Of a DNA stretch of 64,000 bases, positions 1 through 64,000 are shown one piece after another. The notes below the pieces were generated by a model, which was not told where the DNA came from, made no database searches, and was given only the letters and a program-made list of their open reading frames with translations. Source of the stretch: Thermogutta terrifontis (GTDB lineage Bacteria; Planctomycetota; Planctomycetia; Pirellulales; Thermoguttaceae); the NCBI RefSeq assembly GCF_002277955.1, contig NZ_CP018477.1, positions 4,423,206 through 4,487,205 of the forward strand, read 5' to 3'. How positions within the stretch are numbered: the stretch's first letter is position 1; each line of letters opens with the position of its first letter. The position numbers and the translations under genes are program-made.

Positions 1-171
1 GGTGTGATTTCCCAATCTCCCTGGGCTAAAACTTGTTTTCCGCCCCCCAGCCATACTGCCGCCGCGAAAAGCAAGCATGCCCATCTGGCGGCTTTTTTCC
101 AGCCTGCCGCGGAGCAAAAGTTTCTCCTCGAATTGCCACACACTGGACCGCAAAAAATTCTCAGCATCGCC
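1..171. other. Short non-coding stretch at the left window edge
   Basis: This lies downstream of the stop codon of the minus-strand PQQ-propeller gene. Short plus-strand reading frames cross it, but they lack a recognisable ribosome binding site and protein similarity. I see no clear hairpin followed by a T-run. It may be the 3' flank of that gene or part of a gene beyond the window. Confidence 0.4.
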
Positions 172-3100
172 CTATCCTCCGTCGGAGACAACGCCGATTT
201 GATAGCTTGCTCGCCTCGCGGGGCTTGAAGGATGGCCCGTGAAGAGCAGAAGTTCGGTATCCCAGAGTACGATCGGCCCAATCCAGGGAGTTTTTTTCTC
301 GGGCAGCGGAACCTGAGTGTACCCAACACATCGACCATCTGTGATGCCGTAAAAAGTCATCTGGAGTACGGCCGGGCGTTCCTGGGGATTTTCCCTCAGC
401 TGAAGCGCCACAATGGTATCGGGATTGTGAACCCGCAGCCATTCGTCCACATCGTGATGTTCGATTTCCGCCAGTAACCGTCCCGACGCTGCCTCAAGAA
501 TGGCCAGACCGTTCTCCGTCCGGATGTAAAGCCTACCCCCGGATTCTCCCAGAATTCCCAGCAGCCGGCCCAGCGGGCGACACCATTTGAGCGTTCCATC
601 GGAGAGCGCAACTGCACACACGCACCAGCTTCCCCGACCTGTGACGATTACCGTATCTCCACAAACGAGTGGCGCAGGGTTGTCCTGATAAAACCAGGGC
701 TGAGAAGGCCACCACCCGTCAGAAGGCGGAGCCACCCATGGCACCGTCCGCAACCATGCGACCCGACCGGTCACGTCTCCCGCGAAGACCGCTCCCCGGA
801 CCTGCCCCACGAATTGTGGCCCAATCGCCGTCACCTGACAATCGACCGGTTGGTTGATCGTATTTCGCAGGCTGAACAACTTCGTGAATTCACGGAGACG
901 CCCTCGCTCGGGATCCACGCAGGCCAGTCCAAGCTCGATGCGGTCGCTCTCCATATCGGACGCCACAATGGCGTACACATCCGTTCCCACCAGCCAGGGA
1001 TCGGACACGACGTCACCTTTGGGACGGCAGTTCCAGACCACGTGCCCGTCGATCAGATCAAGGCACACGAGTTCCGTCCCCCGTTGCTCCCATCGCCGGG
1101 CGATCAGGCGGCCCTCGTGAACGAGCGGTTTCATCCGCACCATGGCCGGCGCCCGCTGATCGCCCTGAATCGTCGATTGCTGCCCCCACACAAGTGTCCC
1201 ATCCCTGGCATAAGCGCGGATATCTGACTGTGCGTCCACGAGGAGGAGATCGTCAAGCGGAGTAAAACTCATCTGCGCTCGCGGCCAGTCTATCTCCCGA
1301 TCCGGAAAGGAAGGAGGCCGCCTCAAACCCGGCGTCTCCACCGATACTCCAGGACGAATCTCCAGGGGGCCAATTTCCCAACTGTTTACCGAAGTGGTAA
1401 AAATCCACTGCTCGCTACTGGGCTTGGACTGGGCCAGCGAGTCCACTTCGCCGAAGGCAGGCACGAGTGACATGACCAGCTTCAGGCGACGGAGAACTTC
1501 CTGTTGAATTGCGGCGTCGGGCACTGATCGGGCACGCTGGTAATAGGCGAGGGCCTCGGCCATGCGTCCCAATACCAGCCGCCGGTCGCCCAGCCAGATC
1601 GCCGCCCAGGCCGCTACAGTTGTCCCCGGTACCCGCATAGCGACATTTTCCGCAAGATCTTCCCGGCCATTATTCTTTGCCTGCTCCAATTGAATCTGGC
1701 CGACTTTAACAGCCAACCCTGCCAGAGCCTGAGAAAACCCCGAAAAACGGGAGGCAAGGCGTTCCAGATAGAGCGGGAAACTGCACCAGAGGTCGTTGTC
1801 GTCGGAAGCAGGGAAGAAACCTTCCGTTTCGTTGGCGCTCGCCTCAAGGATTCGCTGGGCCGCCCCCGAAACGTCCCCGTGATCCAGCATCGCACTCAGT
1901 TCCTGGACCAGATTGTACGCAGGCTTGCCGATATCCACCTGAAGCGGTTCCATTACCCGGGGGAAGTTGTCCTGGAGAATTCCGGCAGCCGTAGCGGTAC
2001 CGGTACGGCTCCTCTGTAGCGCGACACCCGCCAGGTATCGAAGTGAATCGGGAACCACGTCGCTGCCGGGGACGGCTGCCCATTGCACGGTGTAACCCAA
2101 GCGCGCCAGATGCGTCCCATCATGGGCCGCCAGTGCCGCAAACAACTCCTGCCGAAACAGAGCCTCCGGAAACGCAGGCAGCCGCCATTCCGCCCAGTAG
2201 GGACACCGCAAGAACCAATCGCTCAGCAGAGTGAAGGCAGGGCACTCGTTCCGCCTCAGTTCGTCCCACATCATTCGGACCATCCGATTGGGAAGCCGTT
2301 CGTAAATCCCCCAATCGCGGGACGAACTCAACCCGGCCAGAAATGAACTCGTAGCGAGTTTTTTGCCAATTGGCAGGCGGGATTCTGTAATGACATCCCA
2401 GAGCATCTCCAGAACACGCTGGCCGAGATAACTGGGGGGATTCTGCTGAAGGGTCTTGACGCAACAGGCCGCCAACCACCGGGACAACTCCACGTCGGGG
2501 CAACTTCGGAAAACGGCCTCGCACCACCTCGTCCAGTCGGACTCCTGATACACCTCTTGTGGCACCTGCGCGAAAAGTTCCGCGTCGCACCACTCGGAAG
2601 GATCGAGCAACGGCTGCAGAGAAAGCGATTCCAGTACAATCCGGCGATTTTGACCGCGCGTCAAAAATAAGCCGCACCAGGCCACCTGGCGGTCGCAGTT
2701 TTCCGCAGTCGGTGCCGCAAGCGACCAATGTTTGCCATCGGGACTGAACCACCACTTGACGACACCGGCGGCGATGGTCAATTTGAACCACTGCGATTCA
2801 CCCACCAGGGGCACGACCTGGTTGTCATCGGCACCGCGCTCCCAACTATCATCCTGGGCGGAGTGAAAGCCGAAAACCAGTTCCGATCTTCCCGACCTTT
2901 TGAAAAATCCCAATCCGGCGATGGGCCGGCGATCTCGATCCGCCACGAAAAATCCCGTGCCCGGCGTCACCTGATGGAATTTGAGCACGATCTCCAGGGC
3001 TCCGACAGGGGGCACCGGAAACCCTGCGTATGCACGCTCTTTCACGTCCACTCCAACGAACTCGACACGGCCCTGTTCGTCCAAATTGAGTGCTAACCCT

Positions 3101-4122
3101 GGAAAACTCTTCCAGGAAGACCAGCCAAAACTTCCCGCAGGCAAAACTGCCTGAGAAGAAACCGCTGACGAAGGAGGTTTAGAACCAGGGTCCTGCGAAA
3201 ATGAGGGTGCCTCATCGGGAGGAATGGGTATCCCGGAGAGCCAGCGCAGCTCGCGCAACCGGGTCTTTCCCACCATCCAGAGTTCCTCGGGTGGACCGGA
3301 GAAAGGCACGGTTAGTAACCGCAGCGGCCCGCGAGCCAGGACCAATTCCTTTCCATTCCAAAAAAGCATGACGCTGCCCAGTCCGCTCCGCCTGTAGCGT
3401 CCCTGATCGGTTCCCCAAAGTTCCAACCGCTGAGGTCTGTCTGGCCTTTGCCGAAAATCGGACTCCACCACGTAGGCAGCCCACGCCTGATAAAAGCTCG
3501 GATGATAGCGAAGCTCAACCACGCGGTTCCCTGCAACCACGAAGAATGAAAGATTCTCCGGACGGACGAGGCCAATCTTGAGGCACTGGTCCTGATCAAA
3601 ATGCGGCGTGAGTCGAAAAACACCCTCGACGAACCGAACAGGCCAGGGGCCTTCCCTCGTCTGATCTATCCGGTAACCTTGCCCGGGAACGCGCTCCAGG
3701 ATCGACCGGAGACTACTTTCTGTGACCACCTCATCGTTTTGCCAGGCCTCGATAAACCAGCGCGGGTCGTAAGGCGGCCATGGGTGGTTGGTTCCGTTCT
3801 CGGGCTGCGACAGGTCCCCGCTGGCAACATTACCGGGGTTTTCTTCTGCGGCCCAAGCGAGATGGGTCAACACTGAGTTCGTCAAAACACCCCATGTCAA
3901 AACAAGAGCAACAACGTGGCAGATGCTTTGTTCGATCCATTTTCTCCCACCGGTTGCTCGACCCGTTAGTCCCACAGACTCCGACCCTCGAAACAAATTG
4001 CCGAATAGAATCGCGGTTCTGCCCACAATGTCTGGCAAAGATTGGACTGCGGAATCGCCTACGGCACTCCCGTAGCGTCGCAGGCGATCGCCTTGTTGAT
4101 TGCACATCGTCATGCAGATCAT
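172..4122 (-). CDS. Large secreted protein with C-terminal PQQ-like beta-propeller
   Basis: The product has 1316 residues. A hydrophobic stretch at about residues 64-91, ending in an alanine-rich AWAAEE, looks like a signal sequence after an unusually long N-terminal tail. Residues of about 320-490 resemble a concanavalin/LamG-type beta-sandwich, with strands around GTGFFVADRDRRPIAGLGFF. The middle is helical with at least one TPR-like unit near YYQRARS. The last third, from about 960, has repeated blades of the PQQ/BamB type (for example LVCLDLIDGHVVWNCRP and AVALSDGTLKWCRPLG). Such propellers usually bind partner proteins or polymers outside the cytoplasm. The ATG has GGAGG nine bases upstream. 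The exact role is unknown; I infer an exported scaffold or binding protein. A shorter start nearer the signal sequence is possible. Confidence 0.75.
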   Translation of the reverse strand: MICMTMCNQQGDRLRRYGSAVGDSAVQSLPDIVGRTAILFGNLFRGSESVGLTGRATGGRKWIEQSICHVVALVLTWGVLTNSVLTHLAWAAEENPGNVASGDLSQPENGTNHPWPPYDPRWFIEAWQNDEVVTESSLRSILERVPGQGYRIDQTREGPWPVRFVEGVFRLTPHFDQDQCLKIGLVRPENLSFFVVAGNRVVELRYHPSFYQAWAAYVVESDFRQRPDRPQRLELWGTDQGRYRRSGLGSVMLFWNGKELVLARGPLRLLTVPFSGPPEELWMVGKTRLRELRWLSGIPIPPDEAPSFSQDPGSKPPSSAVSSQAVLPAGSFGWSSWKSFPGLALNLDEQGRVEFVGVDVKERAYAGFPVPPVGALEIVLKFHQVTPGTGFFVADRDRRPIAGLGFFKRSGRSELVFGFHSAQDDSWERGADDNQVVPLVGESQWFKLTIAAGVVKWWFSPDGKHWSLAAPTAENCDRQVAWCGLFLTRGQNRRIVLESLSLQPLLDPSEWCDAELFAQVPQEVYQESDWTRWCEAVFRSCPDVELSRWLAACCVKTLQQNPPSYLGQRVLEMLWDVITESRLPIGKKLATSSFLAGLSSSRDWGIYERLPNRMVRMMWDELRRNECPAFTLLSDWFLRCPYWAEWRLPAFPEALFRQELFAALAAHDGTHLARLGYTVQWAAVPGSDVVPDSLRYLAGVALQRSRTGTATAAGILQDNFPRVMEPLQVDIGKPAYNLVQELSAMLDHGDVSGAAQRILEASANETEGFFPASDDNDLWCSFPLYLERLASRFSGFSQALAGLAVKVGQIQLEQAKNNGREDLAENVAMRVPGTTVAAWAAIWLGDRRLVLGRMAEALAYYQRARSVPDAAIQQEVLRRLKLVMSLVPAFGEVDSLAQSKPSSEQWIFTTSVNSWEIGPLEIRPGVSVETPGLRRPPSFPDREIDWPRAQMSFTPLDDLLLVDAQSDIRAYARDGTLVWGQQSTIQGDQRAPAMVRMKPLVHEGRLIARRWEQRGTELVCLDLIDGHVVWNCRPKGDVVSDPWLVGTDVYAIVASDMESDRIELGLACVDPERGRLREFTKLFSLRNTINQPVDCQVTAIGPQFVGQVRGAVFAGDVTGRVAWLRTVPWVAPPSDGWWPSQPWFYQDNPAPLVCGDTVIVTGRGSWCVCAVALSDGTLKWCRPLGRLLGILGESGGRLYIRTENGLAILEAASGRLLAEIEHHDVDEWLRVHNPDTIVALQLRENPQERPAVLQMTFYGITDGRCVGYTQVPLPEKKTPWIGPIVLWDTELLLFTGHPSSPARRASYQIGVVSDGG

Positions 4123-4245
4123 CAGGTTTCGCCTCCCCGGTGGGAAACAGCGGAAGGCTTTTTCTTTCTGGCGGAACTTATCCGTGGTTGGGGAGCCGCA
4201 TCACCGCCGTGTAGCCGGTAACCGGGCCGCTTCCATTCCATGGCT

Positions 4246-5784
4246 TCAGTAACTGATCCATCCAGCCGATTCCAGCCATTGATAAAGCCAGGGGTGCGTC
4301 CAGGGGTTCCAAGTGGGATAGGCCGCCGACATCGCTGATGCAGCCGCCAAGAGCAGGGCCAGTCCACGCCCCAGTCTCGTGGATGCAAGCCGCTCCAGCG
4401 CGGGAACCATCCCATAAAGCCACAGCGGAGCCAGCCACAGGACCCAGCGAAAACAGCACGTCATGCCTCCGTAACTTCGATCCGGCTGCGGACGCAAAAT
4501 ATAAAACGCAACGCAGATCACGGAAGCCAACACGATGGCCAGCAGAATGAGTTTTTGCTCTGGCCCGCGCGAGGACCGCAATCCCCACCAGCATCCCGCG
4601 ATGGTCAGCAGCCACAACGGGGTGAGCGAAAAAATTCCGTGATGCCCTACCAGCACATGGAACGCATAAACCCAGGCCGATGCTTCTCCCTTATCAATAC
4701 CTACCGGATTGCGCCAGTAACTGTCGATTTTTCGTCCGCGGACTTCATATTCATAGTCATACCAGTTCTCGCCTGGTTCGCCCGATCGATGCGCATAGGG
4801 GGGTGAGATCGTCCCGTGGGCCAGCCAGTTCGTGTAAAAGAAGGCAGCAAACACCACGGCACTCCCCACCAAATACCATAGAAGCACCGGTTTAAACACG
4901 AACCGCGCGATGATCACCAGCAGCAACAACCAGAGTATCAGCGAGGGTAACTCGAACGTCACACCCAAGGCCATCACCAATCCCAAAAGTGCAAAAAGCC
5001 ACCAGCGGCGCTGGCCATCCGCAATGATTCTCGCGGCCAGCTCCACAGCCACCGCAGCGCACACAGCGCCCGGCAGGTGGTTATTCAGAGTGTTAACGAA
5101 CGTCGTCACAAACGTGGCAAAACACGCACTTCCCGTCACAAAGAGCTGAACCCATGGGTTGGAAGTGATCCGCTCCACAAGGCGCTGAATACTCCAAAAG
5201 TAAACAAGCATGGGCAGCCAGTTAAACGTGATGAGCACAATCCACGCCACCGGGTAAGGATAGTCGGCAAGGGTCAATCCAAACCCGTGGTAGAGGACCC
5301 AGTATTCCGCCGCCACGAGTGTCGCAAAAAGGGGGGGCTTGCTGGAATAGAGATGCCCGTTGTGCTTCACCATATCGATGGTGTCCCACAATCTTTCCTG
5401 AATGACGCGGTCGATGGCATACGGGGCCCCCGGTACCCGCATGTCAGGTTCAACCAGGGCCCGCACCGTGCACCATCGACTGCGATCATTCGCACTCAGA
5501 AAAGGCCGTCTCAGAACGGCCGCTTCTCTCAGGGCACGCTCGACCCGTTCGAGCTCTCTCTCGATTTTTTCCGGACTGACCCCCCGCTGTTGCAATTCAG
5601 CGCGCCTTTCTTCAAGTCGGCGGGGAATCTCATTGAGTCGCTGGCGTTCCAACTGATAAACATCGACGGAATCCACCGCGAAAATCCGTCCCAGCATGAT
5701 CCCTGCCGCCAGGACCATCAGAATGGTGCAACCACTCCGGACATCAAAGCTACTCACGCAATCTGTTTTCTGCTCGAAGTTCAT
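4246..5784 (-). CDS. Polytopic membrane protein, GT-C (ArnT/PMT-like) glycosyltransferase candidate
   Basis: The product has 512 residues with about ten hydrophobic helices. An N-terminal helix is followed by a charged segment rich in E and R (residues 40-90) that is probably extracytoplasmic. The region LYSSKPPLFATLVAAEYW matches the KPPL signature near the first long loop of ArnT/PMT_2-type enzymes. Those enzymes transfer sugars from polyprenyl-phosphate carriers on the outer face of the membrane. A GT2 of the kind that makes such carriers lies about 430 bases upstream on the same strand, which fits. A GGAGA precedes the ATG. I did not recognise a closer family, and the acidic catalytic residue is not certain, so the enzymatic role is inference. 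Confidence 0.65.
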   Translation of the reverse strand: MNFEQKTDCVSSFDVRSGCTILMVLAAGIMLGRIFAVDSVDVYQLERQRLNEIPRRLEERRAELQQRGVSPEKIERELERVERALREAAVLRRPFLSANDRSRWCTVRALVEPDMRVPGAPYAIDRVIQERLWDTIDMVKHNGHLYSSKPPLFATLVAAEYWVLYHGFGLTLADYPYPVAWIVLITFNWLPMLVYFWSIQRLVERITSNPWVQLFVTGSACFATFVTTFVNTLNNHLPGAVCAAVAVELAARIIADGQRRWWLFALLGLVMALGVTFELPSLILWLLLLVIIARFVFKPVLLWYLVGSAVVFAAFFYTNWLAHGTISPPYAHRSGEPGENWYDYEYEVRGRKIDSYWRNPVGIDKGEASAWVYAFHVLVGHHGIFSLTPLWLLTIAGCWWGLRSSRGPEQKLILLAIVLASVICVAFYILRPQPDRSYGGMTCCFRWVLWLAPLWLYGMVPALERLASTRLGRGLALLLAAASAMSAAYPTWNPWTHPWLYQWLESAGWISY

Positions 5785-6211
5785 CGAATCTCCGCGCGAA
5801 TCAGTTCCGTAATTTTCGGATAACTTTCTCCATCATCAAGCGTGACGTATTGTCCACCTCCGGCCGGCCCTCACATCCAAAGGTGTTAGGCCATGGCCAA
5901 CCGCAACGCGGTAGCAGCCCGTTTCCTTTCTTCTCGATATTCGGTGGGGAAGCCATCACATCGGGCGTGCGACTGCATCTCCCTCCCTTGGTATAGGATA
6001 ATCCGCACCGCCCGCCGTTAAAAAGACGCAGGTCGTGGAATGGGGTGTTTCTCGATTTTGAGGCGGCTACCGCACGAACTGCCCACCCTCGTTCAACTAT
6101 CACCCCGACGGAGCGGATCGGAGTCGTTCGTGCCCGTTCACCGCCGGGCGCAATAATTCGCGGAGTCTCCCATCTGCCCAGGCCGGCAGCCGTGTCATCT
6201 GGGGTGGGTAT
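5785..6211. other. Intergenic region, 427 bases
   Basis: This separates the GT2 gene (stop at 6212) from the GT-C-like gene, both on the minus strand. Possible reading frames here have no ribosome binding site or recognisable product. I found no strong promoter match, only a weak TTGATG with a poor -10 near the downstream start, and no terminator hairpin. The length suggests the downstream gene has its own promoter. Confidence 0.4.
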
Positions 6212-7189
6212 TCAATTTCCGCTCCGCGTGGGGCCGCCAATCTCCTCCGCCAGCGAGTACGTTCGTTCCTGCTTCACGTGGTAGGCGGTGAGCAACTCGG
6301 CGAGGAAGCCCACGCTGATGAGCTGGGCACCGAGAAGCAACAGGGCTACGGAATAGATGACGAGGGGTCGGTCCCGCAAATTGACGACCTCCACGCCCGG
6401 AATGACGCGAGAGAAAAACCATTCGGCGGCCAGCATGACCAAAATAAATGCTCCCAGCGCAAAGGAGATCAGTCCAAAAGTTCCCAGAAAGTGCTGGGGG
6501 CGGAGCCCAAAGCCGGTCAGGAACTTGACGGTCAGCAAATCGAGAAAGCCCTTCACGAACCGTGCCGCCCCGTACTTGGATTTGCCAAACTGTCTCGGTC
6601 GGTGATGAATGGGGATCTCCGTAACGCGAAAGCCGCGCGCCGCCGCAAGAACGGGAATGAATCGGTGCAGTTCTCCATAGATGTGAATTTCGCCCAGCAC
6701 TTCCCGGCGGTAACACTTCATGCCACAGTTGTGATCGTGGAGATACACGCCCGACATCTTACCCAGCAGCCAGTTGAAGACGCGGGAGGGCCAGACCTTG
6801 TGCCAGGGATCATGCCGTACTTTCTTCCAACCGCTCACCAGATCCCAGCCTTTTTCCAGTTCCGCCAGAAAGCGGGGAATTTCCCGAGGATCGTCCTGTA
6901 GGTCGGCGTCCAGCGTCATCACGCGGGGTTTGGTTGCCCGAGAAAAGCCCGCCGTAAGCGCGGCGGCCTTTCCAAAATTCCGCCGGAATCGCAGGCCACG
7001 CACACGGGGATCACCCGCCGCCAGTTCGCGGATGATCTCCCAGCTCCCGTCGGTGGACCCATCGTCGACGAAAATGATCTCGGCATCGAGCCCCTCTGCC
7101 TCGCAAACGGTTTTGATCTCGGCATAAAGTTGCCGGAGACTTTGCGCTTCATTGAGCAGAGGAATGACAATGGAAAGCTCACCAGCCAT
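6212..7189 (-). CDS. Family 2 glycosyltransferase (polyprenyl-phosphate sugar synthase type)
   Basis: The product has 325 residues from the ATG giving MAGELSIVIPLLNE. The GT-A fold spans residues 5-225, with VDDGSTDGS near residue 41 and the metal-binding TLDADLQDDP near 92. Two C-terminal membrane helices follow (about 235-260 and 275-300). This is the DPM1/GtrB/ArnC architecture: such enzymes move a sugar from a nucleotide donor to undecaprenyl or dolichyl phosphate at the inner membrane face. The start overlaps the end of the upstream membrane-protein gene by 11 bases, which suggests translational coupling. An in-frame TTG 17 codons upstream is possible but less likely. The product probably feeds a GT-C enzyme, perhaps the gene ending at 4246. 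The donor sugar cannot be read from the sequence. Confidence 0.9.
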   Translation of the reverse strand: MAGELSIVIPLLNEAQSLRQLYAEIKTVCEAEGLDAEIIFVDDGSTDGSWEIIRELAAGDPRVRGLRFRRNFGKAAALTAGFSRATKPRVMTLDADLQDDPREIPRFLAELEKGWDLVSGWKKVRHDPWHKVWPSRVFNWLLGKMSGVYLHDHNCGMKCYRREVLGEIHIYGELHRFIPVLAAARGFRVTEIPIHHRPRQFGKSKYGAARFVKGFLDLLTVKFLTGFGLRPQHFLGTFGLISFALGAFILVMLAAEWFFSRVIPGVEVVNLRDRPLVIYSVALLLLGAQLISVGFLAELLTAYHVKQERTYSLAEEIGGPTRSGN

Positions 7190-8369
7190 GACCGTCGTTG
7201 GTTGCTCTGACTTCGCGAGGGGGTGAAGACGAATTCTCAATCGCCGGATGCATCCTCCGAAAGCCCCCAGCCAAATACGGCAGTGACCACATCACCAGGG
7301 CGAGAACGATCTCGGTAGCAAGCCACACCAATCTTAGCATCACCGCTGCGACGAGCGCGACCACCTCGCCCGAGACTCCTTGCCCCACCAGCCAGCGCGA
7401 CGCGAGGTAAGGGGCGAGCACGGCCGCCAGGATGAGTTCGCGGGCCCCCAACCCGCCGGGCAAAAAGAGAATCAGAAATCCCCCCACCGTGGCCAGGGCT
7501 ACCGAGGCCACCAGTGGTGGAACCGCTTCCAGGATCGCGCTTCCTGAGGGGGCAAACTCAAATCCGGGAAGTTCAATCGCCCGCAACACCAGCCCCAGGC
7601 TTATTCCAAACCCCACCCACAGTAACAGCATGGCGGCCCAGCCCTCCCACAGTTGCACGAAGTTGATGCGATCGATAGCGGTGAGCACCTCCGGCCGATT
7701 GCCCCGAGTTGCCAGCAGCCGCAGAATCGGCTTGAAAAACGGGGGCAGGGTGGGAATCGTGACCACCACAGCCAGCGTGATGGCGGTCCACAGTAACCGT
7801 GAATCGGATGGAGCCCAGACGACCAGATACAGCGTGGCCAGCGCCGCACCCACCGACATCATCGTGAGCGTCTCCACAAAAACGCTGGCCGCCGCCATGG
7901 CCGGCTGGACTGAATTCCCCGCCACAAGCGCAGTCCTCACGATAACCACACAGGCCTTACCCGGCACATATTTGCCGATTTGTCCCACGAGGTACGCCCG
8001 GAGCACCTTCCCGAAAGAGGTCTTTTGCTGCGCGGAGCGCAAGACCCTGCCCCAAAACCAGGCCGCAGGCAAAAGACTCGCCGCGTAGCACATCCCGGCA
8101 GCAACACACCATCCCCAGGACACCCGCAACGGGATACCGCGCTCACCGAGTTGCCGTAACTCTCCCAGCGCATCCTTCCCGGCGTGCCACAGGGCCCATA
8201 TGATGGCCCCCGTGAGGGCGGCCTGCAAGGCGTAAAGACCCCAGCGTCTCCAGCAACGCGTGGAAGACGCCGAGGTGGTGGGTCGGTCAGGAGTCTCCTC
8301 GCACTTCTGTGACACGAAACCACCCGGCAGCCGAAAGAGGTTCGCTCCGCAAATTGTGCGGAGATACAT
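7179..8369 (-). CDS. Lysylphosphatidylglycerol synthase TM-region family protein (UPF0104)
   Basis: The product has 396 residues from the ATG used here. About eight membrane helices are present, with the family hallmark YLVGQIGKYVPGKA near residue 115 and a glycine-rich FLPGGLGARE segment late in the protein. The family includes the flippase half of MprF and many stand-alone proteins next to glycosyltransferases, where a lipid-flipping role is suspected. Here it overlaps a GT2 gene by 11 bases, so the two are probably made together. The reading frame extends upstream to a TTG at 8489, and other non-ATG starts are possible. The ATG lacks a clear ribosome binding site, so the N-terminus is uncertain. 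Confidence 0.8.
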   Translation of the reverse strand: MYLRTICGANLFRLPGGFVSQKCEETPDRPTTSASSTRCWRRWGLYALQAALTGAIIWALWHAGKDALGELRQLGERGIPLRVSWGWCVAAGMCYAASLLPAAWFWGRVLRSAQQKTSFGKVLRAYLVGQIGKYVPGKACVVIVRTALVAGNSVQPAMAAASVFVETLTMMSVGAALATLYLVVWAPSDSRLLWTAITLAVVVTIPTLPPFFKPILRLLATRGNRPEVLTAIDRINFVQLWEGWAAMLLLWVGFGISLGLVLRAIELPGFEFAPSGSAILEAVPPLVASVALATVGGFLILFLPGGLGARELILAAVLAPYLASRWLVGQGVSGEVVALVAAVMLRLVWLATEIVLALVMWSLPYLAGGFRRMHPAIENSSSPPREVRATNDGHGW

Positions 8370-8666
8370 TCCCAGTTGATCGGCAAATGTCCGATATCTC
8401 CCGTGGGGCCCCGTTAGCTTCACACCACGTGGACGCAATCTCAGCAGACCGTGGACAACGGTCGGTCGCACGTCAACCCCGTTCCACAAGCCCCACGCTT
8501 CATCTTAACCGCTGTCATGAGATTTCAAAAGACGAAACGCAGCCGGCATTCACCCAATGCCCAACGATCGCGGAGGACAATCGGTCGCACGGTTCCGGCA
8601 CGGTAGCGGTTCGCGGCATGAACGGGCGCGATTGGTCGCTGGGACATGCCGCGCATTAACGATTCG

Positions 8667-11603
8667 TCAGGGCGCAGGAGAATTCCCCATCCAGCCATTG
8701 AGAAAAGGCAGGCGTGCCAGGGGACCGGAATTGGAATGCTCGTTCCGCGATGGCGGAACCACGGGAACCAGTGGGGTTTCCGACTGAGGCGGTGGAGACT
8801 GGGGAGATGCTGCCGAAACCGTTCGCACGGCCACGTCGTCGATGCATACCTCTCCCAGCCCTGTTAGGACAAAGCTGATGCGAACGGTGCTTTCTTCGCC
8901 CACCCTACGATACATGCGGAAAGGCCGCCATCCCGTTGTCTGGCTGATGCGATGAGCCAGCGTATCACCCCCCAGTGAATCCACGATCATAAAGCCATCC
9001 ACACTTCCCGTGATCGGCCGCGGTATAAAAACCCACCCTTCGATTTGCACCCAGTCTCCCGGCCGTACAGAAACCGGTGGCGAGTGGACCCAAAGGGGCG
9101 GGGATTCCACAAGGGCTTGCCCCATGTGCGGTTGTGTGCCGCGAACGCTGAGGAGAAGCCCCATCCGGCCCGAACGTGCGGCAGAGGCGGTAACCTCAGC
9201 CGACGCGGCGATGCCTTCCATCCCGTGTTGAAACGGCTCCCATCCGATCGCCGTCAATTGCTCCGCAGACTCGAAATCACCGCCGGGCAGCCGATTGTCG
9301 CCCCACACCGCGGCATTCAGTTGCTCCTGGAAGCGACGCAACCAGGGAAGGGTGTCAAATCGGGTAGCCAGCGGCCAGGTCACGATCGGGTCGCGCGCCG
9401 GGATCACGCTTTCCCAATCAATCCGCCGGATGAGAAGCAGTGGGCGCAAGGCGCGATGAATATGACGGAAAGCCGCGGCATTATCGCCGGCAGCAGCCGC
9501 CCGATCCGCAGAAGCCAGTTCCTCCGAGGCCAGCCGAAACCACGCTTCCGCCTGTGGGATAAAAGGACCTTCCCGAATGAGTTGATCGTGGACACTCTTG
9601 ACGTTGCGAAAAGTAAAATCCGCAAGCTCGCGCTCGAGCTGGACGATGCGGGGTCCCGCGCCCCGGGCACGATCCATCACGTAATTGAGCACCACTGGAT
9701 CCTGAGTGAGCACGACCAGCGACGTGGGCCCGAATTCCCGCAGGGTGATCCGCGTTCCGCCCGCCACACGGTCCGAGTTTACCGGCTCCAGCGAACCCGG
9801 CAACAGCAGGTAGGCGGTGCTCGACTCGGGAACGCCGGGCACCACGAACGTGACCTCATCAACGGCGGCCTGGCCCGGCACATACTGCGCATGTTTTCCC
9901 AGCCACAGGGGCACCAGCAGACGCGCCCGCTCCGCCCGAAACAGGGCCCCCACGACTTCCGGCACATTGCTGGGCACCAGGGCGACAAACTGTCCGCCCG
10001 CCAAAAAGGGTTCAATCCATTCCAGCTCCCGATTCATCAGCTCCAGCGACAGACGCCGCTGCCGGGTTGCATCGTCCGCAAGCGCAAGTGACGAATGCGA
10101 ACGGAACAGAATCGCCCGGGCTCCGGCAATCAGGGAAAGGTAGGTCAGAAGTCGCACCTGATCGGCAGGAATGCAATCAAGACGCTCCCCCGAAGCGCCC
10201 GCCTGTTGCCACTGCTGCAACACCGCGGGATCGGGCTGCGTCTGAACTGCCACCCAGATGGGCGTGCCCGGACGAGCTAAAAGGCTTCTGCTCCGCAACC
10301 AGACGATATAGTCGGCAAACTCCATTTCGCTGAAACACGGTCCACGGCCGACCAGAAGCGCGTCCACCGCCCGACTCGCGCGGAGCATGTCCGTGAGCGG
10401 TTCCGCAATCAACGGGCGGGTTGGTGAGGGGTCAAGACCCCGCAGAGTTTCTGCGCGCTGTTGGAGGGCCTGGACCTCCCACAGACTACTTTGCGTTCCC
10501 AAGTCCCAGGCCAGCACTCCGTGGAAATCGGTCCCAATTGTGCGTCCCCCGACTCCGCCAGAAGGCAAGAGCGTTTCATCGGGATGCAGGATGACCCACA
10601 AGCCCTGTCGGCGTGCTTCCAAAAGCAGGTCCCGGTTCACGGCGCTGCGTATCCACAGGGTGTTGAAGCCCAGGGTTTTAACCAAGTCCAAGGGTTCGCC
10701 CTGGTATTCGAGTGCACGGGGAAAAAATGGTCGTCCCTGCACACGGAGCACGTTTCCCGCCATTTCCACAAGCGGTGGTTGCGCCGCGGCATCGTCTGAG
10801 GGCTCCGACCAGGCCGCTGTCGTGACGCCACCCACTGTGTTCATCCATTGCCGGGACCCCTGGCCCAGGGTAAAGTCGCCAACCCCAGGGTTCGGGCCAA
10901 GAATTGCCGGGTTCCCTCCAGCGACCTGCCCGGGAAGATATCCTGTCCATTCAACAGGGCCGATGAGAAGTTGCGTCCTTCCCGGACCTCCGTACACATT
11001 GAGCACCACACCGTTTACGTAGGCCTCGCGAAGATCCACCTCCCGGCGGATTTGGAGTCGGATCGCCCGGGCTTCACGTTCCAGTCCAGCGGGCACGTCA
11101 GATACCGTCAGCCACTCCCACTGGCCAGCAACCCGCGTTTGTGTTCCCGGCACCAGAAGCGAGAGGGGCATTCCCGTCTGGGGATGGCGAACCCGTGGAA
11201 GTACAACGGACAAAAATACCTGAATTCCCGGCCGATCCGCCCACACGGGCAGGCGAACACGCAGCTCAGCAATCACCGGTGCAGGCTGCACCGCACAGAG
11301 ATAATACGCCGCCGTCCCGGTCCCCGCCTCGATGACAAGTTGCTCGTGGGGAGGTGATCCGGTTCCGGTTTCGACACGGTGGACCACCTCGCGGATTCTG
11401 ACATCCCCGCCGGCGAGAGTCCAAAGCGGTCCCGCTTGCTGGGCGTTGGCTTTTGGGAGGAACCCGGCCCCGATCACCCAAAACACGCAGGTCACAGCCA
11501 GCACAATTGCCCGACAGCTTGCGTCACTCCGAGCGGTTGCTCGCTTTGCGAAGTGGCTGTTCGTGGTGGCCGGTGCCGTGGGCAAAAAGGGCACGTCCCC
11601 CAT
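8667..11603 (-). CDS. Large secreted protein, possible glycosidase-like fold, function unknown
   Basis: The product has 978 residues from the ATG used here. The reading frame continues upstream to another ATG at 11663 and a GTG at 11675. A signal peptide is visible: basic KRATARSD, then a hydrophobic run IVLAVTCVFWVIGAGF and a cleavage-like KANAQQ. A beta-rich N-terminal part is followed by a segment with FFPRALEYQGEPLDLVKTLG and LWVILHPDE, which resembles the start of a glycosidase TIM barrel. Near residue 790 a beta-sandwich begins at LPGGDFESAEQ, typical of carbohydrate-binding modules. The C-terminus is proline- and serine-rich. No catalytic pair can be assigned with confidence. It is an exported protein of a kind common in planctomycetes. 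Confidence 0.7.
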   Translation of the reverse strand: MGDVPFLPTAPATTNSHFAKRATARSDASCRAIVLAVTCVFWVIGAGFLPKANAQQAGPLWTLAGGDVRIREVVHRVETGTGSPPHEQLVIEAGTGTAAYYLCAVQPAPVIAELRVRLPVWADRPGIQVFLSVVLPRVRHPQTGMPLSLLVPGTQTRVAGQWEWLTVSDVPAGLEREARAIRLQIRREVDLREAYVNGVVLNVYGGPGRTQLLIGPVEWTGYLPGQVAGGNPAILGPNPGVGDFTLGQGSRQWMNTVGGVTTAAWSEPSDDAAAQPPLVEMAGNVLRVQGRPFFPRALEYQGEPLDLVKTLGFNTLWIRSAVNRDLLLEARRQGLWVILHPDETLLPSGGVGGRTIGTDFHGVLAWDLGTQSSLWEVQALQQRAETLRGLDPSPTRPLIAEPLTDMLRASRAVDALLVGRGPCFSEMEFADYIVWLRSRSLLARPGTPIWVAVQTQPDPAVLQQWQQAGASGERLDCIPADQVRLLTYLSLIAGARAILFRSHSSLALADDATRQRRLSLELMNRELEWIEPFLAGGQFVALVPSNVPEVVGALFRAERARLLVPLWLGKHAQYVPGQAAVDEVTFVVPGVPESSTAYLLLPGSLEPVNSDRVAGGTRITLREFGPTSLVVLTQDPVVLNYVMDRARGAGPRIVQLERELADFTFRNVKSVHDQLIREGPFIPQAEAWFRLASEELASADRAAAAGDNAAAFRHIHRALRPLLLIRRIDWESVIPARDPIVTWPLATRFDTLPWLRRFQEQLNAAVWGDNRLPGGDFESAEQLTAIGWEPFQHGMEGIAASAEVTASAARSGRMGLLLSVRGTQPHMGQALVESPPLWVHSPPVSVRPGDWVQIEGWVFIPRPITGSVDGFMIVDSLGGDTLAHRISQTTGWRPFRMYRRVGEESTVRISFVLTGLGEVCIDDVAVRTVSAASPQSPPPQSETPLVPVVPPSRNEHSNSGPLARLPFLNGWMGNSPAP

Positions 11604-12001
11604 CGTGCCCGGCCGGGGAAAGCGAAGTCGCTGTGAAATGATCCTTGAACGTGCCCAGGGCATCCGTGAGTACACAGGGCCTGTGAAGTTATCGGGAGAC
11701 GACCGCCGAAGTTAGCATCCATGCGCAGTCAAAACGACAGCGCCGCCAATAAGTGCGTAACAACGGCTCCTTTTGTGGGATTCCCACGGTGTGTTGTTTT
11801 TAGCAACACGCGGTGTTTTCTGCCAGTCCAGTTGTGGCGTTTTGGCAACGGGGCCACCTTCCCCTGAACAATCGCATGATTGCAGAAAGTTGTTGCTAGA
11901 TAATAGGTTGCGCTTCGCATCGGTGTCCCAAACGGGGATTGGCGTTGCGGCTGCGTTGAAATGACAGCAGAGCTGAATGAACACTTGGAGGAGACGCAAC
12001 C
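11604..12001. other. Divergent intergenic region with two short inverted repeats
   Basis: This lies between a minus-strand secreted-protein gene and a plus-strand small gene. Two close inverted repeats are visible: GTGGG-ATT-CCCAC at 11775-11787 and GTGTTG-TTTTTAG-CAACAC at 11791-11809. A GATAAT/TAATAG candidate -10 lies near 11898, but its -35 is weak. The part from 11604 to 11675 could be coding if the longer start of the left gene is used. The repeats could be protein-binding sites or a small RNA hairpin; nothing decides between these. Confidence 0.4.
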
Positions 12002-12295
12002 ATGACGCAGCCGCAACCAGCCCGAACGACTGAGACCACCGCGATTCCGGCGGAACTTCAGGAACTGGCGGCCGCCATCGACCGGCTTCCCGCCCCCTAT
12101 CGTGAGGCCCTTCGTCCCGCCTTTGACAAAGTAATCGATGCTAACCGCCGCCGTCGGCAGATTCTCTCCCTTGTTCAGGATGCCCTGGCCGAACTGCGAC
12201 TGGACATGAAATATCTGCTTTTTGACCTGGAAGCCACCCGGCGCGAACGCGACGAATACAAGCGGCAGCTTCAGGAACTCCGCGAAGGTGACTGA
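12002..12295 (+). CDS. Small helical protein of unknown function
   Basis: The product has 97 residues and no signal peptide or membrane helix. The first 20 residues are polar and probably disordered. The rest is helical, with ELQELAAAIDRLP then a longer amphipathic helix ending LEATRRERDEYKRQLQEL, which reads as a coiled coil. It is preceded by a very strong ribosome binding site (GGAGGAG, seven bases before the ATG), so it is almost certainly translated. A hairpin that could stop transcription follows at 12379. I do not recognise the family. The charged coiled-coil end suggests a dimer or an adaptor for another protein. Confidence 0.8.
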   Translation: MTQPQPARTTETTAIPAELQELAAAIDRLPAPYREALRPAFDKVIDANRRRRQILSLVQDALAELRLDMKYLLFDLEATRRERDEYKRQLQELREGD

Positions 12296-12378
12296 CCACG
12301 AACACTTCCGTCGGCGGGCTGCCTGACTGCCCCGAACATACGACCTCCTTGCGACCTCCTTTGCCTCCTCCAACACAA

Positions 12379-12416
12379 CAGCCCTGGTACCGAGGTCCGT
12401 CCTCAGTCCAGGGCTG
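12379..12416. terminator. Hairpin between convergent genes
   Basis: Nine perfect pairs, CAGCCCTGG against CCAGGGCTG, enclose a second stem of ACCGAGG against CCTCAGT. Downstream on the plus strand the sequence is CTTGTTCT, only moderately T-rich. The position between a plus-strand gene ending at 12295 and a minus-strand gene ending at 12488 suggests a two-way transcription stop. Confidence 0.55.
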
Positions 12417-12487
12417 CTTGTTCTCCGCGGAAGTCTCGACGCCTCCCCGTCGGGGACGTCATCTTTTCCAGACACTCGTCTGGTCGG

Positions 12488-12808
12488 CTAAGAACCCAGT
12501 TTATTGAGCATTTCCTGGGCCTTCGCCTTGGCCTGCTGGGGTTTTCCATCCAGCTTCTCTAATTCAGCCACGTCCTGGGCAAGAGCATCTGCTTTGGCAG
12601 CATCGGTGGCCTTTAGGGCCTCTATTTTTTCTTTAATGAGCATTGCCGAACTACCCACCTCACCCGTTTGGACTACCTGCTGGAGGGCAGTCTTCAAGTC
12701 ATCCACCGGACTCGGCGGTGCCACACGCTGTGATTGTTGCCGGCCGCATCCGATCAGCAAGAGGCTCAGCGTCAACATCCAAACGAGCGATTTCAGCCTC
12801 CACAACAT
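12488..12808 (-). CDS. Small lipoprotein, helical, function unknown
   Basis: The product has 106 residues. A type II signal peptide is clear: LKSLVWMLTLSLLLIGC, with the lipidated cysteine at residue 21. The mature part is polar and helical (LKTALQQVVQTGE, then a run rich in A, K, E and Q), suggesting a small helical bundle or coiled coil. The start was chosen because AAAGGAGG lies eight bases before this ATG; a reading frame seven codons longer would contain that site. It would sit in the outer or inner membrane facing the periplasm. The length and composition recall small helical envelope lipoproteins, but I cannot assign a family. Confidence 0.8.
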   Translation of the reverse strand: MLWRLKSLVWMLTLSLLLIGCGRQQSQRVAPPSPVDDLKTALQQVVQTGEVGSSAMLIKEKIEALKATDAAKADALAQDVAELEKLDGKPQQAKAKAQEMLNKLGS

Positions 12809-13025
12809 GATTGGTCCTCCTTTCTGCACGTACGGGACAGCACATTAACAGGAAAGCTAATTGCGGACGTGAGAACTGCCTGATAACCCGATCGGAATTA
12901 CTTCGCTTTCAAACCTCTGCGGAGTGCAACAGGTAGTAAACAAACACGGCTTATGGCCCCGATTCAATCTAACCGTTACGGCCTGCACCGGCAAGCAGGA
13001 CTCTAACTGGGCCACTCTTCCAAAC

Positions 13026-14381
13026 TCAGTCCTTCCACCATTCCTTAAGTAAGCGGGCGTATATTTCGTTATCGGGATCAAGACGCTCCGCTTCCTGAAG
13101 GGCCGCTTTCGCTGTCGTATCGTCCCCACTCTTTTTGGCACACATCGCAACCAGGGCAAAGTTCTCCGCGTTGGGCGCCAGCGTCGCTGCCCTCAACGCG
13201 CATACCAGCCCTGCAAATGACTCCTCCGCAGTGGGATCCTGCAAAGACAAACCAGCAAGGAAGGCGTATCCTGCCGGCTCCCGCGGGCGAATGGTAATCA
13301 GCCTTGTTCCCACCCGCTTCGCAAGCTGCGTCTCCCCCCATTGACGTGCTAACTCCGCCACCGCCATGAGAGTTGCAGGTTCGTCTCTAAATTGCTCGGC
13401 TATTGCTTCAAGCAGACGCAACGCTTCTTTGGCCGAACCGCACTGGTATTGTAACCATGCCTGGAGAACCATCGGCTCGCCATCCTGCGAGCATAGTCGT
13501 GAAGCGTTGGCCAGCAGTGCCTGGGCGTTATCGAACTGTCCGTAAGCGGCAAAGATACGTGCTGCCCCTATGTAGGCCCGACCTAGTGCCTGCCGCGCTG
13601 CTTCAATTGGTGAATCCTCTTTCAACTGCTTGCGGTGGGTTTCTTCCTCAAGCTTTTTGAGCTCCAGGAATTTTTTCCGCGCCTCAGCCGCCTCTTCCCG
13701 TCGCCCCTGCCGTTCCAGTGAAACCGCCAGGACCTGATAAACATTACTGACTTCCGTCGTTACCCGAACAACTTGCTGGGCGTGAAATATGGCGCTTCCA
13801 TCTTCGCGTAACTGACTGAGGACCTGGGCCAAAAGGGCGCGGGCGGCCACAGCCTCGGGATGCTTCTGCAAGCATTTTTCAAGGACATGCCGTGCCTCTT
13901 CCAGTTGACCATCCTGCATGAGAACTTCAGCAAGAAGGGTGGGGTAAACAGCCGAGTTGGGATCGACCTTGCAGGCTTGTCGGTAGTATTCAGCGGCAAG
14001 TTTGAAATCACCTGCCTCGGTCGCCAAAAAACCGAGTCTGTGATAGCCCTCCACAAACTTCGGATCGATGGCCAGGCAACGTTTCCAGCACGCTTTGGCA
14101 TCGCTGGCCCGACCAAATCTGGAATGAATCTGTCCGGCCAAGTTCCAAGTTTGCGGATCATCGGGAAATGCGTGCGTAATTTGCTGCAACAGGGTTCGAG
14201 CCTGTTCCCAGACTTGTTTAAACTCTGGGTCAGCCTTGCTACTTGGATGAGCCAACTGCGTGAGCGGATCAGTGAACAGACGGGCTACAAACGACCTGGC
14301 AATCACAATGACCACCAGAAACCCCAGAATGGCAAGAAGAATATGAATGCGCGCTACCCGCCGCACGAAATTGCCGAACAT
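13026..14381 (-). CDS. Membrane-anchored TPR protein
   Basis: The product has 451 residues from the ATG giving MFGNFVRRVARIHILL. One N-terminal membrane helix (about residues 12-34) is followed by a periplasmic chain of tetratricopeptide repeats. Typical units include TWNLAGQIHSRFGRASDAKA, FVEGYHRLGFLATEAGDFKL and ALLAQVLSQLREDGSAIFHA. A charged coiled segment (EEAAEARKKFLELKKLEEE) splits the repeats, and more repeats run to the C-terminus. TPR arrays bind other proteins, and here the anchor puts it at the membrane. An upstream TTG 16 codons away is in frame but has no ribosome site. It lies downstream of a DUF1559 gene, with a terminator between them. Confidence 0.8.
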   Translation of the reverse strand: MFGNFVRRVARIHILLAILGFLVVIVIARSFVARLFTDPLTQLAHPSSKADPEFKQVWEQARTLLQQITHAFPDDPQTWNLAGQIHSRFGRASDAKACWKRCLAIDPKFVEGYHRLGFLATEAGDFKLAAEYYRQACKVDPNSAVYPTLLAEVLMQDGQLEEARHVLEKCLQKHPEAVAARALLAQVLSQLREDGSAIFHAQQVVRVTTEVSNVYQVLAVSLERQGRREEAAEARKKFLELKKLEEETHRKQLKEDSPIEAARQALGRAYIGAARIFAAYGQFDNAQALLANASRLCSQDGEPMVLQAWLQYQCGSAKEALRLLEAIAEQFRDEPATLMAVAELARQWGETQLAKRVGTRLITIRPREPAGYAFLAGLSLQDPTAEESFAGLVCALRAATLAPNAENFALVAMCAKKSGDDTTAKAALQEAERLDPDNEIYARLLKEWWKD

Positions 14382-14441
14382 GGTGGACAAACGCCTGCAT
14401 GCCGACTCGAGAATTTGACACGGGATCAAAAATAAACAGAC

Positions 14442-14477
14442 ACGGGTGCGAGGCCATCAGCAATACCCCGCACCCGT
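14442..14477 (-). terminator. Rho-independent terminator after the first DUF1559 gene
   Basis: On the minus strand the nine-base stem ACGGGTGCG/CGCACCCGT closes an 18-base loop and is followed by GTCTGTTTATTTTTG. The T-rich tail on this strand and the position 50 bases past the DUF1559 stop support termination of that transcript. Confidence 0.75.
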
Positions 14478-14529
14478 TCATCGTTATTCCCTGAGACCTG
14501 AAAGCGCACCGTTCCTACGCTGGTACGCG

Positions 14530-15579
14530 TCATTGGTCTCCGGTGGCCTGGCCATCATCCCGACCACCAAGGTACTGGTACGTCCGCACATTGATCGTGC
14601 TAGAAATGAAGCGGACACTTCCATCACCCATGGCATGATTTACGCCACCCGGATGCCTGCTGCGTGCCGGGAAGAATCCGTTACTATCCATCCAGCCACA
14701 ACCACTGCATTCCTGGCAGGTTGGATACTGCCAATTGGGAGGCGCCACAGTGTTGAAGACGCTTTGCGTGGGCATCGGGGCGATCCAATCGCGCCCGGAA
14801 TGGCTATGATGATTGGTGATGCCGCCTTGGCATTGCACACCATAGTTCTGTACATCAGCCTCTGTGGGGAATAGGCGAGTCGACCCACTGTAAGTTTGTG
14901 CCCTGACCACATCGCCAGGGTTGTAAATGGAATTATTGTTATCTCCGATGAGTCCTTCACCCGCCATAATAGTGTTGCTGGCGCCATCTCGGAGATCAGC
15001 AAAAGTAGTTTCCATGTCCCGCTGCACAAAGCCATTTTGTTGAATCGACCCCCAATCGACATGGCTGCCAAAGCTAAACAGGTAATTGCAGTTGCCCGTT
15101 TCTGCGCTGCCCCGGAAAGCCGAATCAGACGGGCAACGATATGTGGAAATGACCGTTCTTCGGGCCGCAGTCAACTGGGCATTTCCGTTGTACCACTCGA
15201 GCCCCTGCATCATGCCCACTGTTTGAATGGTGTCAAAAAGTGCCCGCTGCTCAATGTAGGGAAGCAATCGCACATGAATGCTGTAGCCTTTCCAGTGCGA
15301 ATGGAGATTGGGCGCGTTAGCCGGATCAATAGGGCGGTAGCAGAAGCGGGGAAATACCTTGTACACATCGTGATAGTTGTGCATCGCCAGCGCCACCTGC
15401 TTCAAATTATTCGTGCACTGGCTTCGGCGGGCGGCTTCCCGGGCAGCCTGCACAGCCGGTAACAGCAACGCGATCAAAATCCCGATGATGGCGATAACCA
15501 CCAAAAGCTCGACGAGGGTAAAACCCCTACGACTCGACCCACCAGCGCGATTGCGCATAAACAGACTCTGCACGCACAT
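14530..15579 (-). CDS. DUF1559 pseudopilin-like protein
   Basis: The product has 349 residues. The prepilin signal ends at R18-G19, with F20 and E24 in GFTLVELL, followed by the hydrophobic helix LLVVIAIIGILIALLLPAVQ and AAREAARRSQC. This is the class III signal cut by a prepilin peptidase. The large C-terminal domain is beta-rich and ends with the H-X9-DG motif (H in RHPGGVNHAMGDG), the usual C-terminal mark of this planctomycete family. Genomes of this phylum carry tens to hundreds of copies; the function is not known. TAGGAG lies eight bases before the ATG, and a near-consensus promoter and a terminator flank it, so it is probably a single-gene transcript. Confidence 0.95.
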   Translation of the reverse strand: MCVQSLFMRNRAGGSSRRGFTLVELLVVIAIIGILIALLLPAVQAAREAARRSQCTNNLKQVALAMHNYHDVYKVFPRFCYRPIDPANAPNLHSHWKGYSIHVRLLPYIEQRALFDTIQTVGMMQGLEWYNGNAQLTAARRTVISTYRCPSDSAFRGSAETGNCNYLFSFGSHVDWGSIQQNGFVQRDMETTFADLRDGASNTIMAGEGLIGDNNNSIYNPGDVVRAQTYSGSTRLFPTEADVQNYGVQCQGGITNHHSHSGRDWIAPMPTQSVFNTVAPPNWQYPTCQECSGCGWMDSNGFFPARSRHPGGVNHAMGDGSVRFISSTINVRTYQYLGGRDDGQATGDQ

Positions 15580-15940
15580 GGTCCATACTCCTAACTGAAA
15601 CCTACAGGACTAGAAAAACCTACTCTCCAACTCCAGCTTCCCGTTTTGGATTGCAGCCAACGAGATTACGACAATGGGATTATAACTCGCGTTTACATCT
15701 ATTTCAACAAACTGGTCAAACGAAAGCTTCGCGAAAATCCTGGCAGACAAAACAGCGCCGCGCCGCCATTTGGACTGCGTACCTGGGACTGCCCCGGCCT
15801 CCGGGGGTGGTTTAGAATACATTTTGATGGCACGGATTGCCCCTGGCCGGGTGCAATCCGGGCCGTTCTTTCCAGGTATGGCCATTCGTCTTGCGCGTTT
15901 CGTGCAATCTCATATTCAAAAACAAGGCCGGACGGTTCCC
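15580..15940. other. Divergent intergenic region between DUF1559 and panD genes
   Basis: Besides the DUF1559 promoter listed separately, a TTTAGAAT that could serve as a -10 for panD lies at 15811-15818, but no good -35 is 16-18 bases upstream. Reading frames crossing this stretch look like non-coding extensions. Nothing else was seen. Confidence 0.4.
15679..15707 (-). promoter_or_regulatory. Sigma70-type promoter for the first DUF1559 gene
   Basis: On the minus strand TTGAAA and TATAAT are separated by exactly 17 bases. The -10 box lies 100 bases upstream of the start codon. It is one of the closest matches to the sigma70 consensus in the window. Confidence 0.8.
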
Positions 15941-16306
15941 GTGCAAAGGCTAATGCTCAAATCGAAAATCCACCGGGCAACACTAACCGAGGTGAACCTC
16001 GAGTATGAGGGGAGCATCACCATCGATCGTCGGCTCATGGAGGCCGCCGATCTGCTGCCCGGGGAACAGGTCCACGTGCTCAATATTAATAATGGCGAAC
16101 GGCTGATCACATATGTCATCGAGGGGCCCCCGGACTCCGGTGTGGTCGCCCTCAATGGAGCCGCCGCCCGACTGGGGGCCAAAGGCGATCCGGTCATCAT
16201 CCTCTCCTACTGGGTTGTGGACGATGGGACCTCCCGGGGGATCACTCCCCGGATCGTTCATGTGGATCAGCAAAATCGAATCATCCCCGAGAATCCACAG
16301 CAGTGA
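15941..16306 (+). CDS. panD: Aspartate 1-decarboxylase
   Basis: The product has 121 residues. It converts L-aspartate to beta-alanine for pantothenate and coenzyme A synthesis. The proenzyme cuts itself at Gly24-Ser25 (in YEGSITID) to form the pyruvoyl cofactor; that site and the following LNGAAARLGAKGDPVIILSY match the family. The GTG start was chosen because VQRLMLKSKIHR aligns with the usual N-terminus (MYRTMMSGKLHR in Bacillus) and puts the cleaved serine at 25. The ATG at 15953 is the alternative. The length is normal. The gene is followed after 17 bases by a DNA methyltransferase, probably on the same transcript. Confidence 0.95.
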   Translation: MQRLMLKSKIHRATLTEVNLEYEGSITIDRRLMEAADLLPGEQVHVLNINNGERLITYVIEGPPDSGVVALNGAAARLGAKGDPVIILSYWVVDDGTSRGITPRIVHVDQQNRIIPENPQQ

Positions 16307-16323
16307 ATGCGCGATAGGCTCTC

Positions 16324-17238
16324 ATGACCGCTTTCCCAGAGAATGATGTGTACCGCATGGATTGCATCGAAGGCATGCAGCGCATTCCCTCGGGCACGGT
16401 AGACCTCGTCTTTGCAGATCCACCGTTTAACATCGGCTACCAGTACGATATCTACCGCGACGAACTCGATGACGAAGAATATCTGAACTGGTGCGAGCGC
16501 TGGACGCGGGAGGTGGCCCGCATTCTCAAACCCGATGGCACGTTCTGGCTGGCAATCGGGGATGAATACGTGGCCGAGCTCAAAGTGATGATTCAGCGAA
16601 CGCATCGCCTGGTGTTGCGGAACTGGGTGGTGTGGTATTACACGTTCGGGGTCCATTGCCAGAACAAATTCACCCGTTCTCATACGCACCTTCTCTACTG
16701 GGTGAAAGACCCCAAGCGATTTACGTTCAATGCCGAGGAGATTCGGGTACCGTCGGCCCGGCAACTGGTGTATGCAGACAAGCGGGCGCATCCCAAGGGG
16801 CGAATCCCCGACGATACATGGATCCTTCGGCCGCAGGACCTTCCGGAGGGCTTTCAGCCGAATGAGGACACCTGGTATTTTCCCCGCGTGTGTGGGACCT
16901 TCCGGGAGCGGCAGGGGTTTCACGGCTGCCAGATGCCCGAGCAGCTTCTGGGACGTATTATTCGGGCCTGCAGCCGGCCCGGTGAATTGGTGGTAGATCC
17001 CTTTGCAGGTAGTGGGACGACGCTGGCGGTGGCGAAAAAGCTGGGGCGACGGTTTCTGGGATTCGAGATCTCGCCCCAGTACACCGAAAAGATTCGGGAA
17101 CGGTTGGCGAGAATCCAGGAGGGCGATCCGCTGGAAGGCTCCTCGGATCCGTTGTCGGGTGGCAGCACCTCCGACAATTCACGGCGGCCGCCGCGACGTG
17201 CCCAAGTGCCCGAGTCTTACCGGCTTCTTTTCGAGTGA
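16324..17238 (+). CDS. DNA methyltransferase, beta class (N6-adenine or N4-cytosine)
   Basis: The product has 304 residues. The catalytic motif IV DPPF (residues 32-35) comes before the S-adenosylmethionine motif [10 protein letters not shown] (residues 225-233). This is the beta-class order also seen in HinfI and CcrM. DPPF favours adenine-N6 methylation. The target-recognition part lies between the motifs. The last 40 residues are polar and probably disordered, rich in S, D, G and R. No restriction endonuclease lies next to it; its neighbours are panD and an efflux operon. It is therefore an orphan enzyme, possibly regulatory, or a remnant of a restriction system. Specificity cannot be read from the sequence. 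Confidence 0.9.
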
Positions 17239-17274
17239 CTCGTTCAGTTTAGGTGTGTAACCAGGTCATGCACC

Positions 17275-20200
17275 TCAGGCCGCAGCCGTGCGGGAATTGT
17301 TTCCTGCTCGCGTGGCCACGTCATAGAGGATCGGGATCACAATCTGCGTGAGGACTCCGGATACCAGGATACCACCGACGGTGGCAACCCCCACGCCGAC
17401 ACGAGGCTCCGCTCCAATACCCCGTCCCAGCGCCAGCGGCAGCATGCCGAGAACGGCAGCCAGCGTGATCATCACGATCGGTCGAAAACGATCGCAAGCC
17501 GCCTGGATCATCGCCTGATGACGGGGAACCCCCTGAGCCAGGAGGATATTGAACTGGTCAACAATCAGAATGGCATTATTGACCACAATCCCTGTCATCA
17601 TGACGATGCCCATCACCGCGAAGATATCGAGGCTTTGCCCTGTCAGTCCCAGGGCCCAGAATGTTCCGATCAGCGCCAGCGGCACGGTGACCAAAACGAG
17701 GAAGGTGCGTTTGAATGATTCGATAATCGCCGCCAGCGAGAGGAACACCAGGACGACCGAAATAATGAACGCCTCGAAGAGCCCACCCAATCCTTCCTGC
17801 ATCGTTTCGTAGATTCCACCGAAGTTGTACCGGTAACCCGGCGGCATCTGGACCTGACGGTCAACCTCCTGACTGATAAGCTGGGCGGCCTTGCCCAGTG
17901 GCAGATCAGGCGCCAGTTGGGCCGTTACTTTTGCGATCCGCTGCTTGTCCTTGCGGACGATTTGGATGGGAACCCGACGCTCTTCGACAGTCCCGAGTGT
18001 GGCCAGAATCACAGCATGCCCTTCCGCTCCGGGAAACAGAAAACCGGCCACCTGGTCCTTGCCTTCCTCTTCCTTGAACTTCACGACGATGTCATAATTC
18101 CGGGCGGTCTGGCGGGACTTGAACGTTCCGGCCTTAATGCCTTCCAGATTACCGCGGAGGGTCAATCCCAATCCAACGGCGGGCGATTGAATGTCGGCCA
18201 GGATGGGCCGTCGTGGCCGGATGCGGATTTCCGGCTTGGGATCCCGCACGGACGTATCAGGAGACAGCACGCCGGGGATTTCCCTGGCCACCCGAAGACT
18301 GGCCAGGGCCAGTTGGTCCAGCTCCCGCAGGTCCTGGCCGGAGATTTCCATTTCCACGGGCGTGCTCTGCCCACCAATGAGCGATGCCTGACTGACCACA
18401 ATACGGGCATCTGGAAAATTCTGCAGGCGGTGATTGACGATATCCATCAATTCGTAAATCGTTTGTTTCCGCTCCGTCCGCTGCGAAAACACCAGCAACA
18501 TCTGGCCAAGATAAACGCCCTCGCTGGACTGTCCCAACACCGCTTCCGCCTTGCCAATGGTCGTAAGAATATGTTTCAGCTCGGGAACGTCTTTCAAGCG
18601 ATCCTCGGCTTCCTGAATTTTGGCAGTTGTGGCTGCCAAATCGTAATAAGTCGGGAACTCCAGGCGGACATAGACTTCTCCGCGGTCGGTTTCGGTGAAG
18701 AAGCCCGTCCCCAGTTTCCCGGCCACCCAGAAAGAGTGCACCAGCATACCGACGACGGCCAGCAGAACCAGCGCCCCGACGACGGGATAATGCTCGGTGA
18801 ACCTGAGAAGCTGGCGATAAACGGCAACATTGGCCGCCAGGAAGCGGTCGAACGCCTCGGCAAGACGACGTAGCAGGGAGCGGCGCTGCCCGGTGCGGGG
18901 CTTAAGTATGAGGGAACACAACATGGGTGTCAGCGTGAAGGAAATGAAAAGCGACACCAAGGTGAGAATGAACATTGTCATCGCCAGAGGAGCGATGAAA
19001 AGCCCCACCCGGGTCTTCATCACGGCCAGCGGGAAAAGCACCACCACGTTGGTGACGGCGCTGGCCAGGACCGCAATGAAAACCTCGTTGGCGCCAAGGC
19101 GGGCAGCCTCCTTGGGGTCGCCCAACTCGTCCAGCCGTTTAATGATCGCTTCCAGAACCACGATCGAGTTAGTGACCAGAATCCCCACCGAAAGCCCGAT
19201 CGCGATGAGGGTGGAGGTATTCAGCGTGTAACCGATCGCCTGCATGAAGAACAGGCCGATGATGATCGTCAGCGGCATTGTGATCGAAACGATCAAGAGC
19301 GACCGAATCTCATACAGGAAGAAAAAGAGAATAGCGGCTGTGAGGACAATTCCAATAGCGACGTTTTTCCACGCGTCGGCGTTCATGGCCTCGATGAATG
19401 TGGCATCGTCCGACACCCAGATGAGTTTCATGCCGGCGGGCAGTTCCCGGTTGAGCCGGTCGATCGCTTTTTTCACGGCATTGGCAACGGCCACCGGATT
19501 AGCGTCGGCCTTTTTCACGACCTTAATGGCGATACAGGGTTTATTGTCCAGAGTGGCCCGCTGACGCACCTCCTCAGTCGCCAGAATGGCCCGACCCACG
19601 TCCCGCAGATAGCAGCGGCGGCCTTCCTGATTGGCGATTTCCAGACCATTGAGACCGGCGATCGTCTCATAATCCGCGTCGAACTTCACGGAGTACTCGG
19701 TGCCGCCCTCGCGAATTCGACCAGCCGGGATCGTTTTGACGCCTGACTGCACGGCTTTGACAACGTCCATCGTCGTCAACCCCCGCGCAGCCAGTTTGTC
19801 GCGGTCGAGTTCCAGATGCACTTCCCGCTTGGCACCACCGATGAGCTGAACGTCCGCCACACCCTGAATCACCGTGAGTCGGTCGCGGAGTTCGTTGTCT
19901 GCGTAGTCGTACAGCTCGTCGATCGGCACATCACCAATGAGCGCCATCGTGGCCACGGGCTTGGCGTTGATGTCGAACTTCTGAATGATCGGGTCTTCGA
20001 CATCCTCAGGCAGTTCGGAGCGGATGAGGTCGATTTTTTCGCGGACGTCCGTGGCCGCGATATCCACATCCACACCCATTTCGAATTCCAGGAGCGTCTG
20101 GCATACGTTCTCCATGCAGACGGATGAAACGTGTTTCAGACCTTCGATCGAGGACACAGCATCCTCGATTCGTTTGGCCACGTCGATTTCCAGCTCTTCG

Positions 20201-20367
20201 GGAGAGGCACCTGGATAGACCGTCACCACTGTGATGTACGGGATGTCAATTTTGGGCATCAGCTCCAGGCCCATCTTGCGGAAGGCGTTGAGCCCGAGGA
20301 GCGTCAGCCCAATGATCAAACAGCTTGTGGCGACGGGTCGGCGAACGGCAAAATCGGCAATCGTCAT
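17275..20367 (-). CDS. RND efflux permease (HAE1/AcrB type) with atypical proton-relay residues
   Basis: The product has 1030 residues and the full RND layout of two six-helix halves and two large periplasmic loops. It would export small molecules across both membranes with the adaptor and outer-membrane factor encoded here. The start is ATG with AAGGAGG seven bases upstream, and it overlaps the adaptor stop by four bases. In helix 4 the AcrB pair D407/D408 is replaced by T399/N400 (GILVTNSIVV). In helix 10 K940 is replaced by N930 (GIVVNNAILIV). The energy-coupling network therefore differs from AcrB. The reading frame is intact and conserved elsewhere, so this is not decay. The substrate is unknown. 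Confidence 0.95.
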   Translation of the reverse strand: MTIADFAVRRPVATSCLIIGLTLLGLNAFRKMGLELMPKIDIPYITVVTVYPGASPEELEIDVAKRIEDAVSSIEGLKHVSSVCMENVCQTLLEFEMGVDVDIAATDVREKIDLIRSELPEDVEDPIIQKFDINAKPVATMALIGDVPIDELYDYADNELRDRLTVIQGVADVQLIGGAKREVHLELDRDKLAARGLTTMDVVKAVQSGVKTIPAGRIREGGTEYSVKFDADYETIAGLNGLEIANQEGRRCYLRDVGRAILATEEVRQRATLDNKPCIAIKVVKKADANPVAVANAVKKAIDRLNRELPAGMKLIWVSDDATFIEAMNADAWKNVAIGIVLTAAILFFFLYEIRSLLIVSITMPLTIIIGLFFMQAIGYTLNTSTLIAIGLSVGILVTNSIVVLEAIIKRLDELGDPKEAARLGANEVFIAVLASAVTNVVVLFPLAVMKTRVGLFIAPLAMTMFILTLVSLFISFTLTPMLCSLILKPRTGQRRSLLRRLAEAFDRFLAANVAVYRQLLRFTEHYPVVGALVLLAVVGMLVHSFWVAGKLGTGFFTETDRGEVYVRLEFPTYYDLAATTAKIQEAEDRLKDVPELKHILTTIGKAEAVLGQSSEGVYLGQMLLVFSQRTERKQTIYELMDIVNHRLQNFPDARIVVSQASLIGGQSTPVEMEISGQDLRELDQLALASLRVAREIPGVLSPDTSVRDPKPEIRIRPRRPILADIQSPAVGLGLTLRGNLEGIKAGTFKSRQTARNYDIVVKFKEEEGKDQVAGFLFPGAEGHAVILATLGTVEERRVPIQIVRKDKQRIAKVTAQLAPDLPLGKAAQLISQEVDRQVQMPPGYRYNFGGIYETMQEGLGGLFEAFIISVVLVFLSLAAIIESFKRTFLVLVTVPLALIGTFWALGLTGQSLDIFAVMGIVMMTGIVVNNAILIVDQFNILLAQGVPRHQAMIQAACDRFRPIVMITLAAVLGMLPLALGRGIGAEPRVGVGVATVGGILVSGVLTQIVIPILYDVATRAGNNSRTAAA

Positions 20368-21605
20368 GGGCCTGCCTCCTTGACAACGCGGACCGGTGTT
20401 CCGTCATCCACGAGCGACTGGCCGGTGGTGATGACGGGCACAACGGCCGACAATCCCGAGCGGATCTCACGCCAGCCTTCCGTTTCCCACCCCAATTCGA
20501 CGGGCACCGCCTTGGCCTTTCCTTCCGCCACTACGAAGACAACGTTCCGGCCCCCCCGCTGCTGAACGGCCGGGGCGGGAACACCCAATCCCTGCCGGGA
20601 AGCCAGCACAAGAGTCACTTCTGCCAGGCAGCCGGGCACAACTTCCGGCGGGGGTGATTGGAGGAGCGCCTTCACCTGGAAAGTCCGCAGGCGAGGCTCG
20701 ATAACAGGGCTTTTGAAGCTGACAGGCAATTCGCCCAGGTCACGCCCTGCCGCCCGGACACGCATCTTCGTTTGTCCAACCACCACCTGGTCGTAATATT
20801 CGGAGGGGACGAAGATGCTCACCTCCACGAGCGAAAGATCATCGATACGGAGAACAGGCTCTCCGGCCCCCGCCATTTCGCCCGGCTCTTTCATCCGTCT
20901 CGACACCCGGCCCGACACCGGGGCAATCACGAGTGAATCGGCAAGGTCCTTCTCGGCAATTTTCAGGTTGAGTCGGGCCTGTTCAAGCTGAGCCTTGGCC
21001 AACTCGATGAGCGTCCGCACATGACGGACATCGGCTTCCAACTGCCGCACCTGCGCTGCCTGGTGCTCCACCATCTGACGGGAAACGGCGCTTTGCTGCG
21101 ACAGGTCTCTGTACCGGGCCAGATCGGCCTCGGCCACTTCCTTCGCTACCAGCGTTTTTTCCAAAAGGGCCTCTTTCTCCCGCACCGAGCATTCCGCCAC
21201 CGTCACCTGTTCCTGGGCAATGGCCACTGCCTGCGTCAGTTTCACGGAATCGGTCTGGAAGAGTTTCGTCTTCCCCGCTTCCACCAGGTCACCCTCATCC
21301 ACGAAGATGGCGTCCAGCGTGCCCGGTATCCGGGCGGAAACGAGTGCATAACGCTTGGACAGGATATTTCCCGCCACCTGGACCCGCTGTTCAAACACCA
21401 TGGTGCGCGCGGGTTGGACAATCACCGGCACGGCATTCTGAGCCTCCGAGGCAGCCTGGCGTGTCTCGGAAGACCCGGGCGTTTGGCCGTCCTTTTCCTC
21501 ACCGAACATCCAGCCCGAAAGGACAGCAATCACCACCCCCACCGCGACGACCAGGGCCGCTATCCCCAAACTGATTACGTTTTGCCATATCTTCTGACGA
21601 GTCAT
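20364..21605 (-). CDS. RND efflux periplasmic adaptor (HlyD/AcrA family)
   Basis: The product has 413 residues. An N-terminal membrane anchor (residues 12-33) is followed by a lipoyl-type half (about 70-105) and a long alpha-hairpin of roughly residues 125-215, rich in A, E, Q and L. The second lipoyl half contains VIAPVSGRVSRRMKEPGEMA. Beta-barrel and membrane-proximal domains follow. This protein bridges the inner-membrane permease and outer-membrane channel. AGGAGG lies seven bases before the ATG. The stop overlaps the permease start by four bases, so the two are translationally coupled. The tetR gene lies 161 bases upstream on the same strand. Confidence 0.95.
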   Translation of the reverse strand: MTRQKIWQNVISLGIAALVVAVGVVIAVLSGWMFGEEKDGQTPGSSETRQAASEAQNAVPVIVQPARTMVFEQRVQVAGNILSKRYALVSARIPGTLDAIFVDEGDLVEAGKTKLFQTDSVKLTQAVAIAQEQVTVAECSVREKEALLEKTLVAKEVAEADLARYRDLSQQSAVSRQMVEHQAAQVRQLEADVRHVRTLIELAKAQLEQARLNLKIAEKDLADSLVIAPVSGRVSRRMKEPGEMAGAGEPVLRIDDLSLVEVSIFVPSEYYDQVVVGQTKMRVRAAGRDLGELPVSFKSPVIEPRLRTFQVKALLQSPPPEVVPGCLAEVTLVLASRQGLGVPAPAVQQRGGRNVVFVVAEGKAKAVPVELGWETEGWREIRSGLSAVVPVITTGQSLVDDGTPVRVVKEAGP

Positions 21606-21766
21606 ACCTCATCCTCCTGGATGCCCTCTCTTAAGCGACGCTTCCACTCCCTCCTCCAAATGACGTTTTTTTCATTCGCAAGGGACACCTCATCCTCTGT
21701 CCAAAGGGCGTCTCGCGGTGATCCGCTCCCTTGTCCACAGCGGACAGCCGCCGACGCGAATGCTCC

Positions 21767-22414
21767 TCAACCCACCGGGGCTACCTGATTGCCACCGACA
21801 CCTTTGCTAGGGGCACCAATTCCGTGCACAAAAACGTCCAAGAGTCGTTGAACACTGTCATCAATGGGACGCGTCTCGCCCGTTTCGAGCTGACGCTCGA
21901 TCACGAATTGCAGGGCCCCAATGATCATTTCCGCCACAACCACAGGGTCGAGCGATCGAAAAACGCCCTCTTCCATGCCCTGCTGAAGGATCGCCCGAAA
22001 GCGATCGATCGCCAGGCCGTGCTTGGCCCTTTGCGACGTGAAACAGAGTTCCCGCACGGCTGGATCGCGGAACAAAAAGTCGAACAGAGACCTGTGCTGG
22101 GAAAAATACTCCAGCCACATGCGGACCATGGCTTCAAGCTTCTCCAGAGCGGGAGAGGCTTTCTGGACGATCTCTTCCCCCGCCCGAATGGCCGGTTCGA
22201 TGATTTGCTCGAAAACGTGGGTCACGAGCTCCTGTTTGTTGCGGAAATAGTGGTAAATGCTCCCCTTGGCGACGCCCGCCACCTCGGCCACGCGGTCCAT
22301 GGTCAGCCCTTCATAGCCGTGCTGCTTGAGGACCTCGAGCGCCGCCTGGCTGATACCGTCTTTCATGACCGAGGCGGCGAGTTCGCGACACTTTTCAGTC
22401 AAGCTTGGCGTCAT
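21767..22414 (-). CDS. TetR/AcrR family repressor of the efflux operon
   Basis: The product has 215 residues from the ATG giving MTPSLTEKCRELAASV, which is preceded by AGGGGGGT. The N-terminal helix-turn-helix (about residues 15-62) has the family signature LTMDRVAEVAGVAKGSIYHYF. The larger C-terminal helical domain binds ligand and forms the dimer. It is first in the tetR-adaptor-permease unit and divergent from the outer-membrane factor gene. The promoter upstream overlaps a 16-base palindrome that is a likely operator. The repressor probably controls itself and the pump and is released by a pump substrate. A frame 62 codons longer runs through the operator region and is unlikely. Confidence 0.92.
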   Translation of the reverse strand: MTPSLTEKCRELAASVMKDGISQAALEVLKQHGYEGLTMDRVAEVAGVAKGSIYHYFRNKQELVTHVFEQIIEPAIRAGEEIVQKASPALEKLEAMVRMWLEYFSQHRSLFDFLFRDPAVRELCFTSQRAKHGLAIDRFRAILQQGMEEGVFRSLDPVVVAEMIIGALQFVIERQLETGETRPIDDSVQRLLDVFVHGIGAPSKGVGGNQVAPVG

Positions 22415-22623
22415 ACCCCCCCTAATTGGTGAATCGTCTCTACAGCGTCGATCGGCCAGCACAATTTCCGGTGCAACTTCACATTTCAGGTCTTCAGTCC
22501 GCCAGGATTGCCGGCCGGGATGGCATCCCGTGCAGTCACCTCTTCGCTGGTTCACCGGAAATGACAGTCCTTCGCTTAGACCAATACGCCAGAACCTCAA
22601 CCAGAGTTCGCTTTTCTAAACCA

Positions 22624-22652
22624 ATCGTAGAGAACTTTGACCAATCAGTCAA
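22624..22652 (-). promoter_or_regulatory. Promoter of the tetR-adaptor-permease operon
   Basis: On the minus strand TTGACT and TACGAT are separated by 17 bases. Transcription would begin near 22617, giving a leader of about 200 bases before the tetR start. The -35 lies inside the palindromic operator. Confidence 0.65.
22637..22652. promoter_or_regulatory. Palindromic TetR operator candidate
   Basis: TTGACCAATCAGTCAA is an inverted repeat (TTGAC, six bases, GTCAA) of the size bound by TetR-family dimers. It covers the -35 box and part of the spacer of the tetR promoter, an arrangement that would block RNA polymerase. Confidence 0.7.
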
Positions 22653-22826
22653 CGTCGCAACTTGTCAGTTTTTTCCTAACCGCGCTTCGTGATTTTTCCG
22701 AAGTTATCGAAAGCAGCGCGGAGAACGAAGACTCCGGCCTTGATAACGATTCGGGCTGTAATGAGGAAACTCCGCAGGAAATGTTGACTGCGCGGCTTTT
22801 TTAGCTAGCTTGCCAGGGGGATTTCT

Positions 22827-24746
22827 ATGGGGAACACACAACCCGGAGAATTACAAAGGCACCGAACCTGGAGTCCCGCCAACTCGGCGAGGAGACCACG
22901 GTCAGGGATTGTCGCCCTCGCTTCCCTAACCACCCTCTTGTTGATTGCGGCAGGTGGCTGCTCCACCAGTTTGAGGGATTGGTGGCATAAAGGGTTCAAG
23001 GTCGGGCCCGACTATTGCCCTCCCTCCGCTGAGGTCGGCGAAGCGTGGATCGACAGCAACGATCCGGCGGTAAAGACATCCGGGAACATCGATTACGCGC
23101 ATTGGTGGACGGTCTTCAATGACCCCGTGCTCAATGAACTCGTTTACACAGCCTATCAGGAAAACCTGCCGCTGAAGATCGCCGCGTGGCGGATCATGGA
23201 GGCGAGATACCAACTGGGGGTGGCACGCGGCTATCTCCTCCCACAAGAGCAACAAGCGATCGGCTCTTTCATGCGAAATCAGATGAGCGGGGAAGCGTTC
23301 CCCATGTCCAAGTTTTCCCAGATCCCCGGCTTCAAGATGTCTTACGACGATTGGCTGGGCGGTCTGACGGCTTCCTGGGAACTGGATTTCTGGGGACGGT
23401 ACCGACGGATGATCGAGGCGGCCGAGGCCAACGTCCAGGCGCAGGAGGAAGATTACAACGCGGCCCTCGTCTTGCTGCAAGCGGAGGTGGCTTCCACGTA
23501 CATCCAACTCCGTGAACTGGATGAGCGTCTCGATCTTGCGCGCAAGAACGTCGCTCTTCAGCGGGACACGCTGGCCATCGCCAAGGCTCGATTCGAGCAG
23601 GGCATCGTCAGCCAGCTTGACGTGCACCAGGCCCAGGCGATCCTCTCCAACACCGAGTCAATGATTCCCATGCTGGAGTCGATGCGGCGTGTGGCGGAAA
23701 ACCGCCTGTGCACACTTTTGGGGCAACCTCCGCAGGACCTCGACCCGGTGCTGGGTCCGCCGGGCAAGATTCCCACTGTTCCCCCCGAGGTCGTCGTGGG
23801 AATTCCCGCCGACCTGCTCCGCCGCCGGCCCGATGTGCGGCGTGCCGAACGACTTGCGGCGGCCCAGTGCGCCAAGATCGGTGTAGCGGAGGCCGAGTTC
23901 TATCCCCACATTGCCATCACTGGTCAACTGGCCTGGCAGGCGGAAAACTTCAGCGACCTGTTCGGGTCCAGCGCCTTTACGGGGATGATTGGACCGGGCT
24001 TCCGCTGGAACATTCTCAATTATGGCCGGATTCGCAACAACGTGTTGATGGAGGATGCCCGATTCCGGCAGGCAATTCTCGGTTATCAGGAAACCGTGCT
24101 GCGTGCGGCGGAAGAAGCAGAAGATATGATCACCGCATTCTTGATGGAGCAGCGACGGCTGCGGGCACTGGAGCAGGCTACCCAGGCCACTGCTCAGGCC
24201 TCTCAACTGGCCGTCGCGCAGTATCAACAGGGCCTCATCGACTTCCAACGGGTGATCGACTCGCAGCGGGCGCTGGTCCAGCAGCAGGACGCTCTGGCGG
24301 AGTCGAGAGGGAAAGTGGCGCTCAACCTCATTGGCGTGTACAAGGCATTGGGCGGCGGCTGGGAGATGCGGCGAAATCCCACGGCCGGGGTCATTCTGAC
24401 GCAGTTGCAAACGAAGCAAGGTTCTCAGAGCGGCCAGGCGGTGACTCCCGCGCCCACTCCCGCCGAGGTCCCGCAGTCGGCACCACCGGCTTCTCCATTC
24501 AAACGAGAACCGGAAAACTCGCAACCACAGGCCCCAGCGGCGCCAGCCCAACCGTCAGCAGAGGGGCAGGGGCAACAGGTACCACCAGCCCCCATGCCCG
24601 AGGCGCCGCCGGCCCAGAAGTTACCGCAGGCCCCGGGCAATTTACCGCCGCCGCCAGTTCCCTCCGAATCATCCGCGGAACAAAAACTTTCACTCCCAGT
24701 GTTGCCGGTTCAGGGGGAAGTAGGGGAGATAGGGATTTCCGGTTAA
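22827..24746 (+). CDS. Outer-membrane efflux lipoprotein (NodT/OprM type) with proline-rich tail
   Basis: The product has 639 residues. A signal peptide ends in AAGGC with the lipidated cysteine at residue 45, followed by the family start FKVGPDYCPP. Two OEP repeats form the trimeric channel; typical parts are WWTVFNDPVLNELV, ELDFWGRYRRMIEAAEANVQ and IPADLLRRRPDVRRAE. The core ends near residue 535. About 100 residues rich in P, A, Q and E follow, which is unusual for the family (commonly 450-490 residues) and may reach the peptidoglycan or the adaptor. AGGGGG precedes the ATG. The gene is divergent from the tetR-adaptor-permease unit and completes the tripartite pump. Confidence 0.93.
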   Translation: MGNTQPGELQRHRTWSPANSARRPRSGIVALASLTTLLLIAAGGCSTSLRDWWHKGFKVGPDYCPPSAEVGEAWIDSNDPAVKTSGNIDYAHWWTVFNDPVLNELVYTAYQENLPLKIAAWRIMEARYQLGVARGYLLPQEQQAIGSFMRNQMSGEAFPMSKFSQIPGFKMSYDDWLGGLTASWELDFWGRYRRMIEAAEANVQAQEEDYNAALVLLQAEVASTYIQLRELDERLDLARKNVALQRDTLAIAKARFEQGIVSQLDVHQAQAILSNTESMIPMLESMRRVAENRLCTLLGQPPQDLDPVLGPPGKIPTVPPEVVVGIPADLLRRRPDVRRAERLAAAQCAKIGVAEAEFYPHIAITGQLAWQAENFSDLFGSSAFTGMIGPGFRWNILNYGRIRNNVLMEDARFRQAILGYQETVLRAAEEAEDMITAFLMEQRRLRALEQATQATAQASQLAVAQYQQGLIDFQRVIDSQRALVQQQDALAESRGKVALNLIGVYKALGGGWEMRRNPTAGVILTQLQTKQGSQSGQAVTPAPTPAEVPQSAPPASPFKREPENSQPQAPAAPAQPSAEGQGQQVPPAPMPEAPPAQKLPQAPGNLPPPPVPSESSAEQKLSLPVLPVQGEVGEIGISG

Positions 24747-24756
24747 CGCGGGGAAC

Positions 24757-26859
24757 TCATTCCTCCTCGCGATGTTCGTAATCCTCGGCGCGAATGGTGG
24801 TCACAATCCGACCGTTCTCCAGCCTCCGGATCTGTTCGATCCGGGGGCCTTTTACGTAGAAGCCGTTCTGGGGAAGGAGATATTTCGCATCACCCACGGC
24901 GAGCTCATACGGCTCGCTGCCGAAATTGACCACGACCACGGTACCATCCGAGAACGTTGTTCGCTGAACATCACGGTTTTCGGTAACGAATTCGTGGTTG
25001 AGCATCTCGGTGCCCGCGATGATTTCATGAAGAATGCACGTGTTGCGGTAGGTCCGCAGGAAAACCTCGCGGTGATCCAGCCATGAGCCGCGACGCCGAT
25101 CCGCCCACAAAAGGGGAATGGTGCCGTACAACACGTTGAAGGCATCTTTCTTGGGGGTGATTTCCGGGGCTGCCTGGAGGAGAAAATCGCTCGAATCGCC
25201 CCAGTACCACGTGGTTACCACACAATCGTGGAAGACGAGCTCCCACAGGGGTGCCCGATCGCGATGTCCGATGCCCCATCGTTCATATTCGCTCCACGGC
25301 GGCAGCTTGTTTCCCCAGGGGCTCGTGAATGACTCGTCTTTGCTCTTCGGTGGAATGAGATGTCCGGCCGGCCAGGAAAAGTACGCATTGCAGCTCATCA
25401 TCCCCTCGAAGTAGTCCACGTAGGGCACCGCCCACCAGATTCCGTGCTCGCCTCCCACCACAAGTTTGAGCGAGCGAACATACCGGAGCAGATCCACGCC
25501 ACATTGCCGCTTCTGTGCTCGGGTGAGAAGGTGAGCCGGGTCGTAGCACTCGTAGAGGTCCTCGGCGGTGGTCACATCGATGAATCGCCCCAGAAAAGGA
25601 TATTCAGCCAGAATCTTGGGGATATCTCGCTGTGCTGTGCGTACCCAGAGGGCGGGGCAGCGCTTCATGAACTGGGTCTTCTTGTCGAATGTGAGCCAGG
25701 CCTTCATCCGTTCCCCATTGGCCTGAAGGACCACATTCTGAGGAACGAGATCGTGCGATCGGTCGATTTTATCTTCGCTATCCACGGGCAGGACGTCCGT
25801 GTAGTTGTCGTACTCACTGGTGATGTAGCCGAGTTCGTTCACCTCTCGCATTTGGTCGGGTGGCATACGACCCTGCACAAGAAGCCGCCGGATCCCGGCT
25901 TGCCTGGCCTCCTGCGCAAACTGCAAACTGGCGTTGCCCCACACATCAGGGGCACCGAACAGCCGCTTGAGTTCCGGGTTCGCCTTCACCTTTTCAGAAA
26001 ACGGAACAATCAGACCGAGCTCCTGAGCATATGCTCGGTAGCGTTTGGCCAAGGCCACATAACCGCCTTTATCCACGAAATGCCAGATCAGCTTCCGGGG
26101 ATAGCTGAATTTACCCATACTGGGCGACCAGCCGATCATGGGTACCCAGGCCGACTGATTCTCTTTCTGAACTTTACGAAGTTCCACGTATCCGTCATCG
26201 CTGGTTTCCACGAGAATCATGTAACCGATGCCCGTCTTCAGATCACAGACGCCCACCCAGGGCATGTCCAACCGCGAAGTGTTGAACCATCGTCGGGGAA
26301 GCTGCTCTTCTGCCACGGGATACAGGTGACCATTGCAGTAATCCGCGATGGCGATGGCTCCATGTTCACTTCTGTAAAAAAGTGGCGTCCAAAATCGCTG
26401 GTTGGAAAAAGTCACGTCGCGGTCCGGCATGTCCACCGTCATCATCAGATCGGCAGAGTTTGTCGGGAGCCGTAGGGTCACCGTTCCCGAATAGGGCTTG
26501 TTATCTCTCCAGAACAGGGTCGTTTCGCAGGAAAGTCCATCGTTTCCCACCTTCTGGAAATTTCTCAGCACCTCACGCCGTTTGGAATCCTCGACGACTG
26601 AGCTCCACTTATGCCCCGCCCGTTTGTCGAGCACCTCCCACGCACCTGTTTGCGGTTCAAGCACCACTTTCAGGAGCGCGTTTTCCAGCACCCAGGTGTT
26701 TCCCTCCTGACCCACGTGGGTAGCCGGTCCCTGCTGGCCGGTTTCTCCAGGCTCCAATCCCATGGCGGACGTGGAGAGGGACCAACCCGCTGTCACCAGG
26801 AGGCCCCACATCACGCACAACCAAGCGTGCTGCACACAGCGACTGTAACCGCGACTCAT
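24757..26859 (-). CDS. Secreted glycoside-hydrolase-like protein
   Basis: The product has 700 residues. A signal peptide (VMWGLLVTAGWSLSTSAMG) is followed by a beta-sandwich (about 50-270) of the kind placed before glycosidase barrels, with VLENALLKVVLEPQTGAWEV. The central part (about 290-600) has barrel-like strands: LLVQGRMPP, YITSEYDNYTDV, FIDVTTAEDLYECYDP and GEHGIWWAVPYVDYFEG. Several acidic residues there could be catalytic. A C-terminal beta-domain closes it. It resembles DUF5696/GH101-like hydrolases, but I cannot assign the substrate. GGAGG lies six bases before the ATG. It is the last gene of a three-gene minus-strand unit. Confidence 0.75.
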   Translation of the reverse strand: MSRGYSRCVQHAWLCVMWGLLVTAGWSLSTSAMGLEPGETGQQGPATHVGQEGNTWVLENALLKVVLEPQTGAWEVLDKRAGHKWSSVVEDSKRREVLRNFQKVGNDGLSCETTLFWRDNKPYSGTVTLRLPTNSADLMMTVDMPDRDVTFSNQRFWTPLFYRSEHGAIAIADYCNGHLYPVAEEQLPRRWFNTSRLDMPWVGVCDLKTGIGYMILVETSDDGYVELRKVQKENQSAWVPMIGWSPSMGKFSYPRKLIWHFVDKGGYVALAKRYRAYAQELGLIVPFSEKVKANPELKRLFGAPDVWGNASLQFAQEARQAGIRRLLVQGRMPPDQMREVNELGYITSEYDNYTDVLPVDSEDKIDRSHDLVPQNVVLQANGERMKAWLTFDKKTQFMKRCPALWVRTAQRDIPKILAEYPFLGRFIDVTTAEDLYECYDPAHLLTRAQKRQCGVDLLRYVRSLKLVVGGEHGIWWAVPYVDYFEGMMSCNAYFSWPAGHLIPPKSKDESFTSPWGNKLPPWSEYERWGIGHRDRAPLWELVFHDCVVTTWYWGDSSDFLLQAAPEITPKKDAFNVLYGTIPLLWADRRRGSWLDHREVFLRTYRNTCILHEIIAGTEMLNHEFVTENRDVQRTTFSDGTVVVVNFGSEPYELAVGDAKYLLPQNGFYVKGPRIEQIRRLENGRIVTTIRAEDYEHREEE

Positions 26860-26989
26860 GCGACACCTCCAGAGAAAAACGAGACAGTTTGTTTTTGTTT
26901 CGATGACGCAATCGGCCTTCGGGGCACCCTACCCGCGGCCCTGAACGCGGCAAATCATAGCGAGGACCGAGTCCCTCCGCCAGGAACGC

Positions 26990-28135
26990 CTACCGCTGCG
27001 CCCATCCTGTCCAGACTTCTCGGGCGGCCCGGAACAAGCTTTCCGGTGTCCAGGCGGTCAACTCGGGAACGACGGCCTGCCCACCGGCGCACGCCACATA
27101 AAACGTCAATGTTCGCTTTTCTCCCGCGGCCAGCTCCAGCGGAAACCGAAGTCCCTCGGTCAACAGAAGTGGTTGATCCTTTTTTCCACCGACATCCACA
27201 TAGTAACGGGCCTGATCGTTTAATGCCCCACTGATCACTTTATTGAGATTCAAACGCACGTTAGTGGGAAAAACCCACACAACGTTGAGGATCGGGTTGC
27301 GGTCTCGGGCCCCTGGGACCGGTCGAATGGTTATGGTGACCCAGCCGTCCGCATCGTCATCCGATGCCGTGAAGAGCAGCGCACCCGGTTTGTGCTGTCC
27401 CCATCGTGCTACTGGATCGACCAGCAATGGGCGAGCCCCTTCCACTTCGCAGAGGAGTGGCCGGATGCCTGCCTGGCCGTAAAAGCTTTCGCACAGGCCC
27501 AGCACCACCTGGACCTTGCCGCCCTTTTCGACGCGGAATCGGTAGCGAATGGGGATGCCTCCCATTCCTGCGCGGATGTTGGCGAAGCCGGGGTCACAAT
27601 CACCCTCGGGCTTGGCCCAACCGGGCATGGGGGTGGTGTCGATGACGTACCCCCAATCGCGGGTTTCGAGGAACCTCTGAGTTTCCAGGGGAATGGAGAG
27701 AACCACCCGATTCCCCAACCGCGCCGTGGAAAGTCCCACGCCAAGCTGCGCAGACGGCTGAAGATTCAGGGTGACCGATCGCGGCTCGCCACCTGTTTCT
27801 TCCAATTGGACTTCCAGGACGTCCATTCCCTGGGGATAGACCGGTGCTTTGTACGCCGTGACTTGCAGGCGGATCTGGCCGAAATCGGCCGACCAGCGTG
27901 CCGCAGGGACCACATTTTCCAGGGCCACTGCCTCAAGGCGTTGTTCGCCCGGTGCCAGCCCGTCACCTGTCAGCGTGACCGTCAGAGTGCCCCAGTCTTC
28001 CGCCAACACGCCGTTAGCATGGAACTGGGAAGGTGGCAGGCCGGGCGACGACAACCCGACGGTTTCCGCCCCCAAAGCGCCGCAGCAGCACGCCAGGGTG
28101 CTGATTCCGATCAAGAGATACATCGCGCGGCTCAT
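26990..28135 (-). CDS. Secreted beta-rich protein of unknown function
   Basis: The product has 381 residues. A signal peptide is present (MYLLIGISTLACCCGALGAE), with a run of cysteines that could act as a lipobox, although AxAE is a better ordinary cleavage site. The mature protein is almost all beta-strand, with motifs such as RLEAVALENVVPAARW and GGIPIRYRFRVEKGGKVQVV that read as jelly-roll or immunoglobulin-like modules. No catalytic signature was seen. GGAGG lies six bases before the ATG. The start overlaps the stop of the isomerase-like gene by four bases (ATGA), and the glycosidase-like gene follows after 130 bases. A role in binding or holding a carbohydrate is an inference from these neighbours. 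Confidence 0.7.
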   Translation of the reverse strand: MSRAMYLLIGISTLACCCGALGAETVGLSSPGLPPSQFHANGVLAEDWGTLTVTLTGDGLAPGEQRLEAVALENVVPAARWSADFGQIRLQVTAYKAPVYPQGMDVLEVQLEETGGEPRSVTLNLQPSAQLGVGLSTARLGNRVVLSIPLETQRFLETRDWGYVIDTTPMPGWAKPEGDCDPGFANIRAGMGGIPIRYRFRVEKGGKVQVVLGLCESFYGQAGIRPLLCEVEGARPLLVDPVARWGQHKPGALLFTASDDDADGWVTITIRPVPGARDRNPILNVVWVFPTNVRLNLNKVISGALNDQARYYVDVGGKKDQPLLLTEGLRFPLELAAGEKRTLTFYVACAGGQAVVPELTAWTPESLFRAAREVWTGWAQR

Positions 28136-29625
28136 GCCTGACCTCCGTATTCAAAGGTGGAAAATCGTGGCGAATGCGTCACCTTGATACCGTAGAGCTG
28201 GCAAAAGCCTTCCAGCACGCGGCGGTGATCTCCCAGCGTGACAACCTGATGGAATCCCAGCGTATCGCGGGAATCTTCGATATTATCCAGCTCGATTTCC
28301 ACGGAAGTCCGACACCCGCCCGCCGGTGGTGTTTGCACATTGCCCACCACTTTCCCGGTGTCGATGATCATTTCATTTGGGCCATTGAAGCGGACGAGGG
28401 TGACGGGTTGCCCCTCCGGCCAGAGGACCTGCATCGCCACGCCGAGTGCCGACTCCGAATGGTTCCGCAGGATATAATCCGCTGGTTTTTGATCAAAACC
28501 AGCAATACGGGTCCCCGACGTGCAATGCGCGGCAATGAGGGTGTTATGGACTGTTTCCGGAACGGGGTCGTTCATGTAACCCGGACGGTCCAGCAGATAA
28601 CTCGTCATCATGAGAGACATCGCCCCGAATAGATCGGCTTCACACCCCGCCGTGATGCCGGCGTCCTGGAGGAGGGTCCAGGCAGCACACGGCGGTGTGG
28701 GCACCAGCCGGGCTCCCACCATACCCAGGCAGTCCATACTCAAAGCGTGGGCGCCTTCGGCCTTGAGCAGCCGTTTGGCTGTCACATGGGCACGCATCGC
28801 ATTGAGAGCATCCTGCTCGTTTGGCTCCACGATCTTGACGGCCCGCTTTCGCAGGTCAGCAGCCAGGTCGCGGACCTCGTCTGTAACGGGTTGTTTGTCG
28901 AATTCCTGATTGAACGTGTCGCGGGGAATTGCCCGCACTTTCGTGCCCAGTCGTTCCACAACCGTTTCGTTCCGTTCGTTGCCCCGAATCCACAGGACGC
29001 GGGTTTCCTCGAAAAGTCGTTTGGCGCGAATCATTCTGAGTCCATCTTCCACCGCCGACCAATCCAGGGAAGAAATAACATGTATCCCTGTTTTTCGGCT
29101 GGGCCCTGCCAGGTGTCCGGTGAACGCGGTGCCCACCGGAGCAAAGACGATCAGAGGGATTTTCGTCTGGTCGGCGATACGGTTGATCCATCCCCAGGTC
29201 TGCATGTGCTGGAGAATCACCAGAATCCCATGGGGCTTGGTATCGATGAGCTTCTTGATCCAGGCATCGATTGTAGCATCAGTATTGAGGGGTTGAGCTT
29301 CCTGATCGACCTGCATGCCAAGCCGATTCGCCGAGGCCCGCAGCAGGGCAGTGTACTCGCGCTGATGTCCATCAAGGTCGTAGGTCGTTCCGGGCCAACC
29401 GAGCCAGTATGGACGGGGCATTTCCAGAAAACTGGCAGCCACCCGAACCTCCGGTTTGGGACGGAGTTCCCGGACGTCGATCACGTCCGTCACTGCTGGG
29501 GCTTCAGACGGAGCAGGTGTTTCCACCAATCCGGTGAAAAGACCTGTTCCCATGCTCGCCAGAGAAATCATTTTCAAGCATTCACGTCGGTTGAAGCATG
29601 AACCGCATTGATGTTGCTGACACAT
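28132..29625 (-). CDS. Tat-tagged sugar isomerase-like protein (L-fucose/L-arabinose isomerase fold)
   Basis: The product has 497 residues. The N-terminus has a twin-arginine signal, R13-R14 in NRRECLKMISLASMGTG, of the RRxxLK type. The rest follows the fucose/arabinose isomerase fold: a first Rossmann-like part with LRPKPEVRVAASFLEMPRPY, a middle part, and a C-terminal beta-barrel with VTLVRFNGPNEMIIDTGKV. Family members interconvert aldoses and ketoses using a metal held by Glu, Asp and His; D and E residues are present but I could not match the set with certainty. GGAGG lies eight bases before the ATG. It leads a unit with a secreted protein and a glycosidase-like protein, so it may act on released sugars or serve as a folded binding protein outside the cytoplasm. 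Confidence 0.8.
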   Translation of the reverse strand: MCQQHQCGSCFNRRECLKMISLASMGTGLFTGLVETPAPSEAPAVTDVIDVRELRPKPEVRVAASFLEMPRPYWLGWPGTTYDLDGHQREYTALLRASANRLGMQVDQEAQPLNTDATIDAWIKKLIDTKPHGILVILQHMQTWGWINRIADQTKIPLIVFAPVGTAFTGHLAGPSRKTGIHVISSLDWSAVEDGLRMIRAKRLFEETRVLWIRGNERNETVVERLGTKVRAIPRDTFNQEFDKQPVTDEVRDLAADLRKRAVKIVEPNEQDALNAMRAHVTAKRLLKAEGAHALSMDCLGMVGARLVPTPPCAAWTLLQDAGITAGCEADLFGAMSLMMTSYLLDRPGYMNDPVPETVHNTLIAAHCTSGTRIAGFDQKPADYILRNHSESALGVAMQVLWPEGQPVTLVRFNGPNEMIIDTGKVVGNVQTPPAGGCRTSVEIELDNIEDSRDTLGFHQVVTLGDHRRVLEGFCQLYGIKVTHSPRFSTFEYGGQA

Positions 29626-29888
29626 GGGTCGTCCCTCCCGTAACGAATGGTGGCCAACACAAGCTGGGGCGATTGTTTAAAGCCGACGGAGCCCGGTCCC
29701 CGTCGCCGCCACAGCCGAAAGCCGTGCCAGCAGGGGTTATAATTGAGATAGAAGCGATAATCAATAAGGGAGAGCCCGCCGCGAAGGATGAAAAGGCGAC
29801 TCGTCGGACAGCCGAGCTCTCCCGGCCCAGCTTTTGATTCATCGTTACTGTTGCAGAAACCGCCGAGATGGGATCCGCGCAGCGTGTT

Positions 29889-29916
29889 GTAAGGGCAATT
29901 CATGAATTGCCCCTAC
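29889..29916. repeat. 28-base palindromic intergenic repeat, copy 1
   Basis: The centre GGGCAATTCATGAATTGCCC is a perfect 20-base palindrome, flanked by GTAA and CTAC. Near-identical sequences occur at 36078-36105 and, degenerate, at 60055-60082, always between genes. Confidence 0.8.
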
Positions 29917-30127
29917 CGTCGAAATGATAACTGACCCGAAGAGTTGGGGCCGGTGGGCAAAATGGATGATCCAACGTCGGAACGCGAACGTGACAAGCAC
30001 GTCCCTCCGAATGTGGACCTGCCATGCGGGTCCCACCGGGTTGGAGCTCGCTCCCCTGCAAGCCCGTGTGGTTGTCCGCGTCCCCACGGGCGGAGGAAAA
30101 GCGGGGATTGTCGGGCGCGGCTTTTGA

Positions 30128-30156
30128 TTGACACGCTATTCCGGGCTGTTTAGAAT
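30128..30156 (+). promoter_or_regulatory. Near-consensus sigma70-type promoter
   Basis: TTGACA and TAGAAT are separated by exactly 17 bases. The start codon of the downstream gene lies about 150 bases further, leaving a moderately long leader. Confidence 0.75.
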
Positions 30157-30307
30157 CGACGTAGGCTTGTATTACCCAAATTGCCAAGGTTTCCAGGCCC
30201 ACTTTTTCACAGCCGCGGTCGGAACGTCGGTGGGTCGGCATCGATCGGACACGAAATTCTGAGCGAGTCACTCCCTAAAATCCAGGACGTCGAGGAGTAA
30301 GCTTGTC

Positions 30308-31729
30308 ATGGCACGTGAGAACCAAGGGCTGCAAATTGCCTTGATCACGTTCGTCATTCTGACGCTCTTGCTGGCCGTTTTCACCTATCTCTTCTTCCGT
30401 CAGTATGACGAACAGTACCGAAAAGCCCAGGCGGCACTGGAGGAGGCCGCAAAAGCCAATGATGCCGCGCGATCGGCTCAAACCGACCTCAACACGTTGA
30501 AGACCATCCTCGGTTTCAGTACCACCGACCCGATGGACAAAATCACACAGACGGCCAAACAAGAGCTGGAAACCTACGGCGCGGATCTCGATCCTTCTCA
30601 GCAGAACTATCGCACCGTGCTGGACCACCTTTTCAAGACGCTTCAGGCCAAAAGCGCCACACTGGTGGCAACCGAGCAGAAACTTCGGGATGCTGAGGCC
30701 AAGATCGCTCAACTTGAGGCGAGCAAGGCTCCGTTGATCGCGCAGGAGAAGAATCGAGCCGATCAGGCAGAAGCCACCCTCACACAGGAACGTCAGAAGT
30801 TCACGGCGGACCTCCAGGCTTCCTTCCAGGCGCGAGATGATTTGCAAAAACGGGTAACCGAGGCCCAGCAGCAGGCCCAGGATGCTTTGGCCCAATTGGA
30901 CGCCGCTAAGAAGGATTTTGATCGCCGGATTCGGACAGTCTCGGCTCTGCTGGCTGTACGCACCAAGGAATTAGAGGCGACCAAGAATCCTCGTTTGGAG
31001 ACGCCGGATGGTCGCATTCAGTGGGTAAATCAGCAGTTGGGCACGGTGTGGATCAACCTGGGCGAAGCGGACGGGCTGTCGGTGGGGACAACTTTTGCGG
31101 TCTTCCCCGGAAATACTTTGAATATCGCTGATGCGGAACGGAAAGGTGGCATCGAAGTGACGGCGATCCGCGGTCCACACCTCGCTGAAGCCCGCATCAT
31201 CGATGACAAAGTGAGTGATCCCATCATGCCTGGCGACGTGATCAGCACCCTCATTTGGTCTCCAGGAGACCGGCGGCGGTTTGCCATTACCAACTTTGTC
31301 GATATTGACGATGATGGGCGGAGCGATCAGGAACTGCTCATCAGCATCATTCGGCAAAGCAACGGGATCGTGGACGCCTGGCTCGATGATGAAGGTAATC
31401 TTCACGGTCAGCTCACGGCCGACACCGACTACATTGTAGTGGGCAATGAACCGCCCGAGGGAACCAATGTGGCTGTGATCCAGGCGCGATCGGATATGCT
31501 CAAACGGGCGGATGAGATGGCTGTTCAGAGGATTTCCGTGCGTGAGCTGCTCCGTCGCATCGGTTACAAACGGGAAACCCACGTGGTGCGGTTCGGACCA
31601 GGCGCTAATCCCGCCGATTTTCGAGCCAAACCCAAGGAGGACGAAGTCATCCGGCAGTCGACCGGAGCCGTCAGCGAAATCTTCCAGCCGCGACAACCTC
31701 CGCGGGCCAAGGCGGGCACGGCTTTCTGA
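30308..31729 (+). CDS. Membrane-anchored coiled-coil protein of unknown function
   Basis: The product has 473 residues. One N-terminal helix (about residues 9-30, LQIALITFVILTLLLAVFTY) anchors it. Residues 35-230 are a long coiled coil rich in A, Q, E and K, split by a loop with GFSTTDPMDK. Then a small beta-domain begins at GTVWINLGEADGLSVGTTF, a pattern seen in FlgT-like and other envelope proteins. After it, AITNFVDIDDDGRSDQELLI has a BRCT-like feel. The C-terminus is polar. A GAGGAG lies some 12-15 bases before the ATG. The gene follows a strong promoter and stands alone. Topology suggests the coil is outside the cytoplasm; the partner is unknown. Confidence 0.8.
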   Translation: MARENQGLQIALITFVILTLLLAVFTYLFFRQYDEQYRKAQAALEEAAKANDAARSAQTDLNTLKTILGFSTTDPMDKITQTAKQELETYGADLDPSQQNYRTVLDHLFKTLQAKSATLVATEQKLRDAEAKIAQLEASKAPLIAQEKNRADQAEATLTQERQKFTADLQASFQARDDLQKRVTEAQQQAQDALAQLDAAKKDFDRRIRTVSALLAVRTKELEATKNPRLETPDGRIQWVNQQLGTVWINLGEADGLSVGTTFAVFPGNTLNIADAERKGGIEVTAIRGPHLAEARIIDDKVSDPIMPGDVISTLIWSPGDRRRFAITNFVDIDDDGRSDQELLISIIRQSNGIVDAWLDDEGNLHGQLTADTDYIVVGNEPPEGTNVAVIQARSDMLKRADEMAVQRISVRELLRRIGYKRETHVVRFGPGANPADFRAKPKEDEVIRQSTGAVSEIFQPRQPPRAKAGTAF

Positions 31730-31735
31730 CCAACT

Positions 31736-31750
31736 CCGTGGAGACCACGG
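31736..31750. terminator. Short hairpin between convergent genes
   Basis: CCGTGG-AGA-CCACGG forms a perfect six-pair stem a few bases after the coiled-coil gene. No T-run follows on either strand, so it is only a weak candidate for a transcription stop. Confidence 0.3.
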
Positions 31751-31798
31751 GTTGAGCCGCAGCGTTCGCCCTGCGACTGTGTCCATGTGCGATCTCAC

Positions 31799-32740
31799 TT
31801 ACCGGCAGATTTGCCGATAGTATTCCACGGAGCGTCGCAGGCCCTCTCGAAAGTCCACCCGGGGCTCGTATCCCAGCAGACGGCGGGCGAGGGTGATGTC
31901 GGCCATACTCTCGCGAATGTCTCCCGGTCTGGGCGGGGCGAATTCCGGCTCCACCTGAGTTCCCAGGACTTCGTTGAGCGCGGCAATCAACTCCAGAAGA
32001 GTGATGCTCTTGCCGTTGGCGGCATTGAAGACGCGTCCCTCCACTCCCGGCTTTTCCGCTGCCAGAAGGTTGGCATGGACCACGTTTTCCACGTACGTAA
32101 AATCGCGTGACTGAAGTCCGTCGCCGAAAATAACCGGGCGCCGACCGCGGAGAATCGCCGTGATGAACAGAGGTATAACAGCCGAATAGGGGCTATTGGG
32201 ATCCTGCCGCGGACCGAAGACGTTGAAATAGCGAATGACCACAGTGGGCAACCCGTATGTGGCATAAAATGCCCGGCAGTAGTACTCGCCCGCCAGCTTC
32301 GCCGCGCCATAGGGCGAAATGGGATCGGGAAGATCGGTTTCCCGTTTGGCACTGAATGGCTGGTCACCGTAAGCGCTGCTCGATCCGGCATACACGAAGC
32401 GACGGATGCGACCGGATTTGCGAGCCGCATCGAGGAGCGTCACCGTCCCCGTGACACATGCCGCGTGGGTGTCGAGCGGATACTCCACACTTCGCGGAAC
32501 GCTGGCCAGTGCCGCCTGATGGAAGACGTAGTCCACACCCTCCATGACCTTCGCCACCAGGGTGCTGTCGCAGACGTCTCCTTCAACAAACTCGATACAA
32601 TCCCTGACACCGGCAAGATTGGCAAGATTGCCCGTGCTGAGATTATCCAGCACCCGCACTCTGTGCCCGCGTTGAACAAGGGCGTCCACCAGGTGCGATC
32701 CGATAAAGCCCGCTCCTCCGGTGACAAGTGTCGTCGGCAT
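31799..32740 (-). CDS. NAD-dependent nucleotide-sugar epimerase/dehydratase
   Basis: The product has 313 residues, normal for extended short-chain dehydrogenases. The NAD site is GGAGFIGSHL (residues 8-17). The catalytic set is serine near 120-122 with Y144-x3-K148 (SPYGAAKLAGEYY). It most resembles UDP-glucose or UDP-N-acetylglucosamine 4-epimerases, which supply galactose-type precursors for glycans. A short AAAGGTGG precedes the ATG. It is not in an operon; the neighbours are a coiled-coil gene (convergent) and alaS (divergent). It could serve the exopolysaccharide locus further along. Exact substrate specificity cannot be decided from the sequence. Confidence 0.9.
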   Translation of the reverse strand: MPTTLVTGGAGFIGSHLVDALVQRGHRVRVLDNLSTGNLANLAGVRDCIEFVEGDVCDSTLVAKVMEGVDYVFHQAALASVPRSVEYPLDTHAACVTGTVTLLDAARKSGRIRRFVYAGSSSAYGDQPFSAKRETDLPDPISPYGAAKLAGEYYCRAFYATYGLPTVVIRYFNVFGPRQDPNSPYSAVIPLFITAILRGRRPVIFGDGLQSRDFTYVENVVHANLLAAEKPGVEGRVFNAANGKSITLLELIAALNEVLGTQVEPEFAPPRPGDIRESMADITLARRLLGYEPRVDFREGLRRSVEYYRQICR

Positions 32741-33276
32741 TGTCCACCTTTCCTAAATCAGCAAAAGATGCAGTGTTTATGGTAGGTTGGCGAGAAATGA
32801 CCTATTTCGGCATGGCCACCCAAGATAAATCACCGGTAACACGCCAAACGGGGTGAGGCGTCTGTACTTTGTATGTTTCCCGGTGTGCTTCCGCTATCAG
32901 AATGTAGCATGAAGCAAGCGGGTAGCATCCACCAACCGGCGATCGGGGGGGTCAGAAAACAGCGGTTGTCACGAAAAAGACATCGTTTCTGCGTGGTATC
33001 ACGGGGTCCCATGTTCCCACCGGCGGCGCGGTGAGACTGCCGCATCTGGGTGTTGACAGGGCCTGGCACGACGCAACGAGAGGCGGTCGCCGGTCAACCG
33101 GTTGGCCTACGAACTTTTTTCACCGGTCGGTATCATACCAGTTTGAGGCGCCACGAGCCGATCCCATGTAATTCTGTTTGAGGCAGCCGGGCTCCGTCTG
33201 GCGTGGGGTACCGATGCCATCCGGATTAATGTGACGACCGTATTTTGCCCATCTCTTGAAGGATGCTGTTTCACCC
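32741..33276. other. Divergent intergenic region upstream of alaS, 536 bases
   Basis: This separates the epimerase gene from alaS. A possible alaS promoter lies at 33143 (listed separately). Reading frames in the stretch have no recognisable product. I looked for a T-box leader (its conserved core and terminator pair) and did not find one. Confidence 0.4.
33143..33172 (+). promoter_or_regulatory. Possible alaS promoter
   Basis: TTGAGG and TGTAAT are separated by 18 bases, about 105 bases before the alaS start. The match is moderate, and it is the best one in this intergenic region. Confidence 0.4.
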
Positions 33277-35898
33277 ATGAAGGCCGACGAACTTCGCGAA
33301 AAGTTTTTGACGTTCTTTGAAACGAAAGGGTGTGTCCGCCGTCCGAGCGACGTCCTCGTTCCCCGCTGGGATCCGTCCGTTCTCTTCACACCGGCCGGGA
33401 TGAACCAGTTCAAGGACCACTTCCTTGGCCGATGCAAGCTGGAATTCACGCGGGCCACCACGTGTCAGAAATGCCTGCGGACGGGCGATATCGAAAACGT
33501 CGGGCGGACCCCATACCATCACACCTTTTTCGAAATGCTGGGGAACTTTTCGTTCGGCGATTACTTCAAGCGAGAAGCCATCCTTTGGGCGTGGGAATTC
33601 CTTACCGACAAAAAATGGCTGGGGCTCGACCCGGAAAAAATCTCGGCCACCGTGTACCTTGACGACGACGAAGCGGCGGAAATTTGGATCAAGGAAGTGG
33701 GTCTTTCGCCGGACAAAGTCACCCGCATGGGGGAAGATGAAAACTTCTGGCCTGCCAACGCCCCCAGTCAAGGACCGGACGGTGTTTGTGGGCCCTGCAG
33801 CGAAATCTATTACGACACCCCCTGGGGTAAAGTCGAAATCTGGAATCTGGTGTTCACGCAGTACAATCGGGTGGGGCCTCCGCCGAACAACCTCCGACCG
33901 CTCCCCAGCAAGAATATTGACACCGGCATGGGTTTGGAGCGGGCGGCGGCCGTCCTGCAGGGGGTGGAATCGAACTTCCACATCGATATCATTCGGCCGA
34001 TTGTGGAAGCGGCTGCCGATGTCTGCCACGTGAAGTACGACCCCTCTTCTGATTTCGGACGACGTTTGCGGCGGATTGCCGATCACATTCGGGCGTGCAC
34101 ATTTGCCATTCACGAAAACGTCACCCCCTCCCCCAACAAACAGGGATACGTCATCCGGAGATTGATTCGGCGAGCGGTTTTGGATGGCCACCGGATGGGT
34201 GTTCGCGAGCCGTTCTTCTACAAGCTCGTGCCGGTGGTAGCGGAAATGATGAAGAATCCCTACCCGGAACTCCAGGAGACAATCCCCCGGGTTCAGGCCG
34301 TGATCAAGGGAGAAGAGGAAAACTTCCTGGCGGTCCTGGAGACCGGCCTGGAGCGAATCGAACGCCTGTTTGAGGAAATGCGGCGGAATAACCGCGGCGT
34401 TGTGTCCGGCGCCGAAGCAGCCGAGCTCTATCAGACGTACGGCTTCCCGCCCGAATTGCTGGAGGCTCTCGCCGCCGAGCGGAACTATGCCTTCGATTGG
34501 GAAGGATATCGCCGCGAGATGGAGCGTCATGGGCTCGAATCCGGGGCCGGACAGAAAAAGGAGGTCTTTTACACGGGGCCCCTTGATTCTCTCAAAAAAG
34601 CCGGCTTGGAAAGCCGTTTTGTGGGTTACGAAACCACGGAGGTTCCCGATGCCAAGATCATCGGTCTGATTGCCGCAGGACACCTCTGCGATGCGGTGGA
34701 AGAAAAAGATCACGGCCAGCCCGTCGCTGTCATCCTCGATAAGACGCCATTTTATGGCGAAATGGGCGGGCAGGTCGGTGACCGCGGAGAACTTGTTGCC
34801 GACGGCCTGCGGTTCGAGGTCATCGATACCAAGATGGAGAGCGGATTCCCCGTCCACTACGGCCATTTACGAGACGGCCGGCTGGCGCTGGGCCAGGTGG
34901 TCACAGCGCGGGTGGACGCTGCCCGCCGCCAGGGGATTCGCCGCGCCCACACGGCCACGCACCTGCTCCATTACGCGCTGCAAAAGGTGCTGGGAAAGCA
35001 CGCCCAGCAGCAGGGCTCCAAGGTGGACGACGATATTCTCCGCTTCGACTTCGCCAATCCGACCGCCGTCAAGGCCGAAGAACTGGAAGAGATCGAAGCT
35101 GAGGTCAACCGCCGAGTCCTGGAAGCGGCACCGGTCCAGATTGCCTACATGCCCCTTGCCGAGGCCCGCAAGACCGGAGCGATGATGCTCTTCGGTGAAA
35201 AGTACCCTGACGTTGTGCGAGTGGTCTCGGTGGGTGAATACAGCAAGGAATTATGTGGGGGAACCCACCTGGATCATGCAGGCCAGATCGGACTGTTTAA
35301 GATCATCAGTGAAGAAAGTGTGGCTGCGGGGACCCGCCGCATCACGGCGCTGACGGGATGGAAGGCCTACGAGTTTGTGCGGGATACTTCGCGGGTAATC
35401 GCGGAGGCCTCAGCCGCTCTCAATGTGCCGCCACAGGAAATACCCACCCGAATTCAGAACATGCTCCAGGAGATCCGCCAACTTCGCAAGCAGGTGGCCC
35501 TGGGAGGTCGGTCTCCGGGTGTCACGGCTGAACAACTCTGGAGCCAGGGTATCGACGTGGATGGGGTTCGGGTGATTGTCGGAGAGATTCCCGCGGCCGA
35601 TCCCGATCTGATGCGTCAGCTCATCGACCAGCTTCGGCGGCGGAACATGCCCACCGCGGTCCTGCTGGCGGCTAAACACCCGGAGGAGAAAAAGGTCGTC
35701 ATGGTGGCGGGACTTTCCCGCGAACTGACCGACCGCGGGATGGATGCCGTCAAATGGGTGCGGAGTGTGGCGGCGGTGGTCGGCGGTGGGGGCGGTGGCC
35801 GCCCGGATCTCGCCCAGGCCGGCGGCAAAGTCCCCGAAAAACTGGCCGAAGCGCTCGATCTGGCCCGCGAACAGGCCGTCAAAATGATCCAGGCGTGA
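33277..35898 (+). CDS. alaS: Alanyl-tRNA synthetase
   Basis: The product has 873 residues, the usual bacterial length. It charges tRNA-Ala in the cytoplasm. The class II catalytic domain spans about residues 1-250, with the family start MKADELREKFLTFFETKGC and RWDPSVLFTPAGMNQFK. The editing domain has the metal-binding HTATHLLH and CGGTH motifs, which remove wrongly attached serine and glycine. The C-terminal domain ends with GGGGGGRPDLAQAGG, the usual C-Ala signature. The ATG was chosen over a TTG seven codons upstream because it matches homologues; AAGGA lies 14 bases before it. It is a single gene. Confidence 0.98.
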   Translation: MKADELREKFLTFFETKGCVRRPSDVLVPRWDPSVLFTPAGMNQFKDHFLGRCKLEFTRATTCQKCLRTGDIENVGRTPYHHTFFEMLGNFSFGDYFKREAILWAWEFLTDKKWLGLDPEKISATVYLDDDEAAEIWIKEVGLSPDKVTRMGEDENFWPANAPSQGPDGVCGPCSEIYYDTPWGKVEIWNLVFTQYNRVGPPPNNLRPLPSKNIDTGMGLERAAAVLQGVESNFHIDIIRPIVEAAADVCHVKYDPSSDFGRRLRRIADHIRACTFAIHENVTPSPNKQGYVIRRLIRRAVLDGHRMGVREPFFYKLVPVVAEMMKNPYPELQETIPRVQAVIKGEEENFLAVLETGLERIERLFEEMRRNNRGVVSGAEAAELYQTYGFPPELLEALAAERNYAFDWEGYRREMERHGLESGAGQKKEVFYTGPLDSLKKAGLESRFVGYETTEVPDAKIIGLIAAGHLCDAVEEKDHGQPVAVILDKTPFYGEMGGQVGDRGELVADGLRFEVIDTKMESGFPVHYGHLRDGRLALGQVVTARVDAARRQGIRRAHTATHLLHYALQKVLGKHAQQQGSKVDDDILRFDFANPTAVKAEELEEIEAEVNRRVLEAAPVQIAYMPLAEARKTGAMMLFGEKYPDVVRVVSVGEYSKELCGGTHLDHAGQIGLFKIISEESVAAGTRRITALTGWKAYEFVRDTSRVIAEASAALNVPPQEIPTRIQNMLQEIRQLRKQVALGGRSPGVTAEQLWSQGIDVDGVRVIVGEIPAADPDLMRQLIDQLRRRNMPTAVLLAAKHPEEKKVVMVAGLSRELTDRGMDAVKWVRSVAAVVGGGGGGRPDLAQAGGKVPEKLAEALDLAREQAVKMIQA

Positions 35899-36386
35899 GT
35901 TTCACCTCCTGCGCGGCAAGAACGGAAAAAACGCCCGCCAGTGATCTCCGGCTTAGACCCGGAAAAGTGAGGGGCCGTTTACCAGTAAAAGCGCTCCATC
36001 CACCGCACAAAGCCGGGTACAGGATATGGTGCCCCGTCCGTTGCCGTTGGTTCTGGCTGCGTCAATTCAGGACACAGGTAGGGGCAATTCATGAATCGCC
36101 CCTACGGGAAATTCGGATGATTCACACTCGTGGGGGCCGAACGAGTAACGTTCTGGCTCCCACGGTCAACACTCTCCACCCACGGCTACTTCGCCACCGT
36201 CATCCCGGCTCGGCAATGATAATCTCGCCATGTGCTTGCCGCGCCAGGAAAATTGGGTTGCATAGTGGCACCGCTTCCCCGGCTGCGATATGCTGGAAGG
36301 TGGAGCGCGAGGGTCCAGCGGATGATGCGGTGGGCCCGGGGTGTCAGTAGATCTTCCATAGACTCTCTTGGTGCGAGGACGTCATC
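35899..36386. other. Intergenic region, 488 bases, with a palindromic repeat
   Basis: This lies between alaS and a secreted-protein gene on the same strand. It contains the second copy of the 28-base palindromic repeat. No convincing promoter, terminator or reading frame with a ribosome binding site was seen elsewhere in it. Confidence 0.4.
36078..36105. repeat. 28-base palindromic intergenic repeat, copy 2
   Basis: GTAGGGGCAATTC, then ATGAATCGCCCCTAC. The arms pair except for one central position. It is followed by CGGGAAATTCGG, a flank that is also partly present beside copy 3. Confidence 0.8.
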
Positions 36387-37598
36387 ATGGCTCGCCAAAT
36401 TCTGTCGCGGGCGGTATCGCGGGGAAATATTGTCTCCTCGCGGTTGATTGGGGGGGCATCCAAGTGGATGACGCTCATTCTCATTGTGAGCGCATGTTTC
36501 TGGGGATGTTCTCAATTTGGATGGGCTCAGCTACCGCCTCCGGGCGTCATTCCTCCTCATGAAGGTGGAGGCTTTCAGCGGCCTGGCATGGTGCCGCAGT
36601 ATCCCGGTCCCATGCGGGGCAATCCCCTGCCCGGACAGCGGCCGGGAGGTCAGCCGCAACTGCCGCGATTGGAGGCGTCTGGAACGGTTGAGGAAGTCGG
36701 CCCAATGGGTATGGTGATTGTCTCCCCGACCGGGCAAAAATGGCAACTTTTGTTCGATCGGGAGTGCAAACTCCAGCTCACCGGAAAAGCCATGCCCGAC
36801 GTACTGCGACCGGGAGTGGTTATTTCGTTTACCGCCGAGATCGATAAAAAGACGGGTCAGGCTACCGAGAAAGTAAGTGCTGTGACCATCTGCACACCCG
36901 ACCAGCAGCATCTTCTCGGCGTCTTCCCCGAGGGAACCATGGCGGCTATGGGAGAAGCTGCCGATGCCGGTGCGGGAGCGGCAGGGGTAGGGGGATTTCC
37001 CGGCTCTGGGTTCGGCTCTGGCCTTGCCCCCGAAGGTGGAGCGCCCCCGCAGCAACCGGGCCGACAGCATTCCCGTCGCCAGGTTGAAACCGGTCCGCCG
37101 GTGGAGCGGTTTGAAGTGTGCGGCCGCATTACTGGGATAACTAAGACAGGGAAGATCACGGTAGCGGCCCCAAATCACCATTTCCGCGCGCCCATCCAGT
37201 TTGAACTGGCCGAAAACCCGGATATTTCGCTCGAGCTTTCCGGCCGGGAAGCAGTACCTTTTATTGCACGGGGTGCCAAAGTAACTGGCAAGGGTGTGCA
37301 AATCGCCCCAACTGCGGGAAGAATGTCGGAAATTACAGTCGAACTCGTCGAGCCGCTGACCCTGACCCAAAAACGTGAACCGCGTAACGGAACGCATCGC
37401 ACTGTGGAACGAACACCCGAGCGTTTGCCGGGGTCGCTTCCGGGAACACTCCCCGGGGGCGCTGGGGCGCACAAGCCCGATGCTGCTCCAGCCTCTCAGG
37501 AAAAACCAGGCCCCGAGGGCGGTGCGGGGAATCCGCCGTCCGATCAGGAACCACCCAAAAAGGCCGCCGGCATCGATTTGCCTCCCCTCAATAATTGA
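36387..37598 (+). CDS. Secreted protein with a duplicated beta-domain, function unknown
   Basis: The product has 403 residues. The N-terminal hydrophobic stretch (WMTLILIVSACFWGCSQFG) looks like a signal peptide, and its cysteine could be lipidated. A P- and G-rich linker follows. Two similar domains of about 75 residues start at GTVEEVGPMGMVIVSPTGQK and at GRITGITKTGKITVAAPNHH; both continue with a LxLxG strand and end in a VSAVTI/EITVEL strand. A G- and A-rich linker separates them. The C-terminus is rich in P, G, E and K. GAGGA lies seven bases before the ATG. The oligopeptide-type permease gene starts 13 bases after its stop, which suggests one transcript. I do not recognise the family. 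Confidence 0.75.
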   Translation: MARQILSRAVSRGNIVSSRLIGGASKWMTLILIVSACFWGCSQFGWAQLPPPGVIPPHEGGGFQRPGMVPQYPGPMRGNPLPGQRPGGQPQLPRLEASGTVEEVGPMGMVIVSPTGQKWQLLFDRECKLQLTGKAMPDVLRPGVVISFTAEIDKKTGQATEKVSAVTICTPDQQHLLGVFPEGTMAAMGEAADAGAGAAGVGGFPGSGFGSGLAPEGGAPPQQPGRQHSRRQVETGPPVERFEVCGRITGITKTGKITVAAPNHHFRAPIQFELAENPDISLELSGREAVPFIARGAKVTGKGVQIAPTAGRMSEITVELVEPLTLTQKREPRNGTHRTVERTPERLPGSLPGTLPGGAGAHKPDAAPASQEKPGPEGGAGNPPSDQEPPKKAAGIDLPPLNN

Positions 37599-37611
37599 TG
37601 GGGTCTGAGGG

Positions 37612-38748
37612 ATGGCCGCAGGTGCAATGGGCAAAACCCAGGAGGCGACGCGGTCACAGCCTCCCGCCCGCAGGTCTCGCTCCTTCACCGCTGAGGCGTG
37701 GAAACGGTTGTGCGGCGATCCCTGGGCGGTGGTATCGCTGGGAATTCTCGGGGTCATGTCCCTGCTGGCGTTGGCAGCACCTCTTCTCCCCCTTTCACCG
37801 CCGCGGCTGGTGCGAACCGAGCGCCAGTTCCAACCGCCGCGTTTCTGGCCACTCTTTGAATACGGCTTTCGATCTGTTAACGGCGAAGAGACTGTGTCCT
37901 CCAGCTCCGATGAACGGCCATCCCGAGAAGCGCTTCTGGAAGAAGGATTTGGCCAGCTTGGCCCCCTGAGCGGATTACTCCTGCGAATCCGGTGGTCTGT
38001 TTTTGGCGAATGGTGTCTGGCGCCGATTTGCGGGACAGATAAGCTGGGCCGCGATCTTTTTTCCAGGATCCTCTGGGGCGCCCGGGTGTCCCTGTCTGTG
38101 GGAATCGTGGCGACGCTTGTTTCCCTGGTGATCGGGGTCACCTATGGAGCTATCGCGGGATTTGCGGGGGGCCGGGTTGATCGGTTGATGATGCGGTTGG
38201 TGGATATTCTCTATTCGGTGCCCTTCATTTTTGTGGTTATCTTCATCATCACGATCGTCAGTGCCGAGCCCGTGCGGAACATGCTGGAAAATCGGTGGGG
38301 ACTTAGCCGCATCATGATCTTTTTTCTCGTGGTGGGCGCCATCTACTGGCTGACGATGGCCCGGGTTGTCCGCGGCCAGGTCATTTCCCTCAGGCATGAA
38401 CTTTATGTGGAAGCGGCTCGCGCACTGGGTGTGGGCTGGTGGCGGATCCTCTTTCGCCACATTCTTCCCAATCTCCTCAGTGTCGTGGTGGTCTATTTAA
38501 CATTGACCATCCCACGGGTAATGCTGTTTGAGGCATTCCTATCGTTTTTGGGTCTCGGTGTGGAACCGCCCGATGTCTCCTGGGGATTGCTGGCCAACGA
38601 AGGATTGCAGGCCATCACGCCGATCAAGATTTACTGGTGGCTGGTGGTTTTTCCTGGCCTGGCCCTGGCCCTGACGCTTTTTGCCCTCAACTTCCTGGGC
38701 GACAGCCTGCGCGACGCCCTCGATCCCCGGCTGAAGCGAATCCGTTGA
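37612..38748 (+). CDS. ABC transporter permease, DppC/OppC type
   Basis: The product has 378 residues. An N-terminal helix (about residues 40-62) and five C-terminal helices carry the OppC features GTDKLGRDLFSRILWGARVS and the cytoplasmic EAARALGVGWWRILFRHILP, the EAA loop that docks on the ATPase. These permeases import peptides or other solutes with an OppB partner, two ATPases and a binding protein. None of those partners lies nearby. Between the first helix and GTDK there are about 85 residues, longer than in ordinary OppC. This resembles the YejE-type permeases, which also carry a long insertion. The start may be this ATG or one five codons downstream; neither has a good ribosome site. 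Confidence 0.88.
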   Translation: MAAGAMGKTQEATRSQPPARRSRSFTAEAWKRLCGDPWAVVSLGILGVMSLLALAAPLLPLSPPRLVRTERQFQPPRFWPLFEYGFRSVNGEETVSSSSDERPSREALLEEGFGQLGPLSGLLLRIRWSVFGEWCLAPICGTDKLGRDLFSRILWGARVSLSVGIVATLVSLVIGVTYGAIAGFAGGRVDRLMMRLVDILYSVPFIFVVIFIITIVSAEPVRNMLENRWGLSRIMIFFLVVGAIYWLTMARVVRGQVISLRHELYVEAARALGVGWWRILFRHILPNLLSVVVVYLTLTIPRVMLFEAFLSFLGLGVEPPDVSWGLLANEGLQAITPIKIYWWLVVFPGLALALTLFALNFLGDSLRDALDPRLKRIR

Positions 38749-38856
38749 TCTTGCAAATTTTTCGGGGAGGAATGGACTGGATACACGGGATTCGCGCACG
38801 GTACAATACGTACGGGTCGCCGCCACTAATACAACCACCACGTGCGAGATACGAAC

Positions 38857-39789
38857 ATGGGGTTATACGATCGCGACTACATCACCAGGAGGACGCTGCC
38901 CGGGGGCGCCTGGTCCACCAGCCAGTACAGCATGGTCACCATCCTCATTGTGATCAACGTGGTGGTGTATGTGCTGGATGCTTTCAGTAACTACCGACTG
39001 AGCGACTTGACTGCCGCCCGGGTGGGCACACTCACACGTCCCTGGTTGTGGTGGCAGTTTCTGACGTATGGCTTCACCCATGCGCCCAGCCCGCAGCACA
39101 TTTTTTTCAACATGCTGACGCTGTGGTTTTTCGGCCGGGATATCGAATATCTTCTCGGCCGAAAAGAATTCCTTAGACTTTACCTGTTTTTGGTCATTGT
39201 TGGCGGCGTGGTGTGGGCGGCGATCAATCGGCTTCAGGGTGCCTCTGCGGGGAGTTCGATGATCGGAGCCTCCGGGGCGGTGGTGGGGATCTTCCTGCTA
39301 TTCTGCCTCCACTATCCGCGAAGAACGATTCTGCTGTTTTTCTTTCTGCCGGTGCCGGCCTGGGTGGCAGGCGTTTTGCTATTGGCCCCGGATATCATGT
39401 CGGCCATCCAGAGCAGGGAAAGCGAAATTGCCTATTCTGTGCATCTTACGGGCGCGGCCCTGGCTGCCCTTTATTACTATCAAAATTGGAACCTTGGACT
39501 TTTTTGGGAGAGGCTGGGAGGAGAAAGAATCTGGGTGAGAATCAAGTATCTCTTTCAGCGGCGGCCACGGCTTCGGGTCCATCGCGGCGAGTACGAGTAC
39601 CTTCGCGAGATGGATGACGTGGGCGATCCTACGGACGCCGAGAAAGAGGAGTGGGAAAAGCTCGAGGCGGAAGTGGAACGCATTCTGGACAAGATCAATA
39701 AATCGGGTACCGATAGCCTGACACGCGCGGAGCGACGAACACTTGAACGGGCCAGTCAGCTTTATCGGCAGCGGCGGCGGGGTTCATAA
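38857..39789 (+). CDS. Rhomboid family intramembrane serine protease
   Basis: The product has 310 residues. It cuts membrane proteins within the bilayer. Six or seven helices are visible, with the catalytic serine in GASGA (residue 139) and the catalytic histidine in HLTGAALAAL (residue 196). The oxyanion-side histidine and asparagine are in the HIFFNMLTLWFFG segment. The C-terminal 80 residues are soluble and charged, ending in a helical part rich in E, R and K. The ATG giving MGLYDRDY was chosen because it matches the usual start of planctomycete homologues; a GTG five codons upstream is in frame. A TACAAT that could be a -10 lies at 38802. It is a single gene after the permease. Confidence 0.93.
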   Translation: MGLYDRDYITRRTLPGGAWSTSQYSMVTILIVINVVVYVLDAFSNYRLSDLTAARVGTLTRPWLWWQFLTYGFTHAPSPQHIFFNMLTLWFFGRDIEYLLGRKEFLRLYLFLVIVGGVVWAAINRLQGASAGSSMIGASGAVVGIFLLFCLHYPRRTILLFFFLPVPAWVAGVLLLAPDIMSAIQSRESEIAYSVHLTGAALAALYYYQNWNLGLFWERLGGERIWVRIKYLFQRRPRLRVHRGEYEYLREMDDVGDPTDAEKEEWEKLEAEVERILDKINKSGTDSLTRAERRTLERASQLYRQRRRGS

Positions 39790-39878
39790 ATGCCCCGCCC
39801 AGGAATGTGCGCCGGGGCCATCGCACCGGCCAATTTGAGCAACTCATCTCCCGATGTGGAAAAAAAGAAGCTTCGCGC

Positions 39879-39907
39879 TTGAAAATCCCGCGGTCCCATG
39901 CGACAAT
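39879..39907 (+). promoter_or_regulatory. Promoter for the second DUF1559 gene
   Basis: TTGAAA and GACAAT are separated by 17 bases, 45 bases before the start codon. This is a good spacing and position for a sigma70-type promoter. Confidence 0.65.
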
Positions 39908-39951
39908 GACATTGGGCAAGGGCTTGTCTGTTGGTTACGAGGAGATTGGTC

Positions 39952-40956
39952 ATGTTGATGGTTCGCAGTCGGGCGCGAAAGGGTTTTACACTTGTTGAGC
40001 TTCTGGTGGTGATCACCATCATCGGGATGCTGGTGGCCATGCTGATGCCGGCCGTCCAAATGGCCCGGGAGGCAGGACGACGTTCGCAGTGCATGAACAA
40101 TCAGAAGCAGCTTGCAACGGCCCTCCTCAATTACGAATCGGCACGGCGACAATTCCCGGGTTGGGTGGAAACGCTCACGTTGTCAAATGGATCCAAGCTC
40201 GATGTCGCGTGGTTTGTCACGCTCTTCCCGTACATCGAGCAGGGCCCCCTGTACCAGCAGTGGATTCAGGGTACTCTTAACATCACCGCTCTGCCCTTTG
40301 CTGTCTGCCCCAGCAATCCTCTGGAGTCCTCACCCATCGTAAATGGCCAACTGACACAGGGACCGCTGGAAGCTGCCATGGTCTATGTGGCCAATGCAGG
40401 CTGGCCGGGGTCGATGCTCAACAATAACACTCAGGAAGGCCCCGCCGATGCAGTGTTCCTTGAACGAGGTCAGGTGTTGCTGGCCAACGGCGGGCAGCTC
40501 AAGCAGATCAATCTGGATTACCTGAGCTCGCACGACGGTGCATCCAACACGCTTGCCCTTTCGGAGAATATCAATGCTCGGGGCATTTGGGCCTATTCCG
40601 CTCCAGTCGCTCCAGGCAGCTTCCCCAGCACCAGCGCGTACGATCCCAAGTGGGAATATGCCGTTGGTTTCAACTGGTTTGACAGCCCCGGCACTTGCCG
40701 GAGGATCAATGCTTGCCTCAACGGCGATTCGAGCGGTCAGACCAACCCAATCGCGAATCCGGAGCTTGCCCGTGCGTCCAGCCGGCATCCCGGGGTGGTC
40801 AACGTCGCTTTCTGCGATGGGCATGTCGTCACGCAGCGGGACAACATCGACTGGCTCGTTCTCGCTCAGCTTATGACGCCGGATAACTACAAGGCGGGAG
40901 CGGCAGCAAACTGGCCGCAGCTTCGTGATAGCGTGTACGACTCCGGGAACAACTGA
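39952..40956 (+). CDS. DUF1559 pseudopilin-like protein
   Basis: The product has 334 residues. The prepilin site is K10-G11 with F12 and E16 in GFTLVELL, followed by the hydrophobic helix and [11 protein letters not shown]. The C-terminus carries the H-X9-DG motif ([14 protein letters not shown]). GAGGAG precedes this ATG, so it was preferred to a start seven codons upstream. It is a paralogue of the protein encoded at 14530-15579, with the same layout but low identity in the middle. Like it, this one has its own promoter. It would be processed by a prepilin peptidase and sit in the inner membrane or a pseudopilus; the function is unknown. Confidence 0.93.
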
Positions 40957-41040
40957 CGCGGCGGGGTCGCAACCCCAGGGACAACGGCTGTTAGCATGTT
41001 GGTCGTTTAAGCCAGCTATTCGTCCCTGACCCGAACCAGT

Positions 41041-42894
41041 TCACTCCCGCTCGATGATGACGTCCATCGGGCGGGAGATCGTGTTTCCTGGTCGGCCTGG
41101 GCCCCCCAGGCCAATCGCCTGAAGCCGAACGGGCCCCGCCCCAAGCCTTCGGCTGTCAATTTCAAAGTCAGCCTTCTCGCCTACAGACCGGGCCAGAAGT
41201 CGACCGTTCTGCCGCACCACGACAGCAAGGGCTCCGGGACTCTCGACGTGCAGACACACAGGCTCTCCCAACCTGACGTGAGGCGTCTGGAGCTTCACTG
41301 AGATCTGGCCGCCGAAATTGTCACTCGCAAGCTCCACGATGAGGCTACCCCGGCTGGCAATGAGACCTGTTTCCACGGCCACAACCCGCAGTTCGTGATA
41401 GCCGTCATCCCATTTTGTCGTGTCGATGGTGAACGGCTCGTTTGGGCCGGATCGCCCCACGAGCCGTCCATCCACAAACCACTCGAAGTGATCGACCTGG
41501 CCACCGCCAATTGGTGGCGGTAATCCCGGCCTGGGAAAATGGGCTTCTGGATAAAGCGTGAGGACGCCGCGAACCGTCTTTCCTTCCGGCAGACCTTTGA
41601 GCTTCACGGCGGGAATGTTTGCCCACGGCCGGCAAAGCGGATCACCCACGATGAGTAACTGATACGGCCCGTACACGGATTGGTAAAATGCTTCGGCCGC
41701 GCTACACCCCCGCGCGTAATGGAGATGGATCGTCGGCAGGGGGAACTTTTCAGCGATAGCAAACGGTTCGGTAACTGTCCCGCTGGCAGCCGCTGCCCCA
41801 TAACGAAGGAATTCGGTGAGAGGTGTTTGTCCCGCAGATTTTGTCATAACTCCGCCGAGACTCGTCAGATGATCGCAGATGGCACCGGGTAGGATGGTGC
41901 TCCCTGAGCGTGCCCAGTCGAATTGCGCCGTCCCCATCATGACGCCCTGACAGTCGGGTTTATTCTCGGGCATGATTCCGTGGACGATTTCCGCCCGGAC
42001 GTTGAGCTTCTGAAGAGCCTCCACAACTTCGGGGAAGGCCGGGTCACGGGTGCGGGAACGGATATCGCCGTTTTGCACAAAGTAGATCGTGCCTCGCGGG
42101 AAACTTGCATCAGCGGCCGCACTGCGTCGAAGATATTCAAGGATTTCTTCCAGGGTGTTTCCACGGGTATCTTCGTCTGCCGCAACGGCCAGCACCATCG
42201 ACAACAAATACCGCTGGCCCTGCTTGGCGAGATTGCCGTGCTCGTCAAATTGCAATCGACTGTTGAATCCCAGTGTGGGAAGCTCCTTTTGCTCAGGAAT
42301 TGCCCGCCGCATGTACTGGTTGACCCGAAGGGACATGTAATAGTCCGGACGGCGCGCCAGCACTCCAGCATAAAGATAAGTCAGGCCGTTTAGGGATCCA
42401 CGAGGCGTGAGCACACGTGGCCAGCGGGCACTTGCCGGTTCATCGGTGTTTTTTTCCTTGTCGGGAGTTCCGGGTCGCCGAGGAGGAAGTAATTCCGGAT
42501 GTTCCTCGGCAAATCGCTCAATGTCTTTCTGTAATTCGATCCCCCACGGGAAATCGGCCGAGTAGGCGACGCAGTCAATCCACTCGAGGGCCCCCTGTCG
42601 CGCGAGATGTTCGATGATGGGAAGCAGAATTTTTTCGCGGAATCGATCGACGTCCGTCACCTGTTCCTTGGGATCCCACGCGAGATAGAGGACGTTGGAA
42701 TCGGGAATCTGACGGAGGGACTGGTAGAAGTTGGCCACCGCGAGCGAAACTAGACTTTCGGAGTTGACAACGAGGAGCACGTTTTCCGGACCTCCCCCTG
42801 CCCGCGCGATCCGAGCTCCTCCAAGGAGCACAAATACCAGCAGGCAGCAAATCACCAGACCGTTGTTCCAGGCTCTGCACCACGGATGCACCAT
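41041..42894 (-). CDS. TIGR03790 family secreted protein
   Basis: The product has 617 residues from the ATG that leaves a normal signal peptide (NNGLVICCLLVFVLLGGARIARA). An ATG at 42975 with GGAGAA upstream is the main alternative; longer frames run into the divergent gene. The body follows TIGR03790: NVLLVVNSESLVSLAVANFY at the mature start, YLAWDPKEQVT, and GLTYLYAGVLARRPDYY. The family is common in planctomycetes and of unknown function. After about residue 430 a beta-sandwich region (for example DHFEWFVDGRLVGRSGPNEP) may bind carbohydrate. It lies divergent from a DUF1080-kinase-GH172 unit, so a role in glycan handling is suspected but not shown. Confidence 0.85.
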   Translation of the reverse strand: MVHPWCRAWNNGLVICCLLVFVLLGGARIARAGGGPENVLLVVNSESLVSLAVANFYQSLRQIPDSNVLYLAWDPKEQVTDVDRFREKILLPIIEHLARQGALEWIDCVAYSADFPWGIELQKDIERFAEEHPELLPPRRPGTPDKEKNTDEPASARWPRVLTPRGSLNGLTYLYAGVLARRPDYYMSLRVNQYMRRAIPEQKELPTLGFNSRLQFDEHGNLAKQGQRYLLSMVLAVAADEDTRGNTLEEILEYLRRSAAADASFPRGTIYFVQNGDIRSRTRDPAFPEVVEALQKLNVRAEIVHGIMPENKPDCQGVMMGTAQFDWARSGSTILPGAICDHLTSLGGVMTKSAGQTPLTEFLRYGAAAASGTVTEPFAIAEKFPLPTIHLHYARGCSAAEAFYQSVYGPYQLLIVGDPLCRPWANIPAVKLKGLPEGKTVRGVLTLYPEAHFPRPGLPPPIGGGQVDHFEWFVDGRLVGRSGPNEPFTIDTTKWDDGYHELRVVAVETGLIASRGSLIVELASDNFGGQISVKLQTPHVRLGEPVCLHVESPGALAVVVRQNGRLLARSVGEKADFEIDSRRLGAGPVRLQAIGLGGPGRPGNTISRPMDVIIERE

Positions 42895-42978
42895 TGCCTT
42901 ACTCCGCACCAAGAATTTCCGCTCGGAGGACCTCGAGAGGTGGGTCCGCCGAAATTGTTTTTTTGCGTCCCCCATCGG

Positions 42979-43007
42979 CTGATTCTCCGACCAGTTTTCG
43001 TTATACT
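42979..43007 (+). promoter_or_regulatory. Possible promoter of the DUF1080-ROK-GH172 unit
   Basis: A good -10 (TATACT at 43002) has only a weak -35 (CTGATT) 17 bases upstream. The position, 70 bases before the DUF1080 start, is suitable. Confidence 0.35.
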
Positions 43008-43078
43008 CTTGGGAAGTCGATGCGTTGGCTGGATAGGGTTGAAGCTTCCAAGAGTTTTCATTGTAAGGAGTCGCAGCC

Positions 43079-43729
43079 ATGAGATTGCTCCCCACAGTTG
43101 TCCTGGTCCTGGTCGCGCTTCCCGTTTGGGCGGAGGAAGCATCCAATTGTCTTACCCCGGAAGAAAAAGAACAAGGTTTTGTTTGCCTGTTTGATGGAAC
43201 GTCGCTCGACCAATGGCAGGGCGATACCAAGGGTTACGTGATTGAAGATGGCGTGCTTGTGTGCAAGCCTGGCGGGAATCTTTACACCAAAAAAGAGTAC
43301 AGCGATTTCATTTTCCGATTCGAATTCAAGCTGACACCGAATGCCAACAACGGCGTGGGGATCCGCACACCACTCGGATGTGATCCCGCCTATTGTGGCA
43401 TGGAAATCCAGATTCTGGACGATTCAGGAAGTCAGTACACACAACTTCAGCCGTACCAGTATCACGGCTCCATTTACGGCGTGGTCCCTGCCAAGCGCGG
43501 TCACCTCAAACCCGTCGGGGAATGGAACAGCGAAGAAATCCTGTGCCAGGGACGGCACGTCCGTGTGACGCTCAACGGTGTCGTTATTGTCGATGCGAAT
43601 CTCGATGAAGTCCAGCCGATGGATCACCGCGACCACCCCGGCCTGAAACGGGACAAAGGGTACATCGGGTTTCTCGGTCACGGCACACGGGTGGAGTTCC
43701 GCAGAATACGTATCAAGGAATTGAAGTAA
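43079..43729 (+). CDS. Secreted DUF1080 protein (3-keto-disaccharide hydrolase family)
   Basis: The product has 216 residues. A signal peptide (LLPTVVLVLVALPVWAEE) leads to a concanavalin-like beta-sandwich. The family signature is clear: GFVCLFDGTSLDQWQG at the start, then YVIEDGVLVCKPGGNLYT, and FIFRFEFKLTPNANNGVGIR with the pair of N residues. Characterised relatives cut 3-keto-glycosides outside the cytoplasm, and many planctomycete paralogues are uncharacterised. The start follows AAGGAG. A ROK kinase starts 38 bases after its stop, and a GH172 enzyme follows, suggesting one operon for glycan breakdown. Confidence 0.92.
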   Translation: MRLLPTVVLVLVALPVWAEEASNCLTPEEKEQGFVCLFDGTSLDQWQGDTKGYVIEDGVLVCKPGGNLYTKKEYSDFIFRFEFKLTPNANNGVGIRTPLGCDPAYCGMEIQILDDSGSQYTQLQPYQYHGSIYGVVPAKRGHLKPVGEWNSEEILCQGRHVRVTLNGVVIVDANLDEVQPMDHRDHPGLKRDKGYIGFLGHGTRVEFRRIRIKELK

Positions 43730-43767
43730 CCAGGGACTGGCTTGTTTTGCTCGGCGGCAGGGATTCC

Positions 43768-44871
43768 ATGTGTTATCTCGGAATCGAGATCGGCGGTACA
43801 AAGCTCCAGGTCGGGATCGGAACAGGCGAGGGACCTCCGCTGATCGCCCTGCGTCGGGATGAGATCGATCGTAGGCAGGGAGCCGAGGCGATCCGCCGCC
43901 GAATCCTCGATTTTGCCCGGCCCCTTATTGCCGAGTACCATCCCCGAGCGATCGGTATCGCGTTTGGTGGGCCCATCGATGTTCAATCGGGACGAACCCT
44001 GAAAAGCCACCACGTGGCCGGTTGGGACGACTTCCCCCTCGTTCAATGGTCTCAGGATGAACTGGGGCTTCCCACCGCCATGGGAAACGACGCCGACCTT
44101 GCTGGCTGGGCAGAGGCGATCTATGGGGCAGGCAAGGGTCATCGCGCCGTCTTTTACATTACCGTGGGCACCGGTATCGGTGGAGCCCTGATTTACGAAG
44201 GCAAAATTTACACCGGTGCCCATGGGATTGCCGCCGAGATCGGGCATCTCCGTCCGGGACCGACGGCCGTGTCGCCCGAAGAGGATCTCGAATCCGTCTC
44301 CGCAGGCTGGGGAATCGCGGCCCGGGCCCAGGCTCTGGTCAAGGAGGTGCTCGCCTCTCGTGCTGCTTTTGAGGCCGGCTCTGGCGAGCCAACGCTCATC
44401 CTCCGGTGGCGTGAAAGGTGGGCCACACCGGAGTGTGGCGATGTATCCTTTTTCACACTCCATGAGGCAGCCACGGATCTTCTCCGGCGCTGTGACAACG
44501 ATGCGGAACGGCTCACCACAAAGATGCTGGGTGAGGCTCTGGCATCCGGCAATGTGATCGCGGAGTGGGTTTTTGCCCGTGCGCTGCAAACACTCGGCTG
44601 GGCCCTCGCGCAGATGATCACGCTTTTGGCGCCTTCGGCGATTGTCATCGGCGGCGGGGTATCGCTCCTTGGGGAACGGTTGTTTTTTGAGCCGCTCCGC
44701 AAGGAAGTGGTGAAATATGTGTTTCCGCCGCTCGCCGACCGCTATGTCATTCGACCGGCGGAACTGGGGGAAGAAGTGATGGTCCATGGGGCGGTTTTGC
44801 TTGCCCGGCAACGCTTCGAAGCTGCTGCCGGAAAGGGCGTGACATCACCCGCGCTTGAACAGAAAAAGTGA
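43768..44871 (+). CDS. ROK family sugar kinase lacking the zinc motif
   Basis: The product has 367 residues. The N-terminal phosphate site GIEIGGTKLQVGI and the catalytic aspartate in MGNDADLAGWAE match the ROK family. These enzymes phosphorylate sugars such as glucose or N-acetylated hexosamines with ATP; some relatives are repressors, but there is no DNA-binding domain here. The usual zinc ligands (the CxCGxxGCxE cluster after the GH motif) are missing: EIGHLRPGPTAVSPEEDLES stands in that place. The C-terminal GGGVSLLGERLFF is normal. The ATG with AGGGA upstream was preferred to a TTG seven codons earlier. It lies between DUF1080 and GH172 genes, so it probably phosphorylates a released sugar. 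Confidence 0.88.
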   Translation: MCYLGIEIGGTKLQVGIGTGEGPPLIALRRDEIDRRQGAEAIRRRILDFARPLIAEYHPRAIGIAFGGPIDVQSGRTLKSHHVAGWDDFPLVQWSQDELGLPTAMGNDADLAGWAEAIYGAGKGHRAVFYITVGTGIGGALIYEGKIYTGAHGIAAEIGHLRPGPTAVSPEEDLESVSAGWGIAARAQALVKEVLASRAAFEAGSGEPTLILRWRERWATPECGDVSFFTLHEAATDLLRRCDNDAERLTTKMLGEALASGNVIAEWVFARALQTLGWALAQMITLLAPSAIVIGGGVSLLGERLFFEPLRKEVVKYVFPPLADRYVIRPAELGEEVMVHGAVLLARQRFEAAAGKGVTSPALEQKK

Positions 44872-44950
44872 ATCCCGTGGTGACACGTGGGGATCCGGAG
44901 TCCTGGTGATGGCTCCGATGGACACCAATGAACAGAAAAGGAGAGTGGCT

Positions 44951-46978
44951 ATGATGCCGTTGAGACGACTTCCTGTTCTCGTCTGTGCAGCGCTGGTGCT
45001 GGGCGCATCAACTGGATGGGCACAGACCGCTTACACTTATCGCGACCTGCTCATGCAGATGCTTGATCCGCGGGCGCCGGCCGTTTTGCCGGCAGACGGA
45101 GAATACTGCAAGCAATGGTCAAGTTGGGATCGTGCCAGTCAGTACGACGAGGCAACCGGCAAATATATTAATTGGGCGGCCAATGGGGATGGTCATCACT
45201 TCATCCGTGAGGAAAACGGCATGGGGGTTCTGGCGGAGATGCAGGGGCCGGGATGCATCTGGCGTATCTGGTCGGCACTAGCCCAGGATGGACATGTCAA
45301 GATTTACTTGGACGGCGCGGAACAACCCGTTGTCGATCTGCCGTTTAAGAAATACTTCACGGGCGACACGCCACCATTTAACTACCCGCAACTTTCCTAC
45401 CACCTCGAAGATCAGGGGTGCCGCGGCCAGAATCTCTACATGCCTATCCCTTATCAGAAGTCCTGCAAGATTGTCGCGGAAAAAGGATGGGGCCGTTATT
45501 ACCACTTTGTCTATCGCACGTACCCGAAGGGTACACAGGTCCCCACCTTCAGCGCCCAGCTTGTGGCCCAACATGCTGACCTGCTGAAGAAGATCAACGA
45601 CTTCTTCGCCGAGAAGATGGGAGAATTGCCGCCGGTCTATGCGGGTATGGAACTGGAAACCCACGGCGGTGGTCTGGAATTGGCTCCCGGGGCTAAGGAA
45701 TCGCTCGAGCTTACGGGCCCTAAAGCGATTGTCGCCATCAAGGGGAAGATCAAGTGCGGAGATCGGGCCGACGAGATGGCGGCCCTGCGCCGCGTGGCGC
45801 TGCAAATCACCTGGGATGATCAACCCAGGCCTGCCGTGTGGTGCCCCGTGGGAGACTTCTTCGGCACGGCGCCCGGCTGGAACAAGTACAAGAGCTTCCT
45901 CACGGGCGTGACAGACGAAGGCGGCTACGCCTACTGGTACATGCCCTTTGCCAAGCGCGCGCGTATCGAGGTGATCAACGAGGACACCGTGCCGCGTCAG
46001 ATCGAATATAAGGTGATTGTGGCTCCTTTAGATCGGCCGTTTGAAGGGCTTGGCTACTTTCACTGCAAATGGCATCGGGACACCTTCGAGGTCCCACCCG
46101 ATCGCTGGCCAGACTGGTCGCTTCTCCACACCGAGGGGCGCGGCCGGTATCTTGGCGTGATGCTGCACGTGTGGAATCCTCTCGGTGGCTGGTGGGGCGA
46201 AGGAGACGAGAAATTCTTTGTGGACGGTGAAAAGTATCCGTCCACCTTCGGTACAGGCTCCGAGGACTATTTCGGTTATGCGTGGTGTGATCCACACCTT
46301 TTCCAGCGGGCATACCACTGTCAAACAATGACGCAGAACAACAAGGGGCATCAGTCGGTGTTCCGCTGGCAACTCGTGGATAACGTGCCCTTCCACACCA
46401 GCTTTGATGGCTACATCGAGAAGTACTTCCGTACCGAAGAACGCGGCACCCAGTATGCGGTGACCGTGTGCTGGTACCTTGATCCCCAGGGGAAGGACCC
46501 TTACGACCCGGTCCCCGTGGAACAACGTCACGATTACTACGTGAAAAAGGCGCTCAAGATTGCCGGCTTTCGCATTCTGAACGAGCCGCCGGGAAATCTG
46601 GAGGCCCAGGGAATGCAGCACTTTCCCCTCGGTAAATGGAGCAACAATGACCACCTGTGGTGGACGGGGGCCAAACCCGGCGATGTGCTGGAAGTAGGAT
46701 TCGAAGCCCCGAAAGATGGCAAGTATCAGGTGGCCGTCATCCTCACCAAGGCGCGGGATTATGGCATCGTTCAGCTTTCGATCAATGGCCAGAAGGCGGG
46801 CGATCCCATCGACCTTTACAATCCTGAGGTCATTCGTACCGAGCCCATCCCGCTGGGTACTTTTGAACTCAATAAAGGGGAGAATACGCTCCGCGTGGAG
46901 ATCGTGGGTGCTAATGAAAAGGCCATCAAAGCCTACATGTTCGGGTTGGATGATGTCGTCCTTACACCGATTGAGTAG
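44951..46978 (+). CDS. Secreted DUF2961 / GH172 family glycoside hydrolase
   Basis: The product has 675 residues from an ATG with AAGGAG seven bases upstream; a second ATG follows directly. A signal peptide (LPVLVCAALVLGASTGWAQ) is clear. The family signature GTGSEDYFGYAW lies at about residues 434-445, with the acidic pair E438-D439. GH172 members that have been studied act on alpha-fructofuranosyl or D-arabinofuranosyl bonds, and some form difructose anhydrides. The core is a double jelly-roll, and the C-terminal 130 residues form another beta-domain with YQVAVILTKARDYGIVQLSI. It is the last gene of the unit and is followed by a strong terminator. The substrate here is unknown. Confidence 0.9.
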   Translation: MMPLRRLPVLVCAALVLGASTGWAQTAYTYRDLLMQMLDPRAPAVLPADGEYCKQWSSWDRASQYDEATGKYINWAANGDGHHFIREENGMGVLAEMQGPGCIWRIWSALAQDGHVKIYLDGAEQPVVDLPFKKYFTGDTPPFNYPQLSYHLEDQGCRGQNLYMPIPYQKSCKIVAEKGWGRYYHFVYRTYPKGTQVPTFSAQLVAQHADLLKKINDFFAEKMGELPPVYAGMELETHGGGLELAPGAKESLELTGPKAIVAIKGKIKCGDRADEMAALRRVALQITWDDQPRPAVWCPVGDFFGTAPGWNKYKSFLTGVTDEGGYAYWYMPFAKRARIEVINEDTVPRQIEYKVIVAPLDRPFEGLGYFHCKWHRDTFEVPPDRWPDWSLLHTEGRGRYLGVMLHVWNPLGGWWGEGDEKFFVDGEKYPSTFGTGSEDYFGYAWCDPHLFQRAYHCQTMTQNNKGHQSVFRWQLVDNVPFHTSFDGYIEKYFRTEERGTQYAVTVCWYLDPQGKDPYDPVPVEQRHDYYVKKALKIAGFRILNEPPGNLEAQGMQHFPLGKWSNNDHLWWTGAKPGDVLEVGFEAPKDGKYQVAVILTKARDYGIVQLSINGQKAGDPIDLYNPEVIRTEPIPLGTFELNKGENTLRVEIVGANEKAIKAYMFGLDDVVLTPIE

Positions 46979-47043
46979 CGGGGCTTGCCAGTCCAGCAAC
47001 TGCGCTTCTTGCTGCAACTGAGTGAAGAGTCCAAGCTTTCCCG

Positions 47044-47071
47044 GGCTGCCGTTCATGCGGCAGCCTTTTTT
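47044..47071 (+). terminator. Strong rho-independent terminator inside the end of the flippase gene
   Basis: GGCTGCCG-TTCATG-CGGCAGCC is an eight-pair perfect stem followed by six T residues on the plus strand. It ends transcription from the GH172 gene. Its right part, from 47053, is also the 3' end of the convergent flippase gene and encodes its terminal KKAAA and stop. Confidence 0.92.
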
Positions 47072-48516
47072 ACAGAGATTGCCTGGGCAGACTCGTGCGG
47101 CACATTCAAGGCTCGCACCCAGGCGGAAACAATCACTGCCAAATAGAAGGGGAGCGAAACTGCCAGGGCCACCGCCAGGCCCAGCGCCGTCCCGCGCATT
47201 CCCCACCACGCGGTGAAAACCGGTGAAAGGATGAGCAGGACGAGCACGGTTACCCCCCGGATCACCATATGCTGTCGAAACGCCCCGAGGGATTCGACGC
47301 CGCGTCCCAGCACGCTGGTCATGAAGAGGATGCAGGCGGCCACCACAATCCAGCGTAGAAATGTCGGATCCTCGAGAATCCGCGGTGTGAGAATCAAAGC
47401 GAGCAGTTTTTGACCGATGACCGTCTCAACCAAGGCAAAAGGCAATAAGGCGAACAGGATTGTGACGCCCATGAAACGACTCAACAAAAAAACGTAGCGT
47501 CGAAGTTCCAGAGCGTGATAACACCGCGCCAGTCGGGGGGCGAGGGCGTTGGCCATCGCGCTCACAAAGAGCTGGCCTACCGCGGCCACCTGGAGGGCAG
47601 AAGCAAAGACGGCCAGAGCTTCTTCTCCCAAGGCCATATCCACCACGTAGCGTGGGATGTTGGTGATCAAATTGATTTCAAAATTGACCACTCCGGCGGG
47701 AAGGCTTTCCCAGATGATTTTGAGCCATCCGGCGTGCGGTCGCTGCCATTGAATGATTTCCACCGGTGTGGGAGGTGAAGAGTTGGAACCTGTCCCCGGA
47801 GCTCCTTGCGAAAGAACCATACCGGCAAGGAGGCGCGAAACGTGCGGCCGTGTCCATCCGAAAAAGACTGCCCCTGCCGCCAGAGCGTCCGCGCAAGCGG
47901 CTGCAAAGGCTCCTCCGCCCACTGCCAGTGCCCCCGCTATCACCACTAAACTGAGGCCATACCGCAGCAGGAAGCCCGCCCCGATCCGATCCATCCGCTC
48001 TTCCCGTTGCAGCACTGCATAGCCGATGTCGGCGAGAGAATCGAACATTCGGCCCGTGGCCACAATGAACACCAAACCGACGAAAGCCGGGTTCGCTGTG
48101 TACACCAGAGCGGCCAGCGGCGCAACAAGCCATGCCATACTAGCGCCGACGACTCGGATGGAAAAATAGTCCTGAAATGGAAAGCGACGTCGCACGTCGC
48201 ACACGAGAAGATTGCGAAGCCCCAATTCAAAAGCGGCGAAGATCGGCGTGCCAAGGGCCAACGCGGCGACCCACCGCCCGGCTTCCGCCAATCCTCCCAA
48301 CTTGATCAGAAGCACGAGAACGAGCAGCCTTGAGACCGCCTGAGTCACGTTACCGGAGAGATACCAGGCAAAGTTCTGCCGAATGGAAAGCGGCGGCAGG
48401 GCGGATGACTGGCGGAACGCCACAATACGGCACGCAGGTGTTTCTTCGGGGCTGTTCGCCGGTTTCGATGGAGACATGTTTTCTCTGTACCCGGCCTCGC
48501 AAGGAAGGCGATCCAT
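47053..48516 (-). CDS. wzx: Polysaccharide flippase (Wzx/MATE-like)
   Basis: The product has 487 residues and about twelve membrane helices, as in the oligosaccharide flippase superfamily. These proteins move undecaprenyl-diphosphate-linked repeat units to the periplasmic side of the inner membrane. The protein begins with a polar tail, then NFAWYLSGNVTQAVSRLLVL, the usual first helix region. The ATG overlaps the sulfotransferase stop by one base (TGATG), so translation is probably coupled; an ATG 13 codons later is the alternative. It is the last gene of the exopolysaccharide unit. Its extreme 3' end overlaps a terminator for the opposing operon. Confidence 0.85.
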   Translation of the reverse strand: MDRLPCEAGYRENMSPSKPANSPEETPACRIVAFRQSSALPPLSIRQNFAWYLSGNVTQAVSRLLVLVLLIKLGGLAEAGRWVAALALGTPIFAAFELGLRNLLVCDVRRRFPFQDYFSIRVVGASMAWLVAPLAALVYTANPAFVGLVFIVATGRMFDSLADIGYAVLQREERMDRIGAGFLLRYGLSLVVIAGALAVGGGAFAAACADALAAGAVFFGWTRPHVSRLLAGMVLSQGAPGTGSNSSPPTPVEIIQWQRPHAGWLKIIWESLPAGVVNFEINLITNIPRYVVDMALGEEALAVFASALQVAAVGQLFVSAMANALAPRLARCYHALELRRYVFLLSRFMGVTILFALLPFALVETVIGQKLLALILTPRILEDPTFLRWIVVAACILFMTSVLGRGVESLGAFRQHMVIRGVTVLVLLILSPVFTAWWGMRGTALGLAVALAVSLPFYLAVIVSAWVRALNVPHESAQAISVKKAAA

Positions 48517-49649
48517 CAGGGTTGAGCAGATTCCGAGACAGGCGATGATCCGGTCGATTGGCGATCGTGTGACGCGAGAAAGTGCGGTCCGGCAAGGGGG
48601 TGGCCGGTGGGTGGGGAGGTCATGCCGACGGGTTGATCAAGCTCTGACGCGGCAGGCCGGTAGTGATATCCATATGACCGAGCCTTCCAGCCTGCCAGGA
48701 GCCAAATCACCATTTTTTCCGCAAAGCTCAATTTCGACTGCCATTCAACGTCCGGTCTCAGTCGGATATGACGCTGCATTCGCAGGCGATTCCCTGCCAC
48801 GATATGACCGGGTTCGATCGGCCTATCAGAATGGAGAAGCTCTACCCACGGACCAGGCGGAATGGCGATAAAGCCTGCAAGCTGAAGCACGACCGGAGTC
48901 GGCTCGCTCACAAAGTCTTCGTAACGGACCAGAAGAGATCGACTTGTTTCGTGACGCCGCCGGACAAGATCGGCCATACTATTGACGAAGGTCCACGCCA
49001 GAGCGCTCCTCCAAACCGGCAAACCGCGGATATCGTGGGCAACTCCCGCCTGCTCGTCCGAGCGAAAACTCTTTTTGACAGACCAGGCAAAGCCCCGCAC
49101 ATCACGCACAAGATGAACCAGGTGCAGATCGATCAGGTCCAGGCGTTCCGCCATGAGAACCAGCGCCAATCCCCGGGCGGGATTCTTCGACGAATCCACC
49201 ACCACGATCTTCTCCGTCACTTCGCAGATCGCCTGATAAAGCCCGGCGGTCCACTGGGCATAGGTAAGAAAATTTCCCCGCACGTCCTTACCGAGCTGCA
49301 CCTGCTCGGGCGAGGGTCGAGAGAACATCTGCCACAGAACGCTCCGACGCTCCTCCACACGGTTTCGCAACTCTTCATAGGCCTCCAGATCGACCTGGGA
49401 CCGTTTTTTCCACAACTCGGTGACGCGAGACCAGAGTTCGCATTCCGGGACACGTTGTCCACAGGAGCAAAGCCGCCGCTCGATCCAACCGTCGTGTACA
49501 AAGTTGCACAGCTCTCCCACGCTCTGGACAAGCGGATGCTGCCCCAGAAAGAGGTCGAGCACGGTCGAACCGCTCCGTCCGGCCCCCATAATGAACACCA
49601 CATGGGGACGCTGAGGAATTCGCGAGGATGGCTGAGCGTGCGCAGGCAT
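48516..49649 (-). CDS. Sulfotransferase in the exopolysaccharide locus
   Basis: The product has 377 residues. The 5'-phosphosulfate site GAGRSGSTVLDLFL sits near the N-terminus, and VHLVRDVRGFAWSVKKSF (about residue 165-185) matches the region that holds the 3'-phosphate of PAPS. Such enzymes move sulfate from PAPS to a hydroxyl group, often on a sugar. There is no membrane helix, so it would act in the cytoplasm before flipping. The ATG giving MPAHAQPS was preferred over one six codons upstream because AGAGGA lies nine bases before it. The stop overlaps the flippase start. Between CapD and Wzx, it probably sulfates the lipid-linked repeat unit; a different acceptor cannot be excluded. Confidence 0.9.
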   Translation of the reverse strand: MPAHAQPSSRIPQRPHVVFIMGAGRSGSTVLDLFLGQHPLVQSVGELCNFVHDGWIERRLCSCGQRVPECELWSRVTELWKKRSQVDLEAYEELRNRVEERRSVLWQMFSRPSPEQVQLGKDVRGNFLTYAQWTAGLYQAICEVTEKIVVVDSSKNPARGLALVLMAERLDLIDLHLVHLVRDVRGFAWSVKKSFRSDEQAGVAHDIRGLPVWRSALAWTFVNSMADLVRRRHETSRSLLVRYEDFVSEPTPVVLQLAGFIAIPPGPWVELLHSDRPIEPGHIVAGNRLRMQRHIRLRPDVEWQSKLSFAEKMVIWLLAGWKARSYGYHYRPAASELDQPVGMTSPPTGHPLAGPHFLASHDRQSTGSSPVSESAQP

Positions 49650-49729
49650 GATACCGTTTCCTCTCATTGGTCACTATGCAGCGTGATTTTTTTGATTGCA
49701 GTCCTTATGGCACGTAGGTAACTTCTTTT

Positions 49730-51898
49730 TCATGCAGCCCGGCGGACAGCGGGAATTTCCGGCTGACCCTGCGGACAATAATTTGGAACGATTCGCTGAA
49801 GCTCGGCAATGACTTGGCGGTCGTCGGCTTCTAAAAATCGCGACAGCCGGTCTATTGCGCGAAGGATCGCCTCCCGATTCACACGGGGACTGACAGCCAC
49901 CCGAATCTTCTCGTGCCGTGTGGGGATCGTCTTTTCGTCGGCGGCCTGAAGCTCTTCAAAAAGTTTCTCTCCCGGCCGAAGCCCGACCACCTCGATTTCG
50001 ATATCCCGACCGACTTCCAAACCAGAAAGGCGGATCATGTCCACGGCCAGGTCCACAATCCGGACCGGTTCGCCCATGTCGAGAACCATGATCTGACCAC
50101 TTTCACCGATGATGCCCGCCTGAATCACCAAACCGGCAGCCTCGGGGATTGTCATAAAGAAACGCTCCATGCGGGGATCGGTGATGGTCACCGGACCGCC
50201 TTCCGCAATCTGCTGGCGAAAAATCTGCACCACACTGCCCGCGGAATCCAGCACATTTCCGAAGCGAACCGTTACAAATCGGCAGGGTGACACCTCGCGC
50301 ATGGATTGGACATACATTTCCGCCACGCGTTTGCAGGCCCCCATCACGCTGGTGGGATTGACCGCCTTGTCGGTGGAAATCATCACGAACGATTCGGCTC
50401 CGTGCTGATGGGCGAGATCCGCCACATTGCGCGTGGCAAGGATGATGTTTTTGACCGCTTCCCCAGGATGCGCCTCCAACAATGGCACATGTTTGTAAGC
50501 CGCGGCATGGAACACGACGTCGGGTCGATACCGGGCAAAGAGGTTGTCCATCCGCCGACAATCGAGGACGTCAGCCAGAAGGACAGCAAGCTGGGTACGA
50601 TGAACGCTTCCTGAAGTGCTAGCCAGGTGTTTCAGCTCGCGCTCGAGAAAAAACTGTCCGGTCTCGCTCCGGTCCACTAAAACCAGACACTTGGGATGAA
50701 AGCGAACGAGTTGCCTGGCGATTTCTGACCCAATGCTGCCCGCGCTGCCTGTCACCATCAGCACACGATCTTCCAGCCAATGCCGCAGGTTTTCCCATTC
50801 CAGAGCGACGGGATCGCGGCGAAGAAGATCCGTAATGGCGATGGGCCGGGGCTGGACCGAAACGCGTCCGGAAAGCAGTTGCTCGTAACTGGGAAGGACC
50901 TGAACGTGGATTCCTGTTTCCCTCGCTTCTTCCATCAAGCGGCGGATTTCACGTCCGCTGAGCGAGCCGCCTGCCAGGAAAACGTCCTTGACACCGAGTT
51001 TCTGGGCTAGCTCACAAGCTTGCTCCACGGTTCCGATGACGGGAACGCCCCCGATGCGTGTTCCGACCCGTCCCGCCTGCCGATCAATAAAGCCCACAAC
51101 ACGATAGCGGCAGGAAGAATGCCGATTGATCGCCCGGAGAAGATCCTCTCCCGCCTCGTCCGCTCCCACGATGAAAACCGGTGGATCATTGCTGAAGAAA
51201 TTTTGCCAGGTTCGATCGCGAATTGCCCGCACGATCGCCCGGACTCCGCCCAGAATGAGCACGGTGTTTCCCCAATCAATGAGGAGAATCCCCCGCGGAA
51301 CCATGCGGGGCGGGAGAAAAAAGCGATCGAAAATGACAACCGCCGCCAGCGCAGCCGTGCTCGCTTCAACCAGCACCAGAAGATCATAAAAGCTGAGAAA
51401 CCTGGTCCAACTCCGGTGAATCCCAAAAGCTACAAAGACGAGAAGCTTGATAGCAACCACATAGGGAAGGGTCGTCCAAAACCACCGCAGGACTTCCCCC
51501 TGGTTCAGGCCGTCAAATCGCAGGTGAAAGGCACACAGGTAGCTTGCCACCAGGCCTACAACCAGCGCAGCAACGCCCAGCAAACTCTTTCCCAAGCTGG
51601 CCGGTGTGGCGGGTCGCCCGGTCGAGAATCGCACCCGCCGAAAAACTCCCCAGTCCCTTTTCCTGAGGAGGCGCCTCACCGTGACGACTGCGCTGCGGAT
51701 TTTACCACAGCCACTCTTGAACTTGCTGGCGATTGAATCAGCATAACCGGCCCGGCCCCGCGGCTGGGATTCATTTTCTTCGCCGGAAAAACACTCCGAC
51801 CCTTCCTCCCCGCGGACAACTCGCAGGTCGGGCGTCCGAGTGAATGGGACAATACCACGATCCTGATCAGATTGAGAACCTGTTCCGGAAATAGTCAC
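49730..51898 (-). CDS. Long-form nucleotide-sugar 4,6-dehydratase (CapD/WbpM family)
   Basis: The product has 722 residues. An N-terminal tail of about 100 residues is followed by four membrane helices (about 105-225), a first Rossmann part (VFIVGADEAGEDLL, residue 241) and the catalytic NAD domain from about 380, with VTGSAGSIGSE (G384-G390). The catalytic set S508, M519, K523 (ISTDKAVNPTSVMGACKR) is that of UDP-N-acetylglucosamine 4,6-dehydratases. The product of such enzymes is the start of routes to deoxy- and diamino-sugars. The GTG start follows GGAGG by five bases. It is in the middle of the exopolysaccharide unit. The exact product made here cannot be read from sequence. Confidence 0.93.
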   Translation of the reverse strand: MTISGTGSQSDQDRGIVPFTRTPDLRVVRGEEGSECFSGEENESQPRGRAGYADSIASKFKSGCGKIRSAVVTVRRLLRKRDWGVFRRVRFSTGRPATPASLGKSLLGVAALVVGLVASYLCAFHLRFDGLNQGEVLRWFWTTLPYVVAIKLLVFVAFGIHRSWTRFLSFYDLLVLVEASTAALAAVVIFDRFFLPPRMVPRGILLIDWGNTVLILGGVRAIVRAIRDRTWQNFFSNDPPVFIVGADEAGEDLLRAINRHSSCRYRVVGFIDRQAGRVGTRIGGVPVIGTVEQACELAQKLGVKDVFLAGGSLSGREIRRLMEEARETGIHVQVLPSYEQLLSGRVSVQPRPIAITDLLRRDPVALEWENLRHWLEDRVLMVTGSAGSIGSEIARQLVRFHPKCLVLVDRSETGQFFLERELKHLASTSGSVHRTQLAVLLADVLDCRRMDNLFARYRPDVVFHAAAYKHVPLLEAHPGEAVKNIILATRNVADLAHQHGAESFVMISTDKAVNPTSVMGACKRVAEMYVQSMREVSPCRFVTVRFGNVLDSAGSVVQIFRQQIAEGGPVTITDPRMERFFMTIPEAAGLVIQAGIIGESGQIMVLDMGEPVRIVDLAVDMIRLSGLEVGRDIEIEVVGLRPGEKLFEELQAADEKTIPTRHEKIRVAVSPRVNREAILRAIDRLSRFLEADDRQVIAELQRIVPNYCPQGQPEIPAVRRAA

Positions 51899-52008
51899 GG
51901 CAACCTCCGTTGCTGCCGATGGAACGGGACATCCTTTTCCCGAGTTAATCCATATCCGAAGCCGTCCTCCGGAACAAGGGCATTAAATGAACCCGTCTGC
52001 CTTCAACT

Positions 52009-54918
52009 TCAACGACTCCTCCCAAAACCAGCAATTTCCCCGCCCGGCATGCGCGCCAGCCGCTCCGCCTCCAGCCGTTTGCTCGCTACGTCCTGGAGCC
52101 GCTTCTGCAGGGCCCGATGTCCCGGACGCCGTTGCACGCACCACCGGAGATGTTCTTCCGCCTCAGCGTACATTCCCACCTTTTCCAAGCTGATCGCCAG
52201 GTAGTAGCGCGCTCGATAACTGGCGGGATTGGCACGCACCGCCTCCCGAGCACAGGCGATGGCCTGTTCCTCATCGCCCGCATCCTGGAAGAGAAAGTAC
52301 GCCTCCAACCAGAGATTGCTCCGTTCCTCCGACGCAACTTCATCTCTCGAGAGTGCCGCCTGAAGTGCCGAGGCATAAGTCCGCTGCAGCCGCGTTAACA
52401 TCTCCGGAGGATACCGCTTCCGATAGAGCCGATACATCAGTCTCAGCGATTCTAGGTCCGGCTCGAACGTCTCCAGGAGAAACGCGATTTCCTGATCAAC
52501 CAGCTCCGGCGGAGATCGGCCCACCAGAAAGCGCAGGAGGCGTTCCCGATACCAGGGGCCGCAGGAAAACGCCTTGCGCCACAGGGCAATGCCGTCCTCA
52601 AGCCGCCCTATAAATGCAAACTCAGCACCGATACGGAAGAGCAGGTCACCGTCATTCGGACGGACCGCCAGTGCCTGCTCGTACCATGTGAGGAGCGTTC
52701 CTTCGGATTCCCCACGCAAGAAAGACGTTTGCCCGAGAATAAAGTAGGCCTCCGCTTGCAGGGGACACAACCGGCAGGCAATCAACGATTCTTCGGATGC
52801 CCTGTCCAGCAATTCGACGTGATCCCCAAACGCGGCCCGCAGCCAGGATCTCAATTCCTGAACGGACGCAAACTGCGCATGAAGTGCTGCATCGCGAATC
52901 TGAGAGAGCGGCATTGGGTTGGCACAGCACGACTGCTGAAGATGGAACAACCGAAGGTAAGCCTTGGCCAGCCGCAGATGAGCCTCCGCGCGTTTCGGAT
53001 CAAGACGCACGACATCCTGAAGACACCGAATCATTTCCCACTCTCGCTCAATTGCCTCCTTCAGTTGCTGGCCGAAAACTCCCTCCGGAGATTGGATTTC
53101 GGCGGGAGAAAAGGAATAGGTCCGGTCCGCCTGTTCTCTGTTTTCGGCGTCTTCATTCGGGATCGCGTCAGCACTGGCCGCCAAATCGGCCTGTGCATTC
53201 CCTCCCAACGCTTCTGTGCTGTCCAAATCCTGCACCGTTGCGGATTTGTCTTCACCCCGGAACAGTTCCTCGATATCGCCACTCTGCCGATAAAGGATAA
53301 GATAGCGATGCCAGGCCAGTTCCGCGAAACCGGCTCGGTATCGCTCCGTAAGAATCGGGGCTACTATAGGCAGGCTCAGCACCACGGCTAGCGATAACCC
53401 GAGTACGGGGAGAGTCAGCCGAGGCCTTCCTGTTTGAGCCAGTTCGGTCGCGCTGAACGGCTTTTGAAAAGTGGTTTGTGGGACGCTGGCAGACCTCACG
53501 CCGAGTCGTGCCAGTGCCGCAAGACACCCCGCAAGCACGCTGACCACGCCCGCGAGTGCCGGATTGTACCACACGTAATCCACCAGCCCATGCAGTGTAA
53601 AGGCGAGCAATCCCCCCGCAATGACAGCCGCCCCCGTGCGATGCCGTGAATCGCTGGCCTGTATCACGGCAACCCATGTCCATCGGGCAACCAGAATCAA
53701 TCCCGCCAGCAAGATCAGGAAGCCAGGCAGGCCGGTTTCCAACAGGACCTGAAGAAAACCGTTTTCGGCGTGCGTGTAATAGTGCCCGCTGTACCGCGCG
53801 CTCTGATAATGGGGATGAACGACCGAAAAACTGCCGATTCCGCTGCCGGTCATCCAGAAATCCCGGGCCGCGCGCCACGTGTTCTGCCACACATGCGTTC
53901 TGGCCTGAGCTGAATCGATCTCAGACCATTGGAACCGGAACACCCCCTGCCATCGTGCGGTGACTGTTTGCGGCCCAATGATGGCAATTGCCGGAGCAAT
54001 TACTGCCAGTCCGACGAGTGCGATCCACATCCACCGGCCACGAACCGCCCCGGCCCCAGCCAGCGCGACGCCGGCAACCAGCGCTGCCACCAGCGAGGCG
54101 GTAATCCCTCCCCGCGAAAATGACAGCAGCAATGCCACCACCACAACCGGGACAGCCATCCAGCACAGAAGATGCTGCTCCACAGCCGAATCGGTCGAAA
54201 AGCTGCCCGTCTTACTCGACCGTTTAGCCCGATCAGCAGGGCGTCTGTAGAGCAACCACCATAAGAGAGGCCCCATCCCCAGAGCAATGAATTCCGCAAA
54301 ATGGTTGCGATTGACAAAGCTCCCCTTAACAGCGTCCCGAGTATGGGCAAACGGATGCTCATAAAACCAGAAGAATTTTCCGTTCGCAAAAAGATATTGA
54401 AGCAATCCAAAGCCAGCGACCACCACTATTCCCAAAGCAATAAACCGTAGATAGTGTTCCACATGTTCTATTTTCTGAATGCGATAAACCGTGGTCGCAA
54501 ATAGGAAACTGTATCCAATCCACAATCCCAAACCGGGGCGCGTTTCCTGCGGCGCCAAACTGATGGTGCGCCACTCGCCCAGTACCGAAGCCGTGGCAGG
54601 ACTCCGCCAGCCGGGCAGCAGATGATCCATGTGGGGTGAAAGCACATGCAACCAACCCGCAGGAAGCGGGCAGAGCTGAATGATCCCCAGCAAAACACCG
54701 CCGACGAGCACCCATTCCGCACCGCCCAGACGAACCGACCGCCTGGACAGGATGCCAGCCACCGCAGCCAGACTCGCGCTCATCAGAGCGGTGGCCAGCA
54801 GGACAGCCTCCGCCCACGGGCTGCGCCCGCCAAGCAGCAGGACTGTCAGCGCCAACCCGACAATCAGAACACCATCTGTTATACGGTGGATTAAAGAAAT
54901 AACCGCTTTATTGTGCAT
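52009..54918 (-). CDS. wzy: O-antigen polymerase/ligase (Wzy-like) fused to C-terminal TPRs
   Basis: The product has 969 residues. About twelve membrane helices fill the first half. The Wzy_C signature lies in the loop around SGIGSFSVVHPHY and HAENGFLQVLLETGLPGFL. Such proteins link repeat units to a growing chain, or ligate it to a carrier. The second half, from about 560, is periplasmic and helical with several TPR units (for example AEAHLRLAKAYLRLF and AEAYFILGQTSFLRGE). A low-complexity acidic segment lies at the join. The ATG has no obvious ribosome binding site. With Wzx, Wzc and Wza encoded beside it, polymerase is the more likely role; ligase is the alternative. Confidence 0.9.
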   Translation of the reverse strand: MHNKAVISLIHRITDGVLIVGLALTVLLLGGRSPWAEAVLLATALMSASLAAVAGILSRRSVRLGGAEWVLVGGVLLGIIQLCPLPAGWLHVLSPHMDHLLPGWRSPATASVLGEWRTISLAPQETRPGLGLWIGYSFLFATTVYRIQKIEHVEHYLRFIALGIVVVAGFGLLQYLFANGKFFWFYEHPFAHTRDAVKGSFVNRNHFAEFIALGMGPLLWWLLYRRPADRAKRSSKTGSFSTDSAVEQHLLCWMAVPVVVVALLLSFSRGGITASLVAALVAGVALAGAGAVRGRWMWIALVGLAVIAPAIAIIGPQTVTARWQGVFRFQWSEIDSAQARTHVWQNTWRAARDFWMTGSGIGSFSVVHPHYQSARYSGHYYTHAENGFLQVLLETGLPGFLILLAGLILVARWTWVAVIQASDSRHRTGAAVIAGGLLAFTLHGLVDYVWYNPALAGVVSVLAGCLAALARLGVRSASVPQTTFQKPFSATELAQTGRPRLTLPVLGLSLAVVLSLPIVAPILTERYRAGFAELAWHRYLILYRQSGDIEELFRGEDKSATVQDLDSTEALGGNAQADLAASADAIPNEDAENREQADRTYSFSPAEIQSPEGVFGQQLKEAIEREWEMIRCLQDVVRLDPKRAEAHLRLAKAYLRLFHLQQSCCANPMPLSQIRDAALHAQFASVQELRSWLRAAFGDHVELLDRASEESLIACRLCPLQAEAYFILGQTSFLRGESEGTLLTWYEQALAVRPNDGDLLFRIGAEFAFIGRLEDGIALWRKAFSCGPWYRERLLRFLVGRSPPELVDQEIAFLLETFEPDLESLRLMYRLYRKRYPPEMLTRLQRTYASALQAALSRDEVASEERSNLWLEAYFLFQDAGDEEQAIACAREAVRANPASYRARYYLAISLEKVGMYAEAEEHLRWCVQRRPGHRALQKRLQDVASKRLEAERLARMPGGEIAGFGRSR

Positions 54919-54981
54919 TGGTCAACCATAGTTTTTATCCGCTGCTATCTATCCACATAACACGGCTGTCATAATACCGAA

Positions 54982-57264
54982 TCACGCAACGCGCCGCGGA
55001 ACAGTCCGCTCTGGAGTCGAGATTGATTCGGTGATCTCAGGGACTTCCTTTTCTTCATGGCTTTCATCAGGCTGACCATAGTAGTCGCCGGAATAGCCGC
55101 TGTAATCTTTTTCTTTTTCATTGGATAGTCTGTTAATCACGATGCCGAGTAACGGAATCTTTAAAAGGGCCAGGTATTCGGCAGCCCTGATGACGGCGCG
55201 CCGTTTATTCTTCTCGGGTTGCAGAACCAGGATGACACCATCCGCAAGGCGTCCCCAGATGGCGGTATCGCTGGCAAGGGGAGCAGGAGGACTGTCGATG
55301 ATGACCTGGTCGTAGTGCTCGACCGCCCAGTTGAGAAGTTCCGCCGTACGAGGTCCAGCAAGCAACTCAGCAGGATTGGCCGGCCGACGCCCGCAGGGAA
55401 GGACGTCCAGGTCCGGCACGATGTTCTTTTTGAGACGAGCTTGGATGGCCTCGGCGATCGGGGCGGTATCGCGCAGCACCTCGGAGATGCCCGGTTCGCC
55501 CCGCAAGCCGAGAAGCTGGGTGAGACCGGGACGCCGCAAGTCGCCATCCACCAGCAACGTGCGTTTTCCCACATGTGCATAGGTGAGAGCGAGATTGGCG
55601 GAAACCGTGGATTTGCCGTCGCCCGGCTGCGTGCTTGTGACGACAACCGCCCCGGTTGGCCGATCGCTCAGTGCCAGGGCCGTCCTGAGCGTGCGGAAGC
55701 TTTCGCTGGCCGGGCTGTTGGGATCCGCCACTACCTCGAGAACTTCCACACCTTCACCCTCGCGTGGAGGCATCTCTCGAATGATGCTGAGCACCGGCGC
55801 GCGAAGCTGCCACTGGATCTCTTCAACGCTTCGGAATCGATCGTCGAGCACGTCCATCACATACACGACAAACATCCCCAGCGTCAAACCTCCCAGAATC
55901 ACCATGATCAACACACGCGGGAGACTGGGCGACACGGGCGAACGGTTTTCCCTGGGCTCGGTAATCACCGAAGCGCGCAAATCCCCGGCCAGGTCAAGAC
56001 TCGTAATCCGCCGGACCAACCCTCCGTAGAGTTCGCGTAATCCGGTAATGTCGTTTTTGAGCATCTCCAGTTGAGCAAGACCTCCCGCGAGATTGGCTGC
56101 CTCCTGCCGGGCCAGTTCGTACTGAGCCTGAAGCGACATTTCTTTCTGCCAGAGTTCATTCACCCGTTGACGAAGCGTACCCAACAGCATCTGGCTGAGT
56201 TCGGGGATATTCAGGTTGTCGAGTCTCGCCCGGAGACGATCCTGATAAGCCAGAAGAAATGCCTCGTTTGCGGCAATTCGTTGCTGCAGTGCCTGGACCC
56301 GCGGATGATTATTCCCAAATTCCTGAAGCAGACGTGCCAGCTCCACGCGATCCTCGACCACCTTTCTTTCGACTTCCAATCGGGCAGCCGTTTCTTCCCG
56401 GCTGAATCCCAACACACCCAGGAGAATCTGCTGACCGAGGGTGTCGTCTGCCGCAAAAAGATACTGGCGAATATCCGCCCCCTGCTGGACGGCGTTTTCC
56501 AACGCTTGAAGCGAGGCAGCCAGTTGCACGCGTTCTTTTTGGACCTCCACGAGGGCCTGGTTGAACGCCTTGGCCCTTTCCACGAGGGGGTGAACGGTCT
56601 GGGAATTGACACCCACGTCGAGGGCCCCGATTTGCTGGCTCAATTGCTGCAGGGCCTGTTCCTTTTCGCTCAACCGGGCGGCAATGTCATCTTTCTCTGT
56701 GGTCAAAATGCGAATGATTTCAGCGGTGGTACCCTGGGTCGTGCTTCGCATGAAATCCAGGTAGGACTGCACGACGGCGCCGACGATCCGAGCGGCCACA
56801 CCCGGATCTTTAGAACGATATTCGACAGTAATAATATTCGTGCGGTACACGGCGCTGGCCGCCAAATTGCGCCGCAGTCCCTCCACCCACGTTTCGGGCT
56901 TGTCCATATTCAGATCGACAGCGAGGTCCTCCCGCGACAATTTCTGGATTGCTCCTTCCAGAACCTTGGCACTTGTGATGAGATTAACAAACGTGGGGAT
57001 GAGGCTGTTTTCGCGACTGCCCTGGGCCTCAATCGTCGGCGAAAGCGCGTTATCTCCCGTTTGAAGTATAAGTAGTTCAGCTTTCGCGGAATAAATTCTG
57101 GGTGCTGTTGCATAATACAGCGCGCCAAGAAGCGCAACGGCCAGAAAAGCGCCCAGCATGATCTGCCACCGGCGCCTGACCGCCACGAGAAATTGGGCGA
57201 TTGCATGGAGAATGTGTGAGGCAGAGTCAGGAACCGCCCATTGAATCCAGGAACTTTCGTTCAT
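54982..57264 (-). CDS. wzc: Tyrosine autokinase and chain-length regulator (Wzc type)
   Basis: The product has 760 residues. A first membrane helix (about 35-55), a long periplasmic coiled-coil Wzz-type region (to about 430) and a second helix (LPRVLIMVILGGLTLGMFVV) are followed by a bacterial tyrosine kinase domain. Walker A is QPGDGKST (K551), Walker A' is LLVDGDLRRP and Walker B is VIIDSPP (about 654-660). A tyrosine cluster near the C-terminus (Y721, Y724, Y728, Y729) is the normal site of cycling autophosphorylation that controls polymer length. The acidic tail after it is longer than usual. The protein works with Wza to export the polymer. The ribosome binding site is weak. Confidence 0.95.
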   Translation of the reverse strand: MNESSWIQWAVPDSASHILHAIAQFLVAVRRRWQIMLGAFLAVALLGALYYATAPRIYSAKAELLILQTGDNALSPTIEAQGSRENSLIPTFVNLITSAKVLEGAIQKLSREDLAVDLNMDKPETWVEGLRRNLAASAVYRTNIITVEYRSKDPGVAARIVGAVVQSYLDFMRSTTQGTTAEIIRILTTEKDDIAARLSEKEQALQQLSQQIGALDVGVNSQTVHPLVERAKAFNQALVEVQKERVQLAASLQALENAVQQGADIRQYLFAADDTLGQQILLGVLGFSREETAARLEVERKVVEDRVELARLLQEFGNNHPRVQALQQRIAANEAFLLAYQDRLRARLDNLNIPELSQMLLGTLRQRVNELWQKEMSLQAQYELARQEAANLAGGLAQLEMLKNDITGLRELYGGLVRRITSLDLAGDLRASVITEPRENRSPVSPSLPRVLIMVILGGLTLGMFVVYVMDVLDDRFRSVEEIQWQLRAPVLSIIREMPPREGEGVEVLEVVADPNSPASESFRTLRTALALSDRPTGAVVVTSTQPGDGKSTVSANLALTYAHVGKRTLLVDGDLRRPGLTQLLGLRGEPGISEVLRDTAPIAEAIQARLKKNIVPDLDVLPCGRRPANPAELLAGPRTAELLNWAVEHYDQVIIDSPPAPLASDTAIWGRLADGVILVLQPEKNKRRAVIRAAEYLALLKIPLLGIVINRLSNEKEKDYSGYSGDYYGQPDESHEEKEVPEITESISTPERTVPRRVA

Positions 57265-57514
57265 AGGCTCTTTTTTAATTTTAAATTTGATTTAGACTGC
57301 GATTTTCTTGTTGTGATGTCTGAGCCATTACAATCTATGCACAATTCCAGGATGCCGGGTTAATAAACATTCCCATTCCTCCCTCATGTCTTCAGTTACT
57401 TGTGTGCGAGATACAAGGCCGTCCGATTATTAAACGATCTTAGATAATCGACTTATTTATCGTGTCCGATCCATCGGTGTATCGTGACGTACAAGTTCGA
57501 CTATTTTTATGCAC
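57265..57514. other. AT-rich gap between wza and wzc
   Basis: This gap of 250 bases is visibly richer in A and T than its surroundings. CGATTAT (57424-57430) and ATAATCG (57444-57450) form a seven-base inverted repeat with a 13-base spacer. Runs of T and A lie just before the wzc start. A regulatory or processing site for uneven expression of wza and wzc would fit, but no clear promoter or terminator was seen. Confidence 0.45.
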
Positions 57515-58663
57515 TCAGTTTAAGGGCACAGTGCCACCGACGTGGACAAAACCTTTGAGCAGGTTGTAAACAAACGTTCCAAATGTCTCCTCCACAGTGA
57601 TGACATCCCCGGGGGCAATGCGGAGGTTTTCTGCCGGGTTCTTGGCAGCCGTGCGGAGGTTCGCCCGAATGAGCACAGGTTCGCTGCGTCCGCGTATTTG
57701 CCGCACGATCCACACCTTCTCCGCCAGCGGATTGGAACAACCGCCAGCGAGGGCAATGGCATCCAGCAGCCGCAGATCCTGCGCTGCCGGAAAGTCATAC
57801 ATGCCAGGCTTATTGACAAGTCCATCAACATAGATGGGATCGAGTTTTCGCGGGGGCACGAACACCACGTCTCCATCCTGAAGCCGGTATTCCTGGAGGG
57901 ACTGATCGTTCTGCCCAGCAGATCGCAGGTCCACCTTGATGGACTCGCCAGGCGCGGTCGCCTCCGTGAAAGAGGTTAGCTGGCCTGGGGCGTTTCCCAC
58001 TTTGGAATCGAAAGCCGGCGCGAGGGAGCCCGAAGAACCAGATCGGCGAATTTCCACGATCGGGTCCGCATCCGGTTTCAATCCTTCGGCCTGAACCAGA
58101 GCCGTCAGGAGGTCGGCCTGGGCAGCCGGAATATCGTACACACCGGGTTTTGCCACGGCCCCGGCTACCGTAATTCGGTAGGTTCGGGACTGCACACGTT
58201 TGATTGTGACCGTTGGCCGACGGTAAACGTCCCGCTCAATAGCGGCCTGGGCAATGGCCCTTTCCGCATCAGGAAAGCGCATGCCACCAACCATCACCTT
58301 CCCGATAGGGGGGACCTGAATATTGCCCTCGTCGTCCACCCGACAGGAAATAGCAGTATCCTTAATATCAAGGCCGGTGAGGACACTTACTTCCAGAAGA
58401 TCGCCCGGCATGATAACGTCGCTCGGTGCCTGAACACTGGCCAACTGCGGCAGGGCCACGTCTCGAATATCAGTCACCGGCGGCGGTTGAAGTTCCACCG
58501 GAAGAGCGCGGGCTTTGTACACCATCCGGGAGGCGCATCCGGCGCAGAGGAGTCCGAGTACGAAAACGAGCAGGCTGCCTTCAATATACCGAGGCCTGTC
58601 TTTCGGAACGGGTGATATGGAAAGGGTGGCCGCCGTTGGTTGCTGATTGCCGTCATCTCGCAT
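57515..58663 (-). CDS. wza: Polysaccharide export outer-membrane lipoprotein (Wza type)
   Basis: The product has 382 residues. A hydrophobic stretch ends in LCAGC with the lipidated cysteine at residue 43; about 26 polar residues come before it, an unusually long n-region. The export domain (about 85-170, with VIMPGDLLEVSVLTGLDIKD) and soluble ligand-binding beta-grasp repeats (for example RTYRITVAGAVAKPGVYDIP and PIYVDGLVNKPGMYDFPAAQ) match Wza. This protein forms the outer-membrane exit channel for the polymer, joined to Wzc. It is the first gene of the exopolysaccharide unit. No helical C-terminal pore segment like that of E. coli Wza is obvious after the last beta-grasp repeat, a feature shared with several related export proteins. 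Confidence 0.93.
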   Translation of the reverse strand: MRDDGNQQPTAATLSISPVPKDRPRYIEGSLLVFVLGLLCAGCASRMVYKARALPVELQPPPVTDIRDVALPQLASVQAPSDVIMPGDLLEVSVLTGLDIKDTAISCRVDDEGNIQVPPIGKVMVGGMRFPDAERAIAQAAIERDVYRRPTVTIKRVQSRTYRITVAGAVAKPGVYDIPAAQADLLTALVQAEGLKPDADPIVEIRRSGSSGSLAPAFDSKVGNAPGQLTSFTEATAPGESIKVDLRSAGQNDQSLQEYRLQDGDVVFVPPRKLDPIYVDGLVNKPGMYDFPAAQDLRLLDAIALAGGCSNPLAEKVWIVRQIRGRSEPVLIRANLRTAAKNPAENLRIAPGDVITVEETFGTFVYNLLKGFVHVGGTVPLN

Positions 58664-59159
58664 GGGATTGTACCGGTGGTTCCGCGAAAACCCTCACAAG
58701 TACCAGCTTGCTTTCGGGAAAATTTGCGCGTGATTGTGGCGCGAATGGTTCCCGGGTCAGTCCCGTCAAAAGCGATTTAGCCGTCGGCAACGCCGGGCTA
58801 ACGCCCACTCCATGCCGAAGCTCCGATGGCCCCGTAGGAGGGGGTAGATACTCAAAAAGATGCCCGATCGTCAACAGCAAAAACCGACTTTTGGAAACAA
58901 GGAAAACTGGACAAACCGCGTTTTCCCAGGCATGCGCCGGTCGCCCACCACGGTTGCCAAGGCTGCCCCATCGCCGGTAAGCTTACGGTTTAAGGCCCTG
59001 AACTGCCCGCCACCGAGCTTCAGAGCGCAAATTTTTTCGGTGTGCGGGGTAAGGTATGAAAGTTAGGAAAAGGAAGCGGTGTTAGGGAAAGAACTCGTCC
59101 CCTGCCGCGTGACGGAGCTTCGTGAATAGCACAACGGATTGAAGGAAGGAGGAAACTGA
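58664..59159. other. Divergent intergenic region upstream of the exopolysaccharide locus
   Basis: This should contain the promoter for the whole wza-to-wzx unit. The best minus-strand match is TTGACG with a poor -10 (ATTCGC) 17 bases away. A GC-rich imperfect repeat (AGCCGTCGGC and CCGGGCTAACG) lies at 58781-58804. No reading frame with a ribosome binding site was seen. A leader this long could carry regulation. Confidence 0.4.
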
Positions 59160-59909
59160 GTGATCATCGCTGCAACCACCCGGTGTTTTGCCAATCTCCC
59201 ACTGGAAGCGGCGTTCGAACGTCTCAATGATCTCGAATTCACGCATGTGGAAATCATTGCCCATGAGACAGAAGGGCACCTGAAACCGTCAGAAATCGCG
59301 GCTGACCTGGATCGGGCGATTGCCATTTGCCGTAATACCCATCGCCTGACTCCGGTGGCCTACAGTGTGGACATTGAAGCGCAGGGGGAAGAGTATTACC
59401 GGCAATTCGCCGCCTGCTGCAAACTGGCCAAGGCAACGCGGGTGGTGACGGTGGTGGTCCGTGCTTCCGAACTGGGAACGCCGTTTAACGAGGAAGTGGA
59501 GCGGCTGCAACGGATGGTGGCGATTGCCGCTATGGAGGAGGTTGTCGTGGCCATGCTCGTCGAGACTGGCCGCATGAGCGAATCACCAGAAACCGCCGCC
59601 GTGCTCTGCCATCACGCCAAAGGACTTGGCATCTGCCTGGATCCCAGCTACTTCATATACGGTCGGGCGTCCCCCCCCAGTATGGAGCCGATCCTTAAAT
59701 ACGTGCGGCACGTCCGACTGCGCGACACCAAAAAGGACCGCTTTCAGGTGAGAGTGGGCCAGGGAGAAGTGGAGTACAGCAAGCTTCTTGCCAATCTCAG
59801 CCGGTACGAATACGATCGGGCCCTTTCGATCGACATCCTTCCCGAGCCAGGCGTGGACCAAAACGCCGAACTCCGGAAATTCCGGCTCCTTTTGGAAACA
59901 CTTCTTTGA
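59160..59909 (+). CDS. Sugar phosphate isomerase/epimerase-like TIM-barrel protein
   Basis: The product has 249 residues. The start is GTG with AGGAGG seven bases upstream. The xylose-isomerase-like barrel (PF01261) is recognisable: the first strand at MIIAATTRCF, THVEIIAHETEGH, the metal-site regions VAMLVETGRMSE and GICLDPSYFIYG, and HVRLRDTKKD. The usual histidine in the HLKD position is replaced (VRLRD), so the metal set may be altered. Members isomerise or epimerise sugars and related compounds. It is a single gene divergent from the exopolysaccharide unit; no substrate can be inferred. Confidence 0.85.
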   Translation: MIIAATTRCFANLPLEAAFERLNDLEFTHVEIIAHETEGHLKPSEIAADLDRAIAICRNTHRLTPVAYSVDIEAQGEEYYRQFAACCKLAKATRVVTVVVRASELGTPFNEEVERLQRMVAIAAMEEVVVAMLVETGRMSESPETAAVLCHHAKGLGICLDPSYFIYGRASPPSMEPILKYVRHVRLRDTKKDRFQVRVGQGEVEYSKLLANLSRYEYDRALSIDILPEPGVDQNAELRKFRLLLETLL

Positions 59910-60054
59910 AACACGCTGGATTCCTTCGGCCGCACAAAGGACGCAATCACAACAGCCGTTGGCATCGGAAGTTATATACCTCCCAATCCCGGCGGTTGCT
60001 TCAAGCGCGCTGCGATGGAACTACTGTACTGTTATGAGTGATGTTCGACCGGAC

Positions 60055-60082
60055 GTCGGGGCAATTCACGAATTTCCGCTAC
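60055..60082. repeat. 28-base palindromic intergenic repeat, copy 3 (degenerate)
   Basis: GTCGGGGCAATTCACGAATT, then TCCGCTAC. Five or so positions differ from copy 2, so the palindrome is broken. CGGAATTCGG follows, similar to the flank of copy 2. Confidence 0.65.
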
Positions 60083-60175
60083 CGGAATTCGGTGGGGCCG
60101 TGCTCCATGCAGCATGGGAGCGATTCATCAAGCCCCGGAAGAAAATGCATGAGTGAATTTCGGATCCCTTTTGCC

Positions 60176-60204
60176 TTGCTCTTTTTTTCCGGCTGCGCTA
60201 GAAT
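60176..60204 (+). promoter_or_regulatory. Promoter upstream of the DUF4261 gene
   Basis: TTGCTC and TAGAAT are separated by 17 bases that include a run of seven T residues. The start codon is about 145 bases further on. Confidence 0.6.
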
Positions 60205-60349
60205 GCGCAAGTCACGCGGATGTCCGTCGGCAAAGGGATACGACTGGGGATTGGTCGCCGATGAGGGCCTTTGCGGGGGCACCCGGTGGTCACAATGGCG
60301 CCCTCTTACTGGGCGTGTAAAAACGTGCGGAGAGATTGAGAGGTGATTT

Positions 60350-61120
60350 ATGGAACCCCCGCTGGCAATGGTGTTGTTACGGTCTCCTACCAAACCGTCT
60401 TTGGAAAAGCTCGACGAAGCCCTCCAGGCAAACTGGGAGGGTCTCCCGGCCCTTGAGGAAGCTCTCGTGGCGCTGCCCCCGGATCTGGATTTGCCGCCAT
60501 TTCAGGCGATTCGGATAGGCGATACCGTGGCCTTCATCCTTTCGGAAGATGACCCCGTTCCGAAAGAGGATCTCGAGCTCGCCTGCCTGTCGGCCTGGTA
60601 CTGGCCGGATGCCCATGAGGCCATCGATAAGCACACGGCGCATCTGGTCGTTGTTCTGCCCGAACCGCCGCAGGATCCCCTTGAGCGGTACATTCTTCTG
60701 ACTCAAATCACAGCGGCTCTGGCTCAGATTACGGATTCCGTGGCGGTGTTTTGGCCCCGTTCCCTCCTGGTCCACAAGCCGGAAGACTTTATCAATTCGG
60801 CGCGACAGATGGGACCGGGGCAGTTTCCGCTGGAGCTGTGGGTGGCCTTTCACGGAGAGATCGAGGAGGATCAAACTCTGACTTTATTCACCCGGGGTAT
60901 GGCGGCCTTTTCACTTCCCGAAATTGAAGTCTACAACACCCGGCAGCAACCGCAGTTTGTCTACGAGCGGGTGTACAACATCGCATATTATCTGCTCGAA
61001 AATGGTCCGGTCATCCATGATGGAGAGACGGTCGGGATGAGCCAGGACGAGCAATATAAAGTGCGGATCGGTCCGTCCCGCCTTGAACCGCGGATTCGGG
61101 CTCTCCAGGTGGAAATGTGA
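60350..61120 (+). CDS. DUF4261 domain protein
   Basis: The product has 256 residues and no signal peptide or membrane helix. An N-terminal part (AMVLLRSPTKPSLEKLDEAL) is followed by the DUF4261 core, in which ACLSAWYWPDAHEAIDKHTA and the AH-VVVL stretch are characteristic. The last third ends in strands around PQFVYERVYNIAYYLLENGP. The family is widespread, has no established function, and is sometimes found near toxin-immunity genes. AGGTGA lies four bases before the ATG. The neighbours here, manC and scpA, give no functional clue. Confidence 0.8.
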   Translation: MEPPLAMVLLRSPTKPSLEKLDEALQANWEGLPALEEALVALPPDLDLPPFQAIRIGDTVAFILSEDDPVPKEDLELACLSAWYWPDAHEAIDKHTAHLVVVLPEPPQDPLERYILLTQITAALAQITDSVAVFWPRSLLVHKPEDFINSARQMGPGQFPLELWVAFHGEIEEDQTLTLFTRGMAAFSLPEIEVYNTRQQPQFVYERVYNIAYYLLENGPVIHDGETVGMSQDEQYKVRIGPSRLEPRIRALQVEM

Positions 61121-61232
61121 GCTGAGCCTCCCCGGGGACGTCCATCTTCCTTGGGATGATTGTCCCGGATTGCACTGTCACATCAGGTGAGAGCAAGCGA
61201 ATGGATTAAGGGAGTTTCGGGAGACGGCACAC

Positions 61233-62360
61233 ATGCTCCATGCGGTGATTTTGGCTGGGGGATCCGGAACCCGCCTCTGGCCGGAGAGTCGCGCCGCCCG
61301 TCCCAAGCAACTCCTGCCCATCGGGGGAGAGAAAAGTTTACTCCGGGCCACGGTGGATCGCGTTCTGCCGCTGGTTCCTCTGGATCGTATCTTCGTGGCG
61401 ACGAGCAAAGATTTAGCGCCTGCAATCGCGGAAGAGCTGTCTTTTCTTCCCCGGACGGCGATCCTAGTGGAACCGGCTCCCCGCAACACGGCACCGTGTT
61501 TGGGCCTGGCCGCCGCTCGGCTTCTGCGGGAAGACCCGGACGCGATCATGGCGGTGTTGCCCGCCGACCATGTGGTGTCGCCGGATGAAGCGTTTATCCA
61601 GGATTTGCAAACCGGCGTGCGGCTGGTCATGGAAGATCCTCGGCGGTTGGTGACGTTCGGCATCCCGCCTACATATCCCTCACCCTCTTTCGGCTACATT
61701 GAGCGCGGTGAACCTCTGGCTCTTCCCGAGAGCAGTAAACTTGAGGAGCCCGTTCGGACGGAGACAGCGCCCCAACACCGAATATTTCAGGCGCGACAGT
61801 TCTGGGAAAAGCCATCTCGGGAAACGGCTCAAAAATACCTGGAAGCCGGTACTTTCTACTGGAATGCGGGCATTTTTGTTTGGAAGGCCGCCACTTTGTG
61901 GCAGGCGCTGGAGGAGTACTGTCCGGAAGTTTTTCAGCCCCTTGCCCGAATTGCCGCAGCCGCTGACTCACCCCGATTCGGCGAGATTCTGGAATCCGAA
62001 TTCCAGCAGATCAAAAGCATCTCCATTGACTATGCGGTGATGGAAAAGGCAAACAATGTTGTCGTGATCGAGGCGACGTTTCGCTGGGATGACGTTGGTG
62101 GTTGGCGGGCACTGGAGCGGCTGCTGACCGTGGATGAGAGAGGTAACGTCGCTGATGCCCCGCGGGTGATCTTTTGGGATGCAGATGGCACGATCGTTCA
62201 CAGTCGCCGGGATGACCATCTTATCGCCACGCTGGGGGTCAAAGACCTGGTTGTTGTGGTCACTCCGGACGTCACACTTGTGGCTGACAAAAATCGCGAG
62301 GAAGATGTTCGCAATCTTCTGAAGGAGCTGGAACGGCGGGGATGGCGGGAGTATTTGTAA
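61233..62360 (+). CDS. manC: Mannose-1-phosphate guanylyltransferase
   Basis: The product has 375 residues. It makes GDP-mannose from mannose 1-phosphate and GTP. The nucleotide site is LAGGSGTRLWPESRAARPKQ at the N-terminus; VEPAPRNTAPCLGLAAARLL and AVLPADHVV follow, all typical. The C-terminal domain is the short left-handed helix type, so the protein lacks the mannose-6-phosphate isomerase half found in longer ManC enzymes. GGGAG lies nine bases before the ATG. GDP-mannose could feed the exopolysaccharide locus or the GT2/GT-C set; the gene stands alone between DUF4261 and scpA. Confidence 0.95.
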   Translation: MLHAVILAGGSGTRLWPESRAARPKQLLPIGGEKSLLRATVDRVLPLVPLDRIFVATSKDLAPAIAEELSFLPRTAILVEPAPRNTAPCLGLAAARLLREDPDAIMAVLPADHVVSPDEAFIQDLQTGVRLVMEDPRRLVTFGIPPTYPSPSFGYIERGEPLALPESSKLEEPVRTETAPQHRIFQARQFWEKPSRETAQKYLEAGTFYWNAGIFVWKAATLWQALEEYCPEVFQPLARIAAAADSPRFGEILESEFQQIKSISIDYAVMEKANNVVVIEATFRWDDVGGWRALERLLTVDERGNVADAPRVIFWDADGTIVHSRRDDHLIATLGVKDLVVVVTPDVTLVADKNREEDVRNLLKELERRGWREYL

Positions 62361-62428
62361 TGCATCGCGGCAAAGGATTTTAGAACGTGTGGGGTATGCC
62401 CGGGCCCATGGCCGAAAGGTGAACCAGA

Positions 62429-63262
62429 ATGGCGGGTGGAACGACAGAATTCCGCGTCAATCTGGACGTCTTCCGCGGCCCGCTCGATGTTCTCCTCTAC
62501 CTCATTCGCAAACACGAGCTGGCCATCACGGAGATTTCGGTTTCAGAAATCGCGGAACAGTTCCTGCAGTTTGTGGAATCAGCCCAGCCGCTGGATGTTG
62601 ACACGGCAGCCGACTATCTGGCCATGGCAAGCTGGCTGGTGGAGCTCAAATCTTATGAACTGTTACCGCACGGGGAGGAGATGCCAGAGGAATTTGTCTC
62701 CGAACCGCGTGAAGAATTGGTCCGGCGGCTTCTGGAGTACAAGCGCTACCGGGATCTGGCGTATCTGCTTGAGGAGCGTGCCAAAGAATGGCAAACGCGT
62801 CTCCGGCGTCTGAGCGATGACCTCGGGGAGAGCCCGATTCAGCCCGCGGATGAACCGCTGCAAGAAGTCCACCTGTGGGACCTGGTCCAGGCTTTTTTGA
62901 GGGTCCTCCAGGAAAGCGAGGTCCAGGCAGGAACGACGCTCGTCTATGATGACACCCCCATCCAGGTCTTCATGGAGCGTATCTATCGGCGGTTGCTCGA
63001 TTGCCAACAACTCGCGTTTCGCGAACTCTTCTTGCCCGGGATGCACAAATCCACGCTGGTTGGGATCTTCATGGCGGTGCTGGAGTTGGTACGATTCGGC
63101 TTTATTCGTGTCCACCAAGAAGAACTCTTTGGCGAGATTCTCCTCTCTCTCCGCGAGGACCGCCCCCCGTATCACCCCTGGGAACCGCCTCCGGCAACCG
63201 AAGAAGGGGAGATGGCCAACGGCACGACCACTGGGCAAGCCTCTTCCCAAAGCGGACAATAG
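62429..63262 (+). CDS. scpA: Segregation and condensation protein A
   Basis: The product has 277 residues. It is the kleisin that joins SMC heads and, with ScpB, helps condense and separate chromosomes. The N-terminal signature FRVNLDVFRGPLDVLLYLIR and the following AEQFLQFVESAQPLDVDTAA are typical. The C-terminal winged-helix part is around FLPGMHKSTLVGIFMAVLEL. AAGGTGA lies seven bases before the ATG. The last 25 residues are polar and probably disordered. The scpB gene is not in the window. Confidence 0.93.
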   Translation: MAGGTTEFRVNLDVFRGPLDVLLYLIRKHELAITEISVSEIAEQFLQFVESAQPLDVDTAADYLAMASWLVELKSYELLPHGEEMPEEFVSEPREELVRRLLEYKRYRDLAYLLEERAKEWQTRLRRLSDDLGESPIQPADEPLQEVHLWDLVQAFLRVLQESEVQAGTTLVYDDTPIQVFMERIYRRLLDCQQLAFRELFLPGMHKSTLVGIFMAVLELVRFGFIRVHQEELFGEILLSLREDRPPYHPWEPPPATEEGEMANGTTTGQASSQSGQ

Positions 63263-63348
63263 ACGTTTCCATGAAGTTGGCTGGGGCTTACCGGGCTTAT
63301 AGTGACGCTCTTTGGAACAAGGGCGGAAATCACCCACCTGGAGACGTG

Positions 63349-64000
63349 ATGGTCCCTTCGGAAAAGCGTGCCGCGGTGAGTTCGGAAAATCGCAAATCAC
63401 AAAATCATGATGAGCGGTGTTTGGGAGCTTCCGGCGAAGAGGCCCTGAAGTCGGTCCTGCTAGAAGATCTGCCGATCAAGAGGCTCTCGCACAAAAACAT
63501 CACCATCGAGGGGTATTCCCGGGCCGCCTTTCAGACCTACTGGCGGATCCCGGAGTTCCGGCTCGGTTTTGATCTGGGGGGCCAACCGTGGGCATTCATG
63601 GGGACGCCCTCATGGTTTGTGTCACACACCCATATCGATCATGTGGTGGCCCTTCCGGCGTATGTTTCGCGGCGGCGGATGATGAAGATGGAACCGCCCA
63701 CTATTTACCTGCCGGAACAGGCCGTCCCGCTCGTGGAAAGGCTCCTTCACATCATCGCGCGGCTGGATCGGGGACGCCTTCCCTGCCAGCTTGTGCCGAC
63801 AGCGCCTGGCCAGGAAGTCGAGCTCTCCCGAGAACTCGTCGTCACAACGGTTCCCACCCAGCACACCGTCCCCTCGCTGGGATTCATCGTTTGGGAACGA
63901 CGGAAAAAACTGAAACCGGAGTTCCATGGGCTGCCCGGCGAGAAAATCCGGGATCTGCGTCTCAGTGGCGTGGAGGTCACCAACGAAATCCGTCTGCCGC
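63349..64000 (+). CDS. Ribonuclease Z-like metallo-beta-lactamase protein (partial)
   Basis: The frame is open from the ATG to the window end, giving 217 residues without a stop. The zinc motif is SHTHIDHVVALP (the HxHxDH form of this fold) near residue 91. A further histidine in VPTQHTVPSLGF, about 80 residues on, is in the position expected for a ribonuclease Z-type enzyme. These cut the 3' tail of tRNA precursors or act on other RNA or small molecules. An N-terminal extension of about 40 polar residues is unusual. A GTG one codon upstream is also possible. The C-terminal half is outside the window, so the exact subfamily is not settled. Confidence 0.8.
   Translation, partial: MVPSEKRAAVSSENRKSQNHDERCLGASGEEALKSVLLEDLPIKRLSHKNITIEGYSRAAFQTYWRIPEFRLGFDLGGQPWAFMGTPSWFVSHTHIDHVVALPAYVSRRRMMKMEPPTIYLPEQAVPLVERLLHIIARLDRGRLPCQLVPTAPGQEVELSRELVVTTVPTQHTVPSLGFIVWERRKKLKPEFHGLPGEKIRDLRLSGVEVTNEIRLP

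Follow-up and report, generated by a model that had tools for sequence, protein, structure and literature searches.

Loci for sulfated exopolysaccharides (EPS) are already a known kind in bacteria, and the arrangement in Thermogutta terrifontis is a variant of it. The synechan (xss) cluster on pSYSM of Synechocystis PCC 6803, for which sulfate was measured in the EPS, resembles the T. terrifontis block in being of the Wzx/Wzy type and in carrying sulfotransferases, with one export gene (OPX) apart on the chromosome; unlike the block, it includes eight glycosyltransferases (GTs), among them the priming one (PMC8205485). The wps-1 locus of Actinoplanes missouriensis is a Wzx/Wzy cluster with two sulfotransferases, both needed for normal sporangium formation, the sulfation itself being putative; its host is Gram-positive, unlike that of the block (PMC13390465). 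Vibrio sp. KMM 8419 and Cobetia marina KMM 1449 combine chemically determined sulfated polysaccharides with sulfotransferase genes, as is predicted here, but the capsules reported are of the ABC-transporter type and their clusters also carry PAPS genes (PMC11641403, PMC11766843). Sulfated glycosaminoglycan-like exopolymers were also measured in Pontiella of the PVC superphylum, where a sulfotransferase lies in a GT-rich cluster that differs from the block in its eight possible GTs and in the mainly N-sulfation described (PMC7356697). The available parts of two papers on sludge and Planctomycetes have no bearing on the locus (PMC10483923, PMC4807772).

Plasmid p_2 of Sinorhizobium meliloti RCAM1750, known here from its genes alone, encodes a sulfotransferase (HB773_24280) of the same subfamily as that of the block (34% identity over 320 aa, with a CxCG motif) in a region also encoding a CapD-like protein (35%), a sugar transferase, an O-antigen ligase-domain protein, GT4 enzymes and a lipopolysaccharide biosynthesis protein. 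Unlike in T. terrifontis, these genes lie together, on a megaplasmid, and the sulfotransferase does not adjoin the putative flippase. A cysQ gene was observed at the edge of this region.

Gene content and borders of the block

The window, a 64,000-nt stretch of the T. terrifontis chromosome to which the block positions refer, contains six co-directional open reading frames on the minus strand at 47053-58663, their ends and families being as an earlier note on this DNA had given them. In order of transcription they encode a Wza export protein (57515-58663; PF02563, Poly_export, 61.8 bits, and two SLBB families), a Wzc-type co-polymerase and tyrosine autokinase of 760 aa (54982-57264; TIGR01007, 151.7 bits against a cut-off of 108, and PF02706, Wzz), a Wzy_C polymerase/ligase-like membrane protein of 969 aa with a TPR tail (52009-54918; PF04932, 71.5 bits, cut-off 31.7), a membrane-bound nucleotide-sugar 4,6-dehydratase of the CapD/WbpM type with 722 aa (49730-51898; PF02719, Polysacc_synt_2, 353 bits, and PF13727, CoA_binding_3), a PAPS-type sulfotransferase (ST) of 383 aa (48516-49667; PF13469, Sulfotransfer_3, 54.2 bits, cut-off 27) and a Wzx/MATE-type flippase of 487 aa (47053-48516; PF01554, MatE, 31.5 bits, cut-off 24.9). 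Wza, Wzc, Wzy and Wzx all exceed curated cut-offs, MatE only modestly, and the export, kinase, polymerase-like and flippase families thus bear out the assignment to the Wzx/Wzy pathway made earlier.

The convergent 3' border is marked by a plus-strand hairpin at 47043-47066 (10-pair stem, T tail) that is terminator-like by consensus match only, beyond which the convergent neighbour ends at 46978; on the other side, a divergent gene begins at 59160, and the arrangement makes the intergenic region at 58664-59159, upstream of wza, the presumed promoter region. No minus-strand terminator-like sites were detected in the intergenic gaps of the block, a scan of 46850-59300 found no sigma70-type sites against 4.1 expected, and Rfam gave nothing within the window.

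A family profile search of the six proteins detected no phosphoglycosyltransferase (PGT) or GT catalytic domain, as the earlier note had also read the block, and an initiating PGT and repeat-unit GTs are accordingly not linked in this locus. Judged by its sequence, the block is two units joined, a Wza-Wzc-Wzy-CapD module and a separate ST-Wzx pair.

The Wza-Wzc-Wzy-CapD module

All six genes occur in the same order in the same-genus genome G003, where a Wza orthologue (54% identical) comes first and Wzc is 61% identical; Wzc was matched at E<=1e-40 in 26 of the 37 genomes searched, T. terrifontis included. A second Wzc-like gene (23%) lies at about 2.48 Mb of the T. terrifontis chromosome. The 969-aa Wzy_C protein, third in the conserved module, has 11 hydropathy segments and TPR families at residues 630-941. 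CapD (62% identical in G003 and 63% in G002) has three hydropathy segments, and the membrane part together with the CoA_binding_3 and Polysacc_synt_2 domains places it in the CapD/WbpM type; matches to the PseB and FnlA equivalog models were far below cut-off.

The absence of GTs, which the earlier note had pointed out in the block, is not peculiar to it: in three sister genera (G013, G015 and G018) neither flippase nor GT genes accompany the four-gene module in its stretch, which is on a different contig from the Wzx cluster; G042 was excluded from this count, with a GT4 and a PGT gene divergently upstream of its wza. In G021, a Wzx gene and GT4 genes come immediately after the module.

Family, fold and acceptor of the sulfotransferase

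The ST has no transmembrane segments by hydropathy, and residues G33, S34 and T35, R188 and S196 are invariant in a 10-row alignment, at positions which we take to be the 5'-PSB and 3'-PB motifs. Its AlphaFold model (pLDDT 77) has sulfotransferases as best fold matches, so that the PF13469 match, the invariant residues and the folds agree on a PAPS-dependent Sulfotransfer_3 enzyme; regarding PAPS supply, a single strong match (212 bits) shows an APS kinase in T. terrifontis. No match to the ST was found in phages.

The sequences place the ST in a widespread subfamily marked by a CxCG motif (73 of 80 relatives by regular expression count), distinct from both synechan sulfotransferases, which lack the motif. 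The names XssA and XssE for these two enzymes are our assignment, taken from the order of the genes in the database entry. One gave no meaningful match to the ST and the other a weak match of 39 bits under the A2 profile, compared with 321 bits for the S. meliloti enzyme, and orthology of the ST to either was not found. In a tree of 35 relatives the three genus sequences grouped together (99/99), with the deep forks left open.

The 80 named relatives, at least 14 of which are probably duplicates of the G-genome records and hence not all independent, comprised 9 that are flippase-adjacent, 31 with a Wzx in the locus, 11 with other EPS genes and 29 with none, by a rough adjacency rule under which L152 at least is misfiled and many contigs are short. 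An enzyme that acts on another acceptor (a protein tyrosine, for example, or a small glycolipid) and stands beside Wzx by chance is improbable: tyrosylprotein sulfotransferases are among the closest solved folds (Foldseek E 4e-8, 15% identity) and 15 of the 17 ST loci of family f22 (L093-L107) have no flippase match in the fetched stretch, but in 51 of the 80 (again not all independent) that stretch has a flippase match or two or more matches to other polysaccharide genes, and the ST and Wzx genes are immediate neighbours over five genera with differing flanks. From its gene content, the block exports and probably sulfates a bacterial surface sugar polymer.

Linkage of sulfotransferase and flippase

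The ST stop and the first flippase ATG share one base (TGATG) at 48516, an overlap from which the earlier note had argued that sulfation is genetically tied to flipping. The overlap is present with that ATG; however, another in-frame ATG is found 13 codons further on, BLAST alignments of the flippase to five relatives start at residue 11 to 40, and the true start, uncertain from these sequences, could be as far as about 40 codons downstream. With gene caller starts, ST and Wzx are 92 nt apart here, and in five other genomes the gap is about 50-133 nt. Being dependent on the start codon and not conserved in relatives, the overlap was rejected as evidence of coupling.

The tie itself is upheld by adjacency. 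The flippase, with nine hydropathy segments, has ST-adjacent counterparts in six other genomes, and ST and Wzx adjoin in 7 of 7 loci (that of T. terrifontis included) from five genera and two families, the set being defined by an ST identity of at least 29% and a flippase-side flank on the contig. CapD, ST and Wzx share one contig in G002, and wherever the junction of CapD and ST is visible in the genus (window, G002 and G003; three of three genomes), a single contig spans it. In the sister genera G015, G018 and G019 (loci L031-L033), the ST is followed directly by Wzx and then by the genes GT4a-Wzy-GT4b, with an AsnB-like gene intervening before the latter in two of the three. L031 and L032 each carry a second ST. 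The order in G039, of another family, is Wzc-PGT-Wzx-ST-Wzy-GT4, the PGT being full-length and of the WbaP type. G004 (82% complete) has an ST at a contig end and no GT4b match. In G013, which has a Wzx/GT4 cluster, the ST is matched only weakly (E 1e-4) and on a different contig; sulfation would accordingly be optional.

Dispersed candidate repeat-unit genes

GT4a, Wzy and GT4b of L031-L033 match a triplet at 3.21 Mb of the T. terrifontis chromosome at 38-42, 30 and 37-40% identity, in a comparison that covered 6 of the 6 Wzy_C places and 20 of the 27 PF00534 places of this genome. The order of the triplet is kept in G001, G002 and G003. By whole-genome search, GT4b was matched in 9 (E<=1e-20) or 8 (E<=1e-30) of 15 chosen genomes, the eight being four of the genus together with G013, G015, G018 and G019; it lies on the Wzx contig in the latter four, with the ST there too in three, and on another contig in G001-G003.

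T. terrifontis has three PGTs, that at 0.81 Mb having been missed, like the Wzy of the G015 module, by a gene caller trained on window genes; the profiles for flippase, GT and PGT were built by iteration, and weak matches to them (CapD as a 'PGT', for instance) cannot be relied on. In G005, G013, G015 and G016, the PGT of the Wzx cluster shares 54-63% identity with the one at 0.81 Mb and 39-45% with the other two. The G013 Wzx cluster holds a PGT, a PylC-like ATP-grasp protein and a HAD protein, as at 0.81 Mb, the ATP-grasp pair being only 29% identical. The best AsnB homologue in the fetched stretches of T. terrifontis (38%) lies away from the rest, at 1.286 Mb.

These orthologues of sister-genus partners agree with the earlier proposal that the repeat unit is built by genes elsewhere, and the 3.21-Mb and 0.81-Mb genes are, from sequence comparison, likely candidates for the missing sugar-assembling genes, with the 0.81-Mb PGT, beside its ATP-grasp and HAD genes, the probable initiating one. 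The same pathway might instead be initiated by a full-length WcaJ-type PGT (TIGR03023, 554 bits, cut-off 411) which, with its GT4 neighbour, occupies 3.441-3.444 Mb and is conserved in G001 and G003; the full-length PGT between Wzc and Wzx-ST in G039 speaks for this, but the Wzx-cluster PGT is closest to the short 0.81-Mb gene in the four same-family genera where one was found, and a separate flippase-GT4 fusion locus about 10 kb away offers the WcaJ-type enzyme an alternative partner, which leaves this variant rather unlikely.

The earlier note had named genes near the block as the builders, and manC (61233-62360), an epimerase (31799-32740) and a GT2 gene (6212-7240) are indeed present in the window; for the GT-C member of that set, ORF 7179-8489 reached only LPG_synthase_TM, below its cut-off. 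Such an origin of the repeat unit is highly improbable and the set was rejected, as these genes are 2.6, 14 and 40 kb from the block, the partner orthologues of the sister genera are located elsewhere on the chromosome, and on the 36.9-kb block contig of G003 neither manC nor GT2 was matched at E<=1e-5 and CapD was the only match of the epimerase.

Proposed pathway

With a probability of roughly 0.6, the block takes on export, sulfation and flipping within a Wzx/Wzy EPS pathway scattered over at least three places of the chromosome. The short PGT at 0.809-0.810 Mb, whose neighbours encode ATP-grasp, HAD and methyltransferase proteins, would load the first sugar on undecaprenyl phosphate, and GT4a and GT4b (3.209-3.213 Mb) would extend the lipid-linked unit, to which the cytoplasmic ST would transfer sulfate from PAPS; the adjoining Wzx would then flip the sulfated unit, which would be polymerised by the 3.21-Mb Wzy, the 969-aa one or both, with length control and export by Wzc and Wza. 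CapD would supply a 6-deoxy-4-keto sugar precursor. Since a Wzy is already part of the triplet, the dedicated polymerase may be a protein other than the 969-aa one. The reading draws on gene families, ST-Wzx adjacency, the four-gene module and the linkage of ST-Wzx to GT4a-Wzy-GT4b in three sister genera, all as they appear from the sequences. We infer the joint action of the dispersed genes, the sulfate acceptor, the order of steps and the sugars, and as the T. terrifontis genes are unlinked, joint action rests on the relatives.

Alternatively, two independent systems may abut, Wza-Wzc-Wzy-CapD exporting one polymer and ST-Wzx serving that of the 3.21-Mb GT and Wzy genes via another Wza/Wzc. 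The separate position of the module in G013, G015 and G018, away from GT genes and Wzx, the Wzy within the triplet and the Wzc-like gene at 2.48 Mb are in line with this, but the fetched Wzx-cluster stretches of G013, G015, G018 and G019 (11 to 20 kb each) gave no Wza or Wzc match, so that those clusters need one from elsewhere, and both the CapD-ST junction of the genus and the direct run of the G021 module into Wzx and GT4 genes count against two systems, making them an unlikely explanation.

A more tentative and less likely idea is that the CxCG-motif sulfotransferases are a bacterial subfamily, so far without a name, that acts specifically on lipid-linked repeat units, and that in Thermoguttaceae sulfation might act as a checkpoint, the partner Wzx flipping only or mainly the sulfated unit; this would explain why ST and Wzx stayed paired while other repeat-unit genes moved.

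Implications

The planctomycete phylum is better known for the degradation of sulfated polysaccharides, and the genes described here provide a concrete candidate pathway for making one in a thermophilic planctomycete. They also suggest that a Wzx/Wzy pathway can be split over the chromosome and yet be recoverable from relatives, which matters because the absence of a glycosyltransferase from a locus is easily misread as an incomplete system. The ST subfamily, distinct from the synechan enzymes, is a possible marker of sulfated polysaccharide loci in several phyla.

Gene Content and Boundaries of the Block

The window (positions 4,423,206-4,487,205) belongs to a single contig of 4,810,751 bases, the length also given for the Thermogutta terrifontis R1 chromosome (CP018477) in its genome paper (PMC5673643). 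ORF and domain searches recovered the six minus-strand genes at 47053-58663, which encode Wza, Wzc, a 969-aa Wzy (Wzy_C/TPR), a CapD/WbpM-type dehydratase, a PF13469 sulfotransferase (ST, 48516-49667) and a MATE/Wzx flippase, with the direction and coordinates that the earlier note gave them; as it had also claimed, none of the six carries a phosphoglycosyltransferase (PGT) or glycosyltransferase (GT) catalytic domain. The one-base overlap of the ST stop and the flippase start, which had been taken to tie sulfation to flipping, holds when the flippase is read from its first ATG, but this start codon is not certain, and the spacing of the two genes differs in relatives. The block edges are clean, with a divergent neighbor at 59160 and a convergent one, with a hairpin, at 46978-47053. 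A site scan of window positions 46850-59300 gave no sigma70-like promoter against 4.1 expected, and 26 terminator-like sites against 13.7 expected, mostly within genes. Elsewhere in the window, long ORFs without a Pfam match at E ≤ 0.001 lie at 4246-5784, 26990-28135, 28132-29625, 36387-37598, and 41041-43230.

Two Units in Related Genomes

On gene order, the block is best read as two units, not one. Regarding the first, neighborhoods of Wzc relatives (15 further stretches of 40 places listed, and five other loci) revealed the order Wza-Wzc-Wzy-CapD outside the genus in genomes G004, where the contig stops within CapD, G013, G015, where the gene caller overlooked Wzy and it was located separately, G018, G021, and G042. 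No flippase or GT match was found within the fetched 16-20 kb at this module in the sister genera G013, G015, and G018, which argues that an export and dehydratase module free of GTs recurs as a unit and is no peculiarity of the T. terrifontis block. In G021 the module is followed by Wzx and GT4 genes without an ST, and in G042 a PGT and a GT4 gene lie divergently upstream of wza, with nothing recognized after CapD. In G005, G007, and G017, Wzc-CapD occurs with no Wzy called; in G008 and G016, Wza-Wzc-Wzy occurs with no CapD called.

Regarding the second unit, ST matches at E ≤ 0.001 were detected in 11 of 60 genomes, including its own, and the surroundings were examined in all of these except G013. 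The flippase immediately adjoins ST in seven of the ten, lying downstream in T. terrifontis, its congeners G002 and G003, G015, G018, and G019, and upstream in G039 of another family, where the flippase scores 28.7 bits to PF01943 (cut-off 28.2). A contig end cuts off the downstream side of ST in G004 and G050, and the G008 protein (23% identity) has no adjoining flippase. In the very near relative G001, where contigs break off within the flippase and within Wzy, ST may have been lost in assembly gaps. In G015 and G018 the pair stands at the head of a cluster (ST-Wzx-AsnB-GT4a-Wzy-GT4b-dehydrogenase-ST2, the last a second sulfotransferase), as it does in G019 (ST-Wzx-GT4a-Wzy-membrane protein-GT4b).

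Dispersed Candidate Repeat-Unit Genes

Orthologs of GT4a, Wzy, and GT4b (38-42, 30, and 37-40% identity, respectively; six of six own Wzy_C and 20 of 27 own GT4 places compared) form a triplet at 3.209-3.213 Mb in T. terrifontis, and its order is kept in G001, G002, and G003. A reverse search with GT4b across 15 whole genomes, chosen as carriers of ST, Wzx, or Wzc relatives, gave matches in nine at E ≤ 1e-20 and in eight at E ≤ 1e-30. These eight are the four genomes of the genus and G013, G015, G018, and G019; in the last four, GT4b shares a contig with Wzx. T. terrifontis has three PGTs. Of these, the Wzx-cluster PGTs of G005, G013, G015, and G016 most resemble the short PGT at 0.81 Mb (54-63% identity over the catalytic domain, against 39-45% for the other two). 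Next to this gene lie a PylC-like ATP-grasp, a HAD protein, and a methyltransferase. G003 keeps these neighbors (50-54%), and in the Wzx cluster of G013 the PGT is again accompanied by the ATP-grasp (29%) and the HAD protein (39%). The ortholog of ST2 (49-50%) is solitary at 1.105 Mb. Pieces linked in the sister genera are thus spread over four places in T. terrifontis.

The ATP-grasp gene beside the short PGT (8189-9496 of locus L024), an arrangement repeated in G013, suggests that the first sugar receives an amide-type decoration. Two more GT-rich regions of the genome, at 4.159-4.180 Mb (L021-L022, with putative ABC genes judged from protein starts) and 2.44-2.48 Mb (L026/L138, with an ABC-2 permease confirmed in L026), each contain PF13469 sulfotransferases, and T. 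terrifontis may make several sulfated polysaccharides. In a second Wzx/Wzy-like region, a 1010-aa fusion protein (L141, 15743-18775) joins a flippase domain (PF01943, 42 bits) to a GT4 domain.

Predicted Action of the Sulfotransferase

ST has conserved nucleotide-site residues, and its structural model (seven-row alignment, pLDDT 77) is of the PAPS sulfotransferase type. The folds that this model matches best are those of tyrosylprotein sulfotransferases, together with the CurM and olefin-synthase domains. Hydropathy revealed no transmembrane segment. PAPS is cytoplasmic, and an APS kinase is encoded in the genome. Because it would be a cytoplasmic enzyme tied to a flippase, ST would most simply sulfate the lipid-linked unit ahead of flipping. 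The CapD sequence points to a 6-deoxy-4-keto sugar; neither the PseB nor the FnlA equivalog model reached its cut-off. With two Wzy_C candidates, the polymerase is uncertain.

Synechan is an established case of a sulfated exopolysaccharide made by a Wzx/Wzy cluster, and another has been proposed for Actinoplanes wps-1. The chemically determined sulfated capsules of Vibrio and Cobetia have ABC-type clusters. Entries in a review of polysaccharide sulfotransferases include Mesorhizobium KpsS and NodH (PMC11625862), and a Shark Bay study reports sulfotransferase genes in some Planctomycetes genomes, though not in most orders (PMC9723792). The terms exopolysaccharide and sulfotransferase are absent from the main text of the R1 genome paper (PMC5673643), and searches of open-access literature on planctomycete sulfotransferases with flippases or exopolysaccharide, on sulfated exopolysaccharide in Planctomycetes, and on Thermogutta exopolysaccharide gave no account of such a pathway.

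Spread of the Sulfotransferase Subfamily

Within the class, 25 of 397 genomes, including its own, match the ST profile at E ≤ 1e-20. Family f22 supplies 17 of these, and 15 of its loci (L093-L107) had no flippase match in the fetched stretch, though a few had GT matches. A scan of GTDB species genomes, with 80 of 114 relatives retained, placed the subfamily by record title in Planctomycetota, Alphaproteobacteria, Actinomycetota, Chloroflexota, Bacteroidota, and others. In the fetched stretches, 40 of the 80 have a flippase match of at least 60 bits, a further 11 have at least two other polysaccharide matches, and 29 have neither. The motif C-x-C-G...C..W (C67, C69, G70, C76, and W79 in T. terrifontis), perhaps with a metal or structural role, is present in 73 of the 80; neither the two synechan (xss) enzymes nor the two further sulfotransferases checked in T. 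terrifontis have it. Sinorhizobium accounts for 74 of 81 matching plasmid records; the one S. meliloti megaplasmid polysaccharide region read (L260) encodes a CapD-like protein, a sugar transferase, an O-antigen ligase-domain protein, and, about 12 kb from the sulfotransferase, cysQ, which would fit PAP recycling.

The block is real, conserved, and ordinary in kind; what would make it unusual is its predicted place at the end of a dispersed pathway, where flipping and export occur. The ST subfamily merits a name of its own.
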